Below are positions 1 through 64,000 of a stretch of 64,000 nucleotides of DNA, piece by piece. Each line of letters starts with the position of its first letter. Within the stretch, counting starts at the first letter, position 1. The notes beneath the pieces are model-generated. The model was not told the origin of the DNA. It did not search any database and was given only the letters and a program-made list of their open reading frames with translations. The translations under genes and the position numbers were made by a program. Source of the DNA: Streptomyces sp. ALI-76-A (lineage in GTDB: Bacteria; Actinomycetota; Actinomycetes; Streptomycetales; Streptomycetaceae); the NCBI RefSeq assembly GCF_030287445.1, contig NZ_JASVWB010000001.1, positions 1-64,000 on the forward strand. Reading direction: 5' to 3'.

Positions 1-17
1 CTATACGTATATCTATT

Positions 18-305
18 CCCGCGGAGCGGGTACCATATCGCTGCGCGATATGCAAGCGAACACCCGCGCTGCGCGCGGGTGTTGCGCTCCCGCTCCGCGG
101 GAGCGCCTGCGGGACGCTGCGCGTCCCGCTCACCGGCCTTGCTGCGCAAGGCCGGTGATGCTCCGTCCGCTGCGCTCCCGGAGCTACGGGGCCTGCGGCC
201 CCGCGAGGCGGCCTCCGCTGCGCTCCAGCCACCCTGTGGCGCTGCGCGCCACCAAGGCCAGCCCCGCTGCGCGGGGCGGTCAACGGGCCTTCGGCCCGAG
301 CAGCA
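18..305. other. Left telomere of a linear replicon
   Basis: A run of perfect palindromes with 3-nt loops is seen: 18-30 (5-bp arms), 34-52 (8-bp arms, loop TGC), 59-83 (11-bp arms, loop TGC), 84-106 (10-bp arms, loop TCC), 111-127 (7-bp arms) and 131-157 (12-bp arms), with further ones to about 305. The order and the GCTGCGC-type loops match the archetypal Streptomyces telomere as I know it. Such ends fold back at the 3' overhang and are patched by terminal proteins. No tpg or tap gene is seen in the window. Bases 1-17 are AT-rich and lie outside the first palindrome; they may be an artefact or a real extension. Confidence 0.93.
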
Positions 306-375
306 GCAAAGAGGGGGCTGGTGGTGCAGTAGTCGAAGCAGCCCCCGGTGAGCGGCCCGGCTCTCACGGCGGTGT

Positions 376-789
376 TCAGGACTGCGGATCGCTGCCCTCG
401 CCAGAGAACGCCGCATACAAGGCTTCGGCATGCACCGCATCCCACTGGCTTATCCGCAGACGCTCCACCCCACCACCGTGCCGGCGCAGCTCGATCTCCT
501 GCCCCTTGTCGAACTCCACCCGCACCCGCGGATTCCTGCACACCGCCACGGCCTCGCCGCGCATCATCTCGAACCAGACACCCCGTATGGCGTACCGGAG
601 GTCATTGCCCCGGTGGCGTAGTACTCGTACCCGGCGGTCGGTCAACAGAAGCGAGGCACGCCGCGGGATCAGGCCCCACAGCGTGCGCCCGTACGTCACC
701 GCACAACCGGCCGTCATCCGCTCACCCTCAGGAACCCACCGGGACAAGCGCTCACGATCCACCGACCACTTCGCCGCTTCCACCGCCAT
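376..789 (-). CDS. Hypothetical protein (137 aa)
   Basis: This is a soluble, charged protein of 137 residues with no signal peptide or membrane span and no family I can name. The middle (LLLTDRRVRVL, then a GVWFEM stretch) resembles a small beta-rich PH-like fold, but that is only an impression from the hydrophobic pattern. It is the gene nearest the telomere and reads toward it. Its start overlaps the end of the upstream gene by 38 bases, so the two are probably co-transcribed. Confidence 0.6.
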   Translation of the reverse strand: MAVEAAKWSVDRERLSRWVPEGERMTAGCAVTYGRTLWGLIPRRASLLLTDRRVRVLRHRGNDLRYAIRGVWFEMMRGEAVAVCRNPRVRVEFDKGQEIELRRHGGGVERLRISQWDAVHAEALYAAFSGEGSDPQS

Positions 790-1042
790 CCCCCCTCGTC
801 TTCCCGTACAAGACTCGGCTGGCCTGCTTGCGCCGTGCAGCCCGGTTGGCGGCTATGAGGCAGATCCACATGAGGACCAGGCCGGCTGCCACCACGATGC
901 GCACCGCACTGTCACCATCGATCACCCGCCACACCAGCAGGCCGATACTCAGGCAGAGCATCGGCCAGTACAACCGCGGTCCCCACCGGTTACCTGGCCT
1001 CGTCCATGACGGTGGAACACGAGAATCCGGGCGTTGCTCCAT
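752..1042 (-). CDS. Small two-helix membrane protein (96 aa)
   Basis: The start at MEQRPDSR is chosen because the longer reading frame upstream has an implausible arginine-rich N-terminus. Two membrane spans are visible (about 26-41, LYWPMLCLSIGLLVW, and about 47-65, with IVVAAGLVLMWICLIAANRA), followed by a basic tail. It overlaps the next gene by 38 bases. Function unknown. Short membrane proteins of this kind are common near Streptomyces replicon ends. Confidence 0.55.
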   Translation of the reverse strand: MEQRPDSRVPPSWTRPGNRWGPRLYWPMLCLSIGLLVWRVIDGDSAVRIVVAAGLVLMWICLIAANRAARRKQASRVLYGKTRGDGGGSGEVVGGS

Positions 1043-1137
1043 ATGCGCCTCCCATCCCTGGTCGCCTTGCCCGCAACTCTGCCGCCAAAGCGGCCTACTC
1101 TCCCCCGGTGCAGGCCTGCGGGTCGTCTGGCTTCCGG

Positions 1138-1398
1138 TCAGATCTGCTGCACCAGCATCCATGTGGCGACCGCCAGGAAGAGCAGCCCCGTCACTCGCTG
1201 CATGGCGTATCCCTTACTGGTGGGCTCGGTCGCGTCCGGGTCCTTCACCCATCCCCGCTGCAGGTTCCTATTCATCTTCCACAGCAGTTGCGGACGTACG
1301 ACTTGAACCAGCCCCATGACCAGCAAGGCACACAAGATCGAGATGAAAACTGGACTGCCGCCGCCGGAGGCGGCCTGCATTACCGCATCACGATTCAT
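1138..1398 (-). CDS. Small membrane protein, DUF6199-like (86 aa)
   Basis: A hydrophobic span at about residues 16-34 is followed by VVRPQLLWKMNRNLQRGWVKDP, a block I associate with a short Streptomyces family (DUF6199) in which a transmembrane helix precedes a conserved W-K-N-R segment. A second span lies at the C-terminus (LLFLAVATWMLVQQI). The start at MNRDAVMQ excludes an arginine-rich extension. Family placement is from memory; function unknown. Confidence 0.55.
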   Translation of the reverse strand: MNRDAVMQAASGGGSPVFISILCALLVMGLVQVVRPQLLWKMNRNLQRGWVKDPDATEPTSKGYAMQRVTGLLFLAVATWMLVQQI

Positions 1399-1564
1399 GC
1401 ATCTCCGAATGCCCTGACACCGCCTCAGATAACGGACAACGCCCCCTCGGCGGACTCGCTGCGCTTCTCCGCCATCCCGCGGTCCTTCCGGCTGCGCCTC
1501 CAGAAGCATTGGCCCGCTGACGCGGACAGGGCCGGGCTACGAAGCGTGCCCGCGACCGTCGGGC

Positions 1565-1854
1565 TCAGGCATTCGCGTGGCGTCGGGCGAATGTCTGTCG
1601 CGGTGCAGCGTGATGCGCCAGCCTGTCTGCGCCGGCCTGGAGGCGTCGCAGCCACAGGGAGGCCGTGAGCAGCAGGCCGGTGAAGACCGCCGTGAGAAGC
1701 ACGGAGACCCACATCTGCCGGCTTGCGGGATGCGCCCATCCCGTCCAGATTGCCGCGGCCGCCCACAACAGACTCCTGCCGCATAGAAGGCGCGGACCTG
1801 GCGCAGCTGGCGCTCGGCCGGCAAGGACATGAGGTGATCAGTCTTGGGTGCCAT
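1565..1854 (-). pseudogene. Membrane protein gene with a single-base frameshift
   Basis: One frame reads from MAPKTDHLMSLPAERQL to AFYAAGV. The neighbouring frame then continues with LLWAAAAIWTGWAHP and a second hydrophobic stretch (VSVLLTAVFTGLLLTASLWL) to a stop. Adding one base near 1776 would join them into one two-span membrane protein of about 96 aa. Either the gene is broken or one base is missing from the assembly. Confidence 0.5.
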
Positions 1855-1915
1855 GCCGGCCCGTGTACCCCTGTGTGCGTTCCTCAGTGGATTGGGTTCG
1901 CCCAAGCCGTCTCGA

Positions 1916-2110
1916 TCACTTTTGTTCTTGCTGCTCGGTGCGGCCTTCGAAGTCACGTCGTACCGCTGCGCCTTGGTCCTCGATCAGCCCGGCATCGTCA
2001 GGCAGGTCCAGGACGGCGCCGCAGCGATTGCATAGTTTCCCGTCTTCCGCCGGCGTGCCGCAGGCCTTGCAGAACCGGTTTCCCTGGTCGTTTTCGGTCT
2101 TGTGTGTCAT
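1916..2110 (-). CDS. Small zinc-ribbon protein (64 aa)
   Basis: The start is taken at MTHKTEND. The protein carries CKACGTPAEDGKLCNRCG, two CxxC knuckles 9 residues apart, expected to bind one zinc ion. The rest is hydrophilic with a Q/E-rich tail. No enzymatic domain is present, so a nucleic-acid- or protein-binding adaptor role is possible. The region 2111-2403, upstream and between this gene and the divergent helicase, holds no other gene. Confidence 0.6.
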   Translation of the reverse strand: MTHKTENDQGNRFCKACGTPAEDGKLCNRCGAVLDLPDDAGLIEDQGAAVRRDFEGRTEQQEQK

Positions 2111-2403
2111 GGCTCTCCGGGTCAGGGTGGACAGTGATGGTTGTGGAGTACCCATGGCATCGGCGTTGACTCTCTCGGCGGTCTGCTTCATTTTTGACGT
2201 GAGATAGACTCTGGGTTTAGAAGACTCCCGGGTTCTGGGGTCTGTGTGCCGCTGCAAGGTGGTCTTCTGGGTCCGGGAGCGGAGGCGTGAACGGGGTGTC
2301 GGCGTGGTGGCGCCGTGGCCCATCGCATGGCGGCTTCATGCTCGTTGCTCGCCTGTGGCAGATGGAATTTTTCGTCCGGCCTTGCAGAAAAGGGTAGATC
2401 GGA

Positions 2404-3466
2404 ATGGCTGTGAAGGAACTCCGTCCTCACCAGCGAGAAGCCGTGGAAGCGGTTCTCCGGGCACTCGAATTGCCTGCAAGATCCACTGTGCCGGAGCGGG
2501 GGCTGCGGACTCAGGTGATCATGGCGACCGGAACCGGGAAGACCCTCGTCGCCACCCGCAGCGCGGAGGAGCTCCGTGCGGGCCGGGTGCTGGTCCTCGT
2601 TCCTTCGCTGGACCTGCTCGCCCAGACCGAGGCCGCGTGGCGCGAGGGAGGCCGTACAGGCCCGATGATCGGCGTCTCGTCCCTGCGCGGTCAGGAGGTG
2701 TCCTTCCCCAACACCACAGACGCGGACGAGCTGGTGGAGTGGACTCGCCACCTGGACAAGGTCACCGTGTTCGCCACGTACGCCTCGCTCGGGCTCGGCA
2801 CGCTGGAACGCGCGCACGCCGCCGGCCTTCCGGGGTGGTCGCTGATCGTCGTGGACGAGGCGCACAGGGTTTCGGGCAGGATCGGCCGGCCGTGGGCGGT
2901 CGTCCACGACAACACGCGCATCCCCGCCCTGCGCCGCCTCTACATGACCGCCACTCCCCGGCTGTGGCAGCTGGATGAGGACTCCGAGCAGGGCGCGCCG
3001 GGTGAACTGGTGGCGTCGATGGATGACGACCCCAGCTCACCGTTCGGCAGCAGGGCGTTCACGTTGACGCTCTCGGCGGCCATCGACAGGGGAATCTGTG
3101 CTCCCTACCAGGTGGTGTGCCTGGACATCACCGACACCCAGCTCCAAGCCGCACAACTCCTGGGCGAGGACGCCCGCTCCGAGCAGGTACGCGGGGCGCG
3201 GCTCGCCGCCCTCCAGACCGCCCTGGTGAAAGCCTCTGCGGAAGAGGGCTTCCGGCGCACCCTCGTCTTCCACCACATGGTGAAGGAGGCCGAAGCGTTC
3301 GCGGCCGGCCTCCCCCACGTCGCCAAGCGACTGCACGACGCCGACCCGGAGCTGTACCCGAAGACGATCTGGGGCAACTGGCTGTGCGGCGACCACAAGC
3401 CCCTCCACCGGCGCCGCGTCCTCGACGAGTTCTCCAAGGGAATCGCTGCTGACGGCACCGTCGTGG
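2404..3466 (+). pseudogene. Telomere-linked SF2 helicase, N-terminal half (ttrA-like)
   Basis: The first ~354 residues form a superfamily 2 helicase core: Walker A MATGTGKT, DEAH box VVDEAH, motif III TATP and the start of the second RecA-like domain (RRTLVFHH). The reading frame runs into the 181-bp inverted-repeat element at 3467, which removes motifs V-VI and the usual C-terminal helicase-associated repeats. Helicase-like genes within a few kb of the end, reading inward, are typical of Streptomyces linear replicons (ttrA family). An RBS-like AGGG stretch lies upstream of the ATG. The product is probably non-functional. Confidence 0.85.
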
Positions 3467-3647
3467 TGCGATCCATCGGTTTCGTGTCAGTGCACCACCT
3501 GCACAGATACCGGCCCGTGACAGTGGTTCCGCGGCGGTCTCTCACACCCATGGCAGTGACTCCCCGCCTGAAAACAGGCACCGATCAGCATCAACACGAC
3601 GGAGCCCACTGTCTCTCACACCAGTGTCACCAAACCGAGAGATCGCA
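3467..3647. repeat. 181-bp inverted-repeat element, copy A
   Basis: It begins TGCGATCCATCGGTTTCGTG and ends in the near-reverse complement (ending GAGAGATCGCA), so it has terminal inverted repeats of about 25 bp. It is almost identical to copy B at 4282-4462. The termini match the right end of the adjacent TniA/TnsB-type transposon (6618), so it is probably a non-autonomous derivative (MITE) mobilised by that transposase. It truncates the helicase gene. I see no clean 5-bp target duplication. Confidence 0.85.
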
Positions 3648-3722
3648 TCCTGAAGGCCGCCCTACGACAAGCGCGATAATGCAGATGCAGCGGATTTCAT
3701 GATCCCAGCCACAGGCGGAGCG

Positions 3723-4121
3723 TCAACGACCTCTACGCAAGGCAATGGAATTCTGGATAACTGCTAGCACGAGGGCGGATGCGCCAATCGCCACCAGGAT
3801 GGCGGCATCGTTCCAGTCGGGATGACTGCGCCCCTTGAGGGTGACGTATGCAATGGGCACGATGATGAGCGCCCAGCAGGCGGCAAGAGTAATTGCCCAG
3901 AAGCGAGCCTGCTTCGCGGTCATCGTTGCAGATTCATCGCGACGCGCTCTCAAATTCCTGTAAAGAAGAGTGAGAGAGCAGAGGATCACAACCCATATCA
4001 CTGCGTGCACAATGAGCGGATATTCCCAGAATATCGATGCACCTACGAGACCTATAGCTAAGGCTAAGGTTGCACTCGCCCACCACACTTGCGAGTCCTT
4101 TTTGCCGACAGTCTTGGACAA
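3723..4121 (-). CDS. Membrane protein between the two 181-bp repeats
   Basis: About 132 residues with four hydrophobic helices (beginning WWASATLALAIGLVGASIFW, then a WVVILCSLTLLY span, an ITLAACWALIIVPIAYVTL span and an AAILVAIGASALVLAVI span). The start is placed at the TTG at 4121 because GGAG lies at the right distance upstream; a TTG at 4133 is the alternative. The segment is lower in GC than its neighbours, suggesting recent transfer. It is cargo flanked by the direct 181-bp repeats. No family recognised. Confidence 0.6.
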   Translation of the reverse strand: MSKTVGKKDSQVWWASATLALAIGLVGASIFWEYPLIVHAVIWVVILCSLTLLYRNLRARRDESATMTAKQARFWAITLAACWALIIVPIAYVTLKGRSHPDWNDAAILVAIGASALVLAVIQNSIALRRGR

Positions 4122-4144
4122 TGAACTCTCCAACGTATGCAGGG

Positions 4145-4185
4145 AGGGTGTGAGTGTCCCCCTAGTGGCGGGACGCTCACACCCT
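4145..4185. promoter_or_regulatory. 15-bp inverted repeat upstream of the membrane gene
   Basis: AGGGTGTGAGTGTCC (4145-4159) is followed after 11 bases by GGACGCTCACACCCT (4171-4185), complementary except for one G-T position. It lies just upstream of the minus-strand membrane gene. It could be an operator, a transcript hairpin or the end of a small mobile element. Confidence 0.5.
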
Positions 4186-4281
4186 GACTATTTCCCTATA
4201 GGGCCCTTCCCACGCTCTTTAGGATCGAACCTGCCGCGCCTCCCCCCACTGCACCGAAGGCGCCGCCTACGGCGCACTGAG

Positions 4282-4462
4282 TGCGATCCATCGGTTTCGT
4301 GTCAGTGCACCACCTGCACAGATACCGGCCCGTGACAGTGGTTCCGCGGCGGTCTCTCACACCCATGGCAGTGACTCCCCGCCTGAAAACAGGCACCGAT
4401 CAGCATCAACACGACGGAGCCCACTGTCTCTCACACCACTGTCACCAAACCGAGAGATCGCA
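4282..4462. repeat. 181-bp inverted-repeat element, copy B
   Basis: A direct repeat of copy A at 3467-3647, differing at very few positions over the whole length. It abuts the broken end of the tnsC-like gene at 4463. It therefore either inserted into that gene or marks a deletion that removed the left part of the transposon. Confidence 0.85.
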
Positions 4463-4696
4463 GCGGGCGGTGGGCCGGGCCCGGAAGGTGATCTTGCGGA
4501 CGTCCTCGCCGGGTTCGAGTGCGCGCAGGCAGGTGTTGACGGCGAGGGTCTTGCCGAAGCCGGCGCCGCCGTGGATGCACATCATGGCGCGGGCGGCGAC
4601 GGTGTCGGTGATGTTCTCCCGGGCGGTGAGCAGGGCGCGGGTGGTGACCACGGACGCGTCGGGCAGGTCGACGTACTGGTAGGTGGCCGCGGTCAC
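4463..4696 (-). pseudogene. TnsC/TniB-like AAA ATPase fragment
   Basis: The GTG start overlaps the stop of the upstream transposase (GTGA). The fragment contains the Walker A motif HGGAGFGKTLAVNT and ends at the 181-bp repeat after about 78 residues, losing Walker B and the rest of the AAA domain. In intact transposons this ATPase activates the TnsB/TniA transposase and selects targets. The start and coupling are clear; loss of function is inferred from the truncation. Confidence 0.75.
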
Positions 4697-6426
4697 GAGG
4701 CGTCTCCGTCTTCGTCGGTGGTGGGAGGTGCGGCCCGCCCGTCGCGGCCGTCCGGGGCGCAAGCGCCATCACGGCCGGACGGGTGCCGGACGGGCGGGCC
4801 TGCCGTGGTCAGCGCGGCCAGGGAAGCAGGGGTGCGCCAGTCGGCCGGGGGCGCGGCGGGTGGGATGACGTCCGGCAGCGCAAGCTGCGACAGGCTGGTG
4901 CCGGCACTCCGGGCGAGCTCGGAGTGGGCCTGCGCACCGGTCAGTGCGCCGAGCCGCCGAGGGGGCTCGGCCTGGGTGGCGGCGGCGTAGCGCTCCCGCT
5001 GGGAAGCTTCGAGATCCTTTTTCAGACGGCGGGCACGGGCGGACCGCGCTCTTCGTACGGCGCGGAGCTGTTCTTCGGTGGCCTGGTCGGCCAGATCCGC
5101 AGGACCCAGGTAGCGGCCAGTGGCCGCGTGGTAGACCTCGATGCGGTGGTCGTGGTGGGGCATGAAGCGGATGCGGGCCTGGATCCCGGCCTGCCCGGTC
5201 ATCCACGGACCCACGTAGTCGCGTTTCTTGAAGCGGATGCCGCGGGTGGTCAGCGTGCGGGTGCCGGCGTCTTCCAGGGTGAACGTCCACAGATCCGCGG
5301 CCGGCACGTCCCGCAGCGGGGTGGGATCTTCCTGCCACGCCTCAAGCGGAGTCCGGCCCTGCAACGGCGCGGGACGGTGCTCGGTGTTCCACCACAGCGT
5401 CCAATCCAGCAGCCGGGCGGTGAAGTCCTCAAAACTGAGCAGCACCTCGTCCTTGGGACGGGAAGCCCGTTTGCCGGGGCGCGGCTGGCGGGCGTAGCCG
5501 GGCAGCGCGGCCAGGAACATGCTCTCCACCGCCCGGTTCAGGCCCTCCACGGTGCCCTTGAGGTGGGGGGTGTAGGCGGGCAGGTCCTCCACCGTCACGT
5601 CCAGGAGATCAAACGCAGCGGTCACCGTCCTGGACAGGAAGTCCTTGCCACGGTCCACACGCACCTTCTCCGGCAGGCCGCCGAACGGGCCGTAGGGGTC
5701 CTCGCGCAGCACCGCGGAGCGCAGCGCGGCCAGCACCGACTCCCGCGACGGATGCACCGGCGTGACCGCGACGCCGGTGATCGCGTTGGTGGCGCAGTCG
5801 GTGAACCAGGTGATCCACGGCCTGCGTGCCCTGCCGTCGACGTCGACCAGCACCGGCGCCTGCATGTGGTCGGTCTCCCACACCTTGTTACGCCAGCCCC
5901 GCGGCCGGGCCAGGAACACATCATGCTTGCGGGCCGCCCGCTCGCCACCCGCAAGCCCGGCCCGCTCCCCCGGCGTCAGATCACGGCGGATCGCCCGGTG
6001 CAGCGTCGGAATCGACGGAGGCGGATCCCCCTCGCCCCTGGCCGCGCGAGCAGTCAGCTCACGATGAACCGCCGCGACGTTCCCCTTCCACAGCCCCAGC
6101 AGAGCCCGGACCTCATCAGTAACCGTGAACCGCCCGGGATACGCAGCCCGCTCCCCCGGCGCCCGAGCCGCGGCCTCGTCCCGCTCCGCGGCCGCCAGCC
6201 ACCGCCACACCGCACGCTCCCGCACCCCGAGCACGTCCGCCGCCGACCTCACCCGCCCTGTGGTGAGTTTCCCCTCCCGGCGCAGGGCCAGCAGGCGGCG
6301 CACCGCCGGTCCCCGCAGCGCCCGAACCGACACAGCCGGCAAAGCCCCACTCGCGTCAATACCTACCCCTTCCGGGGCCGGGTCCTGCTCTCCCTGATCC
6401 ACACCCCTGAGCACACCAACACCCAT
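4693..6426 (-). CDS. TniA/TnsB-like Mu-type transposase (577 aa)
   Basis: An N-terminal helix-turn-helix (AADVLGVRERAVWRWL, about 62-77) is followed by an rve-type integrase core. The likely catalytic triad is D186 (WETDHMQ), D258 (RVDRGKD) and E294 (GTVEGLN), with the 35-residue D-E spacing typical of DDE enzymes. A Mu-transposase C-terminal beta-barrel region (RGIRFKKRDYVGPWM) and a basic tail follow. It would cut and join transposon ends ending TGCGAT. The gene looks full length (Tn5053 TniA is similar in size) and is coupled to the broken tnsC downstream. Confidence 0.88.
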   Translation of the reverse strand: MGVGVLRGVDQGEQDPAPEGVGIDASGALPAVSVRALRGPAVRRLLALRREGKLTTGRVRSAADVLGVRERAVWRWLAAAERDEAAARAPGERAAYPGRFTVTDEVRALLGLWKGNVAAVHRELTARAARGEGDPPPSIPTLHRAIRRDLTPGERAGLAGGERAARKHDVFLARPRGWRNKVWETDHMQAPVLVDVDGRARRPWITWFTDCATNAITGVAVTPVHPSRESVLAALRSAVLREDPYGPFGGLPEKVRVDRGKDFLSRTVTAAFDLLDVTVEDLPAYTPHLKGTVEGLNRAVESMFLAALPGYARQPRPGKRASRPKDEVLLSFEDFTARLLDWTLWWNTEHRPAPLQGRTPLEAWQEDPTPLRDVPAADLWTFTLEDAGTRTLTTRGIRFKKRDYVGPWMTGQAGIQARIRFMPHHDHRIEVYHAATGRYLGPADLADQATEEQLRAVRRARSARARRLKKDLEASQRERYAAATQAEPPRRLGALTGAQAHSELARSAGTSLSQLALPDVIPPAAPPADWRTPASLAALTTAGPPVRHPSGRDGACAPDGRDGRAAPPTTDEDGDAS

Positions 6427-6618
6427 CGGCCAGCGGATCAGAACTCACGAAACTGAGACAGCGTCACCCCTCATGCAATAACGCCCTGGAACAGCGACAC
6501 CCCACGGAAATCTCGCGTCCAGAACAGTGGCCCCAACCCCCTTCAACCACCACTGACCAGCAGCAACACACCCAGGCCCGCTGTCACTCACCCACTGTCC
6601 CAAAACCGAGAAATCGCA

Positions 6619-8070
6619 CTATGCGGTTCCGCCATTGTTCCAGGGACGCCACCGCCTGCGGCCGACCGCCGGGGTCTCGCGCCCTCCGGCAGGGGGCCCG
6701 TCCTGTTCTCCTCCTGGGCGGGCCCGGCCGAGCACAGCGGCCTGCACGGCCGGCCAGTCCTGCGTGCGCCACCAGCGGAACAGGTCGCTGGAGGCGATCA
6801 CGGGAAACGGGAGCGCGTCGACGACCCTGCGCTGATACACCTCGGCAGGGCGCTCGGCGGGGTCGAGGCGACGCTGGTGGTTGACGATCAAGGCAGCGCA
6901 GGTGACAGGCTGACCGGGCCGTAGCTGCGGCCATTTCTCCAGATGGCGTTGAAGCTGCGAGATCAGTTTCTCCCCCGCTGCCCCCGCGGCGGCCTTCACC
7001 TCGACCAGGCAGGTGGACCCATTCAGCACGGCGAGCAGGTCCGCCGACAGGGTGCCGCCCAATTCCTCGTCCAGATCGGTGACGGCAAAGCCGGCGGCAC
7101 GCAGCACCATGGCCACCGCGTCTTCCAGCTCGCTGCCGCTGCCGTACAGCAGACCGGACCGCACGGGTTCAGCCTCCTGCCGTGCCCGCTCCAGTTCGCC
7201 TTCCAGACGGGCCTTGTCCTCCAGGTAGCGGCGCTCCAACCCCTCAAGGGCGCTGCGTGCTTGCGTCTCCGCGGGGGTTTCCAGGGCGGGGTCGGCATGG
7301 TGGTGTGAGCGGACCCGGCGCAGTGCGGCCGGTACGTGCTCGGGAAGGGCGCGCTGGACGAGCCAGTCGACCACCTGGTTCCAGTCGACGCCGTCAGGGA
7401 TCACGTACCAGATCTGCTGGCCGTCGCCGGACGTCCAGCGTGCGACGACGGGCTCGCCCAGGCTATCGACGAGGATCGGCACCAGCTCGCCCTCGGGCTT
7501 GTGAACCGTCGTTCCGCGCGAGCCCTCCAAGGCGCTCGCCTGCAAGGTCATCGCCCACCAGGGGGCATCGGCAGGGCGGTTGAGCAGTCTCAGTCCGAGG
7601 TCGCGGTCGGCCGCGTCCAGACCGGGAACCAGGGAGACCTCCGCCCCCGCGAGCAGCCGCTTGCCGACGATCGCGCCGGTGAAGTGGCGGAAGTCCACGC
7701 GGCCGCCGGGCCGGCCGAAGACCGACCACACGCGGTCATCGTCATCGTCCGCCGTGCCCATCGTCGCGATGATCAGTGCGGGCTCGCCGCGCGAGGCGGC
7801 CCCGGACAGGAACCGCTCGAACTCGTCCGCGCCCCGGCTGGCGAAGTGGCTCGGGTTGATGGCCACGGCACAGGTGCTGGTGTCCATACCGAGCCAGCGC
7901 GGCGCAGCTCCCAACTCATGCCAGGAGATGTCCGCGTACTTGGACGAAGCCGCGAAGAGCTTGCGCGCGTGGTCGGCGGCCTGCGGATCGAGCTCTTCCA
8001 TCTGGGCGGGGTCGTGGACAGCGATGTGTACGGGGACGAGTCCGTTGGGACCCGAGGTGTGCGCGGCCAT
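6619..8070 (-). CDS. PD-(D/E)xK nuclease-like protein (483 aa)
   Basis: A large N-terminal domain of unknown type is followed by a coiled coil (LEGLERRYLEDKARLEGELE, about 277-296) and a C-terminal domain with SELEDAV, LSADLLAVL and LVEVKAA. That is the E...D...ExK pattern of restriction-endonuclease-like folds. It may cut or bind DNA, perhaps as a defence nuclease. The stop codon lies directly against the transposon end at 6618, so the original C-terminus could be longer. It is divergent from the CoiA-like gene. Fold assignment is by motif only. Confidence 0.65.
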   Translation of the reverse strand: MAAHTSGPNGLVPVHIAVHDPAQMEELDPQAADHARKLFAASSKYADISWHELGAAPRWLGMDTSTCAVAINPSHFASRGADEFERFLSGAASRGEPALIIATMGTADDDDDRVWSVFGRPGGRVDFRHFTGAIVGKRLLAGAEVSLVPGLDAADRDLGLRLLNRPADAPWWAMTLQASALEGSRGTTVHKPEGELVPILVDSLGEPVVARWTSGDGQQIWYVIPDGVDWNQVVDWLVQRALPEHVPAALRRVRSHHHADPALETPAETQARSALEGLERRYLEDKARLEGELERARQEAEPVRSGLLYGSGSELEDAVAMVLRAAGFAVTDLDEELGGTLSADLLAVLNGSTCLVEVKAAAGAAGEKLISQLQRHLEKWPQLRPGQPVTCAALIVNHQRRLDPAERPAEVYQRRVVDALPFPVIASSDLFRWWRTQDWPAVQAAVLGRARPGGEQDGPPAGGRETPAVGRRRWRPWNNGGTA

Positions 8071-8445
8071 GGCCGAACCGTAGCGGGCCGGTGTGACACC
8101 GCTGCCAGGAGGACACAGCCCTGCTCTGGGGGTACGAGACCGGGCCAGGTATCTGGACCGCTGGGCTTCCCCACCCGTTCGGCTGCCTCACTCTCGACGG
8201 CCGCACCCACGTCCTATGTCCCTGACACTGGACACCCCCGCCGGGCCGAGTCGGCTCATGGGAGAGACTGAACTGCCCGGCGGCGTGCCCTGTGTCCGGC
8301 CGATGCTGCCGCCGCTTGGCAGTCAGGGGCCGGCCGGACCGGCTCATCTGCGCACGACCGGCAGGAGCCGCACGTTGTCATCCGGTGCATCGCCGTCCCG
8401 GCACGAGGGGATGCTGTCCTTCTCGGGCCACACGGGAGGGGGCTG
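8071..8445. promoter_or_regulatory. Divergent intergenic region with a 13-bp palindrome
   Basis: This gap separates two divergent nuclease-like genes and must hold both promoters. CGGTGTgACACCG at 8089-8101 is a perfect palindrome 19 bases upstream of the minus-strand start codon, a plausible operator. No other gene is seen in the gap. Confidence 0.4.
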
Positions 8446-9735
8446 ATGGGGTACACCGCCGTGCATGCGGGGTGGGGCCGGCTGGATGCGTCGCTGGACG
8501 ATCTCGGTTGTGGCCGGTCCTGGGCGGACGTCCACCGCGTGAAAGGGCTGGAGCTGGCGTGTCCGGAGTGCCGGGGAAGGGTGTTCGCGCGCATCTCCCC
8601 CCACCGCGCCAGGCACTTCTACCACCAGGTGCGGCCGCACGACTGCGCGCTGGCGAACGAGTCGCCGGAGCATCACCTGCTGAAACTGGAGCTGGCCACC
8701 GCCGCCCGGGCGGCGGGCTTCAGAGCTGAGCTGGAAGTCGGCAACGAAGCCCGGACCTGGCGTGCCGACGTACTGGTCTTCGACCGGCAGGACCGGCCGT
8801 TCATGGCGCTGGAGGCGCAGCTTTCGCCCATGACGCCGCAGGACGCGCGGATGCGGACGGATCGCTACGCGGCGGACGGTGTGGCGGTGTGCTGGGTGGC
8901 GATGGAGAGGCGGCCGTGGGAGCGCGGCGTGCCCTCCCTGCGGGTAGCGCCCCCCAGGGTCCGCGGGGACGCGTGGACGGTGCGCCATGGCATGGCGCGC
9001 TACACCTGGGCGGCGCCGCGCACGGTGAAGGCGAAGGCGGCGTGGACGCACATCAGCTGTTGTCTGGACGAGGCGGTCCGGTGGATTCTTCAGGGACGGG
9101 TCCATGCCCATACCGGCCCGGACGGCACGGTGTGGTGGACCGCCCACTCCTACGTCCACCTGGCCATCGCCCGGGCCCGGCTGGAGGCCGATGCCGAAGC
9201 CGTCCAACAGGCGGCTGCGGCCGAGCAACGCCGACGGGCCGCACAGCAGCAGGCCGCTGCCACCGAGCGAGCCCGACTGGCCGCCGAGCAGCGCAGACTG
9301 GCTGCCGAGGACCGTCGGCTGGCCGTCAAGGAAGAGGCGCATGAGGAGCAGCAGGCGGAGCAGGAGCGGCTGACGGACTTCTTCGAGCACGCGGGCATCA
9401 AGGCCGGGCTGTGGCCCGCGTTCATGCAGTTGGTCTGCTCCGCCTCCGGCAAGGCCGTCACATGCGGCGACCAGAGCCCCGCCCATGGCAACGGGCTGCT
9501 CCTCTACAGCCGTCCGCGCAAGGGGGCCGGGTTCCAGCTGGCCGGTGTGGTGTGCCCGGACCCCTTAGCGCTCGCCGAGTGGCCTGCGGACCTGACCATC
9601 CTGGTCCCCGGCCGGGCCTGGCTGTTGCGTATCGAGGCAGCCGCCCAAAGCCCGCTGAAGGTCGCCGTCTTGGATCCGGCCACCAAGCAGTGCACCTACG
9701 AACGGGTCGGCCCCCGGACCGCGACGCTGACGTGA
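8446..9735 (+). CDS. CoiA-like nuclease-domain protein (429 aa)
   Basis: The N-terminal third carries a zinc-knuckle-like LACPECRGRVFAR, then HFYHQ and SPEHHLLKLELATAA, and a nuclease-like core TWRADVLVFD...ALEAQLS. This arrangement is typical of competence-protein CoiA-like families (a D...ExQ variant of the PD-(D/E)xK fold). Residues about 245-310 form an alanine/glutamine/arginine-rich coiled coil, followed by a globular C-terminal domain. An SD-like GGAGGGGG precedes the ATG. A role in handling incoming DNA is possible. It is divergent from the other nuclease-like gene. Confidence 0.72.
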   Translation: MGYTAVHAGWGRLDASLDDLGCGRSWADVHRVKGLELACPECRGRVFARISPHRARHFYHQVRPHDCALANESPEHHLLKLELATAARAAGFRAELEVGNEARTWRADVLVFDRQDRPFMALEAQLSPMTPQDARMRTDRYAADGVAVCWVAMERRPWERGVPSLRVAPPRVRGDAWTVRHGMARYTWAAPRTVKAKAAWTHISCCLDEAVRWILQGRVHAHTGPDGTVWWTAHSYVHLAIARARLEADAEAVQQAAAAEQRRRAAQQQAAATERARLAAEQRRLAAEDRRLAVKEEAHEEQQAEQERLTDFFEHAGIKAGLWPAFMQLVCSASGKAVTCGDQSPAHGNGLLLYSRPRKGAGFQLAGVVCPDPLALAEWPADLTILVPGRAWLLRIEAAAQSPLKVAVLDPATKQCTYERVGPRTATLT

Positions 9736-9876
9736 AACGCATCAGGTCCCGGCGGGTGAGCGCCTATCGACGGCAGAGGAGGTGTCGGGGGCCCGGTGCC
9801 GGTGATGGCGCTACTCGGTCGAGTGAACGTGCCATGGCGCGGGAACTTGCAGGCGCACGGACGCGTCGTGCCGGGC

Positions 9877-10092
9877 ATGAAGCCGATCAGCGAAGCGCAC
9901 GTGGCGCAGCCGGGCCTGGCCGTCGTCGACGTCGCAGCGTGCGACGACCAGACCGCGTTCGCCGTTCAGGCGCTGTTTGCCGGGCGCTGGGCGACCGCGT
10001 CGGCCGACCGCACGATTCGAGTGCCGGGCGAGCCGGGTGTACGGCTGCGCTGCTACCTCGATGTCCGCCAGGAGCTCGGATCACAGCTGTAA
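9877..10092 (+). CDS. DUF6207 family protein (71 aa)
   Basis: Starting at MKPISEAHVAQPGLAVVDVA, the sequence has the conserved Streptomyces DUF6207 pattern: AEPGL/VVVDVAA, then FAGRWATASADRTIRVPGEP and GVRLRCYLDVRQ. Function unknown. The internal ATG at 9877 is chosen because family members begin there; a longer reading frame opens at 9796. A second, frameshifted copy lies at 35804-36057. Confidence 0.75.
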   Translation: MKPISEAHVAQPGLAVVDVAACDDQTAFAVQALFAGRWATASADRTIRVPGEPGVRLRCYLDVRQELGSQL

Positions 10093-10143
10093 GGCCCGAA
10101 GCCGGCTGCGGGGACCTTCGCCGCGTCTCGACGGTTCAGCTGC

Positions 10144-10800
10144 TTACGTGGCTGGCTCGTACTCGACGTGCTGCGCCGGGCAGTTGCCGGCCAGTTCGTG
10201 CAGGGCCGCCAGCTCGAGTTCGTCCGCGGTCAGGCTCCAGCGGAGTTTGGTGGCCACCCACTCAGCGGCGTAGCGACAGTGGGCGTCGGCCGCGGGCGGG
10301 AGCCACTGGGCCGGGTCCTGGTCGGCTTTGCTGCGGTTGGAACGGGCGGTGACCGCGACCAGCGATGCCTCCTGGCCCTGGTCGTTGGCGTAGGCCTCGC
10401 GGCGCTGCGCGCTCCAGGCCGATGCTCCACTGTCCCAGGCTTCGGCGAGGGGCACCATATGGTCGATGTCCAGGCCGGATGCCGACTCCCCGGTGACGCC
10501 GTCGTAGTAGGAGAACCAGCTCCCGCCCTCGATGCGGCAGTTCGCTCCGATGGTCGGTGCTTGGACGGCTTCGTGGATGAGGACCTCGGCGCGGGTGTGG
10601 CAGCCGTCGGTCGGGGTGTCGCCGGCATTCCAGTGGCGGAAGCTCTCACGGGTGTAGCCCTCACGCGACTCCGTACCCACAGAGAGTCTGTCGACCGCTT
10701 CCGTCAGGGGCAGCGTCTCTGCAGCGTGGGCGGGTGAGGAGACGGTGGCGGACAGGATGACGAGAGCAGCGGCGAGGCCGCGCAGCACGGACTTGACCAT
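10144..10800 (-). CDS. Secreted HNH-type nuclease (218 aa)
   Basis: A signal peptide (VLRGLAAALVILSATVSS, cleavage after AHA near residue 26) precedes a DUF1524/GmrSD-C-like HNH domain. The key residues are LDIDHMVPLAEAWDSGA, the basic/aromatic RREAYAND and NRSKADQDPAQWLPP. Exported HNH proteins of this form are widespread in Streptomyces and are presumed extracellular nucleases. It is monocistronic. Confidence 0.85.
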   Translation of the reverse strand: MVKSVLRGLAAALVILSATVSSPAHAAETLPLTEAVDRLSVGTESREGYTRESFRHWNAGDTPTDGCHTRAEVLIHEAVQAPTIGANCRIEGGSWFSYYDGVTGESASGLDIDHMVPLAEAWDSGASAWSAQRREAYANDQGQEASLVAVTARSNRSKADQDPAQWLPPAADAHCRYAAEWVATKLRWSLTADELELAALHELAGNCPAQHVEYEPAT

Positions 10801-11111
10801 GCACCTGTGATAGCGACACAGGGCGGGGCGCAGTCAGCACTTTCCTTGGGGCGCCGCCCGTGTGAGTGGAATGGTCATACCGGCGCGGGGGCGGTGTCTG
10901 CACCGCACAGGACCTGCGTAGCGGCACAGGGGGTCGAGGACTGTGCCGCGAGCGCGACGCGACCTGGGCGCGGCCACTACGCCGCGCACACCGCTGTGTT
11001 GGCCGACTCCCCTGCTCCGGGCCACGGCCGCCAGTGAGTCCGGCCAGGAGGGGGCTTGGTTGGGACTATTTACGCATTGGCGGTGGCCGCCAGCCCGCCA
11101 TCAACAGGCCG
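10801..11111. other. Intergenic region without a recognised gene
   Basis: These 311 bases separate the leader end of the HNH gene from the 3' end of the next minus-strand gene. I see no convincing reading frame, strong hairpin or repeat. Confidence 0.4.
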
Positions 11112-11609
11112 TCAGGTAGCGGAGCGTGGTGTTCGGCTGAGCCGGTGCAGGGTGCGGCAATGGAGGTCGCTTTCGACGCCAATGCCCAGGTGAGCGAAGA
11201 GGGGATCCTGTTTCTGGAGTGCGACTGCGGCGCGGGCAGTGTCTTCCGTGTCGGGGTAGATCCACAGGCTGACGCGGCCGGTGTCCGCGTGGGCGGCGAT
11301 GTCTACGAAGGTCTGGCGTTCGTGGCTGGTCTGTGGTGTGTAGCGGACTGCCAGTTCGAAGCGTGCGGGAGTGCGGCCGTACAGCAGGAGCAGGATGTGC
11401 TTGTGGTCGGGTGTGACTTTCCACCGGGCGTCGATGGTGGTCCCGCTGGTCTGGATGCCGGTGGTGAGGTCGAGGGAGGCTTCGGTGTAGGCCTCGTCGA
11501 GTCCTTCTACGGCGTCCCGGGCGACGGGCTGCATCAGCATCAACTCTGGTCCCACGCGGACCGTGAGGGGGAAGGCCTCGGCGTCGATGGTCACCATCTC
11601 GTCGGTCAT
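11112..11609 (-). CDS. Hypothetical protein (165 aa)
   Basis: This soluble protein starts MTDEMVTIDAEAFPLTVRV and alternates beta-like segments (KHILLLLYGRTPARFELAVRY, then VSLWIYPDTEDTA). No motif identifies an enzyme and no membrane span is seen. The last ~15 residues are basic. Function unknown. Confidence 0.6.
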   Translation of the reverse strand: MTDEMVTIDAEAFPLTVRVGPELMLMQPVARDAVEGLDEAYTEASLDLTTGIQTSGTTIDARWKVTPDHKHILLLLYGRTPARFELAVRYTPQTSHERQTFVDIAAHADTGRVSLWIYPDTEDTARAAVALQKQDPLFAHLGIGVESDLHCRTLHRLSRTPRSAT

Positions 11610-11855
11610 GGGCGCAGTTTAGACCGGGTTCTGGGGATGACCTGGGGCTCAAGTGGGGCCAACTTTCTGGCTTTCGTCCAGGGCAGGCATGGGTCGAGGC
11701 CGCCGCTGACTTCGGTCGCCCGGCACGAAGGGCTTCGCTCCGCCGGAGGCGGGCGCGGTGGGCGACGGTGCTGCGCGCAGCGCGTTTTCGAGGTGCCCGT
11801 GCCTGGCGGCTTCGTCTTTCGGTGCTGTGTCAGTGCCGCTGCCACACTGCCGGCC

Positions 11856-12128
11856 ATGTCGCTCGCTGATCTCACTCTCGACCTGTGGCGGACCTTCGAC
11901 GAGGTCACCGCCCGGCGGACCGCCCAGAATGTCGCTGACCACGTGGGCGGCCGGCTCTCACGCGTCGAGGCCACCGAATACCTCGGCGCCCCGCTGTACC
12001 GTGTCCGGGTCGTGCGGGACGGGCAGGAGTTCGCCCTGATACCTGGAGGCCGGGTGTCCCTGGGCTTCGACCTCGACACCTGGTGCTGCTACTCCTGCTG
12101 GACAAACGGCAGCAGGAGTAGCACCTGA
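11856..12128 (+). CDS. Hypothetical protein (90 aa)
   Basis: Starting MSLADLTLDLWRTFDEVTA, it reads as a small alpha/beta protein (YLGAPLYRVRVVRDGQEFAL, then RVSLGFDLDTW). The last residues (CCYSCWTNGSRSST) are encoded by the inverted repeat at 12089-12121, so the native end may have been replaced. Function unknown. Confidence 0.5.
   Translation: MSLADLTLDLWRTFDEVTARRTAQNVADHVGGRLSRVEATEYLGAPLYRVRVVRDGQEFALIPGGRVSLGFDLDTWCCYSCWTNGSRSST
12089..12121. repeat. Perfect 12-bp inverted repeat
   Basis: CTACTCCTGCTG (12089-12100) and CAGCAGGAGTAG (12110-12121) are separated by 9 bases. There is no following T-run, so it is not a classical Rho-independent terminator, although Streptomyces can terminate without one. 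It separates the 90-aa gene from a gene remnant. Confidence 0.7.
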
Positions 12129-12763
12129 GTTCGCTCGCGCAGGTGCCGCTGGCCATGTGGCTGTGGTGGGACGGCTACGTACCCACCCGGCAGGCGCAGC
12201 GGGCGTGGACGACGTGGGTCGGGCGCGGCAGGCGCAACCAGGAGGTGGCCCGCGAGGGCGCCCTCGGCCTGCTGGAACAGGTCGGACATCAGCTGGCCAC
12301 GCCGACCGCGCGGGCCCGGTTCGTGCGGATCATCACCTAGCTAGGCAACGGCAAGGCCCTGACGGTGCGCGGGCGAGCCGAGCTGCTGGACACCGTGCGG
12401 GACGTGATGGAACCGGACACCGTCTTCGCCGCCAGTGGTCTCGTCCGCGCGCTCGGCCCCGCGCAGACACCGATGACCGTCGAGGCCGTCGTACCCCACA
12501 TCGAGGCCCTGTCGGCTGCGCTGGGCCGCACCCTGAACGGGAAGGTGGACGCCCCGCTGCTGGAACGGGCCCGGGCCGTCCACCGTGCCTCCATGGCCGA
12601 CTACCTCGCCGAGCGCGGTGACCTCGCGGCCGAGGCCGGATACCTGGCCGACCTCTTCCGCGAGCCCACTCTCCAGGAGCAGTTCGACCAGGCCGGACGC
12701 CAGCTTCTGCTCGTTCTCGGCATGGAACTGATCCACCGCCGGCCCCAGGCGCACCCGGTGTGA
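12122..12763 (+). pseudogene. Broken gene with an in-frame amber codon
   Basis: One frame reads SSLAQVPLAMWLWWDGYVP to RFVRIIT, then TAG at 12338-12340, then continues in the same frame (LGNGKALTVRGRAELLDTV) for 140 residues to RPQAHPV. It has no start codon upstream because a stop lies at 12119. It looks like the C-terminal ~210 residues of a protein that lost its 5' end at the inverted repeat and then gained a nonsense codon. Family not recognised. Confidence 0.55.
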
Positions 12764-13114
12764 CGGCGGGCTGCGGGGCGGGCCGCCCGGGGCGCGCTGC
12801 TCTCAGACACGCGGCCGCTCGGCCGGATTGCTCAGCCTGTGCGGTGCAGCCGTGGGGGCCGCCGGAAGAGCCGAGGCGGCTGTCGCCGGGAGCCCCCGTC
12901 TTGAGCGGCCTGCGATCAAGACAGGCATCTTGCGTCCGTCGATCAACGTAGTTCGTTTCCTAGGACACGGTTTCCCGTTTCGCGCTAGGCGATGGGGAGT
13001 TGGGCGTAGAAGCGTGGGCCGCTGGCAGTGGTTGCCAGCGGCGCACCCGCTCCAGGCTAGACGGTACTGGCATGTTTCACCCCTTGGACCCGGGGAGCGC
13101 AGTACACGCAAGGC
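12764..13114. other. Intergenic region with a 10-bp hairpin
   Basis: No gene is supported here. GCCGCTGGCA (13018-13027) and TGCCAGCGGC (13033-13042) form a perfect 10-bp stem with a 5-base loop about 70 bases upstream of the next gene, so it could be an operator or a leader hairpin for the downstream trio. Confidence 0.5.
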
Positions 13115-14185
13115 ATGCAGCGGGTCTACCGGCACGCTCTGCGTGAGGGGCGGATCAGCCCGGAGGTGTACCGCGTGCTGTCGGGCACCGTCGGCGCCCA
13201 GGAGATGCACGACCTTCTCGGGGTTCCCGCGCACCGGTTGTGGGCGGCCGCGGTCCATCAGCAGGTGCTGCTGTCCGGACCGGGCGCGAACGCCATGAAC
13301 CGGCTGGTCAAGCAGGAGTTCGGGATGGCCAAGGCCGACCGGCAGCGCATCAGCGAGCGGCTGGCGCCGATGACGCTGTCTGCCTATCGCAGCCAGGAAG
13401 GCATCGAGCAGGCGCTGCGGGCCTTCGGCAATGGCGGCACGATCACCGACCGCGTGTGGAAGCAGCCGTGGAACCTGACCCGAGGCAGCGAGGTGTCCGA
13501 GGTCCTCGACGACATCCTCGACCGTGCCCTGGCCGGCGAGGCTAGCGCGGTGGCGGAGCTGACCGTGCTCGGCGGGACCGCCGCGATCCTCGATGGCTAC
13601 ATCACCCGGGACCGCGGCTCGAAGGAGGGCATCGACCGCGGCAGTGGCAGTGCGCCTTTCCGGACGACGCCGGTGAACCTGCTCGACGTGCTGTCGAAGA
13701 CCGCTGGCGGGCTGCGGATGCTGCACTCCATCGCCCGTGCCCACGTCGCCGCGGACCCGGCTGTCCTGCCCAAGCAGTTCCACACCCAGGACCGCGAGAT
13801 CGACGGGCAGCTCGTTCGGGACGGCGAGCGCGTGCTCGACAAGGCCGGCGAGCAGGTCATCATCGACTACGAGTGGGACCTCGTCTACGCCGCCGACCCG
13901 GCCAGGGCCCTGGCCACCATCGCCAAAAACAGCCGCGAGCCGCTTGAGACTGAGGCGGAGGACGTGCGCCAGCGCCGACTGCTCGCGAGCGGCGTCGTCT
14001 CCGCGCTCGAGGCCGCGCGAGCGCTCGCCCGCATGCACAAGAGCCGCGGTCCGGGGGTGTTCGGCCACGTCGACACCGTCGACGAGCTGCGCGAGCAGCT
14101 GAGGCAGGCCGAGGAGATCCTCCTGCGCTTCGGGCCGTCCCGGACCTCCTTCCTCCTCGACGAGGACGAGGAGGGCGGAGAGTGA
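13115..14185 (+). CDS. Hypothetical protein (356 aa), first of a coupled trio
   Basis: A mostly helical cytoplasmic protein (RISPEVYRVLSGTVGAQEMH near the N-terminus, a long charged helix RQRRLLASGVVSALEAARAL, and an acidic C-terminus DEDEEGGE). No known motif. Its stop overlaps the next start (GTGA), and that gene overlaps a third in the same way, so the three are translationally coupled. The set resembles accessory genes on actinomycete plasmids, but I cannot name a function. Confidence 0.65.
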   Translation: MQRVYRHALREGRISPEVYRVLSGTVGAQEMHDLLGVPAHRLWAAAVHQQVLLSGPGANAMNRLVKQEFGMAKADRQRISERLAPMTLSAYRSQEGIEQALRAFGNGGTITDRVWKQPWNLTRGSEVSEVLDDILDRALAGEASAVAELTVLGGTAAILDGYITRDRGSKEGIDRGSGSAPFRTTPVNLLDVLSKTAGGLRMLHSIARAHVAADPAVLPKQFHTQDREIDGQLVRDGERVLDKAGEQVIIDYEWDLVYAADPARALATIAKNSREPLETEAEDVRQRRLLASGVVSALEAARALARMHKSRGPGVFGHVDTVDELREQLRQAEEILLRFGPSRTSFLLDEDEEGGE

Positions 14186-14370
14186 GCGCCGGCTTCCTGC
14201 GGCTAAAGGGTGCGGTGGCCGGTGGCCGCACGTCCGGCCGCGACGTTGGGCTGTCGTCGGTATCGGTGGACTCGGCCGGTCCGGTGGCGGGACACCGCCG
14301 GGGCGCGGTGTCCCAGGAACGCCGCTTTGAGTCGCTGCTCGAGGCCCATACAGAGGGGTGGGGCCGGTGA
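14182..14370 (+). CDS. Small basic protein (62 aa), second of the trio
   Basis: The GTG start overlaps the stop of the previous gene by four bases and is preceded by GGAGGGCGGAG, a strong ribosome site. The product is serine-, glycine- and arginine-rich with no membrane span. Its reality rests on the double GTGA coupling rather than on homology. Confidence 0.5.
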   Translation: MSAGFLRLKGAVAGGRTSGRDVGLSSVSVDSAGPVAGHRRGAVSQERRFESLLEAHTEGWGR

Positions 14371-14732
14371 GCGCGCCTGTCTCGCAGCAGTCCCGCTTCG
14401 GCGGGATCCGGCCGGCGGCCGTAAGCGTGGTCAGCGGCAGCGCGGTCGTCACGGCCCTGACGATGGCCAACGCCCCCTGGCAAGCCGTGGTTCTGACCGT
14501 GCTGGCCACGCTCGTGGTCTCGCTCGTTCTCGGCCTGGCCAAGATCGTGGTACCCGATGAGTCCGAGCACAAGCGGGACCTGCTGCTCGCCTACTTCCGC
14601 TACCTCGAGCGCCGGGCCAAACATCGCGAGCGCCGGGCTGAACTGCGTAAGCGCCGACGGCAGCAGAGAGAAGGCCTGAATCCGCAGGAGCAGCGCGACC
14701 GGGCCACTGGAGGTGATCGCGCACTTCCGTGA
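14367..14732 (+). CDS. Membrane protein with basic tail (121 aa), third of the trio
   Basis: The GTG start overlaps the preceding stop (GTGA). Two hydrophobic segments (AVSVVSGSAVVTALTMA and AVVLTVLATLVVSLVLGLA) are followed by a long basic, probably coiled cytosolic tail (about 72-107; YLERRAKHRERRAELRKRR). This could anchor the 356-aa partner at the membrane; that is inference from the coupling. Confidence 0.6.
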   Translation: MSAPVSQQSRFGGIRPAAVSVVSGSAVVTALTMANAPWQAVVLTVLATLVVSLVLGLAKIVVPDESEHKRDLLLAYFRYLERRAKHRERRAELRKRRRQQREGLNPQEQRDRATGGDRALP

Positions 14733-14938
14733 TCAGCTGCCGGAGGTCGGCCCGGCTGTCGACTTAGTCGGCCGGGCCACCGCCGCCTGATGCCGGTGGC
14801 CCGGCTTCCGGCTCAAGCACGTCTCGCGTACCAACCGTGTACGGAAGGCGTGCCCCCGCCCGGACACGAGGCGCCTGCGAGGGCGGTCTTCCGCGCGTGG
14901 GCGGGGCTACCAAAGCGTGCTGCCGTACGGACACGTTT

Positions 14939-14969
14939 CCTCTACCTGCGGTAGAGGTGCGCGGTAGAG
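14939..14969 (+). promoter_or_regulatory. Operator of the toxin-antitoxin pair
   Basis: CCTCTACC-TGC-GGTAGAGG (14939-14957) is a perfect 8-bp inverted repeat, and a third half-site CGGTAGAG follows at 14962-14969. It ends 8 bases before the antitoxin ATG. Ribbon-helix-helix antitoxins normally bind such arrays and repress their own operon. Confidence 0.7.
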
Positions 14970-14977
14970 TGAGGAAC

Positions 14978-15253
14978 ATGGCAGCAGACGAGACGAGCAT
15001 CAAGGTGAGCGCGGCCGCGCGGGACCGGCTGGCGCGGTTGGCGGCCGAGCACGGCACGACCATCCGCAGCCTGGTCGAGGAGCTGGCGCAGAGCACGCCG
15101 ACGCAAGCCGAATACGCCGAGCGTGCCGAGTTGGCCCGCGCCGAGCTCACCTCCGCCCTCGGCGGCGCGCCGAGTCCGGAGGCGGAAGCGAAGGCCCGTG
15201 CGCTGCTGGAGCGCCTGGGCGGGGCGCGGCACGGCTCGCAGACGGCCGCGTAG
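14978..15253 (+). CDS. Ribbon-helix-helix antitoxin (91 aa)
   Basis: MAADETSIKVSAAARDRLAR followed by AEHGTTIRSLVEELAQ is the short strand-helix-helix of MetJ/Arc-type (VapB-like) antitoxins. The C-terminal half is alanine- and glutamate-rich and would wrap the toxin. The ATG is chosen over upstream starts because GAGG lies just before it and the operator lies directly upstream. The stop overlaps the toxin start by one base (TAGTG). Confidence 0.82.
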   Translation: MAADETSIKVSAAARDRLARLAAEHGTTIRSLVEELAQSTPTQAEYAERAELARAELTSALGGAPSPEAEAKARALLERLGGARHGSQTAA

Positions 15254-15651
15254 TGGCGGCGATCGCGGTCGTCCTGGACCACACGACCGCCGCCGCGTTG
15301 TACGACCCGAAGGATCCGTTCAACGAGGCGGTCGCCGCGTTCTACGTGCAGGCCTCCGGCGGACTCGGTGATCTGTATGCGCCGGTGCTGTCGCTGACGG
15401 CCGGTGACGCCGAGCGGCCCGGCCTGCTCGGCTACATCAAGGGGCTGCGGTTCATCCGGATCGAGGCGTTCGACACCGACGCCGCGGTCACCGCCACCGA
15501 ACTGCTGCGGTTCGGGCACTCCTGGGCCGCCGTCCACGCCATCCACGCCGCCCGCCCCTCCCCCGCCCACCCCAGTGGACGGTACCTGCTCACCCTCACC
15601 CCCAAGGCATACGCGGGCACCGGCGTTCAAGCCGTCCACCCCGACCAGTAG
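15253..15651 (+). CDS. PIN-like toxin (132 aa)
   Basis: The N-terminal VVLDHTTAAALYDPKD fits strand 1 and the first acidic residue of a PIN domain, and LRFGHSWAAVHAIHAARPS fits the later helical part. Some canonical PIN acidic residues are not obvious, so ribonuclease activity is uncertain. The GTG start overlaps the antitoxin stop by one base, the usual arrangement for a type II pair. The pair lies directly upstream of the kinase gene. Confidence 0.65.
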   Translation: MAAIAVVLDHTTAAALYDPKDPFNEAVAAFYVQASGGLGDLYAPVLSLTAGDAERPGLLGYIKGLRFIRIEAFDTDAAVTATELLRFGHSWAAVHAIHAARPSPAHPSGRYLLTLTPKAYAGTGVQAVHPDQ

Positions 15652-15809
15652 CCGTCCGCCGCCCCGGCGGCAGAAGACGGTCGCCCCCGCCTGCCCCCGC
15701 GATGGGCCTGGTGCTGTTTCGCCGGGAGCGGCACCGCTCGCACAAGGGCGGGTGGGTCTTTTGTTCTGATGTGCCCGGCCGCGAGGCTGAGGTGTTTTCC
15801 GGAGGAACT

Positions 15810-18092
15810 GTGCAGTTCATCGTCCTGCCCGTCCGCGGGCGGCCCGTCTCCCCCGTGCCGGGGCAGGCCTTCCTGGTTCGGAACGACTGGGATGACTACA
15901 GCTTCAAGACGACCTTCCTGCTGCTCTGCGTCGGTCCGGGCGGCGAGATCAGGGAGATCGGCGGGGTCAAGATCGGCCGATTCGGCATGACGGGGCCGGC
16001 CAGGACGCCGCTGCCAGAGGACTTCGAGACCCTGGACGGGGCCTTCTTCTCGCTCGGGCTGCGGGACACCTACTACGAACGGCTGCGTGAGCTGGGTCCC
16101 GATCTGCAGCGCACCGTGCTGCGGGCTCTCAACGATGTCTCCTTCGATCTGGATCTCTTCTCCCGTGCCCGCACCGAGAGCGTGATGGGCACGTCCCTGC
16201 TCCGGTCCGTTTCCGTCGATACCGTCGTCGGCCGTTTCAGGGGCAGCGACATACCCGCAGGGCCGCCGGCGGCCATCACCGACGTCACCCGGCGGCACTT
16301 GTTCGACGCGCTGCGCAGCACGGGGGCGAGCTGGTCGGGCAGCCTGGACGAGGTCACCTTCCTGCGCAGGCTGTACGACTTGGACGGCCTGAAGAGCCAT
16401 GACCCGCGGTTCACCACGGCCGAGCGCGACATCGTCCAGCACCGCTACAACAACCCCGAGGACTGGGAAGACGACTGGGTCTTCGGCGACGACCGCTTCG
16501 GGCTCGCCGACGGCTCCGACGAGGTCCTGCTCCGCTTCCTCGCGGAAATGCTGCACCCCGCCGTGCGGACGGACCCCGTCGAGGTCCAACGACTGCGGGC
16601 TGTGGTCAATGATCGTCTGGCACCCGACGGCTACGAGCTCGCCGAGGTTCGCACGGTCAGCGGCTACCCGGTGTACGAGGCCCGCCGGATACCGGCACGC
16701 CCCGGCACCCCCCACCCTGCTCCCGCAGCCGCCCCGCCGGCCGCACCATCCGGCCAGGACGCCTACGCCGCGGTCCGCCGCGCCGCTCGCGGCGAGCGCA
16801 AGGACTACGCCTGCACGCGTGAACCGGTCCCGGATGGAGGCCAGGCGGACGTGTTCGAGGCGACCCACAAGACCCTCGGCACGACCGTCGCGTTGAAGAA
16901 GCTGCACAGCAAGTACCCGGTCGAACGCCAAGTGGCGCGCATGCGGCGGGAGATCGAGATCGGTCAGCTACTGGACGGTCTTCCCCACGCCATGCCGATT
17001 CTCGACTTCGGCGCCGACCACACCTGGTTCGTGATGCCCTGGGCGGACGCGACCGCCGCACAACGCCACGAGCTGCTGCGGGAACCGGCCGAGCTGCGCG
17101 CCCTGGTCAACGCTCTGGCATCGGTGCTGGCCGCCGCGCACGAGCACGGCTGGCTGCACCGCGACATCAAACCGTCGAACATCCTGTATTTCAACGGCCG
17201 TTGGACACTCGCCGACTGGGGCATCGTCCGCCGGCCGCGCGGCCAGACCACCAAGGTAGGGCGCACCGGCCTCTACATCGGCACCGAGGGCTTCGCCGCA
17301 CCGGAACTGTCCGGAACGCCGCACGAGGCCACGGCGTCCAGTGACATCTACAGCATCGGCAGAGTCATCGCCTGGGCCCTCACCGGCAAGCTGCCGGAGA
17401 CCAACCTGCCGCTGATGCCCCCTCCTGGCCCGTGGCGCACCATCGTCCGCGCCACCACCCACCAGGATCCGCAACGCCGCCCCCAGACCGTCAGCGACCT
17501 CCTCGCCCTGATCGAGCGCGAGCATGCGGTCATCCCCGAAGACCCCCTCCCGGCCGCCCAGACCCTGCTCCAAGCCGCCGGCACCGGCGACTCGGCCGCC
17601 GTCGACACTCTGCTGACCCTGGTCGGCGACCACCCCGAGGACTATGAACTCCACGTCGGCGTACTCGCCCACCTCGACACACGGCAGGCGGGACCGGCCC
17701 TCGCACGAGAACCCGCCCAAGCTCACGACCTACTGCGCGCCCTGGCAGAGCACGTCGACGGAGACGACACCCACATCGTGCAGTTCGGCGCAGCTGCGAG
17801 GGTCGTGATCTGGCTGTACGGCATCTGCTCCTACGCCGCCGACCACCGCGACTGGGACCTGCTGGAGGACGCCGCCCACACCATGTGCACCTGGGACGGC
17901 GCCTGGGACCAGTGGAGCGCCCAGGACAAGATCGTTTCCTGGCTGCGGGCTCTGAAGAGCGAAGCCGCATCTGTCATGGCCGCTGTCCTGCGTGAGCACC
18001 CGGAATCCGCCCAGCACTTCAGCCACATCGCCGACGACCGCACCGCCGACCCCCGCATACGCCAGGCATTACGCACCAGCGCGGCCACCTGA
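15810..18092 (+). CDS. AbiJ-NTD-like / Ser-Thr kinase fusion (760 aa)
   Basis: The start is the GTG preceded by GGAGGAACT. Residues about 155-295 (DEVTFLRRLYDLDGLKSHD, then WVFGDDRFGLADGSDEVLLR and VNDRLAPDGYEL) resemble the AbiJ_NTD3-type domain found at the front of abortive-infection proteins. A proline-rich linker leads to a Hanks kinase with ATP lysine K363 (VALKK), HRDIKPSN (D452, N457), a DWG in place of DFG (469-471) and APE (497-499). A ~220-residue helical C-terminus follows. No membrane span is seen, so it is cytosolic. Standing behind a toxin-antitoxin pair and near Wadjet, it is a candidate phage-defence kinase; that role is inferred. Confidence 0.8.
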   Translation: MQFIVLPVRGRPVSPVPGQAFLVRNDWDDYSFKTTFLLLCVGPGGEIREIGGVKIGRFGMTGPARTPLPEDFETLDGAFFSLGLRDTYYERLRELGPDLQRTVLRALNDVSFDLDLFSRARTESVMGTSLLRSVSVDTVVGRFRGSDIPAGPPAAITDVTRRHLFDALRSTGASWSGSLDEVTFLRRLYDLDGLKSHDPRFTTAERDIVQHRYNNPEDWEDDWVFGDDRFGLADGSDEVLLRFLAEMLHPAVRTDPVEVQRLRAVVNDRLAPDGYELAEVRTVSGYPVYEARRIPARPGTPHPAPAAAPPAAPSGQDAYAAVRRAARGERKDYACTREPVPDGGQADVFEATHKTLGTTVALKKLHSKYPVERQVARMRREIEIGQLLDGLPHAMPILDFGADHTWFVMPWADATAAQRHELLREPAELRALVNALASVLAAAHEHGWLHRDIKPSNILYFNGRWTLADWGIVRRPRGQTTKVGRTGLYIGTEGFAAPELSGTPHEATASSDIYSIGRVIAWALTGKLPETNLPLMPPPGPWRTIVRATTHQDPQRRPQTVSDLLALIEREHAVIPEDPLPAAQTLLQAAGTGDSAAVDTLLTLVGDHPEDYELHVGVLAHLDTRQAGPALAREPAQAHDLLRALAEHVDGDDTHIVQFGAAARVVIWLYGICSYAADHRDWDLLEDAAHTMCTWDGAWDQWSAQDKIVSWLRALKSEAASVMAAVLREHPESAQHFSHIADDRTADPRIRQALRTSAAT

Positions 18093-18353
18093 AGCGGCCG
18101 GTGAGATGTTTCCGAGTCGAGCGGGATCGGCGGCCGGTCTCAAGGTCCAGCCGCCCCTCCGGTGCCGTTGCGGACACCTGGGGTGTCAGGCGGGGCGCGC
18201 CTGAGGAGGACGGAATGAGGGCTGAGCCCCTTCATGAGGACGGCAGCGTGATGGCCAGCGCTGCTCTCGGGCCGGCTCCGCTCGCCAGTACAGTCGTGAA
18301 GGGCGTCAAGCCACTGGGACTGGATGGGCGCCCCTCACGACCGGTGAAAGACC

Positions 18354-19748
18354 TCAGTCCTCCGGCTCGCGCGGGACGGAACGGGAGAAGAACTCCTTCG
18401 CGACCTGCCCGTCGAGCCCCCCGTTCGTAGTCGCGGACCGCCGCAGCGCTTCGCCCGTCATCTGGGCAGGGATGCCGAGCTGCGTGTCTGCCTCACCCAT
18501 GATCTCGCCGACGTACCACTGGGCCGAGGTCGGGAAGTGCTGGATGAACCAGCCGAGCATCTTCGCCAAAGGCACCGACAGGATGAGGTCGAAGGCCTTG
18601 AGCTGGCCGCCCCGGCGTTCACTGACGCGCAGCGAGGTGGCGAAGTCCTCCAGGACGGCGTGGCGGATGGTCGGTCCGAGGGCGTCGGTCGGGATGATCC
18701 GCCTGAGGCTGTCGGCGACCTCGAAGGCCAGTTGGTCGGCCACCTCCCGCACGGACGGCTCGTTGCGATGGCGCAGGGCCCAGCGCTTTCGGATGTCCGG
18801 GCGCTTCCACAGGAAGCTGAAGAAGGTCTCGCTGAAACGGTCGCGGATCTGGGCCGCCCCCGGAGCAAGATGGTGCCGGTCACCGGCCGACATGGCATCC
18901 CTCAGCCCCTCGGAGGAGCGGCGCCGGGCCTCCGTCCAGTCCTCGGCGACCGGGCGTGACCACTGGGCCCGTCCGCCGACGGTCGCTTGGGGCAGCGGCA
19001 CGTCGTTCTCGCCTCGGGAGATGTAACCCCGCAGTGTGGAGGCCGTGATGCCGCCCAGTTCGGCCATCTCGGGCACGCCGAGCAGCCGGTCCCCGGCGAG
19101 TTCGGGACTGGCCAGGTCGACGACGCACTTCTCCAGCGGCAGGGGATCGTCCTGTTTCTGGTGGTGCTGCGCCCACCGGGTCAGGTCATCGAGCCAGTCC
19201 TTGGGCGCCGCGGTGGCCGGGTCGAACGTGGCGACCTTGTGCACGTGCGCGCGGTCCGGGTGGGCGCGGCCGTCGAGCATGTCGTTGGCGTGGACGGTGG
19301 CCGTGGCGCGGGCTGTGTGGCGTGCGTAGTCCTCGGTGACCGGGTCCCAGATCTGGCCGGGCCGGTACCAGGCGTCGCCGTCCCACCAGTAGCCGCCGGC
19401 CCGGAAGAGCAGCGGCGCCCCCGTCCAGTAGGTGTGCAGGCTGGCGGTGTCCTGGTCGCGCAGCAGGAGCACGGTGCGGCCGTGCTCGGGGTGGTGGCGG
19501 ACGGCCCAGCCCAGGTGATGGGCGATCGGGTCGGTGGTGAAGGCCAGCCATCCTCCTTCGCGGGAGGTGTCGCACCGGCCCCACATGCCTTCGCCTTTGT
19601 TGCGGCCGACTGCCTCGATCGCGTCGGGGCCGTCGTCGAGCGGCAGGTGCGAGTCGTCGACGAACGGCAGGCCGGGGACCGGGTGGTCCGTCCGCAGCCC
19701 GTTGGCGAGCGGACGAATGTCGTAGACCAAGGACTTCCCCTTCTCCAT
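18354..19748 (-). CDS. Hypothetical protein with an AlpA-like helix-turn-helix (464 aa)
   Basis: The centre of the protein (about 222-270: [49 protein letters not shown]) is a MerR/AlpA-type DNA-binding helix-turn-helix with wing. The N-terminal 200 residues ([37 protein letters not shown]) and the helical C-terminus match nothing I can name. It may be a regulator or plasmid maintenance protein. An inverted repeat just upstream suggests autoregulation. It is divergent from the Wadjet operon. Confidence 0.6.
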
Positions 19749-20195
19749 TTAGCGCTGTAGTTGGCTACAACACTTTCGATGCCCATTGGTACACCACTTG
19801 CAAACACCTCGATACAGCGTTTTCAAGTCAACATTGCGCAGCGGGCGTTGGGACGGCCTCCGGGTCACGCCGGAGGGGCAGAACGCTGCCGTGCCGCAGC
19901 CGTTGTCCCCATGGCTCCCTCCCGCCTCCATCTGCTCCCCTCGGGGGCGGGCCGGGACAAGCGCCGCCCCGGCGCGACTGCGACAGGCGGGCCGCCGCCG
20001 GGGTCTCGAGGCGTTGCGAGTTGCGGAGCGGCTCCGCCATTGGCCTGCGGATGAGCTTCCGGTTCCGGTCCCGGGTGCGGGCGCGATCCGGTTCGGCTGC
20101 GGCTCGGGAAGTGCTGACACTGAGCCGCAGTCCGATTGTCAGTGGTCGCATTTACTCTCTCATCGGACATATCGGTCATCGGTTGGGAGGTGGTT
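19749..20195. promoter_or_regulatory. Divergent promoter region of the Wadjet operon
   Basis: The gap holds TGTAG-TTGG-CTACA at 19756-19769, seven bases upstream of the minus-strand start, a likely operator for the helix-turn-helix protein. CCTCCGG/CCGGAGG at 19857-19876 forms a second small hairpin. No gene is supported here. Confidence 0.45.
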
Positions 20196-21755
20196 GTGGG
20201 TATCGCGGTTCCGGAGGTCCCCGCAGGCGACAGCGAGACGGACTGGGTGGTGGAGGGCTGGGCCGATGCGGGCATGGCCGCGGGAGATCCAGCACGGGTG
20301 GTGGGCTATGTGCTCAGTCCGCTGCGCGGGCAGTACCTGGCGATCATGGAGGTGCTCGAGCAGTCGGTCGACCATCTGACCCCGGCGGAGGTTCGTGCGG
20401 CGCTCGCCGCAGAAGGGACGGAACTGCCTCTTGCCACGGTGACCACGCGGCTGCGTGCGCTCAGCGACACCTTCCTCGCCGCCTCAGGCCGGCCGGACTC
20501 GGAAGTCGAGCGGTGGCACGAGCTGAACGGTGCCCGCTGGCGCTACAGCGCGACCCCGCGAGGACGACAGATGCAGCGCCTGTGGACACAGCTGGCCAGC
20601 GACGGTCTCGTGCCACGGGAGATCCCCATGGACGGGCTCTCCAGGATCCAACAGGCGCTGGCCGCCATACACGGCGATCAGTCGTCCAACGCCGCTCTGT
20701 CGGAGCTGGCGGGGCAGGTGTTCGTCGAGCACGACCACCTCGACGGGGCTCTGGTGGGCCAGGCGGACATGCTGGCGCAGCTGGCCGACCGCTTCAATCT
20801 GGACCTGCGGGCGACGGGTGAGCTGAAGCAGCTGATCCTGGAGTACGCCACGCATGTGGTGGTCCATCTGGATGCGGCGGTGGTCCGCATCCATGCGGAG
20901 CTTGTCCGGCTCCGGCCGCGGTTCGCCGAGCTCGCGGCAGCGCGGCGCGGTCAGTCTCCGGCGGGGGCGCTGGTGGCGCGCGGGGTGCTGGCGCCGGCTC
21001 GGGGGCTGCGGGCAGCTGACTGGGAGCAGTTGCTGGGGTGGTTCTCGCCCGGGAGCGGCAAGGCGGCGCGGTTCGGGCTGCAGTTGGTGCGGGCGATTCC
21101 GATGCTGCATGCCAATCTGCTGCGGCATCAAAGCGTGGGAGGGCCGGCGACCCTGCGGGCGCGGGCGCTGTCGCTGGCGGTTGCCTGCCAGGATCCGCAC
21201 CACGGGCGGGCGGTGCTGCGCCAGGCGCTGGCGGACAGGCCGTGGACGAAGCTGCATACGGTCGCGGAGGCCGACACGAGTGAGGTGGTGTCGTGGCACG
21301 AGGGTCCTCGGGTGGCGGCGCTGGCGATGCTGCGTGCGACCGGGCAGAGCTCGGCCCGGGGGGCCGTGACGGGGCGCAAGCCGCGCGATGAGAGTGAGGC
21401 GGTGCGGCGGCGTGCGGAGCGCGAGGCCCGGCACGGCGCTGCGGTGGCGGAAGTCCTGGCCGGGGCAGGCCCGTTGTCGGATGCGGCCTGCCGGCTGGCG
21501 CTGAGGGCGGTCATGGCTGCCGCGCGGGCGCTGGAGGACTCGGCGGGGCGCATCGGTCAGGCTGAGGGAGTCGGGTGCACTCTGGTGGCCGCTGCGGGGG
21601 TGGTGGGGCGGGTCGAGGGGGTGCGGTGGTCGGTGCTGGTGCCCGGCCGGAGGGTGCTGTTTCATCCCCCTGTTGCGGTGGCTGCCGGGCGGGTCCCGGC
21701 GGGCCGGCGGGCCGAACCGGCAAAGGTGGCCGTCCTGGTCGAGGCTGCCCGGTGA
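20196..21755 (+). CDS. jetA: Wadjet type II JetA (DUF2397)
   Basis: First gene of a four-gene cassette in the order DUF2397, DUF2398, TIGR02680 SMC-like, DUF2399. The start is the GTG preceded by GGGAGG. Near the N-terminus LSPLRGQYLAIMEVLEQSVD and the winged-helix-like TPAEVRAALAAEGTELPLAT are kleisin-like features of this family. The C-terminal part is alanine/arginine-rich and helical. In Wadjet, JetA is the kleisin bridging the JetC motor and recruiting JetB. About 519 residues, the usual size. The stop overlaps jetB (GTGA). Confidence 0.87.
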   Translation: MGIAVPEVPAGDSETDWVVEGWADAGMAAGDPARVVGYVLSPLRGQYLAIMEVLEQSVDHLTPAEVRAALAAEGTELPLATVTTRLRALSDTFLAASGRPDSEVERWHELNGARWRYSATPRGRQMQRLWTQLASDGLVPREIPMDGLSRIQQALAAIHGDQSSNAALSELAGQVFVEHDHLDGALVGQADMLAQLADRFNLDLRATGELKQLILEYATHVVVHLDAAVVRIHAELVRLRPRFAELAAARRGQSPAGALVARGVLAPARGLRAADWEQLLGWFSPGSGKAARFGLQLVRAIPMLHANLLRHQSVGGPATLRARALSLAVACQDPHHGRAVLRQALADRPWTKLHTVAEADTSEVVSWHEGPRVAALAMLRATGQSSARGAVTGRKPRDESEAVRRRAEREARHGAAVAEVLAGAGPLSDAACRLALRAVMAAARALEDSAGRIGQAEGVGCTLVAAAGVVGRVEGVRWSVLVPGRRVLFHPPVAVAAGRVPAGRRAEPAKVAVLVEAAR

Positions 21756-22993
21756 GCGCGGTGCTCGGCGGCGTGTGCGGCCGACGGCTGGTGGAGGACG
21801 AGCAGGAGGTCGTCGCGGCGCTGGTGCGCCGTCTGCGGGTGCAGACCTGGCTGATCGGCGGGCGGGACGATGAGCTCATCGAAGCGGTGCACCGGCATGC
21901 CGCGGCGGTGCGTGCGGTGCTGGAGGCGCTGGGCTGCATGCTGACGGTCGAGCCGGATCTGGTGCGCGTGCACGTGCCCGTGGAGCCGGTCGGTTTGATG
22001 TCCGGTGGTGACGCCCCGGAGGGGGTGTGGTTCTGGCTGACGGTCGCCGTGCTGGAGGGTCTTCCTCCCAGGGCGCGGCTGGGACAGGTGGTGGGCGCGG
22101 TGCGCTCGGCCGCCGCGGAGGCCGAGATCCCGGTGACGCAGTCGCAGCCCGAGCTGCGTGCGCTGGTCGCCGGGCTGAGGATGCTGTGCGAGCGCGGAGT
22201 GCTGAGTGAACTCGAGGGCCGCGTCGACGATCTGATGGACGGTGCGCAGGATCCACCGGTGCTGCTGAAGATCCACCATGCCCGCCTGCTGCACCTGTTG
22301 CCGCGCAGTGTGCCGCTGGATGACGAGGGGCAGTGGGCCTGTGACCCGGGGCGGGATCCCGAGGGCTGGCTGCGTTCACTGCACCGGCCCGGCGACGAGG
22401 CGGTGCGGGTGGTCGGCATGCTCGCCGACCGGGCGGTCGTCCACGTCTGCGACCTGGACGAGGCGGAGCAGCAGTGGTTCAGCACCCGGCTCGCCCGCGA
22501 AGGGGCCCGCGTGGCCGAGACGTTGGGGCTGCACCTGGAGCACCGGCTGGAAGGCGCCAGCCTGGTGGTGCCCGAAGACATCAGCGACGCCCGGGTGCTG
22601 GGACCGTTCCGCTTTCCCCACCGGCAACAGGGCGGTTCGGGCACCGTCCGGCACGCCACCTTGCTCCTCATCGACTACCTGACCGGCGAAGGCGAGCGGG
22701 GCGGACCGACGGCTCCCGACGAGGGCTGGTGCGGCGCCGCCGCGTCCGCGGTGGTCCGCCGCCTGGGTGAGCTGGCGGTACGGCACACGAGGTGGCGGGG
22801 AGAGTACCGGCAGCGGCCTGAGCAACTGGCCGGTCAGATCCGGACGCTGCTCGAAGGGGCCGATCTGCTGCGTGTGGCCGCGGGCTATGAGGACTGGTGG
22901 TGGCTGTCCCCCGCGGCGGCCCGCTGGACGGTCGTCGCTCACGACGGACAACTGACTGACCCCCTGGACAGTGCAGGAACGGAGACGCGATGA
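21752..22993 (+). CDS. jetB: Wadjet type II JetB (DUF2398)
   Basis: 413 residues starting at a GTG that overlaps the jetA stop. The N-terminal RRLVEDEQEVVAALVRRLRV and later FWLTVAVLEGLPPRARLGQV follow the DUF2398 pattern, with tandem winged-helix-like regions expected of a KITE subunit (WLRSLHRPGDEAVRVVGMLA; ATLLLIDYLTGE). Its role is to bind the kleisin JetA and help load DNA into the SMC-like complex. Its stop overlaps jetC (ATGA), so all four proteins are made in concert. Confidence 0.87.
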   Translation: MSAVLGGVCGRRLVEDEQEVVAALVRRLRVQTWLIGGRDDELIEAVHRHAAAVRAVLEALGCMLTVEPDLVRVHVPVEPVGLMSGGDAPEGVWFWLTVAVLEGLPPRARLGQVVGAVRSAAAEAEIPVTQSQPELRALVAGLRMLCERGVLSELEGRVDDLMDGAQDPPVLLKIHHARLLHLLPRSVPLDDEGQWACDPGRDPEGWLRSLHRPGDEAVRVVGMLADRAVVHVCDLDEAEQQWFSTRLAREGARVAETLGLHLEHRLEGASLVVPEDISDARVLGPFRFPHRQQGGSGTVRHATLLLIDYLTGEGERGGPTAPDEGWCGAAASAVVRRLGELAVRHTRWRGEYRQRPEQLAGQIRTLLEGADLLRVAAGYEDWWWLSPAAARWTVVAHDGQLTDPLDSAGTETR

Positions 22994-25900
22994 ACCGGTT
23001 GAGCATCCCTGCCCGGTGGGCCGGCCGGTGGTGTCTGGCCGGTGCGGGGGTGGAGAACGTCGGGCTGCTCCCCCGGGAGGTTTTCGCTTCTCCCTCGGGC
23101 CGGATCCTGGTGACCGGCCCGAACGGCACCGGCAAGACCACCCTGCTGGAGAAACTGTGCCCTCACCTGCTGGACCCCACCACGGCGGCGCACCTCAGCT
23201 CGGGAAAGAACCGGGGCACCACCCTGGAGTTCCTGATGAGAAGCGGCAGCACGGGACGGCGCAGGGTCGGGTACCTCTGGCTCAGCTTCCGTCCGCCACA
23301 GGCCGGTCCCGAGCATGGTGCCGGTGCCGTGCACTACGGGCTGCGCCTGGACTACGCGCAGGGCACCAGTCCGTCGGTGACGCGGGTGGGATTCATGATG
23401 CCCCTCGTGCCCGGCTCGGACCGCGACGACCTGAGCACGCTCAGCCTCGAGGCGTTCACCCAGTACGTCACCGGTCACGGCGGCACCGTCTTCGAGCGCC
23501 TGGACGACTACGTCGCTGATCTCGCCGAGCGCGTCTTCGGCTGTGCTCCTGCCCGGCTTCAGCAGATCGCCCGTCGTATCAAGAAGGTCCGCAACCCCGG
23601 CCTGCTGAGCGATCTGACACCCGTTCAGGCCGAGCAGGAACTGCACGACGTGCTGCCGCGCGTCAGCCCCGAGGTCCTGCGCGTGACGCGGGAGGCCCTG
23701 GCCGCCGCCGAGGCCACCCGCGCGCGGTACCTGCGGGCGGAAAAGACCTCCGCCCTCCTTGAGGACCTCTCGTCGGCCTGGCTGCACTCCTGTGCTCGCA
23801 CGGTGCTGAGCGCAGCGGAGGACGCCCTGGAACACACTGCGGCGCGCCAGCGCGCCGAGACCGAAGCCGGGGAAGCACAGGCGCACGCCGCGGCATCGGC
23901 GCAGGGGCATGCCGCCCTGGCGGCCCTTGTGGAGGAACTCGACGTGGCGGAGGGGGAGACGGCTTCCCGCGCGCAGGCCCTGGAGCGGGATGCGGCCTCC
24001 AGCGACGTGGCCCGTGCCCGCGAGAGGGCCGATGGGTGCGAAGCGGGGCACCGGCAGGCCGAAGAGCTGCTGGAGGCGCACTGCTCGGCAGCGGCGGGCG
24101 CCTCCGGGCGGCTGGAAGCCGCGGTGCGCGGTGTGCGCGAGGTGGTGGAGGGTGTGGCGCGCGCCTGTGCGGACGCGGGCGTGCCCGGTGTGGTGGCCTC
24201 ACCGGTCAGGATGGAGCGCATCGAGCACGCCCCCGTGACGATCGGTGCGCGCAGCTTCGGCCCGTTCACCGAGATCAGCGCCGAGACCTTTCCGGGCGTG
24301 GTGGAGGAGTCGGTGACGGCACTCACGCAGGCGGAACACCGGCTGCGCCAGCGCGGCGCGAACGCCAAGATGCTCGCGGTGGCCCACCAGGGCGTCGAGG
24401 AATTGCGGCAGGAGGGCAAGGAGGCGCGCGCCCGGTCGGACGCCGCCGCCGCGACTGCGGACAGGGCTATCGCGCGGCACCGCGATGCTCACGATGACGC
24501 GCACGCCAAGGTGACCGCTCTGTCCGAGGCCGTACACGGGTGGGCCGTTGGGGCGCAGGCAGTGGTGCGCGCGCCTTTCTTCGACCTGGCAGCCGTCGCG
24601 GACCAGGCCCGGGCATGGGGACAGGATGGGGAGTTCACCGCAGCCGTCCGTGACGCCGCCGCCCTGGGCAAGCGCGTGAGTACCGGTGCAGCCGCCGCCT
24701 CCAGTCGTGCCCGGCAGCGAGCCGAGCACCACCGGCACCAGGCCACAGCCGCCCGGCAGGCCGCAGCCCAGGCGGCCGAGCAGGCCCGGCTGTGGGGCAG
24801 CGGGAAGCTGCCGGCGCTGCCCGGCCCGGCGTGGCTTCAGACGGCCGACGAGGACGAGTGCTTCGCCGTGGCCGTCGACTGGCGCCCGGGCGCCCTGCCC
24901 GCCGGGCCGGGCCGGAACGCGGCGGAAGCCGCCATGGCCGCCGCCGGCCTGCTCTCCGCACAGCTGTCACCGCAGGGCGTGGCTGGCGACGAGGGCTGGC
25001 TGGTGGGGCCCTTGGGGCCGGAACTCCCCCTGGAGGACAGCCTCGCCTCCCTCCTGACAGTCGTGCCCGGCCACCGGCTGGGCGAGGTGGCCGACGCCGT
25101 CCTGAGGCGCATCGGGTACGCGCCCACCGCCGACGACACGGAGAGCGCCGGCAGGCCGGAACTGCTGATCGGCGCCGACGGTACCTACCGCTGCGGTCCT
25201 CTCGTCGCCCGGCCGCCGCAAGCGGTGCGTGGCAGCACACCGGTGGCCTCGCACATCGGAAGGGAAGCCCGGCGCGCCGCGGCCCAGCGGGAGGCCGCCG
25301 CGGCCCAGCGCGAATGCGACCGCTTCGAGCTGGCGGCAGCCCGGCATGCCCGCACCGCGGCGCGGTTCACGCAGTACGCGGCGCTGCTGGAACAGCTGGC
25401 CGACCAGTTCCCGCACGAGCTGTCCCGGGCCGCGTCGCAGGCCGAGACCGTCCGCGCGCAGTGCGCGGTGTCCGAGCAGGACGCCCGTGCCCACGCGTGC
25501 GAAGAGGACAGGCTGGCCCAGGCGAAGGAAGCGCAGACCCGGCGCGCGCTGGCGCAGTGGCGTGAACAGGCCGCCGCCTACGGGCTGCCCGACAGCCTGT
25601 CCCTGGTGCGCGACGAGGGCGAGGCGTCCGTCCGGCGCGCCGACCTCCTCAGCCGGGCCGTCGAGGAGATGCGTGGCGTCAGCGGCCTGCTCGAAGACGT
25701 GCAGGGGGCGGCGCAGACCGCCGGTGACGCACGCCGCCTTGCGGAACGCAGCAGGCGCACCGTCCTGGACAGTTTCGGACAGCTCAGCGATGCGCGGGCC
25801 ACGCTGGAGGCCTGCCGGCAGCGCAGCGGCATGGACGAACTCACCCTCGTGCAGGAGGCGTCCGCTGCCCGGCAGGCGCACACGGACGTGCGGGAGCGCC

Positions 25901-27159
25901 TGGGAAGGGCCCGCAAAGAACTGGCAGAGGCGAACTCCATTGCGGCTGCGGCACAGCAGGCGCAGGCGGACGCCGCGCGGCGGCTGCAGGAGAGCCGGCC
26001 CCGGGCCCAGGCGTCCGTGGAAGCGGTGCGCCGGTGCCTTTCGCTCGACGGTCTCGCCGAAGCCCTCGCCGGGACGGCACAGGACGGCATGGCGGACCAC
26101 AACGACGCCGGGACCTGGCTCAAGGAACTGCGTGCCCGCCTGCTGGCCGTACCGCAGCCCTCCGCAGGCATCGATGCGTGCGCCGACGCCCTGCGTCATC
26201 ACCTGGCCGCCGCGCCGGACGAGGACTGGCGCCTCGGGCACGGTCCGGCACCGGAGAGAATGCCCACCCACCAACTGTCCCTGGCCGGACGGCGCATGTC
26301 CCCGCACGCAGCCGCCCGGATGGCTGCAGCACACCAGGCAGAAGCGCACCACGCCTACAGCGCGGCGGACGAGAACGCCCTGGAGAACTTCGTCCTCGGC
26401 CGGATCCCCACGGCCATCAGCACCGCCTGGGTCGAACTGCAGGACTGGGCCGAGCAGGTCAACGAGCAGATGAAACTGACCGCCGCATCCTCCGGAGTCG
26501 GCGTGCAGATCGAGCTTGCCCTGCGCCGTGACCTTCCCCCCTCCATCGCCACTATCCACCATCTGACCTGCAAAGTCGGTGACGCCGAGCGCACGCCGGA
26601 GCAGCAGCGCCGCATCGGGCAGGAACTCCTGGCGGTCATGCGGCTCGGCGAAGAAATGCGGGCGGGCGATGCCGGACCCGGCTCCAGACGGGCCGACCGG
26701 CTGGCCGAAGCCATCGACATCCGCACCTGGGTCACAGTCAAGTACATGATCACCCGGCCCGGGACGACGCGGCAGGAACGCTGGGGCGCCCGCGGCGTGA
26801 CCGTATCCAAGGGTGAGAGCCGCCTGATCGTCCTCGCTCCCATGCTCGCCGCTCTGGCCGCCGAGTACCGCGATCTTCCCCCGCACGCGGCGCGCCTGTG
26901 CGCCCTGGACGAAGTCCCCGGCGACGTCGACGACCACGGCCGGGACGGCATCGCCGCCTACCTCGCCACCCTCGACCTGGACCTGATGAGCACCAGCCAC
27001 AACTGGGACGGCTCCCCCGGCGCCTGGGACGGCATCGACATCTTCGAACTCGAGAAAGCCCCCCAGGACACCGTCATCGCCTTCCCCGTCCGCGTCTACA
27101 GCCCCCTGCTCCAGCAGGCCACCGGCCACCTCGACACGTCCCCGGCCGGCACGTCATGA
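22990..27159 (+). CDS. jetC: Wadjet type II JetC, SMC-like ATPase (1389 aa)
   Basis: Walker A VTGPNGTGKTTLLEKL (GPNGTGKTT at 43-51) lies at the N-terminus. Very long alanine/glutamine/arginine-rich coiled coils follow on both sides of a hinge-like region. The C-terminal head carries the signature TVSKGESRLIVLAPML and Walker B ARLCALDEVPGDVD. This is the TIGR02680 family. It would extrude DNA loops using ATP and deliver small circular DNA to JetD for cutting. Both ATPase halves appear complete. Coupled to jetB and jetD by ATGA overlaps. Confidence 0.92.
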   Translation: MNRLSIPARWAGRWCLAGAGVENVGLLPREVFASPSGRILVTGPNGTGKTTLLEKLCPHLLDPTTAAHLSSGKNRGTTLEFLMRSGSTGRRRVGYLWLSFRPPQAGPEHGAGAVHYGLRLDYAQGTSPSVTRVGFMMPLVPGSDRDDLSTLSLEAFTQYVTGHGGTVFERLDDYVADLAERVFGCAPARLQQIARRIKKVRNPGLLSDLTPVQAEQELHDVLPRVSPEVLRVTREALAAAEATRARYLRAEKTSALLEDLSSAWLHSCARTVLSAAEDALEHTAARQRAETEAGEAQAHAAASAQGHAALAALVEELDVAEGETASRAQALERDAASSDVARARERADGCEAGHRQAEELLEAHCSAAAGASGRLEAAVRGVREVVEGVARACADAGVPGVVASPVRMERIEHAPVTIGARSFGPFTEISAETFPGVVEESVTALTQAEHRLRQRGANAKMLAVAHQGVEELRQEGKEARARSDAAAATADRAIARHRDAHDDAHAKVTALSEAVHGWAVGAQAVVRAPFFDLAAVADQARAWGQDGEFTAAVRDAAALGKRVSTGAAAASSRARQRAEHHRHQATAARQAAAQAAEQARLWGSGKLPALPGPAWLQTADEDECFAVAVDWRPGALPAGPGRNAAEAAMAAAGLLSAQLSPQGVAGDEGWLVGPLGPELPLEDSLASLLTVVPGHRLGEVADAVLRRIGYAPTADDTESAGRPELLIGADGTYRCGPLVARPPQAVRGSTPVASHIGREARRAAAQREAAAAQRECDRFELAAARHARTAARFTQYAALLEQLADQFPHELSRAASQAETVRAQCAVSEQDARAHACEEDRLAQAKEAQTRRALAQWREQAAAYGLPDSLSLVRDEGEASVRRADLLSRAVEEMRGVSGLLEDVQGAAQTAGDARRLAERSRRTVLDSFGQLSDARATLEACRQRSGMDELTLVQEASAARQAHTDVRERLGRARKELAEANSIAAAAQQAQADAARRLQESRPRAQASVEAVRRCLSLDGLAEALAGTAQDGMADHNDAGTWLKELRARLLAVPQPSAGIDACADALRHHLAAAPDEDWRLGHGPAPERMPTHQLSLAGRRMSPHAAARMAAAHQAEAHHAYSAADENALENFVLGRIPTAISTAWVELQDWAEQVNEQMKLTAASSGVGVQIELALRRDLPPSIATIHHLTCKVGDAERTPEQQRRIGQELLAVMRLGEEMRAGDAGPGSRRADRLAEAIDIRTWVTVKYMITRPGTTRQERWGARGVTVSKGESRLIVLAPMLAALAAEYRDLPPHAARLCALDEVPGDVDDHGRDGIAAYLATLDLDLMSTSHNWDGSPGAWDGIDIFELEKAPQDTVIAFPVRVYSPLLQQATGHLDTSPAGTS

Positions 27160-28550
27160 ACCCCACGGACCGCGGCCCAGCCGACTGCCCCGAGCAGCTC
27201 TGCCACGACGGGGCATGCCGCAGCGCCGATCTGACCGCCCTGCTCTGCCCCGACGCGCGGTGGCTGTGGGACCAGGTCGCCCGGCGGGCCGACCAGCGCG
27301 GGGACGCCGCCATGGACAGAGGCACCATCACGATCACCACCCCGCACACGCCCGCGCAACGCGCCGCCGTGATCGGTCTGCTTACCCCGCGGCCGCTGCC
27401 CGCCGGCCGCACACGGCGCATCGACCTGGAGCGGCTCACCCAGGCTCTGCAGCGTCGCGGACCGCACCTGACGCCGGGCGCGGTCGCCGCTCACGCACTC
27501 GGCAGACCCCTGGCCCACCGCGCCGCCGACAAGGCACGGCTCACCGCCCGCCTCACCACCCTGCAGCACCTGCGCAGCCGCCTGGCGCGCGCCCTGCCCC
27601 CCACCGCGCCGGTGCGGCCGGACGACACCGGCTGGGACGGCCTGCGCCGCCGCGGCAGCCTCGCCCGCCTCCTGCAGCACCCCCACCCGGAACAACTGCT
27701 GGCCGCCGCCTTCGCCGTCCTGCAGCACCTGCCCGCCTCGGCACGCGCAGACCGGCGCCGCCTGGCCCACACCGCCACCGGCAACCCCCACGCTCTGGAC
27801 GCCGGAACCGAACTGGCGGCACTCGTCCTCGCCGAAGCCGCCACCGCCCGAGCCGACGCCGGGGCCAGCACATCAGTCCGGGAGGCCTGGGACCGGCTCG
27901 GCGTCGACCTCGACACCCTCACCGGCGGACTGCTCACCCTGGGCGTCCATCCCGCCGGCTGGCACATCCCCCCGGGCCAGCCCGGCATCCTGATCCCGTG
28001 GATGCTGCACCGAGCCACCTGGCCCACACCCCACCGCAGCGAGGAACGGTGGGTCTTCCTCACCGAGAACCCCTCAGTCGCCGCCGCGGCCCTGGACGGC
28101 GACCCAAGCGACGTACGGCTGCTGTGCACGGTGGGGACCCCTTCGCGTACGGAACTGGACGCCGTGGCGCGCCTGGCGGCGACAGGGTGGCGCATCGCCG
28201 TGCGCGCCGACTTCGACTGTGCCGGCCTCGCCCTCGTACGGGCCGTCATCGACGCAGTCCCCGACGCCGAGGTGTGGCGCATGACAGCCGCCGACTACAC
28301 CACGAGCCTGCACCCGGCGCCGTTCGACGCGGGCCTGCTGGATACGGACCGGCTGGGCGAGACACCCTGGGACCCCTCACTCGGCGCCGTCATGCGCGCC
28401 CACGGCCGGCCCGCCTACGAAGAAGCCCTCATCGACCACCTCCTTGCGGACCTGCGACAAGGCCGCCCTCCCGGCAGCGCGCCAGCCCGCAGCTGCCCGG
28501 TCAACGCTCAGATGCCCCTGAGTAACGGCCGTACGGCAAGCAGTGCCTGA
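27156..28550 (+). CDS. jetD: Wadjet type II JetD nuclease (DUF2399, TOPRIM-like)
   Basis: 464 residues from an ATG overlapping the jetC stop. The C-terminal third holds the TOPRIM-like core: catalytic glutamate in WVFLTENPSV, then RIAVRADFDCAGLALVRAVI with the DxD pair, and WRMTAADY. Upstream lies the helical arm typical of the family (LERLTQALQRRGPHLTPGAV). JetD cuts DNA trapped by the JetABC motor. The expected acidic residues are present, so the nuclease looks intact. This closes the operon. Confidence 0.9.
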   Translation: MNPTDRGPADCPEQLCHDGACRSADLTALLCPDARWLWDQVARRADQRGDAAMDRGTITITTPHTPAQRAAVIGLLTPRPLPAGRTRRIDLERLTQALQRRGPHLTPGAVAAHALGRPLAHRAADKARLTARLTTLQHLRSRLARALPPTAPVRPDDTGWDGLRRRGSLARLLQHPHPEQLLAAAFAVLQHLPASARADRRRLAHTATGNPHALDAGTELAALVLAEAATARADAGASTSVREAWDRLGVDLDTLTGGLLTLGVHPAGWHIPPGQPGILIPWMLHRATWPTPHRSEERWVFLTENPSVAAAALDGDPSDVRLLCTVGTPSRTELDAVARLAATGWRIAVRADFDCAGLALVRAVIDAVPDAEVWRMTAADYTTSLHPAPFDAGLLDTDRLGETPWDPSLGAVMRAHGRPAYEEALIDHLLADLRQGRPPGSAPARSCPVNAQMPLSNGRTASSA

Positions 28551-28820
28551 GGGCGGGGACCGGATCTTTCCCCCGCACGATCAGTCCATGAGCACGCACG
28601 CGGGCCTGGGCCGATGGCCAACTGCCCCGATACGCACGGAACTCATCCATGGCGTACCGCTGTTCGCCGGTGACTTCGACGAGACGCCGCCACGCAGCAC
28701 ACCTACCAGGGCCGCCGCGTCCCGCTGAGCCGAGGGCCACCCGGAGGTCCAACCTGCCAGCACCAGACCACCACGCTCGCTGCTTGACCGGTGACCGCAA
28801 GCACCGGATGTCGGCTTGGG

Positions 28821-29552
28821 CTAAGCCGAACCGGCAAGGCTGTGCAGGCGCCGCAGCAGGGTGCGGCACTTCTCGGCGGCGTCATAGGAGCCACCCAAGC
28901 GCTGGTTGCGGTACTGCAGGCGGTCAGCCGACCACAGTCCTCTGGCCATCGCGGCCGGTCCCATGGCGTCCTCCCAGCGGGCCTGCCCCAGCCATGCCCG
29001 CACCGGTGAGACCTCCTCATGATGGCGCAGCAGTTCCCGAGCAAGGACGCCGCGGTCGAAGCGAGCGTTGTAGGCGACGCAGCGCCGCCCTGCCAGGACA
29101 CCGGTCAGCTCCGGGAGCAGGTCGGCAAAACGGGGGGCGCGGGCAACGTGTGAGGGGGTGATGCCATGCAGTTCGCTGGCCGTCGCCGTGATGGGCTCGC
29201 ACGGGTTGAGCAGCTCGTTCACCACCGTGCGGCCCGTGCCGTCCATCACGGCGATCTGTAACGCCCACGCCTGTTGGCCCAGACCGGAGGTCTGGACATC
29301 GATCACCAGCAGGGCCGGATCGGCCAGCACCGCGCGCGCCCAGCGCGCCGCCTGCTCTCGCTGATGGGACCAGGAAGACGGTCTGCGCAGGACCCGCACC
29401 GCATCGTCCAGACACAGACACTGTTCGGCCGCGGACTGCACGTGCCAGAGGCCGTCGCCGTCCGGACGGGCGTGCAACGTTCCGAGGTACCGCTCGTTCT
29501 CGTAGATGGCCCAGGTGGGCCGCTCTGTGTCGTCGGGCCGCACGAACCGCAC
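28821..29552 (-). CDS. Degenerate DnaQ-like 3'-5' exonuclease-fold protein (243 aa)
   Basis: The C-terminal ~160 residues follow the DnaQ fold: Exo I LLVIDVQTSGLGQQAWALQI, the proline/serine-rich LNPCEPITATASELHGITP, and Exo II CVAYNARFDRGVLA. The Exo I glutamate is replaced by glutamine (DVQ for D-x-E). The usual histidine-aspartate of Exo III is not evident in LGGSYDAAEKC. It therefore probably binds rather than degrades DNA. The N-terminal 85 residues may be a separate domain (TWAIYENERYLGTLHARPDG). Convergent with jetD. Confidence 0.72.
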   Translation of the reverse strand: MRFVRPDDTERPTWAIYENERYLGTLHARPDGDGLWHVQSAAEQCLCLDDAVRVLRRPSSWSHQREQAARWARAVLADPALLVIDVQTSGLGQQAWALQIAVMDGTGRTVVNELLNPCEPITATASELHGITPSHVARAPRFADLLPELTGVLAGRRCVAYNARFDRGVLARELLRHHEEVSPVRAWLGQARWEDAMGPAAMARGLWSADRLQYRNQRLGGSYDAAEKCRTLLRRLHSLAGSA

Positions 29553-29786
29553 AGGCAGGCCATCAACCCGCCGACTGAAAGCATCTCCCCACTCGCCCGC
29601 GAACCCGGCGCAGGCCTGGCCCCACCGCCCGCCTCAAAAGAGGCGATGGACAGCCTTCCGGCAGGATTCTGCGTGCTCCATTCACTGATCATGGAACGCC
29701 TCACGCCACCCGCCGTCCGCGCCCGCACGACACGCCGGGAGGACTCATCCCGCAAGCGCACACAGCCCGGCGCGGACCCACGGGCG

Positions 29787-31450
29787 CTACACGAGGACGG
29801 CCGGGACGGCGTCGTCGGTACTCCAGTCGCCGTCGAAGAGTGCGGCCACCAGGCGGACATGTTCGTCAGGGAGCTGGCCGGCGCGGTGCTTGGTGCGGGC
29901 TTTGGCGAGCCAGGCGCCGATCTTGACCGTGTCGCCGTCGACGCGGATCGTCTCGCGGGCGGCGGGAGCACGGCCTTCGCGGTGGAGGAAGAGCTCCAGG
30001 AGCTGCACGGTCTGTTCGAAGGTGCGGCGAGTGCGGCGGGTGGGGGCGAGCGGGTTGCGCTCCGGGGTCAGGCCGAGGGAGGTCATCAGCTCCTGCTGGC
30101 CGGAGTGCAGGGTGTGCCAGGTGGAGAGTTGGCGGTGCAGCCAAGAGCCGATCTTCACACCGCGTAGGAGGGTGTCGTGGGTGAGTGCGGCCGGGTCGGC
30201 TCCTTCGGCGAGATGGCGGCGCAGGAGGTGGTATTTGCGGTGCCAGTCTGCGCCGTGGGGCAGGCGCCAGTCGTGGGCGAGGGCGGTCAGGGTATCTGCG
30301 CGGGCCTGATGGAGCTGGTTCTTGGCGGCGAGGTGGCGTTGTTCTGCGAGCCAGGCGCCGACGGGGGTGGTGGCGGGTGCGGCGAGGTGGCTGTGGGTGC
30401 GCAGGTAGTCGGCGGCGGCGGACAGGCGGGCGCGCCAGGCGGCGTCGTGCTTGTCCCAGATCATGTTCAGTGCGTCGAGTTCGGCGATCCAGTCCGGTTC
30501 GAGGCGGCCGGCGGAGTGGGCGTCGCGCATGGTGGTGATGAAGGTGCCCAGGGCGTAGCCGGTGGGGTCGGTGTAGTCGGTGGGAACGTCGAGGTGGCCG
30601 TGCTGGTCGCGGTAGGACTGGGCGGCGGCGAGCCCGAGGCGGCGGGAGCGGGAGACGGCCGGGTCGCGGGGGTCGAAGGAGGCCAGGTCCATCGCGCGGG
30701 CGATGCGTTCGGGGTGGACGGTGAAGTCGAAGTGCCAGCGGCGTTCGATGACGTCGCTGGTCTCCCTGGGGAGGCGGTTGGCCTTGTCGGGGAGGCGTTC
30801 GAGGATGCGGTGGTCGTGGCTGGCCAGCGCGCAGGCGATGGCCCAGACGGGTTCGTAGGCGGTACTGAGGATGTTGTCGGGTTGGGCGCCGGGCGGGATG
30901 TAGACGGGGACGATCAGTGAGGCGGTCTTGCCGGAGACGTCAAGGCGCAGGGCGTGGCCGAGGGCCTGGACGCAGCGGATGACGCTGCGGGTGGGGTCGG
31001 CGAAGACGATGGCATCCACGCTGGGGATGTCGACGCCTTCGGCGATCAGGCGGGAGTTGGCGAGGATCGCGCAGTCGGCGGCGGCGAAGGCGGCGAAGGT
31101 GCCAGCGCGCTGGGCGGGGGTGTGCTCGCCGTGGGCGAAGAACAGCTCGGGGGTGATGTCCGGGACGAGGCCGGGGTCGGTCCTGGCCAGCAGGCGCAGG
31201 GTGTGGGGCAGTTCGCGGGCGAAGAGGCGGGCGCCGGAGACGAGGTTGAAGTAGACGAGGACCTTCTTCAGCCCGTGTTCGGTCATGGCGCGCAGCACGG
31301 ACAGGTGCAGGGCGGTGGTGCGCAGCGCGCTGTCCTGCTTGCCGTCCCCGGCGGGGGTGCTGCTCGGGGAGGGCAGGTTGAGGCGGTGGCGCAGGTCGGT
31401 GTCGGTGAGGGTGGGCACCACGATGCGGTAGTCCGCAGCGCGCGAGCGGT
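29787..31450 (-). pseudogene. Telomere-linked helicase, C-terminal two-thirds (ttrA-like)
   Basis: Homology begins at RAADYRIVVPTLTDTDLR, directly against the internal telomere stub, so the first RecA-like domain is missing. The second domain is present: KKVLVYFNLVSGARLFAREL, then LANSRLIAEGVDIP and a motif VI reading RCVQALGHALR, where the usual arginine before ALR is a histidine. Several helicase-associated repeats follow (YLRTHSHLAAPATTPVGAWL; VDGDTVKIGAWLAKARTK). It reads away from the junction, as at a right-hand telomere. The product would lack ATPase function. Confidence 0.85.
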
Positions 31451-31505
31451 TACCACATCGCTGCGCGATGTGCAAGCGAACCACCGCGCTGCGCGCGGTG
31501 GTTGC
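31443..31505. other. Internal telomere-like sequence
   Basis: It has the same order as the left end of the window: GAGCGGTTACC, then palindrome ACATCGC-TGC-GCGATGT, the linker GCAAGCGAACC, and palindrome CCACCGCGC-TGC-GCGCGGTGG. Compared with positions 23-83, the spacing and loops are kept and only a few bases change. It lies between two truncated helicase genes that point away from each other. Confidence 0.85.
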
Positions 31506-32031
31506 GCCGGCGCAGCTCACCGAGGTCGACCCGGACTGGGACTGCCCGTGGCCGCTGGACTGGCAGCGGCACTACCGCGTCCTCGCGGACCTGGTCGACG
31601 CCGACGGCAGCCTGCCGGCCATCGCACCCGGGGTCCTGTTCGAGGGCGACGACCTGGGCAAGTGGCTGGAAAGGCAGAAGAATCCGGGCACCTGGGCGCA
31701 GTTGTCGACCGAGCAGCAGGAGCGGCTGACCAAGCTGGGCGTACAGCCCGCTGAGGCCCCGTCTCCCGCCCCGGCGGCCGCGCGTGCGACGAAGGGCCCG
31801 AGCAAGGCGCAGCAGGCGTTCCAGCGGGGTCTGGCAGCCCTCACGCAGTGGGTCGAGCGGGAAGGTGCGGACCGGCCCGTGCCGCGCGGGCACAGCGAAG
31901 AGATCACGGTCGACGGCGAGACGGACCCGGTGAAGCTGGGGGTGTGGCTCTCGAACACCAAGAGCCGGCGGGACAAGCTCACCGCGGAACAACGGGACGC
32001 ACTCGCCGCGCTGGGCATGGACTGGGCGTGA
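31506..32031 (+). pseudogene. Telomere-linked helicase, C-terminal tail
   Basis: The open frame runs out of the telomere stub into LTEVDPDWDCPWPLDWQRHY, then two helicase-associated repeats (GVLFEGDDLGKWLERQKNPG and VDGETDPVKLGVWLSNTKSR). These are the C-terminal repeats of the same helicase family as at 2404 and 29787, but all ATPase motifs are gone. It reads inward, as at a left-hand telomere, mirroring the minus-strand fragment. Confidence 0.8.
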
Positions 32032-32099
32032 TTCCTACTCCCGTCTGCAAAGAGCACACGGGAGTACCAAGTCCCTTCAACTCCTTTACGATCCGCACC

Positions 32100-32714
32100 A
32101 TGAATGAGACGCCCGCTTACCTGTCGGTCAGGGTCAACTTCAGCAACAGTGACTACGACAACGTGTGTGACACCTTCGGTGGCGGCTTCGACCGCCTGCC
32201 TGCCTGGCGGGAGCTGGGCAGCCTTCTTGCCCACCGGCCGGGATGGCACTTCGACGTCGTCAACCGAGGAGAAGCCCTGTGGTGTCTCGGTGTCCTGGGT
32301 GAGTGCCGCCTGGCGATCTACGTGACGGAGGACCTGCGGTACCACTGCTACGACCACGGCGCGGACTCGGACACCATCGCAGCGGACACCACCGCCGTGG
32401 AGTCGTGGCTCAAGGACAGGGAGGAAAATGCACGCCAGCCCAGTTCCCTGATCATCAAAATGGCGAGCGCCGACTCTTGGAACCTCCTGAAGAGCCACCC
32501 CTTCCGTCTACGCCTGAGCTGGTCGGACGGCTACTACGTCGCGTCCATTGCCGCCCTGGCTGAGGCGAGTTTCGGCCGGACCATCGCCGAGGCCGTCAAC
32601 GGCGCCGGAGAGATGATCTGCCAGCTCTTCGGTGCCCCCGTGGAGATCGCCCCTGACCTCACTCTGACCGCCGAGCTCGATGAAACCGCGGTACAGCGCA
32701 TCCGCACAGCCTGA
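32100..32714 (+). CDS. Hypothetical protein (204 aa)
   Basis: Starting MNETPAYLSVRVNFSNSDYD, the first half is beta-rich and aromatic (GWHFDVVNRGEALWCLGVLG) and the second half holds RLRLSWSDGYYVASIAALAE. No membrane span, signal peptide or motif is recognised. It is the first intact gene right of the telomere scar. Confidence 0.55.
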   Translation: MNETPAYLSVRVNFSNSDYDNVCDTFGGGFDRLPAWRELGSLLAHRPGWHFDVVNRGEALWCLGVLGECRLAIYVTEDLRYHCYDHGADSDTIAADTTAVESWLKDREENARQPSSLIIKMASADSWNLLKSHPFRLRLSWSDGYYVASIAALAEASFGRTIAEAVNGAGEMICQLFGAPVEIAPDLTLTAELDETAVQRIRTA

Positions 32715-33041
32715 GATCAAGGTCACGGTACTGCGCCCGCCGCTCGGTGGAAGAGGTGCGCCAAGGCCCTTCAGGACCGTTCGATGATCTTCTGAAGGTT
32801 TTTGAGTGCGCGAACCGAGGCACCCCTCGCTGCCATGGCGCTCACGAGGTCGTCGCCTTGAAGCTGGCCGGCCATCCGGAGAGCGTCAACGACCCGCCGC
32901 GCCGTCTGCTTACCCAATGTGTCGCCATAGCCGCTCCGGGAATCCACCACATCGCAGCGACAACCCCAGGAGACAGGGAGGTTCCTCTTCCCCGGGCAGA
33001 TCCCCGGCCGGCCACGAAACCCGGTGGGCCTCGGAGACACG
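32715..33041. other. Intergenic region without a recognised gene
   Basis: Overlapping frames exist on both strands, but none has a family signature or good ribosome site. It may be the decayed body of the integrase whose tail follows at 33042. Confidence 0.35.
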
Positions 33042-33227
33042 ATGAACCGCCACAACCTGCCGGCCCGCGCGGCACGGAACACCGCCATGATGGAAGCACT
33101 CGCCGACCTGCCACCTATCGTGATCTCGGACCTCGTCGGCATCAGCCCCGTCACCGCCCACCGCTGGGCGCGGCTCGCGGGCGACAGTTGGTCCGACTAC
33201 CTCGCCGCCCGCCAGTCAGCCCAATGA
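33042..33227 (+). pseudogene. Integrase C-terminal tail remnant (61 aa)
   Basis: LPARAARNTAMMEALADLPP, then IVISDLVGISPVTAHRWARL and SWSDYLAAR, resembles the helix-turn-helix tail at the C-terminus of many Streptomyces site-specific recombinases. No catalytic tyrosine-recombinase domain is found upstream. A GGAG precedes the ATG, so it may still be translated. Assignment from memory of the family. Confidence 0.5.
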
Positions 33228-33574
33228 ACGTGAACAACCCATCATGCTGCTCCACGGAAGTGCCTTCCGAAGCGACAGATCTTGCGGTTTTGGAGGCTGC
33301 ACTCACAATGCCGTGCGACGCAAGGTAGCCAGCCCTCTTCCCTGGGCCAGCGCCGTCCACTGAGTTGCGGTATTTCTGTGGATGCCGAAGAGGTCGCCGA
33401 CGAGGAGCGGTGGTAGCGCCCCTCCCATGCCGAGCAAGGCCGTGTCGCGGGTGGCGGTGGTCGTAGTACGAGTGACGAAACCGATCCCTGGGCTGCCCAG
33501 CGCCCTGGGCGCCCCGCTCCCGAGCTTGCACCAAGATCGAGAGAAGGGCGACCAGGTTCATGGAGCACCGAACG
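33228..33574. other. Intergenic region without a recognised gene
   Basis: No reading frame here shows recognisable protein features. It separates the integrase remnant from the 3' end of the synthetase gene. Confidence 0.35.
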
Positions 33575-35104
33575 TCATGCTGGCTGCGTGGCCTCCTGAA
33601 GGCGAAAGAAAAGCGGCTCTGCTGTGGGCAGACGCCCCTCGACCGGTGTCAGCCGTTCGGTAATCCGCGTCGCGGCATCTGGAATGAAAGGGCGTAGTTC
33701 ATCGGCCAGCGCACGACATGCGGCGATCAGTGTGACGAGGACGGTGTCGAGCCGCTTCGCTGCTTCACCGTCGCCCTTTCGCTCTTCCCGAGCCAGTTCC
33801 CAGGGCCTCGTGGCGTCAATGCATCGGTTGGCTTCCTCAACGATGTCCCAGACAGCGCTGGCGGCACGCCGAAAGTCGAAGTTGGCCAAGGCGGCATCGA
33901 CGAGGCCAGGCGCCTTCCGGCAAATGTCCACCAGCACCAGCCCACTGGAATTACCAGCCGCGGAAGGGGGGACGATTCCGCCGCGAAAGCGGTGAACCAT
34001 GGTCACGATGCGGTGAACGAGGTTGCCCAGTCCTCCGGCGAAATCCGCATCTGCGCGGGCGGTCAGGCGATCGGGAGTGAAGTCGGCGTCTCCGACCCGG
34101 GGTACATCGCGTAGGAGCCACCAGCGCACCGCGTCTGTGCCATAGGTCGCGGCCAGCGCAGCCGGGTCGACGGTGGTTCCGGCCGACTTGCTGATCTTGC
34201 GGCCGTCGACGGTGAGGTAGTCGTGGACCAGGATGTCGGTGGGCAGCGGGAGCCCGGCCGACAGCAGCATGGCCGGCCAGTACACGGCGTGGAAGCGCAC
34301 CACTCCTTTGCCGACCAGGTGGACGCGGCGCTCGCTGGTGGCCCACCACTGGTCGTAGGCGGTGTCATCGGTGCCGTAACCAAGGCTGGTGACGTAATTG
34401 CCGAGTGCGTCCCACCACACGTAGACGACCTGGCTCGGGTCGTCGGGCACGGGGATGCCCCAGCCACGGGCACGACTGCGGGAGCGGGAGACGGAAAAGT
34501 CGTGCAGGCCGCCTTCGATGAGGGCGAGGACTTCGTTGCGGCGAGCGGCGGGCTCGATGCGCAGTTCGCCGCTCGAGATCAACTGATGGAGGCGGTCGGC
34601 GTAACGGGACAGCCGGAAGAACCAGTTCTCTTCCGCGACGAGCTGAGGTTCGGTGCCGTGCTCGCCACACCGTCCATCGACCAGTTCGGCAGGGGTGTAG
34701 AACTGCTCGCAGCCAACGCAGTACAGGCCTTCATACTCTTTGCGGTACAGGTCGCCTGACGCGGCGCACTGGCGCCACAGTCGTTCGACTCCGACATGGT
34801 GACGCGGGTCGCTGCTGGTGCGGATGAAGTCATCGAATGAGAGCGACAGCGGACCACGCAATGCGGCGAACGAGTCGGCGTTGCGGTCGACGAACGACTG
34901 CACGTCGACACCAGCCGCTTCGGCAGCCAGGACATTCTTCAGGGAGTTGTCGTCGGTTCCGCTGAGCAGCCGGACCCGCTCACCCCGTAGGCGGTGGTGA
35001 CGGGCCAAAGTGTCCGCTTGGACGAGCTCCAGGGCAAAGCCCAGGTGGGGGCGGGCGTTGACATAGGGAATAGTCGTGGTGATGAAGCGGCGTCGTGCGG
35101 TCAT
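33575..35104 (-). CDS. metG: Methionyl-tRNA synthetase, accessory copy (509 aa)
   Basis: A class I synthetase charging tRNA-Met. It has the HIGH-type motif ARPHLGF (H20-F23), a Cys-rich zinc-binding insert (YCVGCEQFYTPAELVDGRCG), the WGIPVP and VYVWWDALGNY blocks, and the KMSKS-type motif GRKISKSAGT. The anticodon-binding helical domain is complete and there is no C-terminal tRNA-binding extension. The start MTARRRF is preceded by AGGAGG. Outside the core genome it is likely a second, diverged copy; such copies can protect against synthetase inhibitors, though nothing here proves that. Confidence 0.9.
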   Translation of the reverse strand: MTARRRFITTTIPYVNARPHLGFALELVQADTLARHHRLRGERVRLLSGTDDNSLKNVLAAEAAGVDVQSFVDRNADSFAALRGPLSLSFDDFIRTSSDPRHHVGVERLWRQCAASGDLYRKEYEGLYCVGCEQFYTPAELVDGRCGEHGTEPQLVAEENWFFRLSRYADRLHQLISSGELRIEPAARRNEVLALIEGGLHDFSVSRSRSRARGWGIPVPDDPSQVVYVWWDALGNYVTSLGYGTDDTAYDQWWATSERRVHLVGKGVVRFHAVYWPAMLLSAGLPLPTDILVHDYLTVDGRKISKSAGTTVDPAALAATYGTDAVRWWLLRDVPRVGDADFTPDRLTARADADFAGGLGNLVHRIVTMVHRFRGGIVPPSAAGNSSGLVLVDICRKAPGLVDAALANFDFRRAASAVWDIVEEANRCIDATRPWELAREERKGDGEAAKRLDTVLVTLIAACRALADELRPFIPDAATRITERLTPVEGRLPTAEPLFFRLQEATQPA

Positions 35105-35406
35105 CGGTCCTCCTACCGGGTAGCGAGGCCTGGTCGCACAACAGTCGAGGCCCCGTGTCCCGGGGCCTCGGATTCGGTACGCGTCCGTTCTCAGCAGCCC
35201 CATCGACGGGGCATCATCCAATGCTGAGGCGAAAGCGTGATCATGCGTCCGAGCGTAGCAACAGAGCAACGTCGCAGCACGCCACTTCCGGCCGGACGGC
35301 AGCCACTGCACAGAGACACCCCGGGCAGCGCTGGGCGAGGCAGGCATCACCCGGTACCCCGCACGACGAATTGCGCAGGGTTAGAACACCGCCTCTTCAC
35401 CAGTAA
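35105..35406 (-). promoter_or_regulatory. Leader of the methionyl-tRNA synthetase gene with a hairpin
   Basis: On the minus strand, GAGGCCCCG and CGGGGCCTC (35147-35169) form a perfect 9-bp stem with a 5-base loop about 40 bases before the start codon. It could be an attenuator or a translational control hairpin. The T-box consensus (AGGGTGGNACCGCG) is not present. The rest of the gap holds no gene. Confidence 0.5.
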
Positions 35407-35802
35407 GTGCGGGTCACCACCGAAGCCGTGATCAGCGCGGTCACCGGGTCGCTCACCGCGCCCCGCACACTGCTGCTGGGCCGCTACGACCCGTCGGGCC
35501 GCCTGCGGTACGTCGGCCGCAGCACCACCCTGTCCGGGGCCGCCGGCCGCGCTGTGGCCGACAAGCTGGCCCCGCCGCGCAGCGCGCACCCGTGGACGGG
35601 GCGGACGTTCTCGGCCGGCTGGGGAACGCAGCGCACCCTCGATACCGTCCTGGTGCAGCCCGAGGTCGTGATGGAAGTCGACGTCGACGTCGCCCGCGAC
35701 AGCGCCGGACGGTGGCGGCACCCGGCCCGCCCGCACCTCATCCGCGGCGACGTCGACGTCCAGGAGGTGCCGCTGTTCGGCGAAGGCAGCGCCCGGTCAT
35801 GA
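35407..35802 (+). pseudogene. ATP-dependent DNA ligase, C-terminal fragment
   Basis: The sequence SEAVISAVTGSLTAPRT-like (here TTEAVISAVTGSL), then LLLGRYDPSGRLRYVGRSTT and HPWTGRTFSAGWGT, aligns closely with the OB-fold end of the intact ligase at 61256-62236 (EAIVGAITGSLDAPRTLLLG). The nucleotidyltransferase domain with the catalytic lysine is absent, so the fragment cannot ligate. The upstream junction near 35400 marks a deletion or insertion breakpoint. Confidence 0.8.
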
Positions 35803-35803
35803 G

Positions 35804-36057
35804 TCAGGGCCGGGCCGTGGTCGGCTCCGTGGTCGGGCCGACCATGGCGGCCGCGGTGAGCTGCCGGCGCAGGTCAAAGAACAGCGCAGCCGTACGCCGG
35901 GCTGACCGGCATCCCGCGTCGTCTGCTCCGCCGTGACCGTCGCCCACTGGTGGGCGAGTAGCTGCTGGAAAGCGAGCGCAGTGGCGTCTTCGGCGGCCGC
36001 GACGTCGACGACGAGCAGGCCCGGCTCGCTTACGTGCGTTTCGTGGATCGGGCCCAT
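35804..36057 (-). pseudogene. DUF6207 gene with a one-base frameshift
   Basis: Starting MGPIHETHVSEPGLLVVDVA and continuing FQQLLAHQWATVTAEQTTRD to GVRLRC, it matches the DUF6207 gene at 9877. The frame then slips: the expected FFDLRRQ appears only in the neighbouring frame. One missing T in the TGTTCTTTGAC stretch near 35883 explains this. Either a true mutation in a T run or a base-call error. Confidence 0.7.
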
Positions 36058-36319
36058 GTACGGCACTACGCCCGGTCACCCCGGGAGAGTTCCGCCGCTG
36101 CCGTGCCTTCACCCAACCGAGTGGCAGGCCGTCAGAGGCTGTCGCCGCCCCGTCGTGGGGGCGAGTTACACGTGGCTTGCAGGCGGCAGCGTCGGTTGGT
36201 GACACGCCCGCCGCCGATGTTGACTGCGACGCAGCTTCCGGGTCAGTCATAGCTGGCTCGGGGGCTGTTTCATTTTCCGGCTCTTGCGTGAGCGATGTGT
36301 TCGGGGCCTGCAGTGCCGG

Positions 36320-36958
36320 TCAGGTGAGGGCGGACGCGGGGAGGGGGATCTCCGGGTCGTCCGGGTGAGCTACGCGCCACAAGGTGCCGTCGAGCCAAAT
36401 CGTGGGGCTGCCGTCGTCCTGTGTTGGCGCAGGGGCGAGCCGGACGCTCATCCACGTGCGAGGTGGGAGGGCGGGCAGGCCGAGACCGGTGATCTGCTCG
36501 GCGCCGTGAGAACCGGCGCCGCCCAACGAGCACACCCCGACGGGCGAGTCTGCGCCGCGCCTCCCGCACCCGCTTGACGCCGTCACTCTGCATGGTGACG
36601 GCGGAAAGATCCGCCGTGGTGATCGCAGTGAGCTGAGCCCGTAGAAACAATTCCTCGGTACGAGCCTGCCCCGATGACTTCGCGAAGATCGCTTCCACCG
36701 AGTCCGCGGGAAGCCGGCGCAGGCGTGCTCGGGCAGCGGCAGGTCACGGTGGATCCACTGGATCGCTTTGCGGCCCTGCGCGCTCAGCCCCCGTTTGCCG
36801 TCCCGGTTGGAGCCTGCTCGCATCAGGTCGGGCTCCACTCGTAGCAGCCCGAGACTCCACCGGGCACGGGCATCGTCGGCCTGCACGAACAGGCACAGGC
36901 CCCCCTGAAGCTCAGGTGGGAACATCCAGTTGTTGCCCTGGGCGAATTCATCATGGTG
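36320..36958 (-). pseudogene. NaeI-type restriction endonuclease remnant
   Basis: Frame one reads DEFAQGNNWMFPPELQGGLC, then LFVQADDARARWSLGLLRVE and GRKAIQWIHRDLPLPE. Frame two continues VEAIFAKSSGQARTEELFLR. Frame one resumes with ITGLGLPALPPRTWMSVRLA to the stop. This is the C-terminal part of the NaeI family as I recall it. Two frameshifts (near 36720 and 36530) and loss of the N-terminal catalytic domain show decay. No methyltransferase partner is present. Confidence 0.65.
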
Positions 36959-37189
36959 CTCACGACCGGCGTCACGCTCGTGGCCCTGGGGCTGTCACCG
37001 GAATCTCTGGCTGCCGTGACCATCGCCCTCGCGGGCCTGTACTCGGCATGGCGCACCGGACGGCCGCCAACCGCGGCGCTTTCTGATACGGAAGGGGGCC
37101 GGGAAGGGACCCGAACCGCGAAGAGGCCCACGGAGGAAGGGGCGAAGCATCTCGAAGACGAGGCCACCCAGAAGGAGACCGCCAGGTAG
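36953..37189 (+). CDS. Small membrane protein (78 aa)
   Basis: An N-terminal hydrophobic region (MVLTTGVTLVALGLSPESLA then AVTIALAGLYSAW) is followed by a charged tail. It slightly overlaps the divergent end of the NaeI remnant. No family recognised, and the case for a real gene is moderate. Confidence 0.45.
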   Translation: MVLTTGVTLVALGLSPESLAAVTIALAGLYSAWRTGRPPTAALSDTEGGREGTRTAKRPTEEGAKHLEDEATQKETAR

Positions 37190-37385
37190 GTGACTCCCGG
37201 CCCGCAGACCCCAGAGTCAGCGCATGTGGCTTGGGCAACCACACCCAGCAGCCCGCAGAGGAACCTGCTGGGTGCGGCAACTGCCGGCCCAGCGCCGCCC
37301 TTCCGCGTGGTTCAAAGGTCCAACATGAGCGGGGCTGCCCGCCCACAAGAACGGGAAGCCCCACCTGTCTGCCTGCCTGCGCCGG

Positions 37386-37649
37386 TCAACCGGCCATGGC
37401 AGCCATGACCATCGCAACAGCAACACCGCACAGCAGCACCACAAGCGGCCATGCCAGCCGGCCGCGCCCGGTACGCCTGCGCCATAGCACCAGCCACAGC
37501 ACACACGCCGCCACGAACACGACCGTCACACCGCTCAGCTCGCCCTCCCGCCACGCCATCCGCACGGCGTCAGGGTCAGCGCCCCATACAAGGAGCGCAA
37601 CGAGGACGCCCAAGGTCAGCGCACACGCCGCTTCCAGCAGCCTGCTCAT
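37386..37649 (-). CDS. Small three-span membrane protein (87 aa)
   Basis: The start MSRLLEAACALTLG follows AGAAGGG. Three hydrophobic helices are visible (LTLGVLVALLVWGA, VTVVFVAACVLWLVLW, LVVLLCGVAVAMVMAAMAG). It is the last gene of the ABC-transporter operon, 31 bases after the permease. It could be an immunity or accessory membrane protein. Confidence 0.6.
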   Translation of the reverse strand: MSRLLEAACALTLGVLVALLVWGADPDAVRMAWREGELSGVTVVFVAACVLWLVLWRRRTGRGRLAWPLVVLLCGVAVAMVMAAMAG

Positions 37650-37680
37650 GCGGGGCCCTTCTTCACAACGGGGCATCAGG

Positions 37681-39834
37681 TCAGTCCGCCGTCGGTACCC
37701 ACTGGTCCGCTGCTCTGACGGCCGCGCGGGCGGCGAGGAGCCCGACGGCAATCGAGGTCACGGCGCAGACCGCGGCTGCAGCGCCCAAGAGGGGCCAGGA
37801 CACGGTGCCTGCCTTGACCAACGCGATGAAGAACACCGCGTGCCAGGCGGTCACTACCGTGGTGACGACCGTAGCGATGAGCATCGGGACGGTCAGGTGC
37901 CAGGTGGTCACGGAGCGGAAGACCCGGAGGTTGCCAGTAAGGACGGACAGGGGCGCAAGGACGTGCCGGACGCGGACGAACTCGGCCGCCGAGCTCACCG
38001 CTCCGGCTAGAAGGACGAAGAAGAGCCCTGTACCGCCGAAGAGGCGAATCCAATTCACCAGTCGTGCACGCTCAGTGGTTTCCCACACTCCGCCGAGCCC
38101 GTTCACCTGCACTGCAGGGGTGGGCAGCGTGTACGCGGCCTGTTTCACCGCCCAGAGGTGTCCCGGCTCCGGCGTGACAACCACGAGCGTCTGAGTGCCG
38201 CCGGGTTTCACGGTGACCTGGGGCACCGGGGTGAAGGTGAGGTTGGTGCCGTACCACCGGCGCATTTCCTGGGCCTGGATGTTGCCGTGCGCCGCGTCGC
38301 CTTGACAGCCGATGTGCACAACGCGCAGATCGCGGCAGGTTCCCGCAATGCTGACCCGCGGGTCCTCCTGGTGACCCGGATCGTCCACGGTGTGGGTCAG
38401 AAGTGCTGTTCCGGGAGGCAGCGCGGCGCGGAAGCGGTCCGTCTCCGCGGCGGTCATTGCCGGCACGATGATCTCGGTCACGGTGTCCTTGACGCGCTCC
38501 TGAGTTGCGCGGACGGCCTGGGTCTGTTCTCCGAGGCGGCTGGTCCAAATCTGGATCTGCGTGAGGATCCCGACGCCGATCACCATGGCCAGTGCCAGCC
38601 GGACGATGACGCCGGGATGCGCGTGCGTCCACCGTCCGCCGATCAGCCGGCCCGGGTGGCCCGCGCGTTTCCCGCTGTCCGCCAGCCGCGCACCCAGTCG
38701 GCGGGTGAGGACCGCTACGACGGAGGACAGGAACGCCCACATCGTCACCGTTCCGCAGCAGTAGATGGCCAACTGCGTGCCCCTGGGGGCGTACTGGCTC
38801 ATCACCACGAGTCCGGCGCCGGCGCCGCATGCCACGAGCCGCCAGCGCGGTACTCGGGAGGCGGCGGACGCCGGACGGGTGGACGTGCCGTCCGCGTGGA
38901 CGCGGTGCGTCCCTACGACGATGGCCAGCACGAGCGCCAGCGCGCCCGCGGCTGTGGCTGCCGCTGCCGGCCACCGCTCCCACAGATCACGGTGGTTGAG
39001 GAGGTAGCCGGTGGGCGGCAGCCGCAGATTCCACCGGGCGGCGATGGTGTACGGGACCAGCGCAAGGGCCGCGCCCAGTGCGGCTGGGAACACCGCCTCC
39101 CCGAGATTGACCACCGCCCGGTGCCACCACACACCGCCCAGCGCCTGCAGCAGCCCGCTGCGCCGGTCACGGGAGCGTGAGCCCACCCGCGCCGCCACCA
39201 CAGCTAGCGCGAGCGCCGGCACACCCGCCAGTGCCCACAGCACGAGGAGGGTCGAGTTCAGCGGCCACTGGTAGCGCATCTCGCCTGTCGCGCCGCCCCT
39301 GCCGCCGAAGTCGGCGACCGGCAACCAATCGGCATGGTTCGAGGGCAGAGAGGCCACCCGAACATAGGCGATCCGCTCGGAGGGGGAAGCGAGACCGTCG
39401 GGTCGCACGGTGCCGGAGAACGTTCCGTACCGGGTCAGGATCCCCTCGGCCCGGCCCGTACGCACCAGTTCGGGGGAGAGAAGCACCTCGCCGGGCTCCG
39501 GCCAGCGCCGGACACCCGCGGGCACAGGGGCGTCCTCAGTCATCGGGTGGACGAAGACGACGGACACCGGGTTCCCGCCGACGGAGTCCCCTCCCGGCCG
39601 GTACAGCAGCGGTGCGTCCTTGCCCTCGGCGAGCACCACGCCCCGCGCGTCCGACCGGGCCTCGCGCCCCTCGTAGGTGGCCACCGTGCCCGTGGTCGCC
39701 ACCGCGACGAAGGCCACGGTAGCGGTTGCCGCCAGCAGCACCCACCAGCGCAGACGGTCGCCTGGCGTGGCCCGGCCGGCGGTCAGGCCGATACGGAGAA
39801 GTGTGATGACCGTGCGCACCGTGCCCGCCCTCAC
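37681..39834 (-). CDS. FtsX/MacB-like ABC permease (717 aa)
   Basis: An N-terminal helix (LRWWVLLAATATVAFVAVA) precedes a large extracellular domain. A membrane block follows near 198-360, then another extracellular domain (AGTCRDLRVVHIGCQGD, with paired cysteines), and three C-terminal helices (FFVLLAGAVSSAAEFV; LIATVVTTVVTAWHAVFFIA; AVCAVTSIAVGLLAARA). This is the layout of duplicated FtsX-type permeases. The GTG start overlaps the ATPase stop (GTGA), so they form one exporter, probably acting on the neighbouring secreted peptide or another substrate at the cell surface. Confidence 0.82.
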   Translation of the reverse strand: MRAGTVRTVITLLRIGLTAGRATPGDRLRWWVLLAATATVAFVAVATTGTVATYEGREARSDARGVVLAEGKDAPLLYRPGGDSVGGNPVSVVFVHPMTEDAPVPAGVRRWPEPGEVLLSPELVRTGRAEGILTRYGTFSGTVRPDGLASPSERIAYVRVASLPSNHADWLPVADFGGRGGATGEMRYQWPLNSTLLVLWALAGVPALALAVVAARVGSRSRDRRSGLLQALGGVWWHRAVVNLGEAVFPAALGAALALVPYTIAARWNLRLPPTGYLLNHRDLWERWPAAAATAAGALALVLAIVVGTHRVHADGTSTRPASAASRVPRWRLVACGAGAGLVVMSQYAPRGTQLAIYCCGTVTMWAFLSSVVAVLTRRLGARLADSGKRAGHPGRLIGGRWTHAHPGVIVRLALAMVIGVGILTQIQIWTSRLGEQTQAVRATQERVKDTVTEIIVPAMTAAETDRFRAALPPGTALLTHTVDDPGHQEDPRVSIAGTCRDLRVVHIGCQGDAAHGNIQAQEMRRWYGTNLTFTPVPQVTVKPGGTQTLVVVTPEPGHLWAVKQAAYTLPTPAVQVNGLGGVWETTERARLVNWIRLFGGTGLFFVLLAGAVSSAAEFVRVRHVLAPLSVLTGNLRVFRSVTTWHLTVPMLIATVVTTVVTAWHAVFFIALVKAGTVSWPLLGAAAAVCAVTSIAVGLLAARAAVRAADQWVPTAD

Positions 39835-40514
39835 CGCGTACCCATCTCAGCCAGTAGCCCGGCACGGAGTTCGTGCCGGCGGTCGGCACGCTCGGCCACA
39901 GCCGGATCGTGGGTCACGACCAGCAGAGCGCAGCCGCGCTCGCGGGCACTGGCGTACAACAACTCCGCGACCGCGTCCTTGGCTTCGGGATCCAGCGCGC
40001 CTGTGGGCTCGTCGGCAAGAAGAACCTGCGGGTCGGTCATCAGGGCGCGGGCAACCGCGGTGCGCTGGCGTTCGCCCCCGGAGAGCTGACCGGTGGCAGT
40101 GGAGCTGGACGGAACACCCAGTTCGTTCAGTAGTTCAGCGGCTCGGCGGTAGGCGTCCCGGTGGCTTCCTCCGTCGAGCAGGACGGGCAGTGCGACGTTC
40201 TCCACGGGACTAAGCTCGGGAAGAAGCTCCCCGAACTGGAAGACCATTCCCATGGTTCGGCGCCGTGCCTGGGCGAGGCGTGCGGATCGCAGAGCGGTCA
40301 GCTCCTGCCCACCCGCCACGATGGTCCCGGAGTGAGGTCTGACCAGGCCCAGCAAGCACATCAGCAGGGTGGACTTGCCCGATCCACTGGGCCCGGTCAC
40401 CGCCACGGACTCCCCGGGCTCGATGGTGAGATCCACGCGGTCCAGGAGAGTGCGGCCTCCGACCTGATAGCTCAGTCCGCACACGCGGAGTCCGACCGAA
40501 TCGCTAGCTCTCAC
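39831..40514 (-). CDS. ABC transporter ATPase, LolD/MacB type (227 aa)
   Basis: Walker A GPSGSGKSTLL, Q-loop MVFQFGELLPELSP, signature LSGGERQRTAVARAL, Walker B VLLADEPTGALD and switch histidine VVTHD are all intact. The GTG start is chosen after AGGTG and gives the usual length. It energises the permease encoded immediately downstream, to which it is coupled by a GTGA overlap. Confidence 0.92.
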   Translation of the reverse strand: MRASDSVGLRVCGLSYQVGGRTLLDRVDLTIEPGESVAVTGPSGSGKSTLLMCLLGLVRPHSGTIVAGGQELTALRSARLAQARRRTMGMVFQFGELLPELSPVENVALPVLLDGGSHRDAYRRAAELLNELGVPSSSTATGQLSGGERQRTAVARALMTDPQVLLADEPTGALDPEAKDAVAELLYASARERGCALLVVTHDPAVAERADRRHELRAGLLAEMGTR

Positions 40515-40606
40515 ACAGCACCTGATCTCATTGCGTTGCACGGCTGACGGGGGCGCCGCACCCACCCCCATGGGGCGGATGCGGCGGGAGTACGGCTGAC
40601 TACAGG

Positions 40607-40951
40607 TCAGGAGGTGTAATACCAGCCTGAACAGGCATCCGGAGCCCAGTCGCGGGACTCGCACGCCCTGATCTCCTTGATGGTCGCTCCGTCTGCGGAG
40701 TAGGCAGTGGTGCCGACCCCGCTGTGGTTCCACAGAGTCCGGTAGTCGGAGTCGCCCGAGCGGTAGTACTGCGCCTTCACCGGGTCGCCGTCCTCCTGAG
40801 TGTCCTTGACGGCCACCTTTCCGGAGTCGCTGGCCGCAGGGGACCAGGCGGTGGCGCCAGCCTCAGAGATCGTGACGGCAACGGCCGTACCCGTGGGGAC
40901 CGCGAGCGCCAAACCGAGCATGGTGGTGGCCACGATTCTGGTTCTCTTCAT
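40607..40951 (-). CDS. Small secreted protein ahead of an ABC transporter (114 aa)
   Basis: MKRTRIVATTMLGLALAVPT starts a clear signal peptide (cleavage near TAVA). The mature ~85 residues are polar, with two cysteines (ACESRDWAPDACSGW) and a tail GWYYTS. The order secreted precursor, ATPase, FtsX-like permease resembles lactococcin 972-type bacteriocin clusters, but the sequence match is not strong enough to claim that family. GGAG lies before the ATG. It could be a bacteriocin-like peptide or an envelope-stress substrate. Confidence 0.7.
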   Translation of the reverse strand: MKRTRIVATTMLGLALAVPTGTAVAVTISEAGATAWSPAASDSGKVAVKDTQEDGDPVKAQYYRSGDSDYRTLWNHSGVGTTAYSADGATIKEIRACESRDWAPDACSGWYYTS

Positions 40952-41705
40952 ACGTGTTTCTCCATATCCTTCGGGACCTCGGGTTAGCCGCACCCCAGAG
41001 TGACGCGAGTTCACCCTCAGTACATGACACGCCAAACACTCGTTCGATGGCAGCAGATCGTCAAGCGGTCGGCGTTCACATACGGAACTCGATTGGCTTC
41101 TTTGATCACTAAGCGTTCTGGTACATGTTCGGAGGTGGGCGCGTTGGCGGAACATCCCGCAGTCACGCCAATCGATCGTCACTCTGCGTATCATTGACCA
41201 CATGTATGACATAGATCACATGGCTGTTCGTTCTTCTGCCGCTCTAGTGGACTTGGCCCACCCGGAGGGTCAAGTCCCCTGCCGTTGTGGGGTATTGCAA
41301 GGCTGAGTTGGTCTGCGGCCTGGGGGTAGATCTTGTCCATTCTGCCTTCGGGAAGGTATCGGCGGGGATGGTGCCTCTTGTCGTGGAGTAGCCGATCAAC
41401 TGCCGGGCTTGTTGGTGGTGGCGAGTCGTTCGAAGGCGTCGAGGTTGGGTGCCTGCACGCCGCCACCTTCGAAGACCTCGTGGAGTTCAAGCAGAAGATG
41501 GGGGCCGCACCTTCGGGTCTCGCCTTCCCTCCGTACCAGTCGTCGAGGAACTGAGGCCGCACGGCTGACGATCGCGAAACCGAACGGATCGCCCGCCACG
41601 CGGACGCGGCGACGGTGGCGGCGACCGTGCGGACGCCCCGCCTGCTCGCCCAGCAGCGGCGCTGTTACGCCCGTTCCGAGCCGCTCCGAGTGGCGGTGCT
41701 CCTGG
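40952..41705. other. Gene-poor region
   Basis: This 754-base stretch holds the promoter of the secreted-protein operon at its left side. The part 41193-41700 has overlapping frames on the minus strand that may be decayed coding DNA (for instance FLDDWYGGKARPEGAAPIF), but no family can be assigned and no terminal repeats are seen. Confidence 0.35.
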
Positions 41706-42161
41706 TCACAGACGGGTGGTGAACCGGCCGTCGGGCAGTTTCCGCAGCCAGCCGCGATCGACGAGTCTGACCAGCTTGCTGCGTAGCGGTTCCAGCTTCG
41801 CCCGCACGCCGACGTCCACCCCCACCACCTCGCCGACCTCGCGGGCCATAACTGGTCCAGCGGCCTGCCGCACGGCGTCGATGATGCGCTGGTAGTCCCA
41901 CGGGAGCGAGTCAACCTCCACACCCGGTTCGCGGTGCGGGATCAGCATCACTGCTCGTCCGGCCACCTGCCCGGGCATCGGCCCGGCCGAAGCGCGTTCC
42001 TCGGCGAGCTGCCCAGTCATCCGTTCAAGGACACGTTCAGCGACGGCGAGTTCGTCCCGCTCGGCCCGCACTTCCGCAAGCTGTTTGGCCAGCTGTTCTT
42101 CGAGTTCGTCCAGTTCCGCGCGACGCGCGATGATCCGTTCCAGCAGCTCGGGATCCAGCAT
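41706..42161 (-). CDS. Coiled-coil plus winged-helix protein (151 aa)
   Basis: MLDPELLERIIARRAELDEL begins a ~60-residue coiled coil (EEQLAKQLAEVRAERDELAV). A linker leads to a C-terminal winged-helix-like domain (YQRIIDAVRQAAGPVMAREV, KLVRLVDRGWLRKLPDGRFT). I know near-identical proteins encoded beside transposases in Streptomyces, so it is likely mobile-element cargo or a DNA-binding partner. The internal ATG is preferred to a GTG at 42191. Confidence 0.7.
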   Translation of the reverse strand: MLDPELLERIIARRAELDELEEQLAKQLAEVRAERDELAVAERVLERMTGQLAEERASAGPMPGQVAGRAVMLIPHREPGVEVDSLPWDYQRIIDAVRQAAGPVMAREVGEVVGVDVGVRAKLEPLRSKLVRLVDRGWLRKLPDGRFTTRL

Positions 42162-42275
42162 GGACCGGATCGTAGAAGGCCGCCCGGTCACGGCGAGCGG
42201 GAACCGACAAGCTGGCCCCTGGAGAGGGAGATGGCGGTCCTCGAACTGACACGGATGCGCCCAGCGTCGCTCGAC

Positions 42276-42791
42276 TCAAAGCACGCGCTGGTAGCGGAGC
42301 TCAGTGAGCGTGATCCCGTCGTAGACGTCGTCCTGAGCCGCACCGTCAGCCTGGTAGCCGGCCCGCTCGTAGAAGCGCTGGGCTCGTTGGTTGTCACACA
42401 AAACCCACAAAGCTGATGCCTCAAAGCCCTGGCCCTTCATCTGAGCATGAGCCTCACCCAGGAGGATCCGGCCGATGCCCTGGCCGGTCAGATCCGGCGA
42501 GATGTACAGGGCGTAGACCTCACCGACCCGTCCCACACCGGGCATCTCACTTCGACACGGCCCGAAGCAGATCCACCCCACCGGGCCACGGTCACCGAGC
42601 GCCACAAGGTCTCGTGACTTTCGTCCGGGTTGAGAAAACCACTGCCGCCGTTGACCGACATCACCTTCCACCGTCATGGCATCCAAATACGTCTGGGGAA
42701 CGATGCCGGCGTACGCCGCCTGCCATCCTCGGACTCGGATCGTCGAAACGGCCTCGATGTCGGCCGCATCCATCTCCCGCACGTGCACCAT
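42276..42791 (-). CDS. GNAT-family N-acetyltransferase (171 aa)
   Basis: A complete GNAT domain: motif A LYISPDLTGQGIGRILLGEA holds the Q-x-x-G-x-G acetyl-CoA loop (TGQGIGR) and motif B is ALWVLCDNQRAQRFYERAGY. The N-terminal MVHVREMDAADIEAVSTIRV is typical. It would acetylate an amine on a small molecule or protein. Substrate unknown. Confidence 0.88.
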   Translation of the reverse strand: MVHVREMDAADIEAVSTIRVRGWQAAYAGIVPQTYLDAMTVEGDVGQRRQWFSQPGRKSRDLVALGDRGPVGWICFGPCRSEMPGVGRVGEVYALYISPDLTGQGIGRILLGEAHAQMKGQGFEASALWVLCDNQRAQRFYERAGYQADGAAQDDVYDGITLTELRYQRVL

Positions 42792-43514
42792 CGCGCCACC
42801 GTAATGGCGCAGGTACCACAGAACGAACTGCTTTACCCCGCTGTTGGTACCGCCCCTAACGAGAGCGGCTCCTGACGAACGATCTTCTCCGCGGACTGCC
42901 GCCCACGACCAGGGTGAGTCCCCCGAGCACGGGTCACACCAGCCCTTTGACCTGCGACTTCAAGTTGGCGGAGGCTCAGTGGCGTCCATCGTCATCCGGT
43001 GCGCACCTCGGTGGCGTCCACTCGGACAGCCCACCGAGTGGAACCCATCGGGTGGAGTCCACCGGGTGGAACCCACCGAGTGGGGGCGTGCGCGAAGCGC
43101 GGCCTCTTCGGAGGACCGCCCGGCGCGGACCATCGTGTCCTTGAGGATGGCGCCGGAGCGGGTCGAAAGGGTGCGCCCGGTGTGACGAAGGCCGTAGAGG
43201 CGGAACCCCGTCCCGGGAGACCGACGACCGCGCGAGCCCGACGCCGCTCCCGACCGAAGGAGGCGCACCGGAAGGCCGTGCCTCTCCGCCCTGCCCCTCG
43301 CCACGCAGCCGCAGGCTCAGCACGATGCCTGTCGCCGCCGGCAAACAGGTTCGAGGGCGGGCTTTTCTAGATCATCTGTGACAGCGTCAGCGACCAGCCG
43401 CGATATCCGAGGAATACGAGGAACCAGAACCGGCCCAAAGCACGGCTGCGTCAACGCCCTACCGTACTTTCGGCCGGTATGCGACGTGTGCTTCGGCTTT
43501 CTAGCCTTGGCGGC
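42792..43514. other. Gene-poor region holding a tandem-repeat array
   Basis: Apart from the 14-bp repeats at 43031-43086, no gene is convincing in this 720-base interval. Open frames exist on both strands through it but lack family features. Confidence 0.4.
43031..43086. repeat. Four 14-bp tandem repeats
   Basis: CCACCGAGTGGAAC, CCATCGGGTGGAGT, CCACCGGGTGGAAC and CCACCGAGTGGGGG follow one another without gaps. Each has a small dyad (CCAC...GTGG). Possibly a protein-binding array. Confidence 0.8.
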
Positions 43515-44060
43515 ATGAACGCAGGGGAGCGGCCGACAGGATCAGGTGGAAGGATGCTCAACGTCTCGCTGGGCGTCGTGTTCGCCCTGGGCATCGTCTT
43601 CACGGCGTTCATGTTCATGAGCAGTTGGGGCGGCATCTCCTGGGTGTTCTGCTCCGCCGTCTCCATCGTCGTGAGCGGCATCGCACTGATTCGCGAGCGG
43701 CGCAAGTTACTGACCACGGTCGCGGGCCTGGTCGTGACGGCCGCCGCCATCACGGCGTCCCTCAAGGCCGGGGACGACCTGCCGCAAGAGCCCGCGCCCA
43801 TCACTGCGCTCGCTCTGTCGGTTCTCGTCGGCTCCGCGATCAGGACGCTGCCGGCGGGACAGGCGGCTGGGATCGCTGTGGGCGGCGTCGTGGTGACCGC
43901 GGTCGTCTGGTCAGACGGGTGGAGCGGCGTGACGAGCGTGGCCACGATGGGGATGCTCGCCGCCCTGCTGACGGGGTTGCTGCTGCGCAGGCTCGACAAC
44001 CGCGCGTTGGCCAGAGCCCTGACACAGCAGGAACCCTGGGCCAGCCCGTCGCAGTCCTAG
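43515..44060 (+). pseudogene. Sensor-kinase membrane domain fragment (181 aa)
   Basis: MNAGERPTGSGGRMLNVSLG is followed by at least five hydrophobic helices (VFALGIVFTAFMFMSSW, WVFCSAVSIVVSGIALI, LLTTVAGLVVTAAAITA and others). LLRRLDNRALARALTQQE then resembles the lead-in to a histidine-kinase dimerisation helix. The frame ends within 12 residues of this point, and no H-box or ATPase domain follows before the IS remnant at 44303. Probably a truncated two-component sensor, but it could be a stand-alone membrane protein. Confidence 0.5.
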
Positions 44061-44302
44061 CGGCGAGACGTGAACGCGATGAGCGCCGCTCGGCCCGCCG
44101 CCAGTACCGCGCAGCCGTCCGGCACACCACCCGCGGCCCCGCCGAACGGTGGGGATGTCTCCACGATCCAGCGCCGGGGCAGCACGATGAATGCAGGTCG
44201 CGATCACCTTGATGACAGGCGTATTGCCCGCAGTAAGGTCGCACTGCCGGCAGTGATGGCCTCCGCGCGCACACAGGCGGCTTGATTAGCAGACTGGCGC
44301 TT

Positions 44303-45365
44303 ACCACAGCTCTCGGAGCCTGTTGAGATCGACGACGTCGTCAACGGGCGGCGCTTTGGCATCGATCGGCTTGTCGTGGAGCTGCTCGGCATCCGCCGCC
44401 ACCTGCCCGGACGTCGCCACGCCCCGTCCCACGCCACTCTCGCCCGGCTCCTGGCCGCCCTCGACGGCGATGCCCTGGACGCCGCGATCGGCGCCTACCT
44501 CGCCGAACGCGGACCACCCCGGCGTCGGCGCCACCGGCCCGGTGCCGCGGCCGGCGATCGCGGTGGACGGCAAAGCGCTGTCCGGCTCCGCGCACCGGCA
44601 GCAGCGCCACCGGCACCTGCTGTCCGCCGTCACCCACGCCCCCACCGTCACCCTGGCCCAGCAGGAGGTGGGCGCCAAGACCAACGAGACGGCCGCCTTC
44701 CGCCCGCTGCTTCAACCACTCGATCTGACCGGCACCGTGGTCACCTTCGACGCCCTGCACACCGTCAAGGACCAGGTGCGCTGGCTGGTGCAGGAGAAGA
44801 AGGCCCACTACATCGCGGTGATCAAGGGAAACCAGCCGACCGCGTCGGCCCAGCTCAAAGCACTGCCCTGGGAACAGGTGCCCGTAGCGCACACCGTCTC
44901 CCAGACCGGGCACGGGCGGCGGGAGTCCCGCTCGGTCAAGACCATGGCCATCGCGGCGAACCTGGGCGGGATCGCCTTCCCCGAAGCGCGGCTGGCCCTG
45001 CGCATCCACCGGCGCCGCCAGGAGAGCGGCAAGCGGCAGACCCGGGAGACGGTCTACGCCGTCACCAGCCTCGATACCCACCAGGCCAGCCCCGCCGACC
45101 TGGGCGGATACGTGCGCGGGCACTGGGGAATCGAAAATTCCAGCCACCACGTCAGAGACGTGGTGTTCGCCGAGGACGCCTCCACCGTCCACACCGACAA
45201 CGCGCCGCGGGCAATGGCCGCTCTGCGGAACCTGGCCATCGGCAGGCTGCGGCTGCTGGAGCCGACAACATCGCCAAGACCACCCGAGCGATCCGGGACG
45301 CACCCGAACACGCCATCTGGATCTGGGGCATCACCGACAGCCCGCTCCTACCGGGAACTTGAAGT
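44303..45365 (+). pseudogene. ISAs1-family transposase remnant
   Basis: Frame one begins ELLGIRRHLPGRRHAPSHAT and ends with NIAKTTRAIRDAPEHAIWIW plus GITDSPLLPG. The middle lies in the next frame: AIAVDGKALSGSAHRQQ, VTFDALHTVKDQVRWLVQEK, and GHWGIENSSHHVRDVVF. The DDE residues are present, but two frameshifts (near 44545 and 45258) and a missing N-terminus show the gene is dead. Confidence 0.85.
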
Positions 45366-45637
45366 CGCCCTGCGCACATACCGCTTCATGACTGCCATCA
45401 GTCCACAACATGCCACCCCGTGTCAGCGGCGAGCCCGACCCGCATGGGCCAGTCACCAGCAAAGACATCGCCCCTCTGGCCAACCCTCACTGACACGCTC
45501 CCACTGAGGCGCAGCCGCCAGATCGCACCTCGTCGGCGTCCGGTACAGAGGGTCGGCGCGACGCTCGCGGGGACGACGGCCGTGGTGACAAAGCGCTACG
45601 ACTCCTGATTGCACGTTACGCGTCGACGCATCACTAC

Positions 45638-46735
45638 GTGGGGATGTATGACCTCATGCGGCGAAACTTGAAGCGCTGGTTCGCTGGCCATACTCTCGCT
45701 CTCGCATGGGCAACAGGTGCCCTCGTCATCGGCTTCTTCATCATTTTCTACTGCCAGGGGCCCTGGTGGCTTGACGGTGACCGCCTGCGTGCGCTCGGCA
45801 CATCGCAGCCAGCGGCACAGCATGCCGCGCTGGACCGCAACCGATCACAGATCCTGAAGATCGCAGCAGGAGCCGGCGCTTTCACAGCCCTTGTCTACAC
45901 AGCACGCAAACACACCCTCGACCGCAGCTCGCATGCTCTCGATGAGCAGGCACAAATGACCGACCGCTACATCAAGGCCGTGGAGCAACTCGCCTCACCA
46001 GCCGCCGACGTGCGCCTCGGCGGGATTTACGCACTGGGCAGGATAACCACCGACTCGCCCGCAGATCGTCTGATGGTACGTGAGGTGCTCGCCGCCTACT
46101 TACGACACCACTCCCCCACGACCGAGCCTGACGAGAGCGCGCCACGCACGCCTAATCCCCACCACCGGCAGAGTGTCGACATCGGAGCCTCGCTGACCGT
46201 ACTCGCACGGAGCACGGGCGAGCGCGGCGACTCCCGTCTCGATCTACGGCATAGTCACCTTGACGGCATTGAGATCATCGGGGGGAACGGCCTTAACCGC
46301 GCCAACATTGCCGTCTCCTGCCTCTACAGAATCAATTGGGTGAACCTGTCACTCAAGGAAACCAACTTTTACCGCTGTAACCTCGTCCGCGCAGGGATCC
46401 TCAGCTGCGACGTCAGCGGAGCGCACTTGGTGGAAGCCAACATGGAGCGGGCTCTGCTCTACGACAGCACCTTCGACGGCACCATCTTCCTCGGCGCGAA
46501 TCTCACCGGAGCCAACCTCCTGAAGGCCGACCTCTCAGGCGCACTGCACTTGACCGCAGAGCAACTTTCAACCGCGGGGATCGGCCTCTCCACCAAGCTT
46601 CCCCTTCATCTCCAGGACGACGCGTGGGTGCAAGCGCGCCTGACCGAATGTGCCACCTGGGCACCACAGTGGGATTGGGACAGCCTGTTGCCTCCGCCCC
46701 CAGCGCCGACGGGGTCTGTCAAACGAGCGGTGTAA
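45638..46735 (+). CDS. Pentapeptide-repeat membrane protein, 3' end clipped (365 aa)
   Basis: Two N-terminal helices (GHTLALAWATGALVIGFFII and a segment near ILKIAAGAGAFTALVYT) are followed by a cytosolic region (YIKAVEQLASPAADVRLGGI, YALGRI) and pentapeptide repeats (LDLRHSHLDG, NFYRCNLVRAG, GANLTGANLLKADLSGA). This layout is common in Streptomyces. The last eight or so codons (GSVKRAV) lie in the terminal repeat of the IS256-family element, so the native tail was replaced. Probably still folded. Confidence 0.85.
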   Translation: MGMYDLMRRNLKRWFAGHTLALAWATGALVIGFFIIFYCQGPWWLDGDRLRALGTSQPAAQHAALDRNRSQILKIAAGAGAFTALVYTARKHTLDRSSHALDEQAQMTDRYIKAVEQLASPAADVRLGGIYALGRITTDSPADRLMVREVLAAYLRHHSPTTEPDESAPRTPNPHHRQSVDIGASLTVLARSTGERGDSRLDLRHSHLDGIEIIGGNGLNRANIAVSCLYRINWVNLSLKETNFYRCNLVRAGILSCDVSGAHLVEANMERALLYDSTFDGTIFLGANLTGANLLKADLSGALHLTAEQLSTAGIGLSTKLPLHLQDDAWVQARLTECATWAPQWDWDSLLPPPPAPTGSVKRAV

Positions 46736-47296
46736 CTGGGGTTGTTGAGGGTTATTGACGGGCTGCGGAGAGGCGGCCGTCGAAGGTGATGTCGAAGGCG
46801 TTCAGTGCGGTCTTCCAGCGCATGGTCCAGCGAGCCTGGCCCTTTCCGGTGGGATCGAGCGACATGATCGCCATGTAGACGCACTTCAACGCGGCCTGCT
46901 CGTTGGGGAAGTGACCGCGGGCTTTGACCGCCCGACGGATCCTGGCGTTGACGGACTCGATGGCGTTGGTCGTGCAGACGATCCGGCGGATCTCGGTGTC
47001 GAAGCGGAGGAACGGGGTGAACTCTTCCCACGCGTTCTCCCAGAGCCGCACGATCGCCGGATACTTCCGGCCCCAGGCGTCGGCGAACTCCGCGAACCGC
47101 TCCAGGGCGGCCTCCTCGGTCGGCGCTGTGTAGACGGGCTTGAGGAGCTTGGCGATCTTGTCCCAGTCCAGGCGGGCGGCATAGCGGAAGGAGTTCCGCA
47201 GCAGGTGCACCACGCAGGTCTGCACGATCGTCTTTGGCCAGATGTCGGCGTACGAGCTGAAGTGCAGAGTCGTGTACGGATGAACGTGCAGAGGTG

Positions 47297-48067
47297 TCAG
47301 GCGACTTCGATTTCGCGCTCGATGGCTTTGAGGCGGTTCTTCAGGCGGTAGCTCGGGCCGTTGATGGAGATCACTTCGCAGTGGTGCAGGAGGCGGTCGA
47401 GGATGGCGGTGGCGAGGACCTCGTCGCCGAAGACCTGGCCCCATTCGCTGAAGGTCTTGTTCGAGGTGAGGATGATCGAGCCCTTCTCGTAACGCTTGGA
47501 GATCACCTGGAAGACCAGGTTCGCCTCGGCTCGCTCGAGGGGCTGGTAGCCGACTTCGTCGACCACGAGAACGGTGGGCCGCAGGTAGGTGCCGAGTTTC
47601 CTGGCAAGCCGTCCGGTCTCCTCGGCGGCTTTGAGGTTGCGGACCATGTCGTCGAGGCTGGTGAAGTAGATCGAGTAGCCAGCCCGGCAGGCCGCGACCG
47701 CGAGAGCAACGGCGATATGCGTCTTGCCGACCCCGGGCGGCCCCAGCAGGGCCGCGTTCGCCTTGCCCTCGACGAAGGACAAGGTGGCCAGGTCCTTGAC
47801 CTTGCGCGGGTCGAGGTCGGGCTGGAAGGAGAAGTCGTACTCGTCGAGCGTCTTGTGGTGCGGCAGCCGGGACAGCCGCAGACCTTGGCGGAAACGTCGG
47901 TCGTCACGGACGGCGAGTTCCTCGGAGAGGACCAGGTCGAGGAAGTCGAGGTAGCCCATCTTCGCCTCGTCGGCCCGCCGGGTGTACTCGTTGATGGTCT
48001 CCGCCAGGTGGGGCAGGCCGAGCTTGCCGGCCGTGGTGCGGATGCGGTTGCCGGTCAGCTCGCTCAA
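47297..48067 (-). CDS. istB: IstB-like ATPase of IS21 element
   Basis: 256 residues with Walker A LLGPPGVGKTHIAVALAVAA, Walker B TVLVVDEVGYQPL and the sensor region IILTSNKTFSEWGQVFGDE. IstB stabilises target DNA for the IstA transposase. The start overlaps the istA stop (ATGA). Apparently intact. Confidence 0.93.
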   Translation of the reverse strand: MSELTGNRIRTTAGKLGLPHLAETINEYTRRADEAKMGYLDFLDLVLSEELAVRDDRRFRQGLRLSRLPHHKTLDEYDFSFQPDLDPRKVKDLATLSFVEGKANAALLGPPGVGKTHIAVALAVAACRAGYSIYFTSLDDMVRNLKAAEETGRLARKLGTYLRPTVLVVDEVGYQPLERAEANLVFQVISKRYEKGSIILTSNKTFSEWGQVFGDEVLATAILDRLLHHCEVISINGPSYRLKNRLKAIEREIEVA

Positions 48068-51000
48068 GACGACTCCTTCGTCGCTCGCCTGGTGGTGAAG
48101 GGCCGGGTCCCGGTCAGCTCGTCATAGACCGACAGCGGTCGGCGGCCGACTTCGATCTGGGTGGCCGCGGCCCGGTTCAGCAGGGCCTGCAGCGGCCCGG
48201 CCGCCTCGCCCGGGGGCGGTTGGTGCCGGGTCCGGGGCGGGACGTCACCTGTGGTGGTCCGGCGGCCCTTGCCGGTGGGCAGGCCGTCCCAGTGGCTCTC
48301 TTCGACGACACGCGTCCCGCGGCCGACCGCCCGCGGGTGCATCGCCAGCAGCGTTTGGCCGCTGCCGTCAGGAGCGGTCGAGTGGAGCATGACCTGCGAC
48401 TTCGTGGCCCGGATCTCGACCAGCTGGCGGGGGCGGACTCGACGGGCGGGCACCGAGTAGAGGTTGCCACCGAAGGCGACCAGACAGTCTTTGCCGACCG
48501 GCCGCAGGTGCCGCTCGGCCACCAGATACGGCGTCGGCGGCAGTGGTTTGAGGGCCGCGTGGTCACGGGCCGCCCGCTCGCCGATGACCTCCCGGTGCGT
48601 CTTGTGGATCTGAGCTCGCCGCTGCGGCACCCAGGACAGGAAGGCGGCGTCCATCTCCTCGATGGAGGAGAAGGCCCGTCCGGACAGGACATGGTCGCGG
48701 ACGATCAGCACCTGCCGTTCAACACGGCCCTTGCCGGTGGGCCGGTAGGCGGCCAGCACATCGATATCGAAGTCGTAGTGGCCGGCGAAGCCGACCGCCT
48801 CCGGATGCAGCGGAACGGCCTCACCAGGGGCGACGTGCCGGCGGACCACGGTCTTGGTGCGGTCGTAGACGATCGTCATCGGCACCCCGCCGAAGTGGGC
48901 AAACGCCCGGCAGTGGCAGTCGAAGAAGGTCTGAAGGTCCTGGCAGGTGGTGAAGCAGCAGAACGGATCACGCGAGTACGACAAGGTCATGTGGAACGAG
49001 TAGACCTTCGCGATGCCCACGTGGGCGAGGACCTTGCCCTCGTGTCGGGTAGGAGCGCCGCATTGCTGCGGCGCTCCCTCCTCAGAACCGGGCTAGCAGG
49101 TTTCCCCGCACCACGGCTCAAGCAAGCCCCGAGGGCGTCACGAGAGTGCAACTACTGCTGGTTTCCTGCGGTTTCGGGCCCGAAGGCCGCGATGGCAGGA
49201 GGCGTGCACAAGGCATGTTCGGTTCCCGTCCGACGTGTCGTGCCGTCCGTGCAGAGTGAGATAGTCGGCGGCTATCGCCCTCTTGACGACGTTCAACCAC
49301 CATCGCTCCCATTCCTGAGGCGACTGCGGTGGCTGATCGGCGGTGAGAAGGTGCTCCCCGCAGAGCGGACAACGACCGTCCTGTTTGGCGAGCAGGCGCA
49401 AGTTGTAGTTGTCCAGCGGGGGTTTGACCTTTCGTCGCCGCTTGACCCAGTAGTCCGTCAGCTCGGGATCGTCGGGTGACGCCCCGCCTGCGATCAACTG
49501 GTGCCGAACGATGTTCGTCCAGGAGAACTTGAGCAGAATCGGGATCTCGCCGCGGTCGTTGAGCACGTTGGCGCGATCTCCGAACACCCACCGGTCGTTC
49601 CTGAACTTGTTGAACCTGCCGAAGTAGCGTCGAACGATCCACTTCTTCGACTTGTTGGGATGCATGCGTCTGGCCCACCGGTAGGTGAGCCACCACACGT
49701 AGTGATCCAGCGCCGTAAAGATCCTGCTGGACACCACCCCCCGGTAGTAGGCAGCCCAGCCCCGCACGATCGGGTTGAGCTTGGCGATGACAGCCGTCGC
49801 GTTCAAGCCGCGCAGACAGCGCACCTCGTCCGCGAGCCTCTTCCGGATGCGCCTGACCGCCTCCGCACTCGGTTTGATCAGCAGCTTGCCGCGTCGATAG
49901 CGGCGGACGTTGAACCCGAGAAAGTTGAAGCCCTCTTCGAGGTGGACGATGCGCGTCTTGTCCTCGTTGAAGACCAGCCCCCGAGGCGCCAGCCACTCCG
50001 CAAGCTGTGCCTTGACCTGCTCGGCCTGCTGCCTGGAATGACAGCAGGCGACCATGTCGTCGGCGTATCTCACCAAGATCGGAGAGCCCGCCACCACATC
50101 CCCGGCGTGAGTGCCGGTCATGAGATAGCGGACCCCTGCGGCCTCCTCCAGCCCGTGGAGGGCCACGTTCATCAACAGCGGGCTGATCACGCCGCCTTGA
50201 GGAGAGCCCTCCTCGGTCGGCGTGAACTGCCCTTTGTCGACCACTCCGGCCTTCAGCCATCGCTCGATCAGATCTCTGGCCGGGAACGAACCGAGCGAGT
50301 CGAGTAGCCGAGCGTGGCCGATCTTGTCGAACGCAGCGGACAGATCAGCATCCAGGATCCACAACCGGCGGGCGCGTGGCCCGCTGAGCGTGGAGAACAG
50401 GGAGCCGATCGCGTCGGCGCAGCTTCGCCCGGGGCGGAACCCGTAGGAACGGGGCTCGAACCGGGCTTCCCACTCGGGCTCCAGTGCGCTGCGGACCCGT
50501 GCCTGATGACAGCGGTCCAAGATCACGGGAATGCCGAGCGGTCTCTGCTTTCCATTGGCCTTCGGAATGTACACACGGCGCACGGGCATGGGGTCCCAGG
50601 ACGAACGCGTGCGGTGCACCCGCACCGCGACCGCCGCCCTGGCCTCGGGGGACAAAGCTGTCTCCCCGTCGATCCCGGCCGTCCGGCGCCCAGCGTTGCG
50701 CTGAGTGACCTGCCGCACGCTGACCAGCGTGTTCGACCAGGACCTCAGCATCAGTTTCTGCAAGGATCGGACCTGGGCCCAGTCCTCTTCTCGTGTCGCC
50801 TTGAAGATCCTTCGCCGCAGCCTCACTACGTTCTCCTCGTGAGTCCGCCAGACAATGGCGTCCCAGTCGAGAACGTCCTCGGGTCCGTTCACCACGATGG
50901 TGTCCAACATGTCCCTCGGTTCGAGAGGCGCTCGGCCTCGGCGTTCAAAGGCTCACCAGCCCACGTCAGCGCCCTTTCGGGCCCGGTCGCCTGACCGGCA

Positions 51001-52016
51001 TCCGGCCGGTTCCCCGTGACAGCCGCCTGGAGAGGCAGTCGTGGTGTCACGAGTCCCGTTGCCTTTCGGCAGCCGACATCCGCTTCTTGGGCATCCTGTC
51101 CCGCCGAGGGCTTCCGCCCCTCTTGCGATCGGCCTACCGAGCCAGATGGCCCGGACCCCGACGGGGTTTCCACGTTCCGCGCATACGAGACGCGACCGGG
51201 GAGGGCGCCCCCTAAACCCCGGGACCAGCGGTGTTCTTGCGACCGACGGGGCAGGCTTCGGTCGCCGCTCGCCGCCTCTTCCAGCGGCCAGGTCCTATCG
51301 CCCGGTGTTCTTTCCGTCTCTCCGGGCTTGTCGATGACGAGGCATCACAGGGGGTTCACTCGCGTTCGCCCGTCCGGCCTTCTCCTTGCCCGGTTGCTCC
51401 CCCTGACGGATCGGGGGCCCTTGGGCGTCTTCCCTGAGCTTCGCACCCTCAGCGGGCAGGACCCGCGAGCGCACGTCAGGGCGGAGATAGGTCTCGAACA
51501 CTGACCAAGAACTACGCAACCGGCATGACCGGCCTCCAATCTGCGAGTTCACTCATATGCGCGACTTCGTGTCGCACCGCCCCAGTCGACCTGGGCCTGG
51601 GCGCCCGGGATGACCTCGAACCGGCGGTGCATCCCCGCCAGTTCCTTGGGCGTGATGCCGAGTTCCTCGGCGATTCTGGGCCGGGCCGTCTGAACGTAGA
51701 GCTTGGTCCGCTGGTAGTTGCCGGTGAACCCGTACTCCGTGGCCAGCCGCTCGTGGATGACGGCGGCCTTCATCAGGATCTCCGCCCGAAGCATCGAGTC
51801 GATCAGCGGCGCGAACTCGTCGATCACCCTCGCCCGGGACCGCCCGCTCGATGACCTGCGTGGAGGTGACACGGGCCCGTCGGCGGACAAGTACTTGCTG
51901 ACCGTCCGCCAGTTGAGTCCGGTCTCTTTGGCGACCTCCGACAAGCTCATGGCACCAGACTCGACCAGCCCGCGAAAACGCCGCAATTCCAGCCAGCGTT
52001 GCGGATCCAGGACCAC
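48064..52016 (-). CDS. istA: IstA transposase interrupted by a group II intron (472 aa if spliced)
   Basis: Exon 1 (52016-51578) starts [20 protein letters not shown] with a helix-turn-helix ([20 protein letters not shown]). Exon 2 (49043-48064) runs to [10 protein letters not shown]. Joining them restores [20 protein letters not shown] with the first catalytic aspartate. The other acidic residues are in IVYDRTKT and GKGRVERQV. The total is 1419 nt, a whole number of codons, so splicing would give an intact 472-aa protein. Confidence 0.92.
49044..51577 (-). ncRNA. Group II intron inserted in istA
   Basis: The intron begins GTGCG (51577 downward), the standard 5' boundary. Near the 3' end domain V reads GAGCCGTGGTGCGGGGAAAC then CTGCTAGCCCGGTTCT. 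It is followed by a domain VI stem (GGAGCGCCGCA/TGCGGCGCTCC, GCAA loop) and a likely branch-point A seven bases from the end CCCGAC (49044). It encodes its own reverse transcriptase. Because exon joining restores istA exactly, the intron is probably spliced and the host element functional. Confidence 0.93.
49138..50910 (-). CDS. ltrA: Group II intron reverse transcriptase/maturase with HNH domain (590 aa)
   Basis: The reverse transcriptase domain contains [62 protein letters not shown] and the catalytic VRYADDMV. A maturase X domain follows ([34 protein letters not shown]). The C-terminal zinc/HNH endonuclease holds [22 protein letters not shown] and HASCH. It promotes splicing and retrohoming of its intron. 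All motifs are intact. Confidence 0.95.
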
Positions 52017-52411
52017 GGACCACCCCTCTCTGCAACCTCAGCAACAGGCAGCAGAGTGCCGAGCATCGTCCCTCAACACATCAAGAACCCTGCACGTTCA
52101 TCCGTACGCGGCTATGTACGTTCACGTGTACGCCGACACCAGACCGTCTCGACCGCCTCGGGCAGGCCCTTGAGCCCGTCGCAGACCAGCATCAGCACGT
52201 CGTTCACGCCGCGGTTCTTGATCTCGGTGAGGATGTGCATCCAGTGCTTGGCGCCCTCACCGCCGTCGCCGGCCCACAGCCCGAGGATCTCCCGCCGGCC
52301 CTCAACGGTGACGGCCAGGGCCACGTAGATGGGACGGTTGGCGACGGCGCCGTCGCCGTCGCGGATCTTCACGTGGATCGCGTCGATGAAGACCACCGGA
52401 TAGACGGCTAT

Positions 52412-52757
52412 CTCTCGCGCTACTGCCTGGAAGGATCCGACGGCCGAACGATCCTCAATTACGCCCAGTGGACCAACAGCGACGCCCACCGGGCCTTCGC
52501 TGCCAACCCCCAGAACCAGCAGACCCTCGGCAACGCGATCCAGAGCATGTTCACAGCCGGCCCGCCCGGCCGCTATACGCTCCATCGCTCCATCGCCCTG
52601 CGCGAGGCCGCCGTTCGATACTTCACCACGGCGTCCTACGACACGGAAGATTCTGCAACCGCCCGTGAACTCGCCGACACGTTGGCCGCTCAAAGCACCG
52701 CCGCCGCACCATCCGAGCTGGTCGCTGAGCACTTCCACATCAGCGAGGACGGCCAGC
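52412..52757 (+). pseudogene. Antibiotic-biosynthesis-monooxygenase-like fragment
   Basis: The frame reads LSRYCLEGSDGRTILNYAQW, TNSDAHRAFAANP and YTLHRSIALREAAVRYFTTA, resembling the ABM ferredoxin-like fold used by small monooxygenases. Both ends are lost: the 5' side to the IS256 fragment and the 3' side to the truncated IS21-type element. Assignment from pattern only. Confidence 0.6.
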
Positions 52758-53330
52758 CGAGGCTCCGTCCTCGGGCAGCGGGAGGTAGCCCAGCTCGTCG
52801 ATGATCAGGAGCTTGGGGCCGGCGAAGAAGTTCATGCAGGTCTTCCACCGGCCCTCGAGGGCGGCCTTGTGGCACTTGGCCGCCAGTTCGGCAGCGGTGG
52901 TGAAGTAGACGCGGTGTCCGGCTTCGACCGCGGCCCGGCCGAGGGCGACGGACAGCATGGTCTTGCCGACCCCGGGCGGCCCGACGAACAGGACGTTGGA
53001 GGCGTCGTCGAGGAAGCGCAAGGTGGCCAGGTCCCGGATGAGTTTCTCGTCGACGCCCGGCTGGGCGGCGAAATCGAAGTCGTTGAGGGTCCAGGGCTCG
53101 GGCAGGCAGGCGAAACGCAGCCGGGCGGCGAGCCGGCGGGCCTCGGTGGCCTCGACCTCGATCTCCAGCAGTCGTTCCAGTGCCGCGGTCAGCGACATCC
53201 GTTCGGTGCGGGCCTGGTCCAGGACCCGGTTCAACGCCTCGGCGGCATCGTTGAGTTTGAGGTAGGACAGATGGCCTCGCAGCTGCTGGAAGCGGCGTGC
53301 TTCGCTCATCTGCATGGGCGACGTACTCAC
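52758..53330 (-). pseudogene. istB: IstB-like ATPase, truncated
   Basis: MSTSPMQMSEARRFQQLRGH starts an IstB protein with Walker A FVGPPGVGKTMLSVALGRAA and Walker B KLLIIDELGYLPLPEDG. The homology ends about 190 residues in, where a monooxygenase-like fragment begins, so the last ~60 residues are gone. The start overlaps the istA stop by four bases. Confidence 0.85.
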
Positions 53331-54685
53331 TCCGGGTTCTCCTCCTTCGGCTGGGGAACACTCCGCAGCCGGTCGGCCACGGCGGCATAGTGGGACAGGT
53401 CGATCACGACCCGCTCGGCCGGATCACCGACCAGAGACGGCCCGCGCAGGCGCTCGGCTTCCGCGAGCGCGGCATCCGACAGCGGCTTGCGGACCTTGCT
53501 CTTGCAGGGGGCCCGGTCGGAGAACGACGCCAGTACTGCTCGCTCCAGAGCAATGACGTGGCCGTCGTCCCGGACGGTCTGGCCGGCGCCCCGCGGGGCC
53601 CGGCGGTGCTGAGCGATCACCGCCCGGCCAGCGGTGGCGATCCGCAGGTCGTTCTCGCCCAGGCGGTGCAGCACCTTGACCTGGACCCCGGGCAGGCCCG
53701 GCGGGACGGAGTAGAAGTTGCCGTCGAACTGGACCAGGCTCTGCGGGGTGACCGTCCGTTCGACCTCCAGCTCCGCGGGGAAGGGCCGCACCGGGATGTC
53801 CAACAAGGCCTCAGCTGCGGCGAGTTCGCCGACTGTGGTGGCCACTCCGTCGATGCGGCGGCGCCGCTCGTCCATCCGGACGGCGAGTTTGTCGACGCCA
53901 GACTGGGCCTGGATGACGGTGAGCCCGTCGGGGACCGTGCGCCACCAGCGTTGCGCGGCGGAGTGGTTGGCCTTCTCCACAACGCCCTTGCGGTTGCCGC
54001 GGCGGGGCGGGCAGATATCCACCCCGGCCCCGTAGTACTTCGCGACCGCGGCGAACGCGGCGGTCACCTGCCCGCTGGAGGGGTAACAGACCGTTGCCAT
54101 CCGGTCGAACCGCCATCGCCGCGCGGTCCCGCCCAGTCTGCGCATCACCTCGTCCAGAGCCTGGACGAGGTGGGGGAAGTCCTCCGACTCCGAGAGCACC
54201 GCACGCCACCGGCCCGAATGCGCAAGTGCCCCGACCAGGAGATGCGCGTGCTCACCCACTCCCCACCCCTGCGGAGGGTCCGGCAGTTCCAGCCAGTCGA
54301 ACTGGATCTCCTCGCCCGGCGGATGCGCGATCATCGCAACGTTGCGGCCGGTGGAGGCGTGACAGGGTTCGCAGTGCGGGCGGACCTGATAGCGGCGAAG
54401 GGCCCGGGTGAACGTCGAGTACGCACCCTGATAGCCGAGCGCGGTCACCTCGTCGAACAGCGTCGAGGCCCACAAGTGGGGGTCGTCCGCGAGTCGTTGG
54501 CGGCAATAGGGCAGGAACGGCACGAAGGCGTCCGGTGCCTGCCGCCGCTGCCCGGGGGTTCGCTCACCGCTCAGATAGGCGCGGATCGTCTTGCGGTCGC
54601 GGCCCAGGTGCCGTGCGATCGCCGAGATCGTCCATCCCTGGCGACGCAGAGCGTGAGCGTCCACGTCTTCCTCCCGTGTGAGCAT
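53327..54685 (-). CDS. istA: IstA-like transposase (452 aa)
   Basis: The N-terminal helix-turn-helix (GWTISAIARHLGRDRKTIRA) precedes a DDE core with EIQFDWLELPDP, RWRFDRMATVCY and GNRKGVVEKANHSAAQRWW. The C-terminal beta-barrel region (FDGNFYSVPPGLPGVQVKVL) is also present. Full length for the family. Since its istB partner is truncated, autonomous transposition is doubtful. Confidence 0.9.
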   Translation of the reverse strand: MLTREEDVDAHALRRQGWTISAIARHLGRDRKTIRAYLSGERTPGQRRQAPDAFVPFLPYCRQRLADDPHLWASTLFDEVTALGYQGAYSTFTRALRRYQVRPHCEPCHASTGRNVAMIAHPPGEEIQFDWLELPDPPQGWGVGEHAHLLVGALAHSGRWRAVLSESEDFPHLVQALDEVMRRLGGTARRWRFDRMATVCYPSSGQVTAAFAAVAKYYGAGVDICPPRRGNRKGVVEKANHSAAQRWWRTVPDGLTVIQAQSGVDKLAVRMDERRRRIDGVATTVGELAAAEALLDIPVRPFPAELEVERTVTPQSLVQFDGNFYSVPPGLPGVQVKVLHRLGENDLRIATAGRAVIAQHRRAPRGAGQTVRDDGHVIALERAVLASFSDRAPCKSKVRKPLSDAALAEAERLRGPSLVGDPAERVVIDLSHYAAVADRLRSVPQPKEENPE

Positions 54686-54911
54686 TCAGGCCCCCGAGCA
54701 GGCCGAACTCATGGCTCCGGCAGGCTCTCCACGACACACCCAAGCCAGCTCGACACGCCGGGCAAGATCACGCGAAAAGACCCAGCAAGGTCACACGAAG
54801 GGCGGGGAGATCAGCAGAGCGGGTTTGCCCCATGCCGCGAACACGAGCCCCAATGTGGTTCGTCAAGGAAATCGGGCTGCGTCGCAATGGGCTGCCGGGC
54901 AGCATGGCGGG

Positions 54912-55397
54912 GTGTCTGATCTGCTGTGGGCTGACGTTGCGTACTTCTTCGACCCTGACCTGATGGGTGCGCTGCCGGACGTGCGTGTCCCGGATGCCTC
55001 AGTCGAGGACTGGCAGGCACTCCTCGGCCTTGTCGCTGAACGCGGCTGGAAGTACCAGTACTCCGAGGGCGAGATCGTGCTGCCAGTGCCCCCAGCGCAG
55101 ACAGTGTTCTCCCGTCCAGCCGACGCCGAGTGCCCCGAGCTGCGGGTCTGGCCGTCAACCGATGTACTGGCGATCTTCCGTTTCCATGCAGCCGAGGAGA
55201 TCGACTTCGATGTGGACCTTCGAGAGCTTCAGGGCCAGGAGCGACTCGACGTCTTCTGCCGTTTCCTGCGCGACATCGGTCGACGGTTGGACAAGCCAGT
55301 ACTGATGGATCCAGAGGGCGATTACGGCCATCCAGTACTCGGGTTCGATGTTGAAGCCGATCGCGTCGTACTCCTAGCTGAACCGCCCGTTATGTGA
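54912..55397 (+). CDS. Hypothetical protein (161 aa)
   Basis: From a GTG at 54912 the protein reads MSDLLWADVAYFFDPDLMGA, then LPDVRVPDASVEDWQALLGL, and a beta-rich C-terminal half (WPSTDVLAIFRFHAAEEIDF; HPVLGFDVEADRVVLL). It looks like a small soluble immunity-type or SUKH-like protein, but no family is certain. No operon partner. Confidence 0.6.
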   Translation: MSDLLWADVAYFFDPDLMGALPDVRVPDASVEDWQALLGLVAERGWKYQYSEGEIVLPVPPAQTVFSRPADAECPELRVWPSTDVLAIFRFHAAEEIDFDVDLRELQGQERLDVFCRFLRDIGRRLDKPVLMDPEGDYGHPVLGFDVEADRVVLLAEPPVM

Positions 55398-55777
55398 CCG
55401 CCTGCCGCATAGGCCGGGATGCTGCAGCCACGCACGCAACGCTCTGTTACATGGGGAAGTAAAACGAGCAGGTCTGGCGAAAGCCTGAGCACAGGGTGGG
55501 GAGATTCAGATATCGCCATCAATGCCGCCAGCGCATTGTCAGTGGTGGCCGCGATCCTGCTCGCGCGATGGTGCCTGACGGGTCGAAGGAACAGGCCGCA
55601 CACTGCTGCCGTAACCGAGCAACGCCTGCCGACGGACGCGCCACGCGCTCAGGGGGCGGTGCAGGAGGCCGAAGACCTCCTGCACGGCTAGGGCGTGTTG
55701 CGAAAGTGCTGACCGTGTCGCACAACGATGTCTGATTTCCGCGAGCAAGATGCGCCTTTGCTGATCATGCTGGCGCC

Positions 55778-56227
55778 ATGACGATGTCATCCACTACAGA
55801 CTCAGTGACAGTCCTCACCGGCATGTATGCGGCTGAAGCCGAGTACCTGGCGGCCGGAGGCCCTGGCGAGGCTTCGTTCAACTTGCTCGCCCCCTTCTTC
55901 GCGTCGAATGTCGAGCTGCACCAGGCGGATGCTCTGCCATACGGAGGTACTTGGCGTGGGCACAAAGGAATGACGCAGTTCTTCCTCACGATGGGACAGG
56001 TGTGGGAGACGTTCGACATGGTGGAGCAGGAGTTTCTGTCCACCGGTGAGACTGCGGTCGTGCTCACTCAGGTCCGTGCTCGCGCTCGTGCGACCGGCCG
56101 TGAACTCAGCTTCCCAATCCTGCAAACGATCAAGGTCAAGGACGGGCAGATCACCGAGGTCCGTCCGTTCTACTGGGACACTCAGGCTATCGCCGACGCC
56201 TGTGCCGGGTCCGCGCCGACGGACTGA
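55778..56227 (+). CDS. SnoaL/NTF2-like protein (149 aa)
   Basis: It has the cone-shaped NTF2-like pattern: an N-terminal helix (VTVLTGMYAAEAEYLAAG), LAPFFASNVELHQADALPYG with GTWRGHKGMTQFFLTM, and beta strands ending ILQTIKVKDGQITEVRPFYW. Family members include polyketide cyclases, limonene-epoxide-hydrolase-like enzymes and non-enzymatic binding proteins. It lies inside the IS5-type element as passenger DNA. Confidence 0.85.
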   Translation: MTMSSTTDSVTVLTGMYAAEAEYLAAGGPGEASFNLLAPFFASNVELHQADALPYGGTWRGHKGMTQFFLTMGQVWETFDMVEQEFLSTGETAVVLTQVRARARATGRELSFPILQTIKVKDGQITEVRPFYWDTQAIADACAGSAPTD

Positions 56228-56248
56228 GACCGACTGCAAATCCGCTGG

Positions 56249-57110
56249 TCACAGCCACTCGTTGAGGACTGCGACCAATACAGTCGCCTCATAGCGGACG
56301 GCAAGTTTGTCGTACCTTGTCGCCACGGCACGTTGGCGCTTGAGACGGTTGATCCCGCACTCGACGGCATGCCGCTGCTTGTAGTCGGTCTTGTCGAACT
56401 TCGGCGGCCGGCCGCCCCGGGAGCCGAGCTTCTGGCGGTTTCGGACCCGGTCCGAGGGCACTGGGATCGTCGCCTTGATCCCGCGTCTGCGCAGGTAGGC
56501 TCGGTTGCTACGGGAGTCGTACGCCTTATCGGCACGCACTCGGTCCGGGCGCTTGCGCGGCCGCCCGAGGCCCAGCCGGGGGACCCGGATCGCTTCCAGG
56601 ACCGACTCGAACTGCGGGGAATCACCCCGCTGACCGCCCGTGATCACCACCGCCAGCGGCTTCTGCCCCTGCTCGACTGCCAGGTGGATCTTGCTGGTCA
56701 GCCCGCCGCGGGACCGACCGAGACCGTGGTCGGCCGGCTCGACGGCAATGCCGCCGGGCGGCTCCTTCTTTCGCCGCCCCGGCGGCGTGCTGGTGGGCCC
56801 GGCAGACCGTGGAGTCGACGTTCACCTCCCAGGTGATCAGGCCCTTCGCGTCCGCCTCGGCCTGGAGCTGGGTGACGATCAGGGCCCAGGTACCATCGCG
56901 CTGCCAGCGCCGGAACAGGTCATAGACCCGGTCCCACGGGCCGTAGCGCTCGGGCACATCCCGCCACGGAGCACCAGTACGGGTCCGCCACCGTATGCCG
57001 TCTATCAGCTGCCGCCGCGTCCACACCCGTGGACGACCCGGCTTGACACCCTTCGGCAACAACGGCTCCAGCCGGGCCCACTGGCCATTCGTCAGATCAC
57101 CACGCCCCAC
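56249..57110 (-). CDS. IS5-family transposase in two frames
   Basis: The first frame (57110-56622) starts [20 protein letters not shown] and includes [20 protein letters not shown] and [17 protein letters not shown]. The second (ending 56249) gives [40 protein letters not shown] and [20 protein letters not shown]. The switch lies at GCGAAAGAAGG (about 56775). Many relatives use programmed frameshifting on an A-rich run, but this run is short, so a mutation is also possible. Confidence 0.87.
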
Positions 57111-57244
57111 AAGAAGTGATCATTCACGACCAAGATCTACTTTCGCAACAGACCCTAGGGGGCGCCAGCTCCGTCCCCTCTACCTGTCCGAGCGCCATGA
57201 CCATCAGCCCTGAGCCGGTCTCGCAGGGCACGGCCGACCCGGGG

Positions 57245-57375
57245 CACCGGTAGGTGCTGAGGGCCTGGCGAGGGGTTCGCGGCAGTCGATGTCGGCGTCG
57301 ACGCCGACGATCTGCAGGAGGCGCATCACGGCCTCGGTCGGTGTGGCCAGGCGTAACAGCCGCACGTCTCGGTGG
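57245..57375 (-). pseudogene. STAS-domain gene remnant
   Basis: The minus strand encodes VRLLRLATPTEAVMRLLQIV and GVDADIDCREPLA, closely matching the end of the STAS protein at 60250-60627 (RLAAPGESVMRTLQIVGVDA). The front of the gene is missing. It sits tail-to-tail with the disrupted membrane gene, as in the intact copy. Confidence 0.75.
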
Positions 57376-57541
57376 GGCTGCGGTGGGCGGCGACGTGGCC
57401 GCGTCTCCTGCTTGCAGCACGACTTCCCCGTACCTGGCTGGCCAGCCGGGCCTGGCCAACCTGGAATGGCAGACCGCTGCGGCGGCGTGGAAGCAGAAGC
57501 GGGGCGGGCGGCCACCCGGGTAGGGGGCCGCCCGCGCGCTG

Positions 57542-58477
57542 TCACAAGCTGAGGTAGAAGCGCACGGTCGTGCCGTCGTCGCTGGTGTATATGCGCACCA
57601 GGTCGGCGACGTAGTGGACCAGCATCAGGCCCCGGCCACCCAGCTGGCCGGGCTCCGGCGGGCGGCGGCCGGCCAGCGGATCGGTCAGCAGGCCCGCATC
57701 GCGGACCTCACACACCAACTGCCCCTGCTCGGCCCAGATGGCGAGTGTCCCGCGGCCTCCGCCGTGGACCACGCTGTTGGTCGTCAGCTCCGCGACCGCC
57801 AGCTCCAAATCCATCAGCCGCTCCCCGGTCATGCCCAGCCGCGTCGCCTGAGCGAGAGCGAACTGGCGGGCCGCCGGAAGGTCTTCACCAGCGTAGGAGA
57901 AGGCCGCGGCGTCCGGTGCGGGAGCCAGTGCCTGGTTGTACCGGTCGACGACCGCCTGCCAGTCGTAGGCGTCGCTGACCGATTCACGTCCCTGCCCGCT
58001 GATGAGGGTCGGGTGGGTGATCTTCGCGTCAGCGATCACCTGCGGGTCCAGCCGTACCTCGTCGTAGGGGCACAGGATCGTCACCGGCCGGCCTTCGAAC
58101 GCGGCGTTGATCAGCGCCTCGTGCTGTGCGCACGCCGGGTATTCGATCGCGCTGCGTCCGGCCCAGATCGGCTCGCCGATGATCCGCACACGCCCCTTCG
58201 GGTGGGCGTCGGCGAATCCGCGCAGCACCTTGGGGATGATCCGGCCCGGGTTGCGGCCGGCCTCGGTCATGTCCAGGAACAGGATGCCCTCGGCGTCCCC
58301 GCCCAGGCCTGTCTTGATCAGTTCCAGGTTGGGGCCGGGTACCGCCACGGCCATCGGCTCGCCGCCCGCCAGGCCCTCACGCAGGAAGGCCGTCGTCTGC
58401 CGCGTGTACTCCTGCTCGGTGCGGTAGAAGAGGGCGGGGTGCACGAACGCCTCGCGGGTGGTCACCGTGCTCGTCAC
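57542..58477 (-). CDS. MEDS-domain/HATPase anti-sigma type regulator (311 aa)
   Basis: The N-terminal half (ALFYRTEQEYTRQTTAFLRE, GGEPMAVAVPGPNLELIKTG, RIIGEPIWAGRSAIEYPACA) is a MEDS sensory domain. The C-terminal half is a serine-kinase type HATPase (ELAVAELTTNSVVHGGGRGT, then GGRGLMLVHYVADLVRIYTS) with the N-box asparagine. Such proteins phosphorylate STAS partners or hold sigma factors. The GTG start overlaps the stop of the upstream STAS gene (GTGA), giving a two-gene switch. Confidence 0.87.
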   Translation of the reverse strand: MTSTVTTREAFVHPALFYRTEQEYTRQTTAFLREGLAGGEPMAVAVPGPNLELIKTGLGGDAEGILFLDMTEAGRNPGRIIPKVLRGFADAHPKGRVRIIGEPIWAGRSAIEYPACAQHEALINAAFEGRPVTILCPYDEVRLDPQVIADAKITHPTLISGQGRESVSDAYDWQAVVDRYNQALAPAPDAAAFSYAGEDLPAARQFALAQATRLGMTGERLMDLELAVAELTTNSVVHGGGRGTLAIWAEQGQLVCEVRDAGLLTDPLAGRRPPEPGQLGGRGLMLVHYVADLVRIYTSDDGTTVRFYLSL

Positions 58478-58824
58478 AGAGCCACCTCGATCCGGTCCAG
58501 GCCCGGCCAGAACATCTCCAGAACCCGCGGCAGCTGCGGCGGGGGATTCTCGACCACAAACCTGCCGTCGGGCAGGTTCATGGCGGTGACCGCCAGCGCG
58601 GTCACCCCGGCCACGTCGACGAACGCCACATCCGACAGCTCCACATACGACACACCCGCGTGCCGCCCAGCCAGCTCGGACAGGGCCTGCTCCCACGACG
58701 GACGCGTGAGGACGCTGATCTCACCGCGGGCACGTATCCCGGAACGACCCGGCAACGGGCTCACCTCCAACGCAGCCCTCCCGGGCACCGGGGCGGGCCC
58801 GCCCACCACATGTGGGGCATCCAC
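58474..58824 (-). CDS. STAS-domain protein (116 aa)
   Basis: The frame MDAPHVVGGPAPVPGRAALE leads into a STAS fold with GVSYVELSDVAFVDVAGVTA. The position of the usual phosphorylatable serine (DSxG) reads DVAG here, so control by phosphorylation is doubtful. Its stop overlaps the start of the MEDS-HATPase gene, its likely binding partner. Confidence 0.8.
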   Translation of the reverse strand: MDAPHVVGGPAPVPGRAALEVSPLPGRSGIRARGEISVLTRPSWEQALSELAGRHAGVSYVELSDVAFVDVAGVTALAVTAMNLPDGRFVVENPPPQLPRVLEMFWPGLDRIEVAL

Positions 58825-59253
58825 GCTCAGACTCCTTCACATCAAGCCGCCTGCCGACCCTCCCGGCACGGACAGAGGAAAAGCTCCGCCGACGGGGCAG
58901 TGTATCCAGGCGCCAGACACGCTGGTTCTGCAAATGGGAGCTCGCGCAACAGTCAGGCGCACCTTGGCGCGGTTCGGGCTCGAGGGCTGGAAGGCCGCGC
59001 GGCGGCACGGGCATCGATGCCGCGGTCACTCACCCCGCGCGTATCTACGCGCTCCCAAGGCTCGGCGTCTGCGCGGGAATGCCCTGCAAGCAGGTGGTGA
59101 CTCGTCCCCCGTGGGGTTGGGAAGCAAGCCCCCCGCGGGTGTCCTCCGGAAGCTGCCGGGGGACTCACGCGTAGTGACGGGCTGGAATCGGATGGATGCT
59201 GACAGGGAACCGGGGCAGGCGTGTGAGAGTGCCCCTGTCCGCTGCCTTTCTCG
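58825..59253. other. Intergenic region between divergent regulator genes
   Basis: The 429 bases must carry promoters for the STAS/MEDS pair and the ANTAR gene. No convincing coding frame, repeat or strong hairpin is seen. Confidence 0.4.
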
Positions 59254-59601
59254 GTGATTGCCTTGGCCTCATCCGTCCCTCCCCGTCCTCAGCCCACGGC
59301 GTCGGCCGATGAGCTGATGGAAGAGCTGGAACGGTTACGGGCGCAGAACCGGCAGCTGCAGCAGGCCCTCGCCTCGCACGCCGTCGTCGACCAGGCCATC
59401 GGCGTCCTGACCGTCCTGGGACAGATACCCCCGTGCGACGGCTTCACGGTGCTGCGGGAGGTCTCCCAGCACACCAACATCAAGCTGACCCAGGTCGCTG
59501 AACAGGTCCTCAAACACAATCAGGGCGCGGCGCTGCCCGATGTCCTTCTCGGAGAACTGCACGCAGCGCTGGCCCGCCACGCCGCCTCACGCTCTGTCTG
59601 A
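59254..59601 (+). CDS. ANTAR-domain protein (115 aa)
   Basis: A short coiled coil (ADELMEELERLRAQNRQLQQ) leads to an ANTAR-type helical bundle (ALASHAVVDQAIGVLTVLGQ, then GFTVLREVSQHTNIKLTQVA). ANTAR domains usually bind paired RNA hairpins and antiterminate. No receiver or GAF domain is attached, so it may partner with another sensor. It converges on the HATPase gene at 59622. Confidence 0.8.
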   Translation: MIALASSVPPRPQPTASADELMEELERLRAQNRQLQQALASHAVVDQAIGVLTVLGQIPPCDGFTVLREVSQHTNIKLTQVAEQVLKHNQGAALPDVLLGELHAALARHAASRSV

Positions 59602-59621
59602 CTGGGGGCGGCCCGCGTCGT

Positions 59622-60101
59622 CTACAGGGGCGGGCGTCCGGCGATGGCGCCGCCGGCATCGTCCAGGAGGGCGATGCGGGCGGTGATGCGCTTGCCGACC
59701 GGCTCCCGCTGCGCTTCGAAGCCCTGGGCGACGGCCATGACGATCTCCAGACCGTGCTGGCCCACCCGGCCCGCGTCGGCGGCCCTCGCCACCGGCAGCA
59801 CCGGATCGCCGTCCCACACCACCACCTCGACCGCGTCGCCGACGATGCGCAGGTCCATCAGCACCGGGCCCGGCGCATACTTGCGGGCGTTGGTGACCAG
59901 TTCGCTGACCACCAGCTGGGTCAGGTCCACGGCCCGCTGCGAGACCGGCAGGCCGTACTCGGCCTGCACACGGGTGAGGAAGCCGACGGCGAAGTGGCGG
60001 GCACGGGCGATGGACGTACCGTCGCCTTCCAGGGCCACCGTGGTCTGTATGGCCTGCTCATCCGGTACCGCGCTGTCCTCACCCACCGGGGCCGGTTCCA
60101 T
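59622..60101 (-). CDS. HATPase-domain anti-sigma-type kinase (159 aa)
   Basis: An RsbW-like fold with ARHFAVGFLTRVQAEYGLPV, N-box DLTQLVVSELVTNARKYAPG, and GQHGLEIVMAVAQGFEAQRE. It likely phosphorylates a STAS protein, perhaps the one encoded divergently at 60250. The 148-base gap between them holds both promoters. Confidence 0.87.
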   Translation of the reverse strand: MEPAPVGEDSAVPDEQAIQTTVALEGDGTSIARARHFAVGFLTRVQAEYGLPVSQRAVDLTQLVVSELVTNARKYAPGPVLMDLRIVGDAVEVVVWDGDPVLPVARAADAGRVGQHGLEIVMAVAQGFEAQREPVGKRITARIALLDDAGGAIAGRPPL

Positions 60102-60249
60102 CGCGGCTCGCTTCTCCTACCCCGTTCACACCCCCGCGCGTACCCGCGCATGCGTGGTACACGCTTTACGCCTTCGATAGGAAGGCATTACCCGGGCTGT
60201 GCAGGGCAGCACTGCTGGGTGAAGGTTCTGGTGTGCCAGTATCACCCAC

Positions 60250-60627
60250 ATGGCTGAGGGAGAGATGGCGGACACCGGACAAGCCGCGCAGCCGGCCCGG
60301 CTGTCGGTCGTCTCCACCGCCACCGACGGCATCCGCGTGCTGACCCTGGCAGGAGAGATCGACCATGACACCGGCCAGGCGCTCCGCCAGGCCCTGGACG
60401 CCTCCGGCGCTCCCCGCCCCCGCATCGTGGTCGACCTGAGCCGGGTCACCTTCATGGACTCCACCGGCATCAACATCTTCGTCGCCGCCCACCGCACTCT
60501 CACCGACGCCGGCGGCTGGATACGTCTGGCCGCACCCGGCGAATCCGTGATGCGCACCCTGCAGATCGTCGGCGTCGACGCCGTCATCGACTGCCGCGAA
60601 ACCCTCCCCCAAGCACTCAGCGACTGA
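60250..60627 (+). CDS. STAS anti-anti-sigma factor (125 aa)
   Basis: The STAS core IRVLTLAGEIDHDTGQALRQ, then IVVDLSRVTFMDSTGINIFV, contains the conserved DST serine that HATPase kinases phosphorylate. When unphosphorylated it should sequester an anti-sigma kinase and free a SigB/SigF-type sigma factor. Divergent from the HATPase gene. A decayed inverted copy of its end lies at 57245. Confidence 0.92.
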   Translation: MAEGEMADTGQAAQPARLSVVSTATDGIRVLTLAGEIDHDTGQALRQALDASGAPRPRIVVDLSRVTFMDSTGINIFVAAHRTLTDAGGWIRLAAPGESVMRTLQIVGVDAVIDCRETLPQALSD

Positions 60628-60664
60628 CCGATCCCCCTACCGGCCATGCAGCTGACCGATCGGC

Positions 60665-60961
60665 TCAGTGCTGATGGTGGTCGCGTTTGGACAGGTAGAG
60701 GGGACTGAGCTGGCGCCAGTAGCCGTGCACGAGGTCTTCGGCCTCCTGCACCGCCCGCTGAGCGCATGGCGCGTCCGTCACCAGGCGTTGCTCGGCCTGA
60801 GCCGCGGTGGAGCCCGTGCGCCGGACGTCCCTCAGCGCCGTCCAGCGGGATACCGCAGCAGTGCGGGGCCTGCTCCTTCGGCCCGTCAGGCACCAGCGCG
60901 CGAGCAGTATCGCGGCCACCACTGACAATGCGCTGGCGGCATAGACCTCATGACCGGCCAC
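60665..60961 (-). CDS. Small single-span membrane protein (98 aa)
   Basis: MAGHEVYAASALSVVAAILL forms one N-terminal helix ending ARWCLTGRR. The rest is a charged cytosolic tail (AQAEQRLVTDAPCAQRAVQE, AEDLVHGYWRQLSPLYLSKR). Function unknown, but a disrupted inverted paralogue at 55500-57213 shows the gene travels with the STAS gene. Convergent with the STAS gene 37 bases away. Confidence 0.7.
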   Translation of the reverse strand: MAGHEVYAASALSVVAAILLARWCLTGRRSRPRTAAVSRWTALRDVRRTGSTAAQAEQRLVTDAPCAQRAVQEAEDLVHGYWRQLSPLYLSKRDHHQH

Positions 60962-61255
60962 TGGCTCCTCCTGCCGGACACCCGTACAGACCGTGCCGGG
61001 TTCATGTGCCCCGGTATCGCATCGTCAACGTCACCGCTGGGCTAAGAAACCCTCACATGCCATCGCCGTGTGGCGGTGGGGTCGCCACTCAGGCGGGCAG
61101 GGGCACGCTCGCCGGTCCTGCTCGACCCGGCCCGGTACGCCGTTAAGGGGCAGCATGGTCGGGGGTTCCCCTCGCGCCCGACCACGGGCTGACCAAGACC
61201 GGTCCGGTCATCGGTCACCCGGGCGGCCGATGGCCCTGGGTGGGAGGCATGGTGC

Positions 61256-62236
61256 GTGACGTGGACGCTGCCGGAGCCGATGCTGGCCACCCCCGTGCCT
61301 GATCCTGCTCTGCAGCCGGGGTGGGCCGGCGAGCCGAAGTGGGACGGGTTCAGGGCCCTGCTCTCCGTGGACGCGGGCCAGGTGGTGCTGCGCTCCAGGC
61401 GCGGCACTCAGATGCTCCCGGCGTTTCCGGAGATTGGGGCCGGGGTCGTGCAGCTGCCGGACGCGACCGCGTTGGATGGCGAGTTGGTCGTATGGGATGC
61501 CGCAGGCCGCCTCGCCTTCGAGCAGCTGCAAAACCGGCTTCAGCGGCGCGGTGCCGGGGCGGCCCGGGCGGCGCAGGGGTGGCCGGCCCACTTCGTCGCG
61601 TTCGATCTGCTGCGCCTGTCCGGGACGGACACGACCTCCTGGCCGTATCGGCGGCGCAGGGCCGCGCTGGAGTCCGTGTTCGCCGCCCGCCGGCTCATCG
61701 CGCCGTGGGTGCTGTGTCCGTCGACCACCGAGACCGACGTCGTGCGCGAGTGGCTGACATGGGCGTCGGTCGGGATGGAAGGGGTGGTCTTCAAGAGACT
61801 GGACGACGCCTACCGCCCGTCGGCGAGGGGCTGGCAGAAATACAAGACCCGCGAGACGAGCGAGGCGATCGTCGGCGCGATCACCGGTTCCCTGGATGCT
61901 CCCCGCACGCTGCTGCTCGGCAGATACGACACCGAAGGACGCTTTCAGTACGTCGGCCGCACCACCACTCTCGCCCAAGCGGCAGGTGCGGCGGTCGCCG
62001 GCCTGCTCGCTCGAGGGCGGCGCGGGCATCCGTGGACAGGCTGGTCGTTCTCCGCCGGGTGGGGGAGCCAGGAGAAGCTGAACGTCACGCTGGTGGAACC
62101 CGAGCTGGTGGTGGAAGCCGGCGTCGACGTCGCCCGCGACGCCTCCGGCCGATGGCGGCATCCCGCACGCTGGCACCGTGCCCGCCCTGACCTCTCCCCC
62201 GCCGACGTCCCCCGCCTGACGTCACCGCCGCACTGA
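61256..62236 (+). CDS. ATP-dependent DNA ligase (326 aa)
   Basis: The adenylation motif PKWDGFRA places the catalytic lysine at K28. The nucleotidyltransferase motifs ALDGELVVWD, FVAFDLLRLSG and GMEGVVFKRLDDAYRP follow, then the OB domain (GAITGSLDAPRTLLLGRYDT; WSFSAGWG). It matches the stand-alone LigD/LigC-type ligase domain without polymerase or phosphoesterase parts. The GTG start has GGGAGG eight bases upstream. It seals nicks in double-strand break repair. A fragment of a paralogue lies at 35407. Confidence 0.92.
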   Translation: MTWTLPEPMLATPVPDPALQPGWAGEPKWDGFRALLSVDAGQVVLRSRRGTQMLPAFPEIGAGVVQLPDATALDGELVVWDAAGRLAFEQLQNRLQRRGAGAARAAQGWPAHFVAFDLLRLSGTDTTSWPYRRRRAALESVFAARRLIAPWVLCPSTTETDVVREWLTWASVGMEGVVFKRLDDAYRPSARGWQKYKTRETSEAIVGAITGSLDAPRTLLLGRYDTEGRFQYVGRTTTLAQAAGAAVAGLLARGRRGHPWTGWSFSAGWGSQEKLNVTLVEPELVVEAGVDVARDASGRWRHPARWHRARPDLSPADVPRLTSPPH

Positions 62237-62733
62237 CGGCGGCCCGGCGCGGCGGCCCGCCGACGCGCAACCGGCTGAGCGCGCCCCGATCCCCGGCTGC
62301 GTCCGCGCCGCCCATCCCGCCCTCCCTCATCCTCAACTCCAGCCAGGGCATGGTCGAAGGGGTCGCAACGGGGATGTCCGCAGCCCGACCACGCCGAACA
62401 CCCGTGGTGGCCTGGACGGACTTCGAGGCGCTGTGGAGGCCGGCGCAACACCTACCGCAACACTCAGCCGCAACACCGGGCGCAACCTCTACCGCAACAC
62501 CCAGCGCAACACCGGGCCTTATGAGGCAAAGAGGCGGCTGGGCGGGCTGGTCACCGTGTCGCGCACGACCAGGTCCAGGACGTCGCGACAGATTGACCCT
62601 TCACAGGATCTGTCGGTCACCCGGTGGACACAGATGGTTCACCACGTAGGCAGGGGAAACCCGGCAGAGGCGCCACCGGATGCGCACAGCGCCAGTCGGC
62701 GGCGGCGCAGGGCCACCCCGCTGGAGGAACCTC
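62237..62733. other. Gene-poor region with a repeat array
   Basis: Apart from the repeats at 62444-62516 and the SD site of the following gene, no gene is supported. A frame through the repeats would encode RNTGRNLYRNTQRNTG-like units but lacks a good start. Confidence 0.4.
62444..62516 (+). repeat. Six degenerate 12-13-bp repeats
   Basis: Units begin CGCAAC and run CGCAACACCTAC, CGCAACACTCAGC, CGCAACACCGGG, CGCAACCTCTAC, CGCAACACCCAG, CGCAACACCGGG. The period is near 12, so it could be coding (four-residue repeats) or a binding array. Confidence 0.75.
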
Positions 62734-63138
62734 GTGAACAGCGAACCGACCATCCCATCCTGCGAGTCGCGCTTCCCCGCAGTCACGGCGAGCATCGCGG
62801 CCGCCCGGCACTGGGTCCGCGACTGTGTGGAAGGCTTCGATGGCCCGCTGCGCCGACACTCGATCATCCAGACCGCCGAACTGCTCGTCTCCGAACTGAT
62901 CACCAACGCCATCCGCCACGGCGCCGGCCCGCCCCTGATCCGGCTCACCTGGAACGGTCGGCTGCTGCGCATCTCGGTCAGCGATGACAGCGACCGCTGG
63001 CCGCGCATGCGTGCCACCAAGAACATGGAGCCCGGCGGCTTCGGCATGCAGCTCTTGGACCGACTCGCGCAACGCTGGGGCGTCACCCCACGCCACCCGG
63101 GCAAAACGGTCTGGGCCGATCTGAGTTTCGTCCCTTGA
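62734..63138 (+). CDS. HATPase-domain anti-sigma-type kinase (134 aa)
   Basis: The GTG start is preceded by GGAGGAACCTC, a strong ribosome site, and trims an unlikely extension. RsbW-like motifs: QTAELLVSELITNAIRHGAG, LIRLTWNGRLLRISVSDDSD and GGFGMQLLDRLAQRWGVTPR. Likely pairs with one of the nearby STAS proteins. Confidence 0.88.
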   Translation: MNSEPTIPSCESRFPAVTASIAAARHWVRDCVEGFDGPLRRHSIIQTAELLVSELITNAIRHGAGPPLIRLTWNGRLLRISVSDDSDRWPRMRATKNMEPGGFGMQLLDRLAQRWGVTPRHPGKTVWADLSFVP

Positions 63139-63288
63139 GGTGCGAGGGAGGCAGGGGGCGAGTTCACCGTCCCTAAACGCTCGTCCGCGACCGACTCAAA
63201 CGCCTTCAGTCCCGGACCGACACCCTCGACGGTTTCATAGCTCGCACTGGCCTGACCCTCGACGTCCAGCTTCCCCCTGACGAGCCAG

Positions 63289-63666
63289 TCAGTAGCTGTC
63301 CGCTGAGGTGGGCTGGCTGTCGATCACGTCGGCGGCTGTGGCGTGGACAGGCAGGAGTGAGTCGACGCCGGTCATGCTGAGCATGCGCATGAGGCGGTCG
63401 GGGACAGCGGCGAGGCTGAGCGAGCCGCCCGCTGCCTGGGCCGCGTGCCAGATCCCGATGATCGCGCTGAGACCGGCAGAGTCGCAGAAGCCGACCTGTG
63501 CCAGGTCCAGGGCCAGGCGCGGGTGTCCTTGTTCGATGATTTCCAGGGTCCCGGAGCGCAGGGTGGGCGCGGTCTGCACATCCATATCTCCGACGATCGT
63601 GGCGATGGCGAGGCCGGGCTGGGGGTAGTGAACGGTCAGGTGAAATGTGTGAGTCACGTCGGTCAT
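63289..63666 (-). CDS. STAS anti-anti-sigma factor (125 aa)
   Basis: MTDVTHTFHLTVHYPQPGLA begins a STAS fold. LALDLAQVGFCDSAGLSAII carries the DSAG serine used as the phosphorylation switch. The phosphatase gene just upstream on the same strand (5 bases away) would reverse that phosphorylation, so this looks like a complete partner-switching pair. Confidence 0.9.
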   Translation of the reverse strand: MTDVTHTFHLTVHYPQPGLAIATIVGDMDVQTAPTLRSGTLEIIEQGHPRLALDLAQVGFCDSAGLSAIIGIWHAAQAAGGSLSLAAVPDRLMRMLSMTGVDSLLPVHATAADVIDSQPTSADSY

Positions 63667-63671
63667 CGCTC

Positions 63672-64000
63672 CTAGCCGAAGTGTTCGGGCGCGGCGGTGG
63701 TGTGGGCGGTGGCGGCGACGCCGGTGTCAGGCGCGGTTTCGAAGTCAGGTACGGACAGGACCAGCAGGGCCACGTCGTCGCCGACTCCGTCGGGCAGTGA
63801 GGCCAGCAACGTGACGGTTTCTTCGACCAGGGCGGCGGCGGTCACGGGCCCTGTGCGCTGGTGGAGGAAGCCGGTCAGGCCGTCCTCGCCGAGCATGGCG
63901 CCCTGGGCAGTGTGGGCTTCGGTCAGCCCGTCGGTGTAGAGGAACAGGCCCTCTCCGCGGGCCAGGGAGAAGGTGCTCTGGGCGAAGTGTGCCTCGGGGA
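63672..64000 (-). CDS. RsbU/SpoIIE-type PP2C phosphatase, C-terminal part
   Basis: The gene runs off the window edge. The visible end has FSLARGEGLFLYTDGLTEAH, a PP2C metal-binding block, and LPDGVGDDVALLVLSVPDFE with the second aspartate pair. SpoIIE-like phosphatases dephosphorylate STAS proteins. It is five bases upstream of the STAS gene at 63289, so both are probably one operon. Confidence 0.9.
   Translation of the reverse strand, partial: PEAHFAQSTFSLARGEGLFLYTDGLTEAHTAQGAMLGEDGLTGFLHQRTGPVTAAALVEETVTLLASLPDGVGDDVALLVLSVPDFETAPDTGVAATAHTTAAPEHFG

What the first reader, a model, noticed from the sequence alone, without database searches (positions are those of the whole stretch)
29787..32031. 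Internal telomere flanked by two truncated, divergent helicase genes
A 63-bp copy of the telomere palindrome series lies between a minus-strand helicase lacking its N-terminus and a plus-strand helicase tail. By mirror symmetry the left fragment looks like the right end of one linear replicon and the right fragment like the left end of another. If so, 1-31.4 kb may be a once-separate small linear element fused end-to-end to a larger replicon, which would explain why the two halves of the window differ in character.
Basis: partly seen in the sequence, partly recalled or inferred. Interest (0 to 1): 0.85.

Follow-up and report, generated by a model that had tools for sequence, protein, structure and literature searches.

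The report
Fossil telomere buried inside linear plasmid
A Streptomyces linear plasmid carries, 31 kb inside its present left end, what looks like the scar of its former end: 64 bases of an old telomere with a broken-off DNA arm joined on the outside, which suggests that such plasmids can lengthen by capturing arms on their tips.

Summary
Window 31444-31507 matches nucleotides 7-70 of the S. globisporus SGLP1 telomere at 63 of 64 positions. It lies between a minus-strand helicase fragment (A', 29787-31442) and a plus-strand helicase tail (B', to 32031).

Telomere, then an inward helicase B about 3.2 kb in, is an ordinary linear-replicon end. DNA from 31.46 kb rightwards matches the NBC_00299 plasmid in loosely collinear blocks that start at that plasmid's base 1. 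So this is probably the replicon's former left end, minus about 3.1 kb.

The left-hand inference fails. Relatives of A point outward and often lie beside tap-tpg, so A' does not mark a right end. 1-31.4 kb is a mosaic with left-arm polarity, broken inside A.

Best reading: a broken arm was joined onto the old left telomere, leaving it as an internal scar. Similar helicase stumps occur elsewhere; none of the eight examined keeps a telomere. Rivals: assembly or library chimera (no reads were available), or a deletion within one arm with telomeric filler. Composite linear replicons are known, so this is a new variant of a known kind.

The parts
18..217 (+). Present left telomere of the contig (archetypal type)
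   Evidence: 91% over 200 nt to the right end of plasmid SLP2
2404..3466 (+). 5' part of a ttrA-like terminal helicase, cut off at 3466
   Evidence: 2327-3466 is 99.6% to C2:1-1140 and to the right end of C4; three plasmid relatives stop at 3466 (H36, H50, H54)
12086..15757 (.). Block shared with the end region of pNL15-2K-Lin, left-arm polarity
   Evidence: L025 1042-5531, L025 being turned so that the record's right end is at 1
19961..29772 (.). Block shared with the left end region of S. chartreusis NZ_CP108841 (holds a Wadjet type II system and an exonuclease-like gene), left-arm polarity
   Evidence: 95.6% and 93.1% to L073 3035-11573 and 11590-12626
29787..31442 (-). A': helicase A without its first 256 residues; joint at 31442/31443
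   Evidence: 88.7% aa to pNL15-2K-Lin A residues 257 to end; similarity of plasmid relatives ends at 31442 in most of the better rows
31443..31443 (.). One base (C) belonging to neither side; preceded by GCGCG
   Evidence: alignments
31444..31507 (+). Fossil telomere, nt 7-70 of an archetypal telomere, outer end facing A'
   Evidence: 63 of 64 to SGLP1; 51 of 51 (31457-31507) to the end of NZ_CP108040
31454..31472 (+). Palindrome II, 8-bp perfect stem with TGC loop
   Evidence: sequence, DNA fold
31479..31503 (+). Palindrome III, 11-bp perfect stem with TGC loop
   Evidence: sequence, DNA fold
31504..32031 (+). B': tail of the inward terminal helicase B (residue 707 to end); GCGC overlap with the telomere at 31504-31507
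   Evidence: 85.4% nt to S. venezuelae B (L024); 84.6% aa

Best explanation
31444-31507 is the former left telomere of this linear plasmid. A DNA arm (now 1-31,443), broken inside helicase gene A, was joined by end joining almost at the terminal nucleotide of that telomere. The old end thereby became internal and the plasmid took over the arm's telomere at position 18. Behind the old telomere about 3.1 kb (subterminal DNA and the first 706 codons of helicase B) was lost at a GCGC overlap, before, during or after the joining. Shown: identity and polarity of the telomere, both truncations, the joint sequences, the partly collinear backbone. Inferred: the order of events, end joining as the mechanism, and that the arm came from another replicon or from a copy of another arm.
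For: Telomere identity 63 of 64, from nt 7 of the terminus. Its polarity matches B's: 24 of 36 telomere-class places in 22 other genomes have B on the same contig in this polarity, and the best 60 of 327 plasmid records with B all read inward, 53 starting within 3.1 kb of the end. 25 of 26 telomere hits whose contig length was looked up lie within 28 nt of a contig end. NBC_00299 plasmid: telomere 51 of 51 nt at base 1, B at 3.3 kb, blocks onwards to the C1/C3 joint. The genome's own plasmid C5 has B and then, in the same order inward, blocks matching 61.5-65.0 kb. A and the blocks left of it have left-arm polarity. The missing N-terminal part of A is found nowhere else in the genome above 36% identity.
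Against: No reads: a chimera cannot be excluded. A start at telomere nt 7 is also typical of assembled record ends (rows). A and B can share an arm: S. althioticus and G175. The NBC_00299 match is thin between C1 32 and 72 kb, has one inverted block and some out-of-order small blocks, and NBC_00299 also matches the left segment at 37-230 (81.8%) and 4463-6018 (73.4%). Eight comparable helicase stumps have no telomere, and the composite was seen in no other of 392 genomes.
Confidence: 0.7

Rival explanations
1. Assembly or library chimera. The true plasmid end is at about 31,444, and the contig was falsely joined to a 31.4-kb piece of another molecule.
For: Assembled telomeres often lack the first nucleotides, as here (rows). 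Fold-back joins centred on telomeres occur in public records (L071, L072) and in G094:C71. This assembly lacks the outer 2.3 kb of both chromosome ends. The composite is unique among the genomes searched.
Against: There are no Ns in the window and the joint is not a mirror (no inverted repeat around it in C1). The missing part of A is not on another contig. The second unusual joint, telomere to mid-B, lies 64 nt away and would still need a real 3.1-kb deletion.
Confidence: 0.14
2. Deletion within one arm with telomeric filler. A and B lay on the same arm; the DNA between them was deleted and a 64-nt piece of telomere was copied in.
For: S. althioticus has A, the first 361 residues of tap and B from residue 324 together at one end. 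G175 has A and a 70% B on the same arm, about 16.6 kb apart, in this order and polarity.
Against: Filler need not have B's polarity nor begin within 6 nt of the terminus. NBC_00299 carries the same telomere at the start of a partly matching backbone. S. althioticus is not the closest relative of A' (S. nigrescens 89.6%, pNL15-2K-Lin 89.0%, S. althioticus 88.7%) nor of B' (S. venezuelae 85.4%, S. althioticus 84.1%).
Confidence: 0.1
3. One reading: 1-31.4 kb was a small linear replicon whose right end was fused to the left end of a larger one.
For: Telomeres lie at position 18 and at the joint, with a helicase fragment on each side.
Against: A points outward in 21 of 23 rows, so A' does not mark a right end. 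Only one telomere is at the joint and it has B's polarity. No tap or tpg match in C1. No record covers 80% of window 1-25000.
Confidence: 0.06

Closest known systems
SLP2 of S. lividans as a composite replicon (Huang et al. 2003; seen only as citations and in passages of PMC8743542 and PMC3572947)
   Same: A linear plasmid with an arm of other origin: per PMC3572947, 15.4 kb at the right end of SLP2 is shared with the chromosome ends. Here 2327-3466 is 99.6% to the chromosome-end contigs. PMC8743542 cites this paper for 'pseudo-telomeres'.
   Different: I found no intact internal copy of this telomere class in SLP2. Here the old telomere is kept within 6 nt of its terminus. What the 2003 paper says about its pseudo-telomere I could not read.
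Chromosomal arm replacement and fusion of chromosome ends in Streptomyces (PMC5869714, passages; Wenner 2003 seen only as a citation there)
   Same: A broken arm is repaired with another arm, by homologous or illegitimate recombination.
   Different: In the cases described in those passages the broken arm is lost or the chromosome becomes circular; here the arm sits on top of a retained telomere and the contig keeps a telomere at its left tip.
Telomere exchange between Streptomyces replicons (PMC7205883, passages)
   Same: Ends move between chromosomes and linear plasmids.
   Different: Exchange replaces the end; here the old end is still present inside.
Telomere fusion in Borrelia (mentioned in a passage of PMC7205883)
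   Same: A telomere becomes internal at a replicon joint.
   Different: There the passage proposes reversal of telomere resolution. Streptomyces ends are capped by a protein, and only one of the two joined ends here is a telomere.

Membership tests
functional archetypal Streptomyces telomere | palindromes II and III with three-base loops | tested here: met
   perfect stems with TGC loops
functional archetypal Streptomyces telomere | complete 13-nt palindrome I at the tip | tested here: not met
   nt 1-6 absent or replaced, G13 changed to T
functional archetypal Streptomyces telomere | further palindromes IV-VI behind palindrome III (six in all, per PMC7205883) | tested here: not met
   telomere similarity stops at 31507, where B begins
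functional archetypal Streptomyces telomere | lies at the end of a replicon and carries a terminal protein | tested here: not met
   position is internal to C1; protein attachment not testable
TtrA-type terminal helicase (B') | helicase domains plus HA repeats, reading inward near an end | tested here: not met
   only HA repeats remain; polarity is inward, intact B has DEAD/ResIII and Helicase_C
composite linear replicon (SLP2-like) | arm of different origin joined to a plasmid backbone | tested here: met
   left blocks and backbone have different best relatives, and 2327-3466 is chromosome-like
composite linear replicon (SLP2-like) | continuous molecule across the joint | not testable with these tools
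   no sequencing reads available
telomere-to-telomere (end-to-end) fusion | remnants of both telomeres at the joint | tested here: not met
   one telomere only; the other side is mid-gene sequence of A

The most novel reading that the evidence does not exclude
Streptomyces linear replicons lengthen outward in steps: a broken arm is captured on or just behind an existing end, and each former end stays as a 'growth ring', a C-terminal stump of the terminal helicase, rarely with its telomere. The window would be the rare ring that kept the telomere, showing that a protein-capped telomere can be joined to a broken end in the cell. With its stems intact the buried telomere might even be re-exposed and reused.
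Probability: 0.3. Interest if true: 0.72.

Novelty: new variant of a known kind. Interest (0 to 1): 0.52.

Why it matters
If the joint is real, it records in place how a linear bacterial replicon gained a new end. Arm exchange in Streptomyces is known mostly from products in which the old end is gone. Here the old telomere survives to within 6 nt of its tip, so the joining reaction can be read from sequence. It would mean that a protein-capped end can be joined to a broken end, and it suggests a simple search (helicase stumps and telomere remnants at internal sites) to count such events across the genus.

Tried and rejected
Mirror-symmetry reading of the left fragment: rejected, because A-side relatives point outward (21 of 23 rows, counted; exceptions H5 and H23). 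These 23 are the A-side rows among the 30 listed of 270 records. Several are near-identical strains, rows H14-H22 include matches of only 64-68%, and not every record end is a proven telomere.

S. albus record that ends inside B (L021): looked like a free 'telomere + B stump' end, but its end is B coding sequence without telomere.

S. phaeoluteigriseus record with an internal telomere at 10501 (L026): not a mirror. Transposon genes lie at both record ends, so a circular closure by the assembler is possible; not used as support.

Other internal telomere hits: S. cavourensis L071, S. californicus L072 and G094:C71 are fold-backs. In the 60 listed rows (of 105 records, best place each) three lie more than 1 kb from an end: L026, L071, L072 (counted by eye).

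Full-length B more than 3.1 kb from the end (7 of the 60 listed rows): five were fetched (H236, H241, H247, H250, H263). None has a telomere beside B. H236 is a circular record, so its distance to an 'end' means little.

An internal telomere inside SLP2: none found intact. Exact scan of genome contigs for a 43-base piece of the joint: 0 stretches.

Literature: searches listed no paper whose title or shown abstract describes an intact internal telomere in Streptomyces; the library lacks most subscription papers. Papers seen: PMC8743542 (passages, and part 1 of section 14), PMC7205883, PMC5869714, PMC3572947 (passages); all others as listings only.

Not done: structure predictions, protein homologue searches, RNA models, trees, tests of selection on the fragments.

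Full report
What is there. The window is the left 64 kb of contig C1 (99,182 bp) in a 9.69-Mb genome of five contigs. Its relatives are Streptomyces. At 31444-31507 it holds 64 nt matching nt 7-70 of the SGLP1 telomere at 63 positions. The best match in 20 shuffles of the window was 33-37 of 64. Palindromes II and III are perfect and differ from the contig's own left telomere by paired changes, so the copy belongs to another telomere lineage and has not visibly decayed.

Three modules. In 392 genomes of the genus (drawn from a larger group; 94 with a match at 1e-10, G000 included) pieces of the joint region occur as separate modules. The A module stops at 31442 or a few bases before, in one row one base later. 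The telomere module is mostly 31439-31507, with a few rows running up to 14 bases further. The B module starts between 31491 and 31512. A match across all three is found only in the window's own genome. Plasmid rows and a longer query in 26 genomes show similar limits. The A joint reads GCGCG, one extra C, then telomere nt 7; the B joint has a GCGC overlap.

The right side is a former left end. Of the 327 plasmid records with B, the 60 best were listed: all 60 read inward from the nearest end and 53 start within 3.1 kb of it. In one search there are 36 telomere-class places in 22 of the 25 other genomes, which I had chosen mostly for a telomere match. 24 have B on the same contig in the same polarity; 12 do not (G186 twice, G017, G025 three times, G157, G227 twice, G166 twice, G034). 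Over 26 measured ends the gap from telomere to the B stretch is 2,414-7,093 bp, median 3,245 (three of these ends come, and one end of G328 was left out). In the window the gap is zero, so about 3.1 kb is missing. Contig lengths were looked up for 26 contigs with a telomere hit; in 25 the hit lies within 28 nt of a contig end. The exception, G094:C71, is a fold-back.

The backbone. Plasmid NZ_CP108040 (NBC_00299) matches the fossil telomere at its bases 1-51 (51 of 51) and B' at 3.3 kb. Further blocks lie at 41, 42, 54, 74, 75, 82, 84 and 91 kb against C1 at 72, 73, 79, 82, 86, 89, 90 and 97 kb, and the match continues into C3. The block at 79 kb is inverted, some small blocks are out of order, and between C1 32 and 72 kb only a repeated element matches. 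NBC_00299 also matches the left segment at 37-230 (81.8%) and 4463-6018 (73.4%, transposase region). In the genome's own plasmid C5, B is followed inward by blocks matching 61.5-62.5 and 63.4-65.0 kb. C1 and C3 are probably one replicon of about 400 kb: two plasmids carry the two ends next to each other in this order (NBC_00299 and S. coeruleorubidus). C3 ends in another sequence class; all ten listed matches of its tip (of 84 records) lie at plasmid ends. S. canus NZ_CP107990 has the layout that the backbone may have had before: this telomere and B on the left, the other class on the right.

The left side is a broken left arm. A lies divergent to a gene pair of the size and order of tap and tpg in pNL15-2K-Lin, S. 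nigrescens, S. anthocyanicus and G177; in NBC_01230 the pair is adjacent but points the same way as A. Only parts of tap remain beside A in S. althioticus and G389, and neither gene was found near A in NBC_01450 or S. microflavus. The names tap and tpg rest on order, HTH domains and the length of about 185 aa given in PMC3572947. A points outward in 21 of 23 A-side plasmid rows, at both chromosome ends of G175 and G088, at one end of G408, and in G034. The blocks at 12.1-15.8 kb and 20.0-29.8 kb have their nearest end on the left in pNL15-2K-Lin, S. chartreusis and A144. The outermost part is chromosome-like: 2327-3466 is 99.6% to both chromosome-end contigs. C1 has no tap or tpg match; the six tpg matches lie on C3, C4 and C5.

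Mechanism. The simplest account is end joining of a broken arm to the tip of the old left telomere. Repair of arm breaks by arm replacement and illegitimate recombination is described for S. ambofaciens (PMC5869714, passages). That the telomere was joined as an end rather than copied as filler is inferred from its polarity, its nearly complete outer limit and the backbone match. The order of the joining and the 3.1-kb deletion is unknown.

Other stumps. N-truncated B, or a B-like helicase, with other DNA outside is found in A144 (from residue 173), S. althioticus (324, joined to tap after residue 361), S. chartreusis (B-like, 36% identity, from 289), G170 (173), G118 (545 and 633), G166 (635) and G091 (527). 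None of these eight stumps has a telomere beside it in the fetched stretches. In G170, G118, G166 and G091 a full-length B (in G091 in two frames) lies further out on the same contig. This suggests repeated outward growth, but truncated copies can also arise by duplication and loss, and I did not test ancestry.

Against. The copy's start at nt 7 is also what many assembled record ends look like (rows). Fold-back joins at telomeres occur in public records. The chromosome ends of this assembly are incomplete. I had no reads. S. althioticus and G175 show that A and B can share an arm. For these reasons I hold the best reading at 0.7.

Verdict. The feature is real in the sequence. It is a new variant of the known composite linear replicon, of moderate interest.

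Noticed in passing
window 20136-28550: Complete Wadjet type II set (JetA2, JetB2, JetC2, JetD2 models) on a linear replicon, 95.6% to S. chartreusis NZ_CP108841. From recall, Wadjet acts on circular plasmids, which would spare its linear carrier.
   Followed up: partly
window 3466-3647 and 4281-4462: 182-bp direct repeat, 99.5% identical. The first copy starts where ttrA similarity ends (3466), the second ends where a Mu-type transposase block begins (about 4459).
   Followed up: no
window 2327; left end of C2 and right end of C4: Both chromosome-end contigs stop at the base equivalent to window 2327, so the outer 2.3 kb of the chromosome is absent and C1 holds the only copy of such sequence found. 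A collapsed repeat in the assembly is possible.
   Followed up: partly
window 1-17: Seventeen A+T-rich bases precede the left telomere; their origin is unknown, possibly sequencing or assembly residue.
   Followed up: no
window 33575-35350: Minus-strand methionyl-tRNA synthetase-like gene on the plasmid.
   Followed up: no
window 15702-18092: 796-aa ORF with AbiJ_NTD3 and protein kinase domains, resembling several anti-phage defence models.
   Followed up: no
L107 37935 and L116 14291: Helicase B begins at the same residue (173) in two different replicons, S. sp. A144 and G170. This is either shared ancestry or a preferred break point.
   Followed up: no
L071, L072, L075: Mirror-image fold-backs centred near a telomere in two public plasmid records (S. 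cavourensis, S. californicus) and in G094:C71, probably assembly errors.
   Followed up: yes
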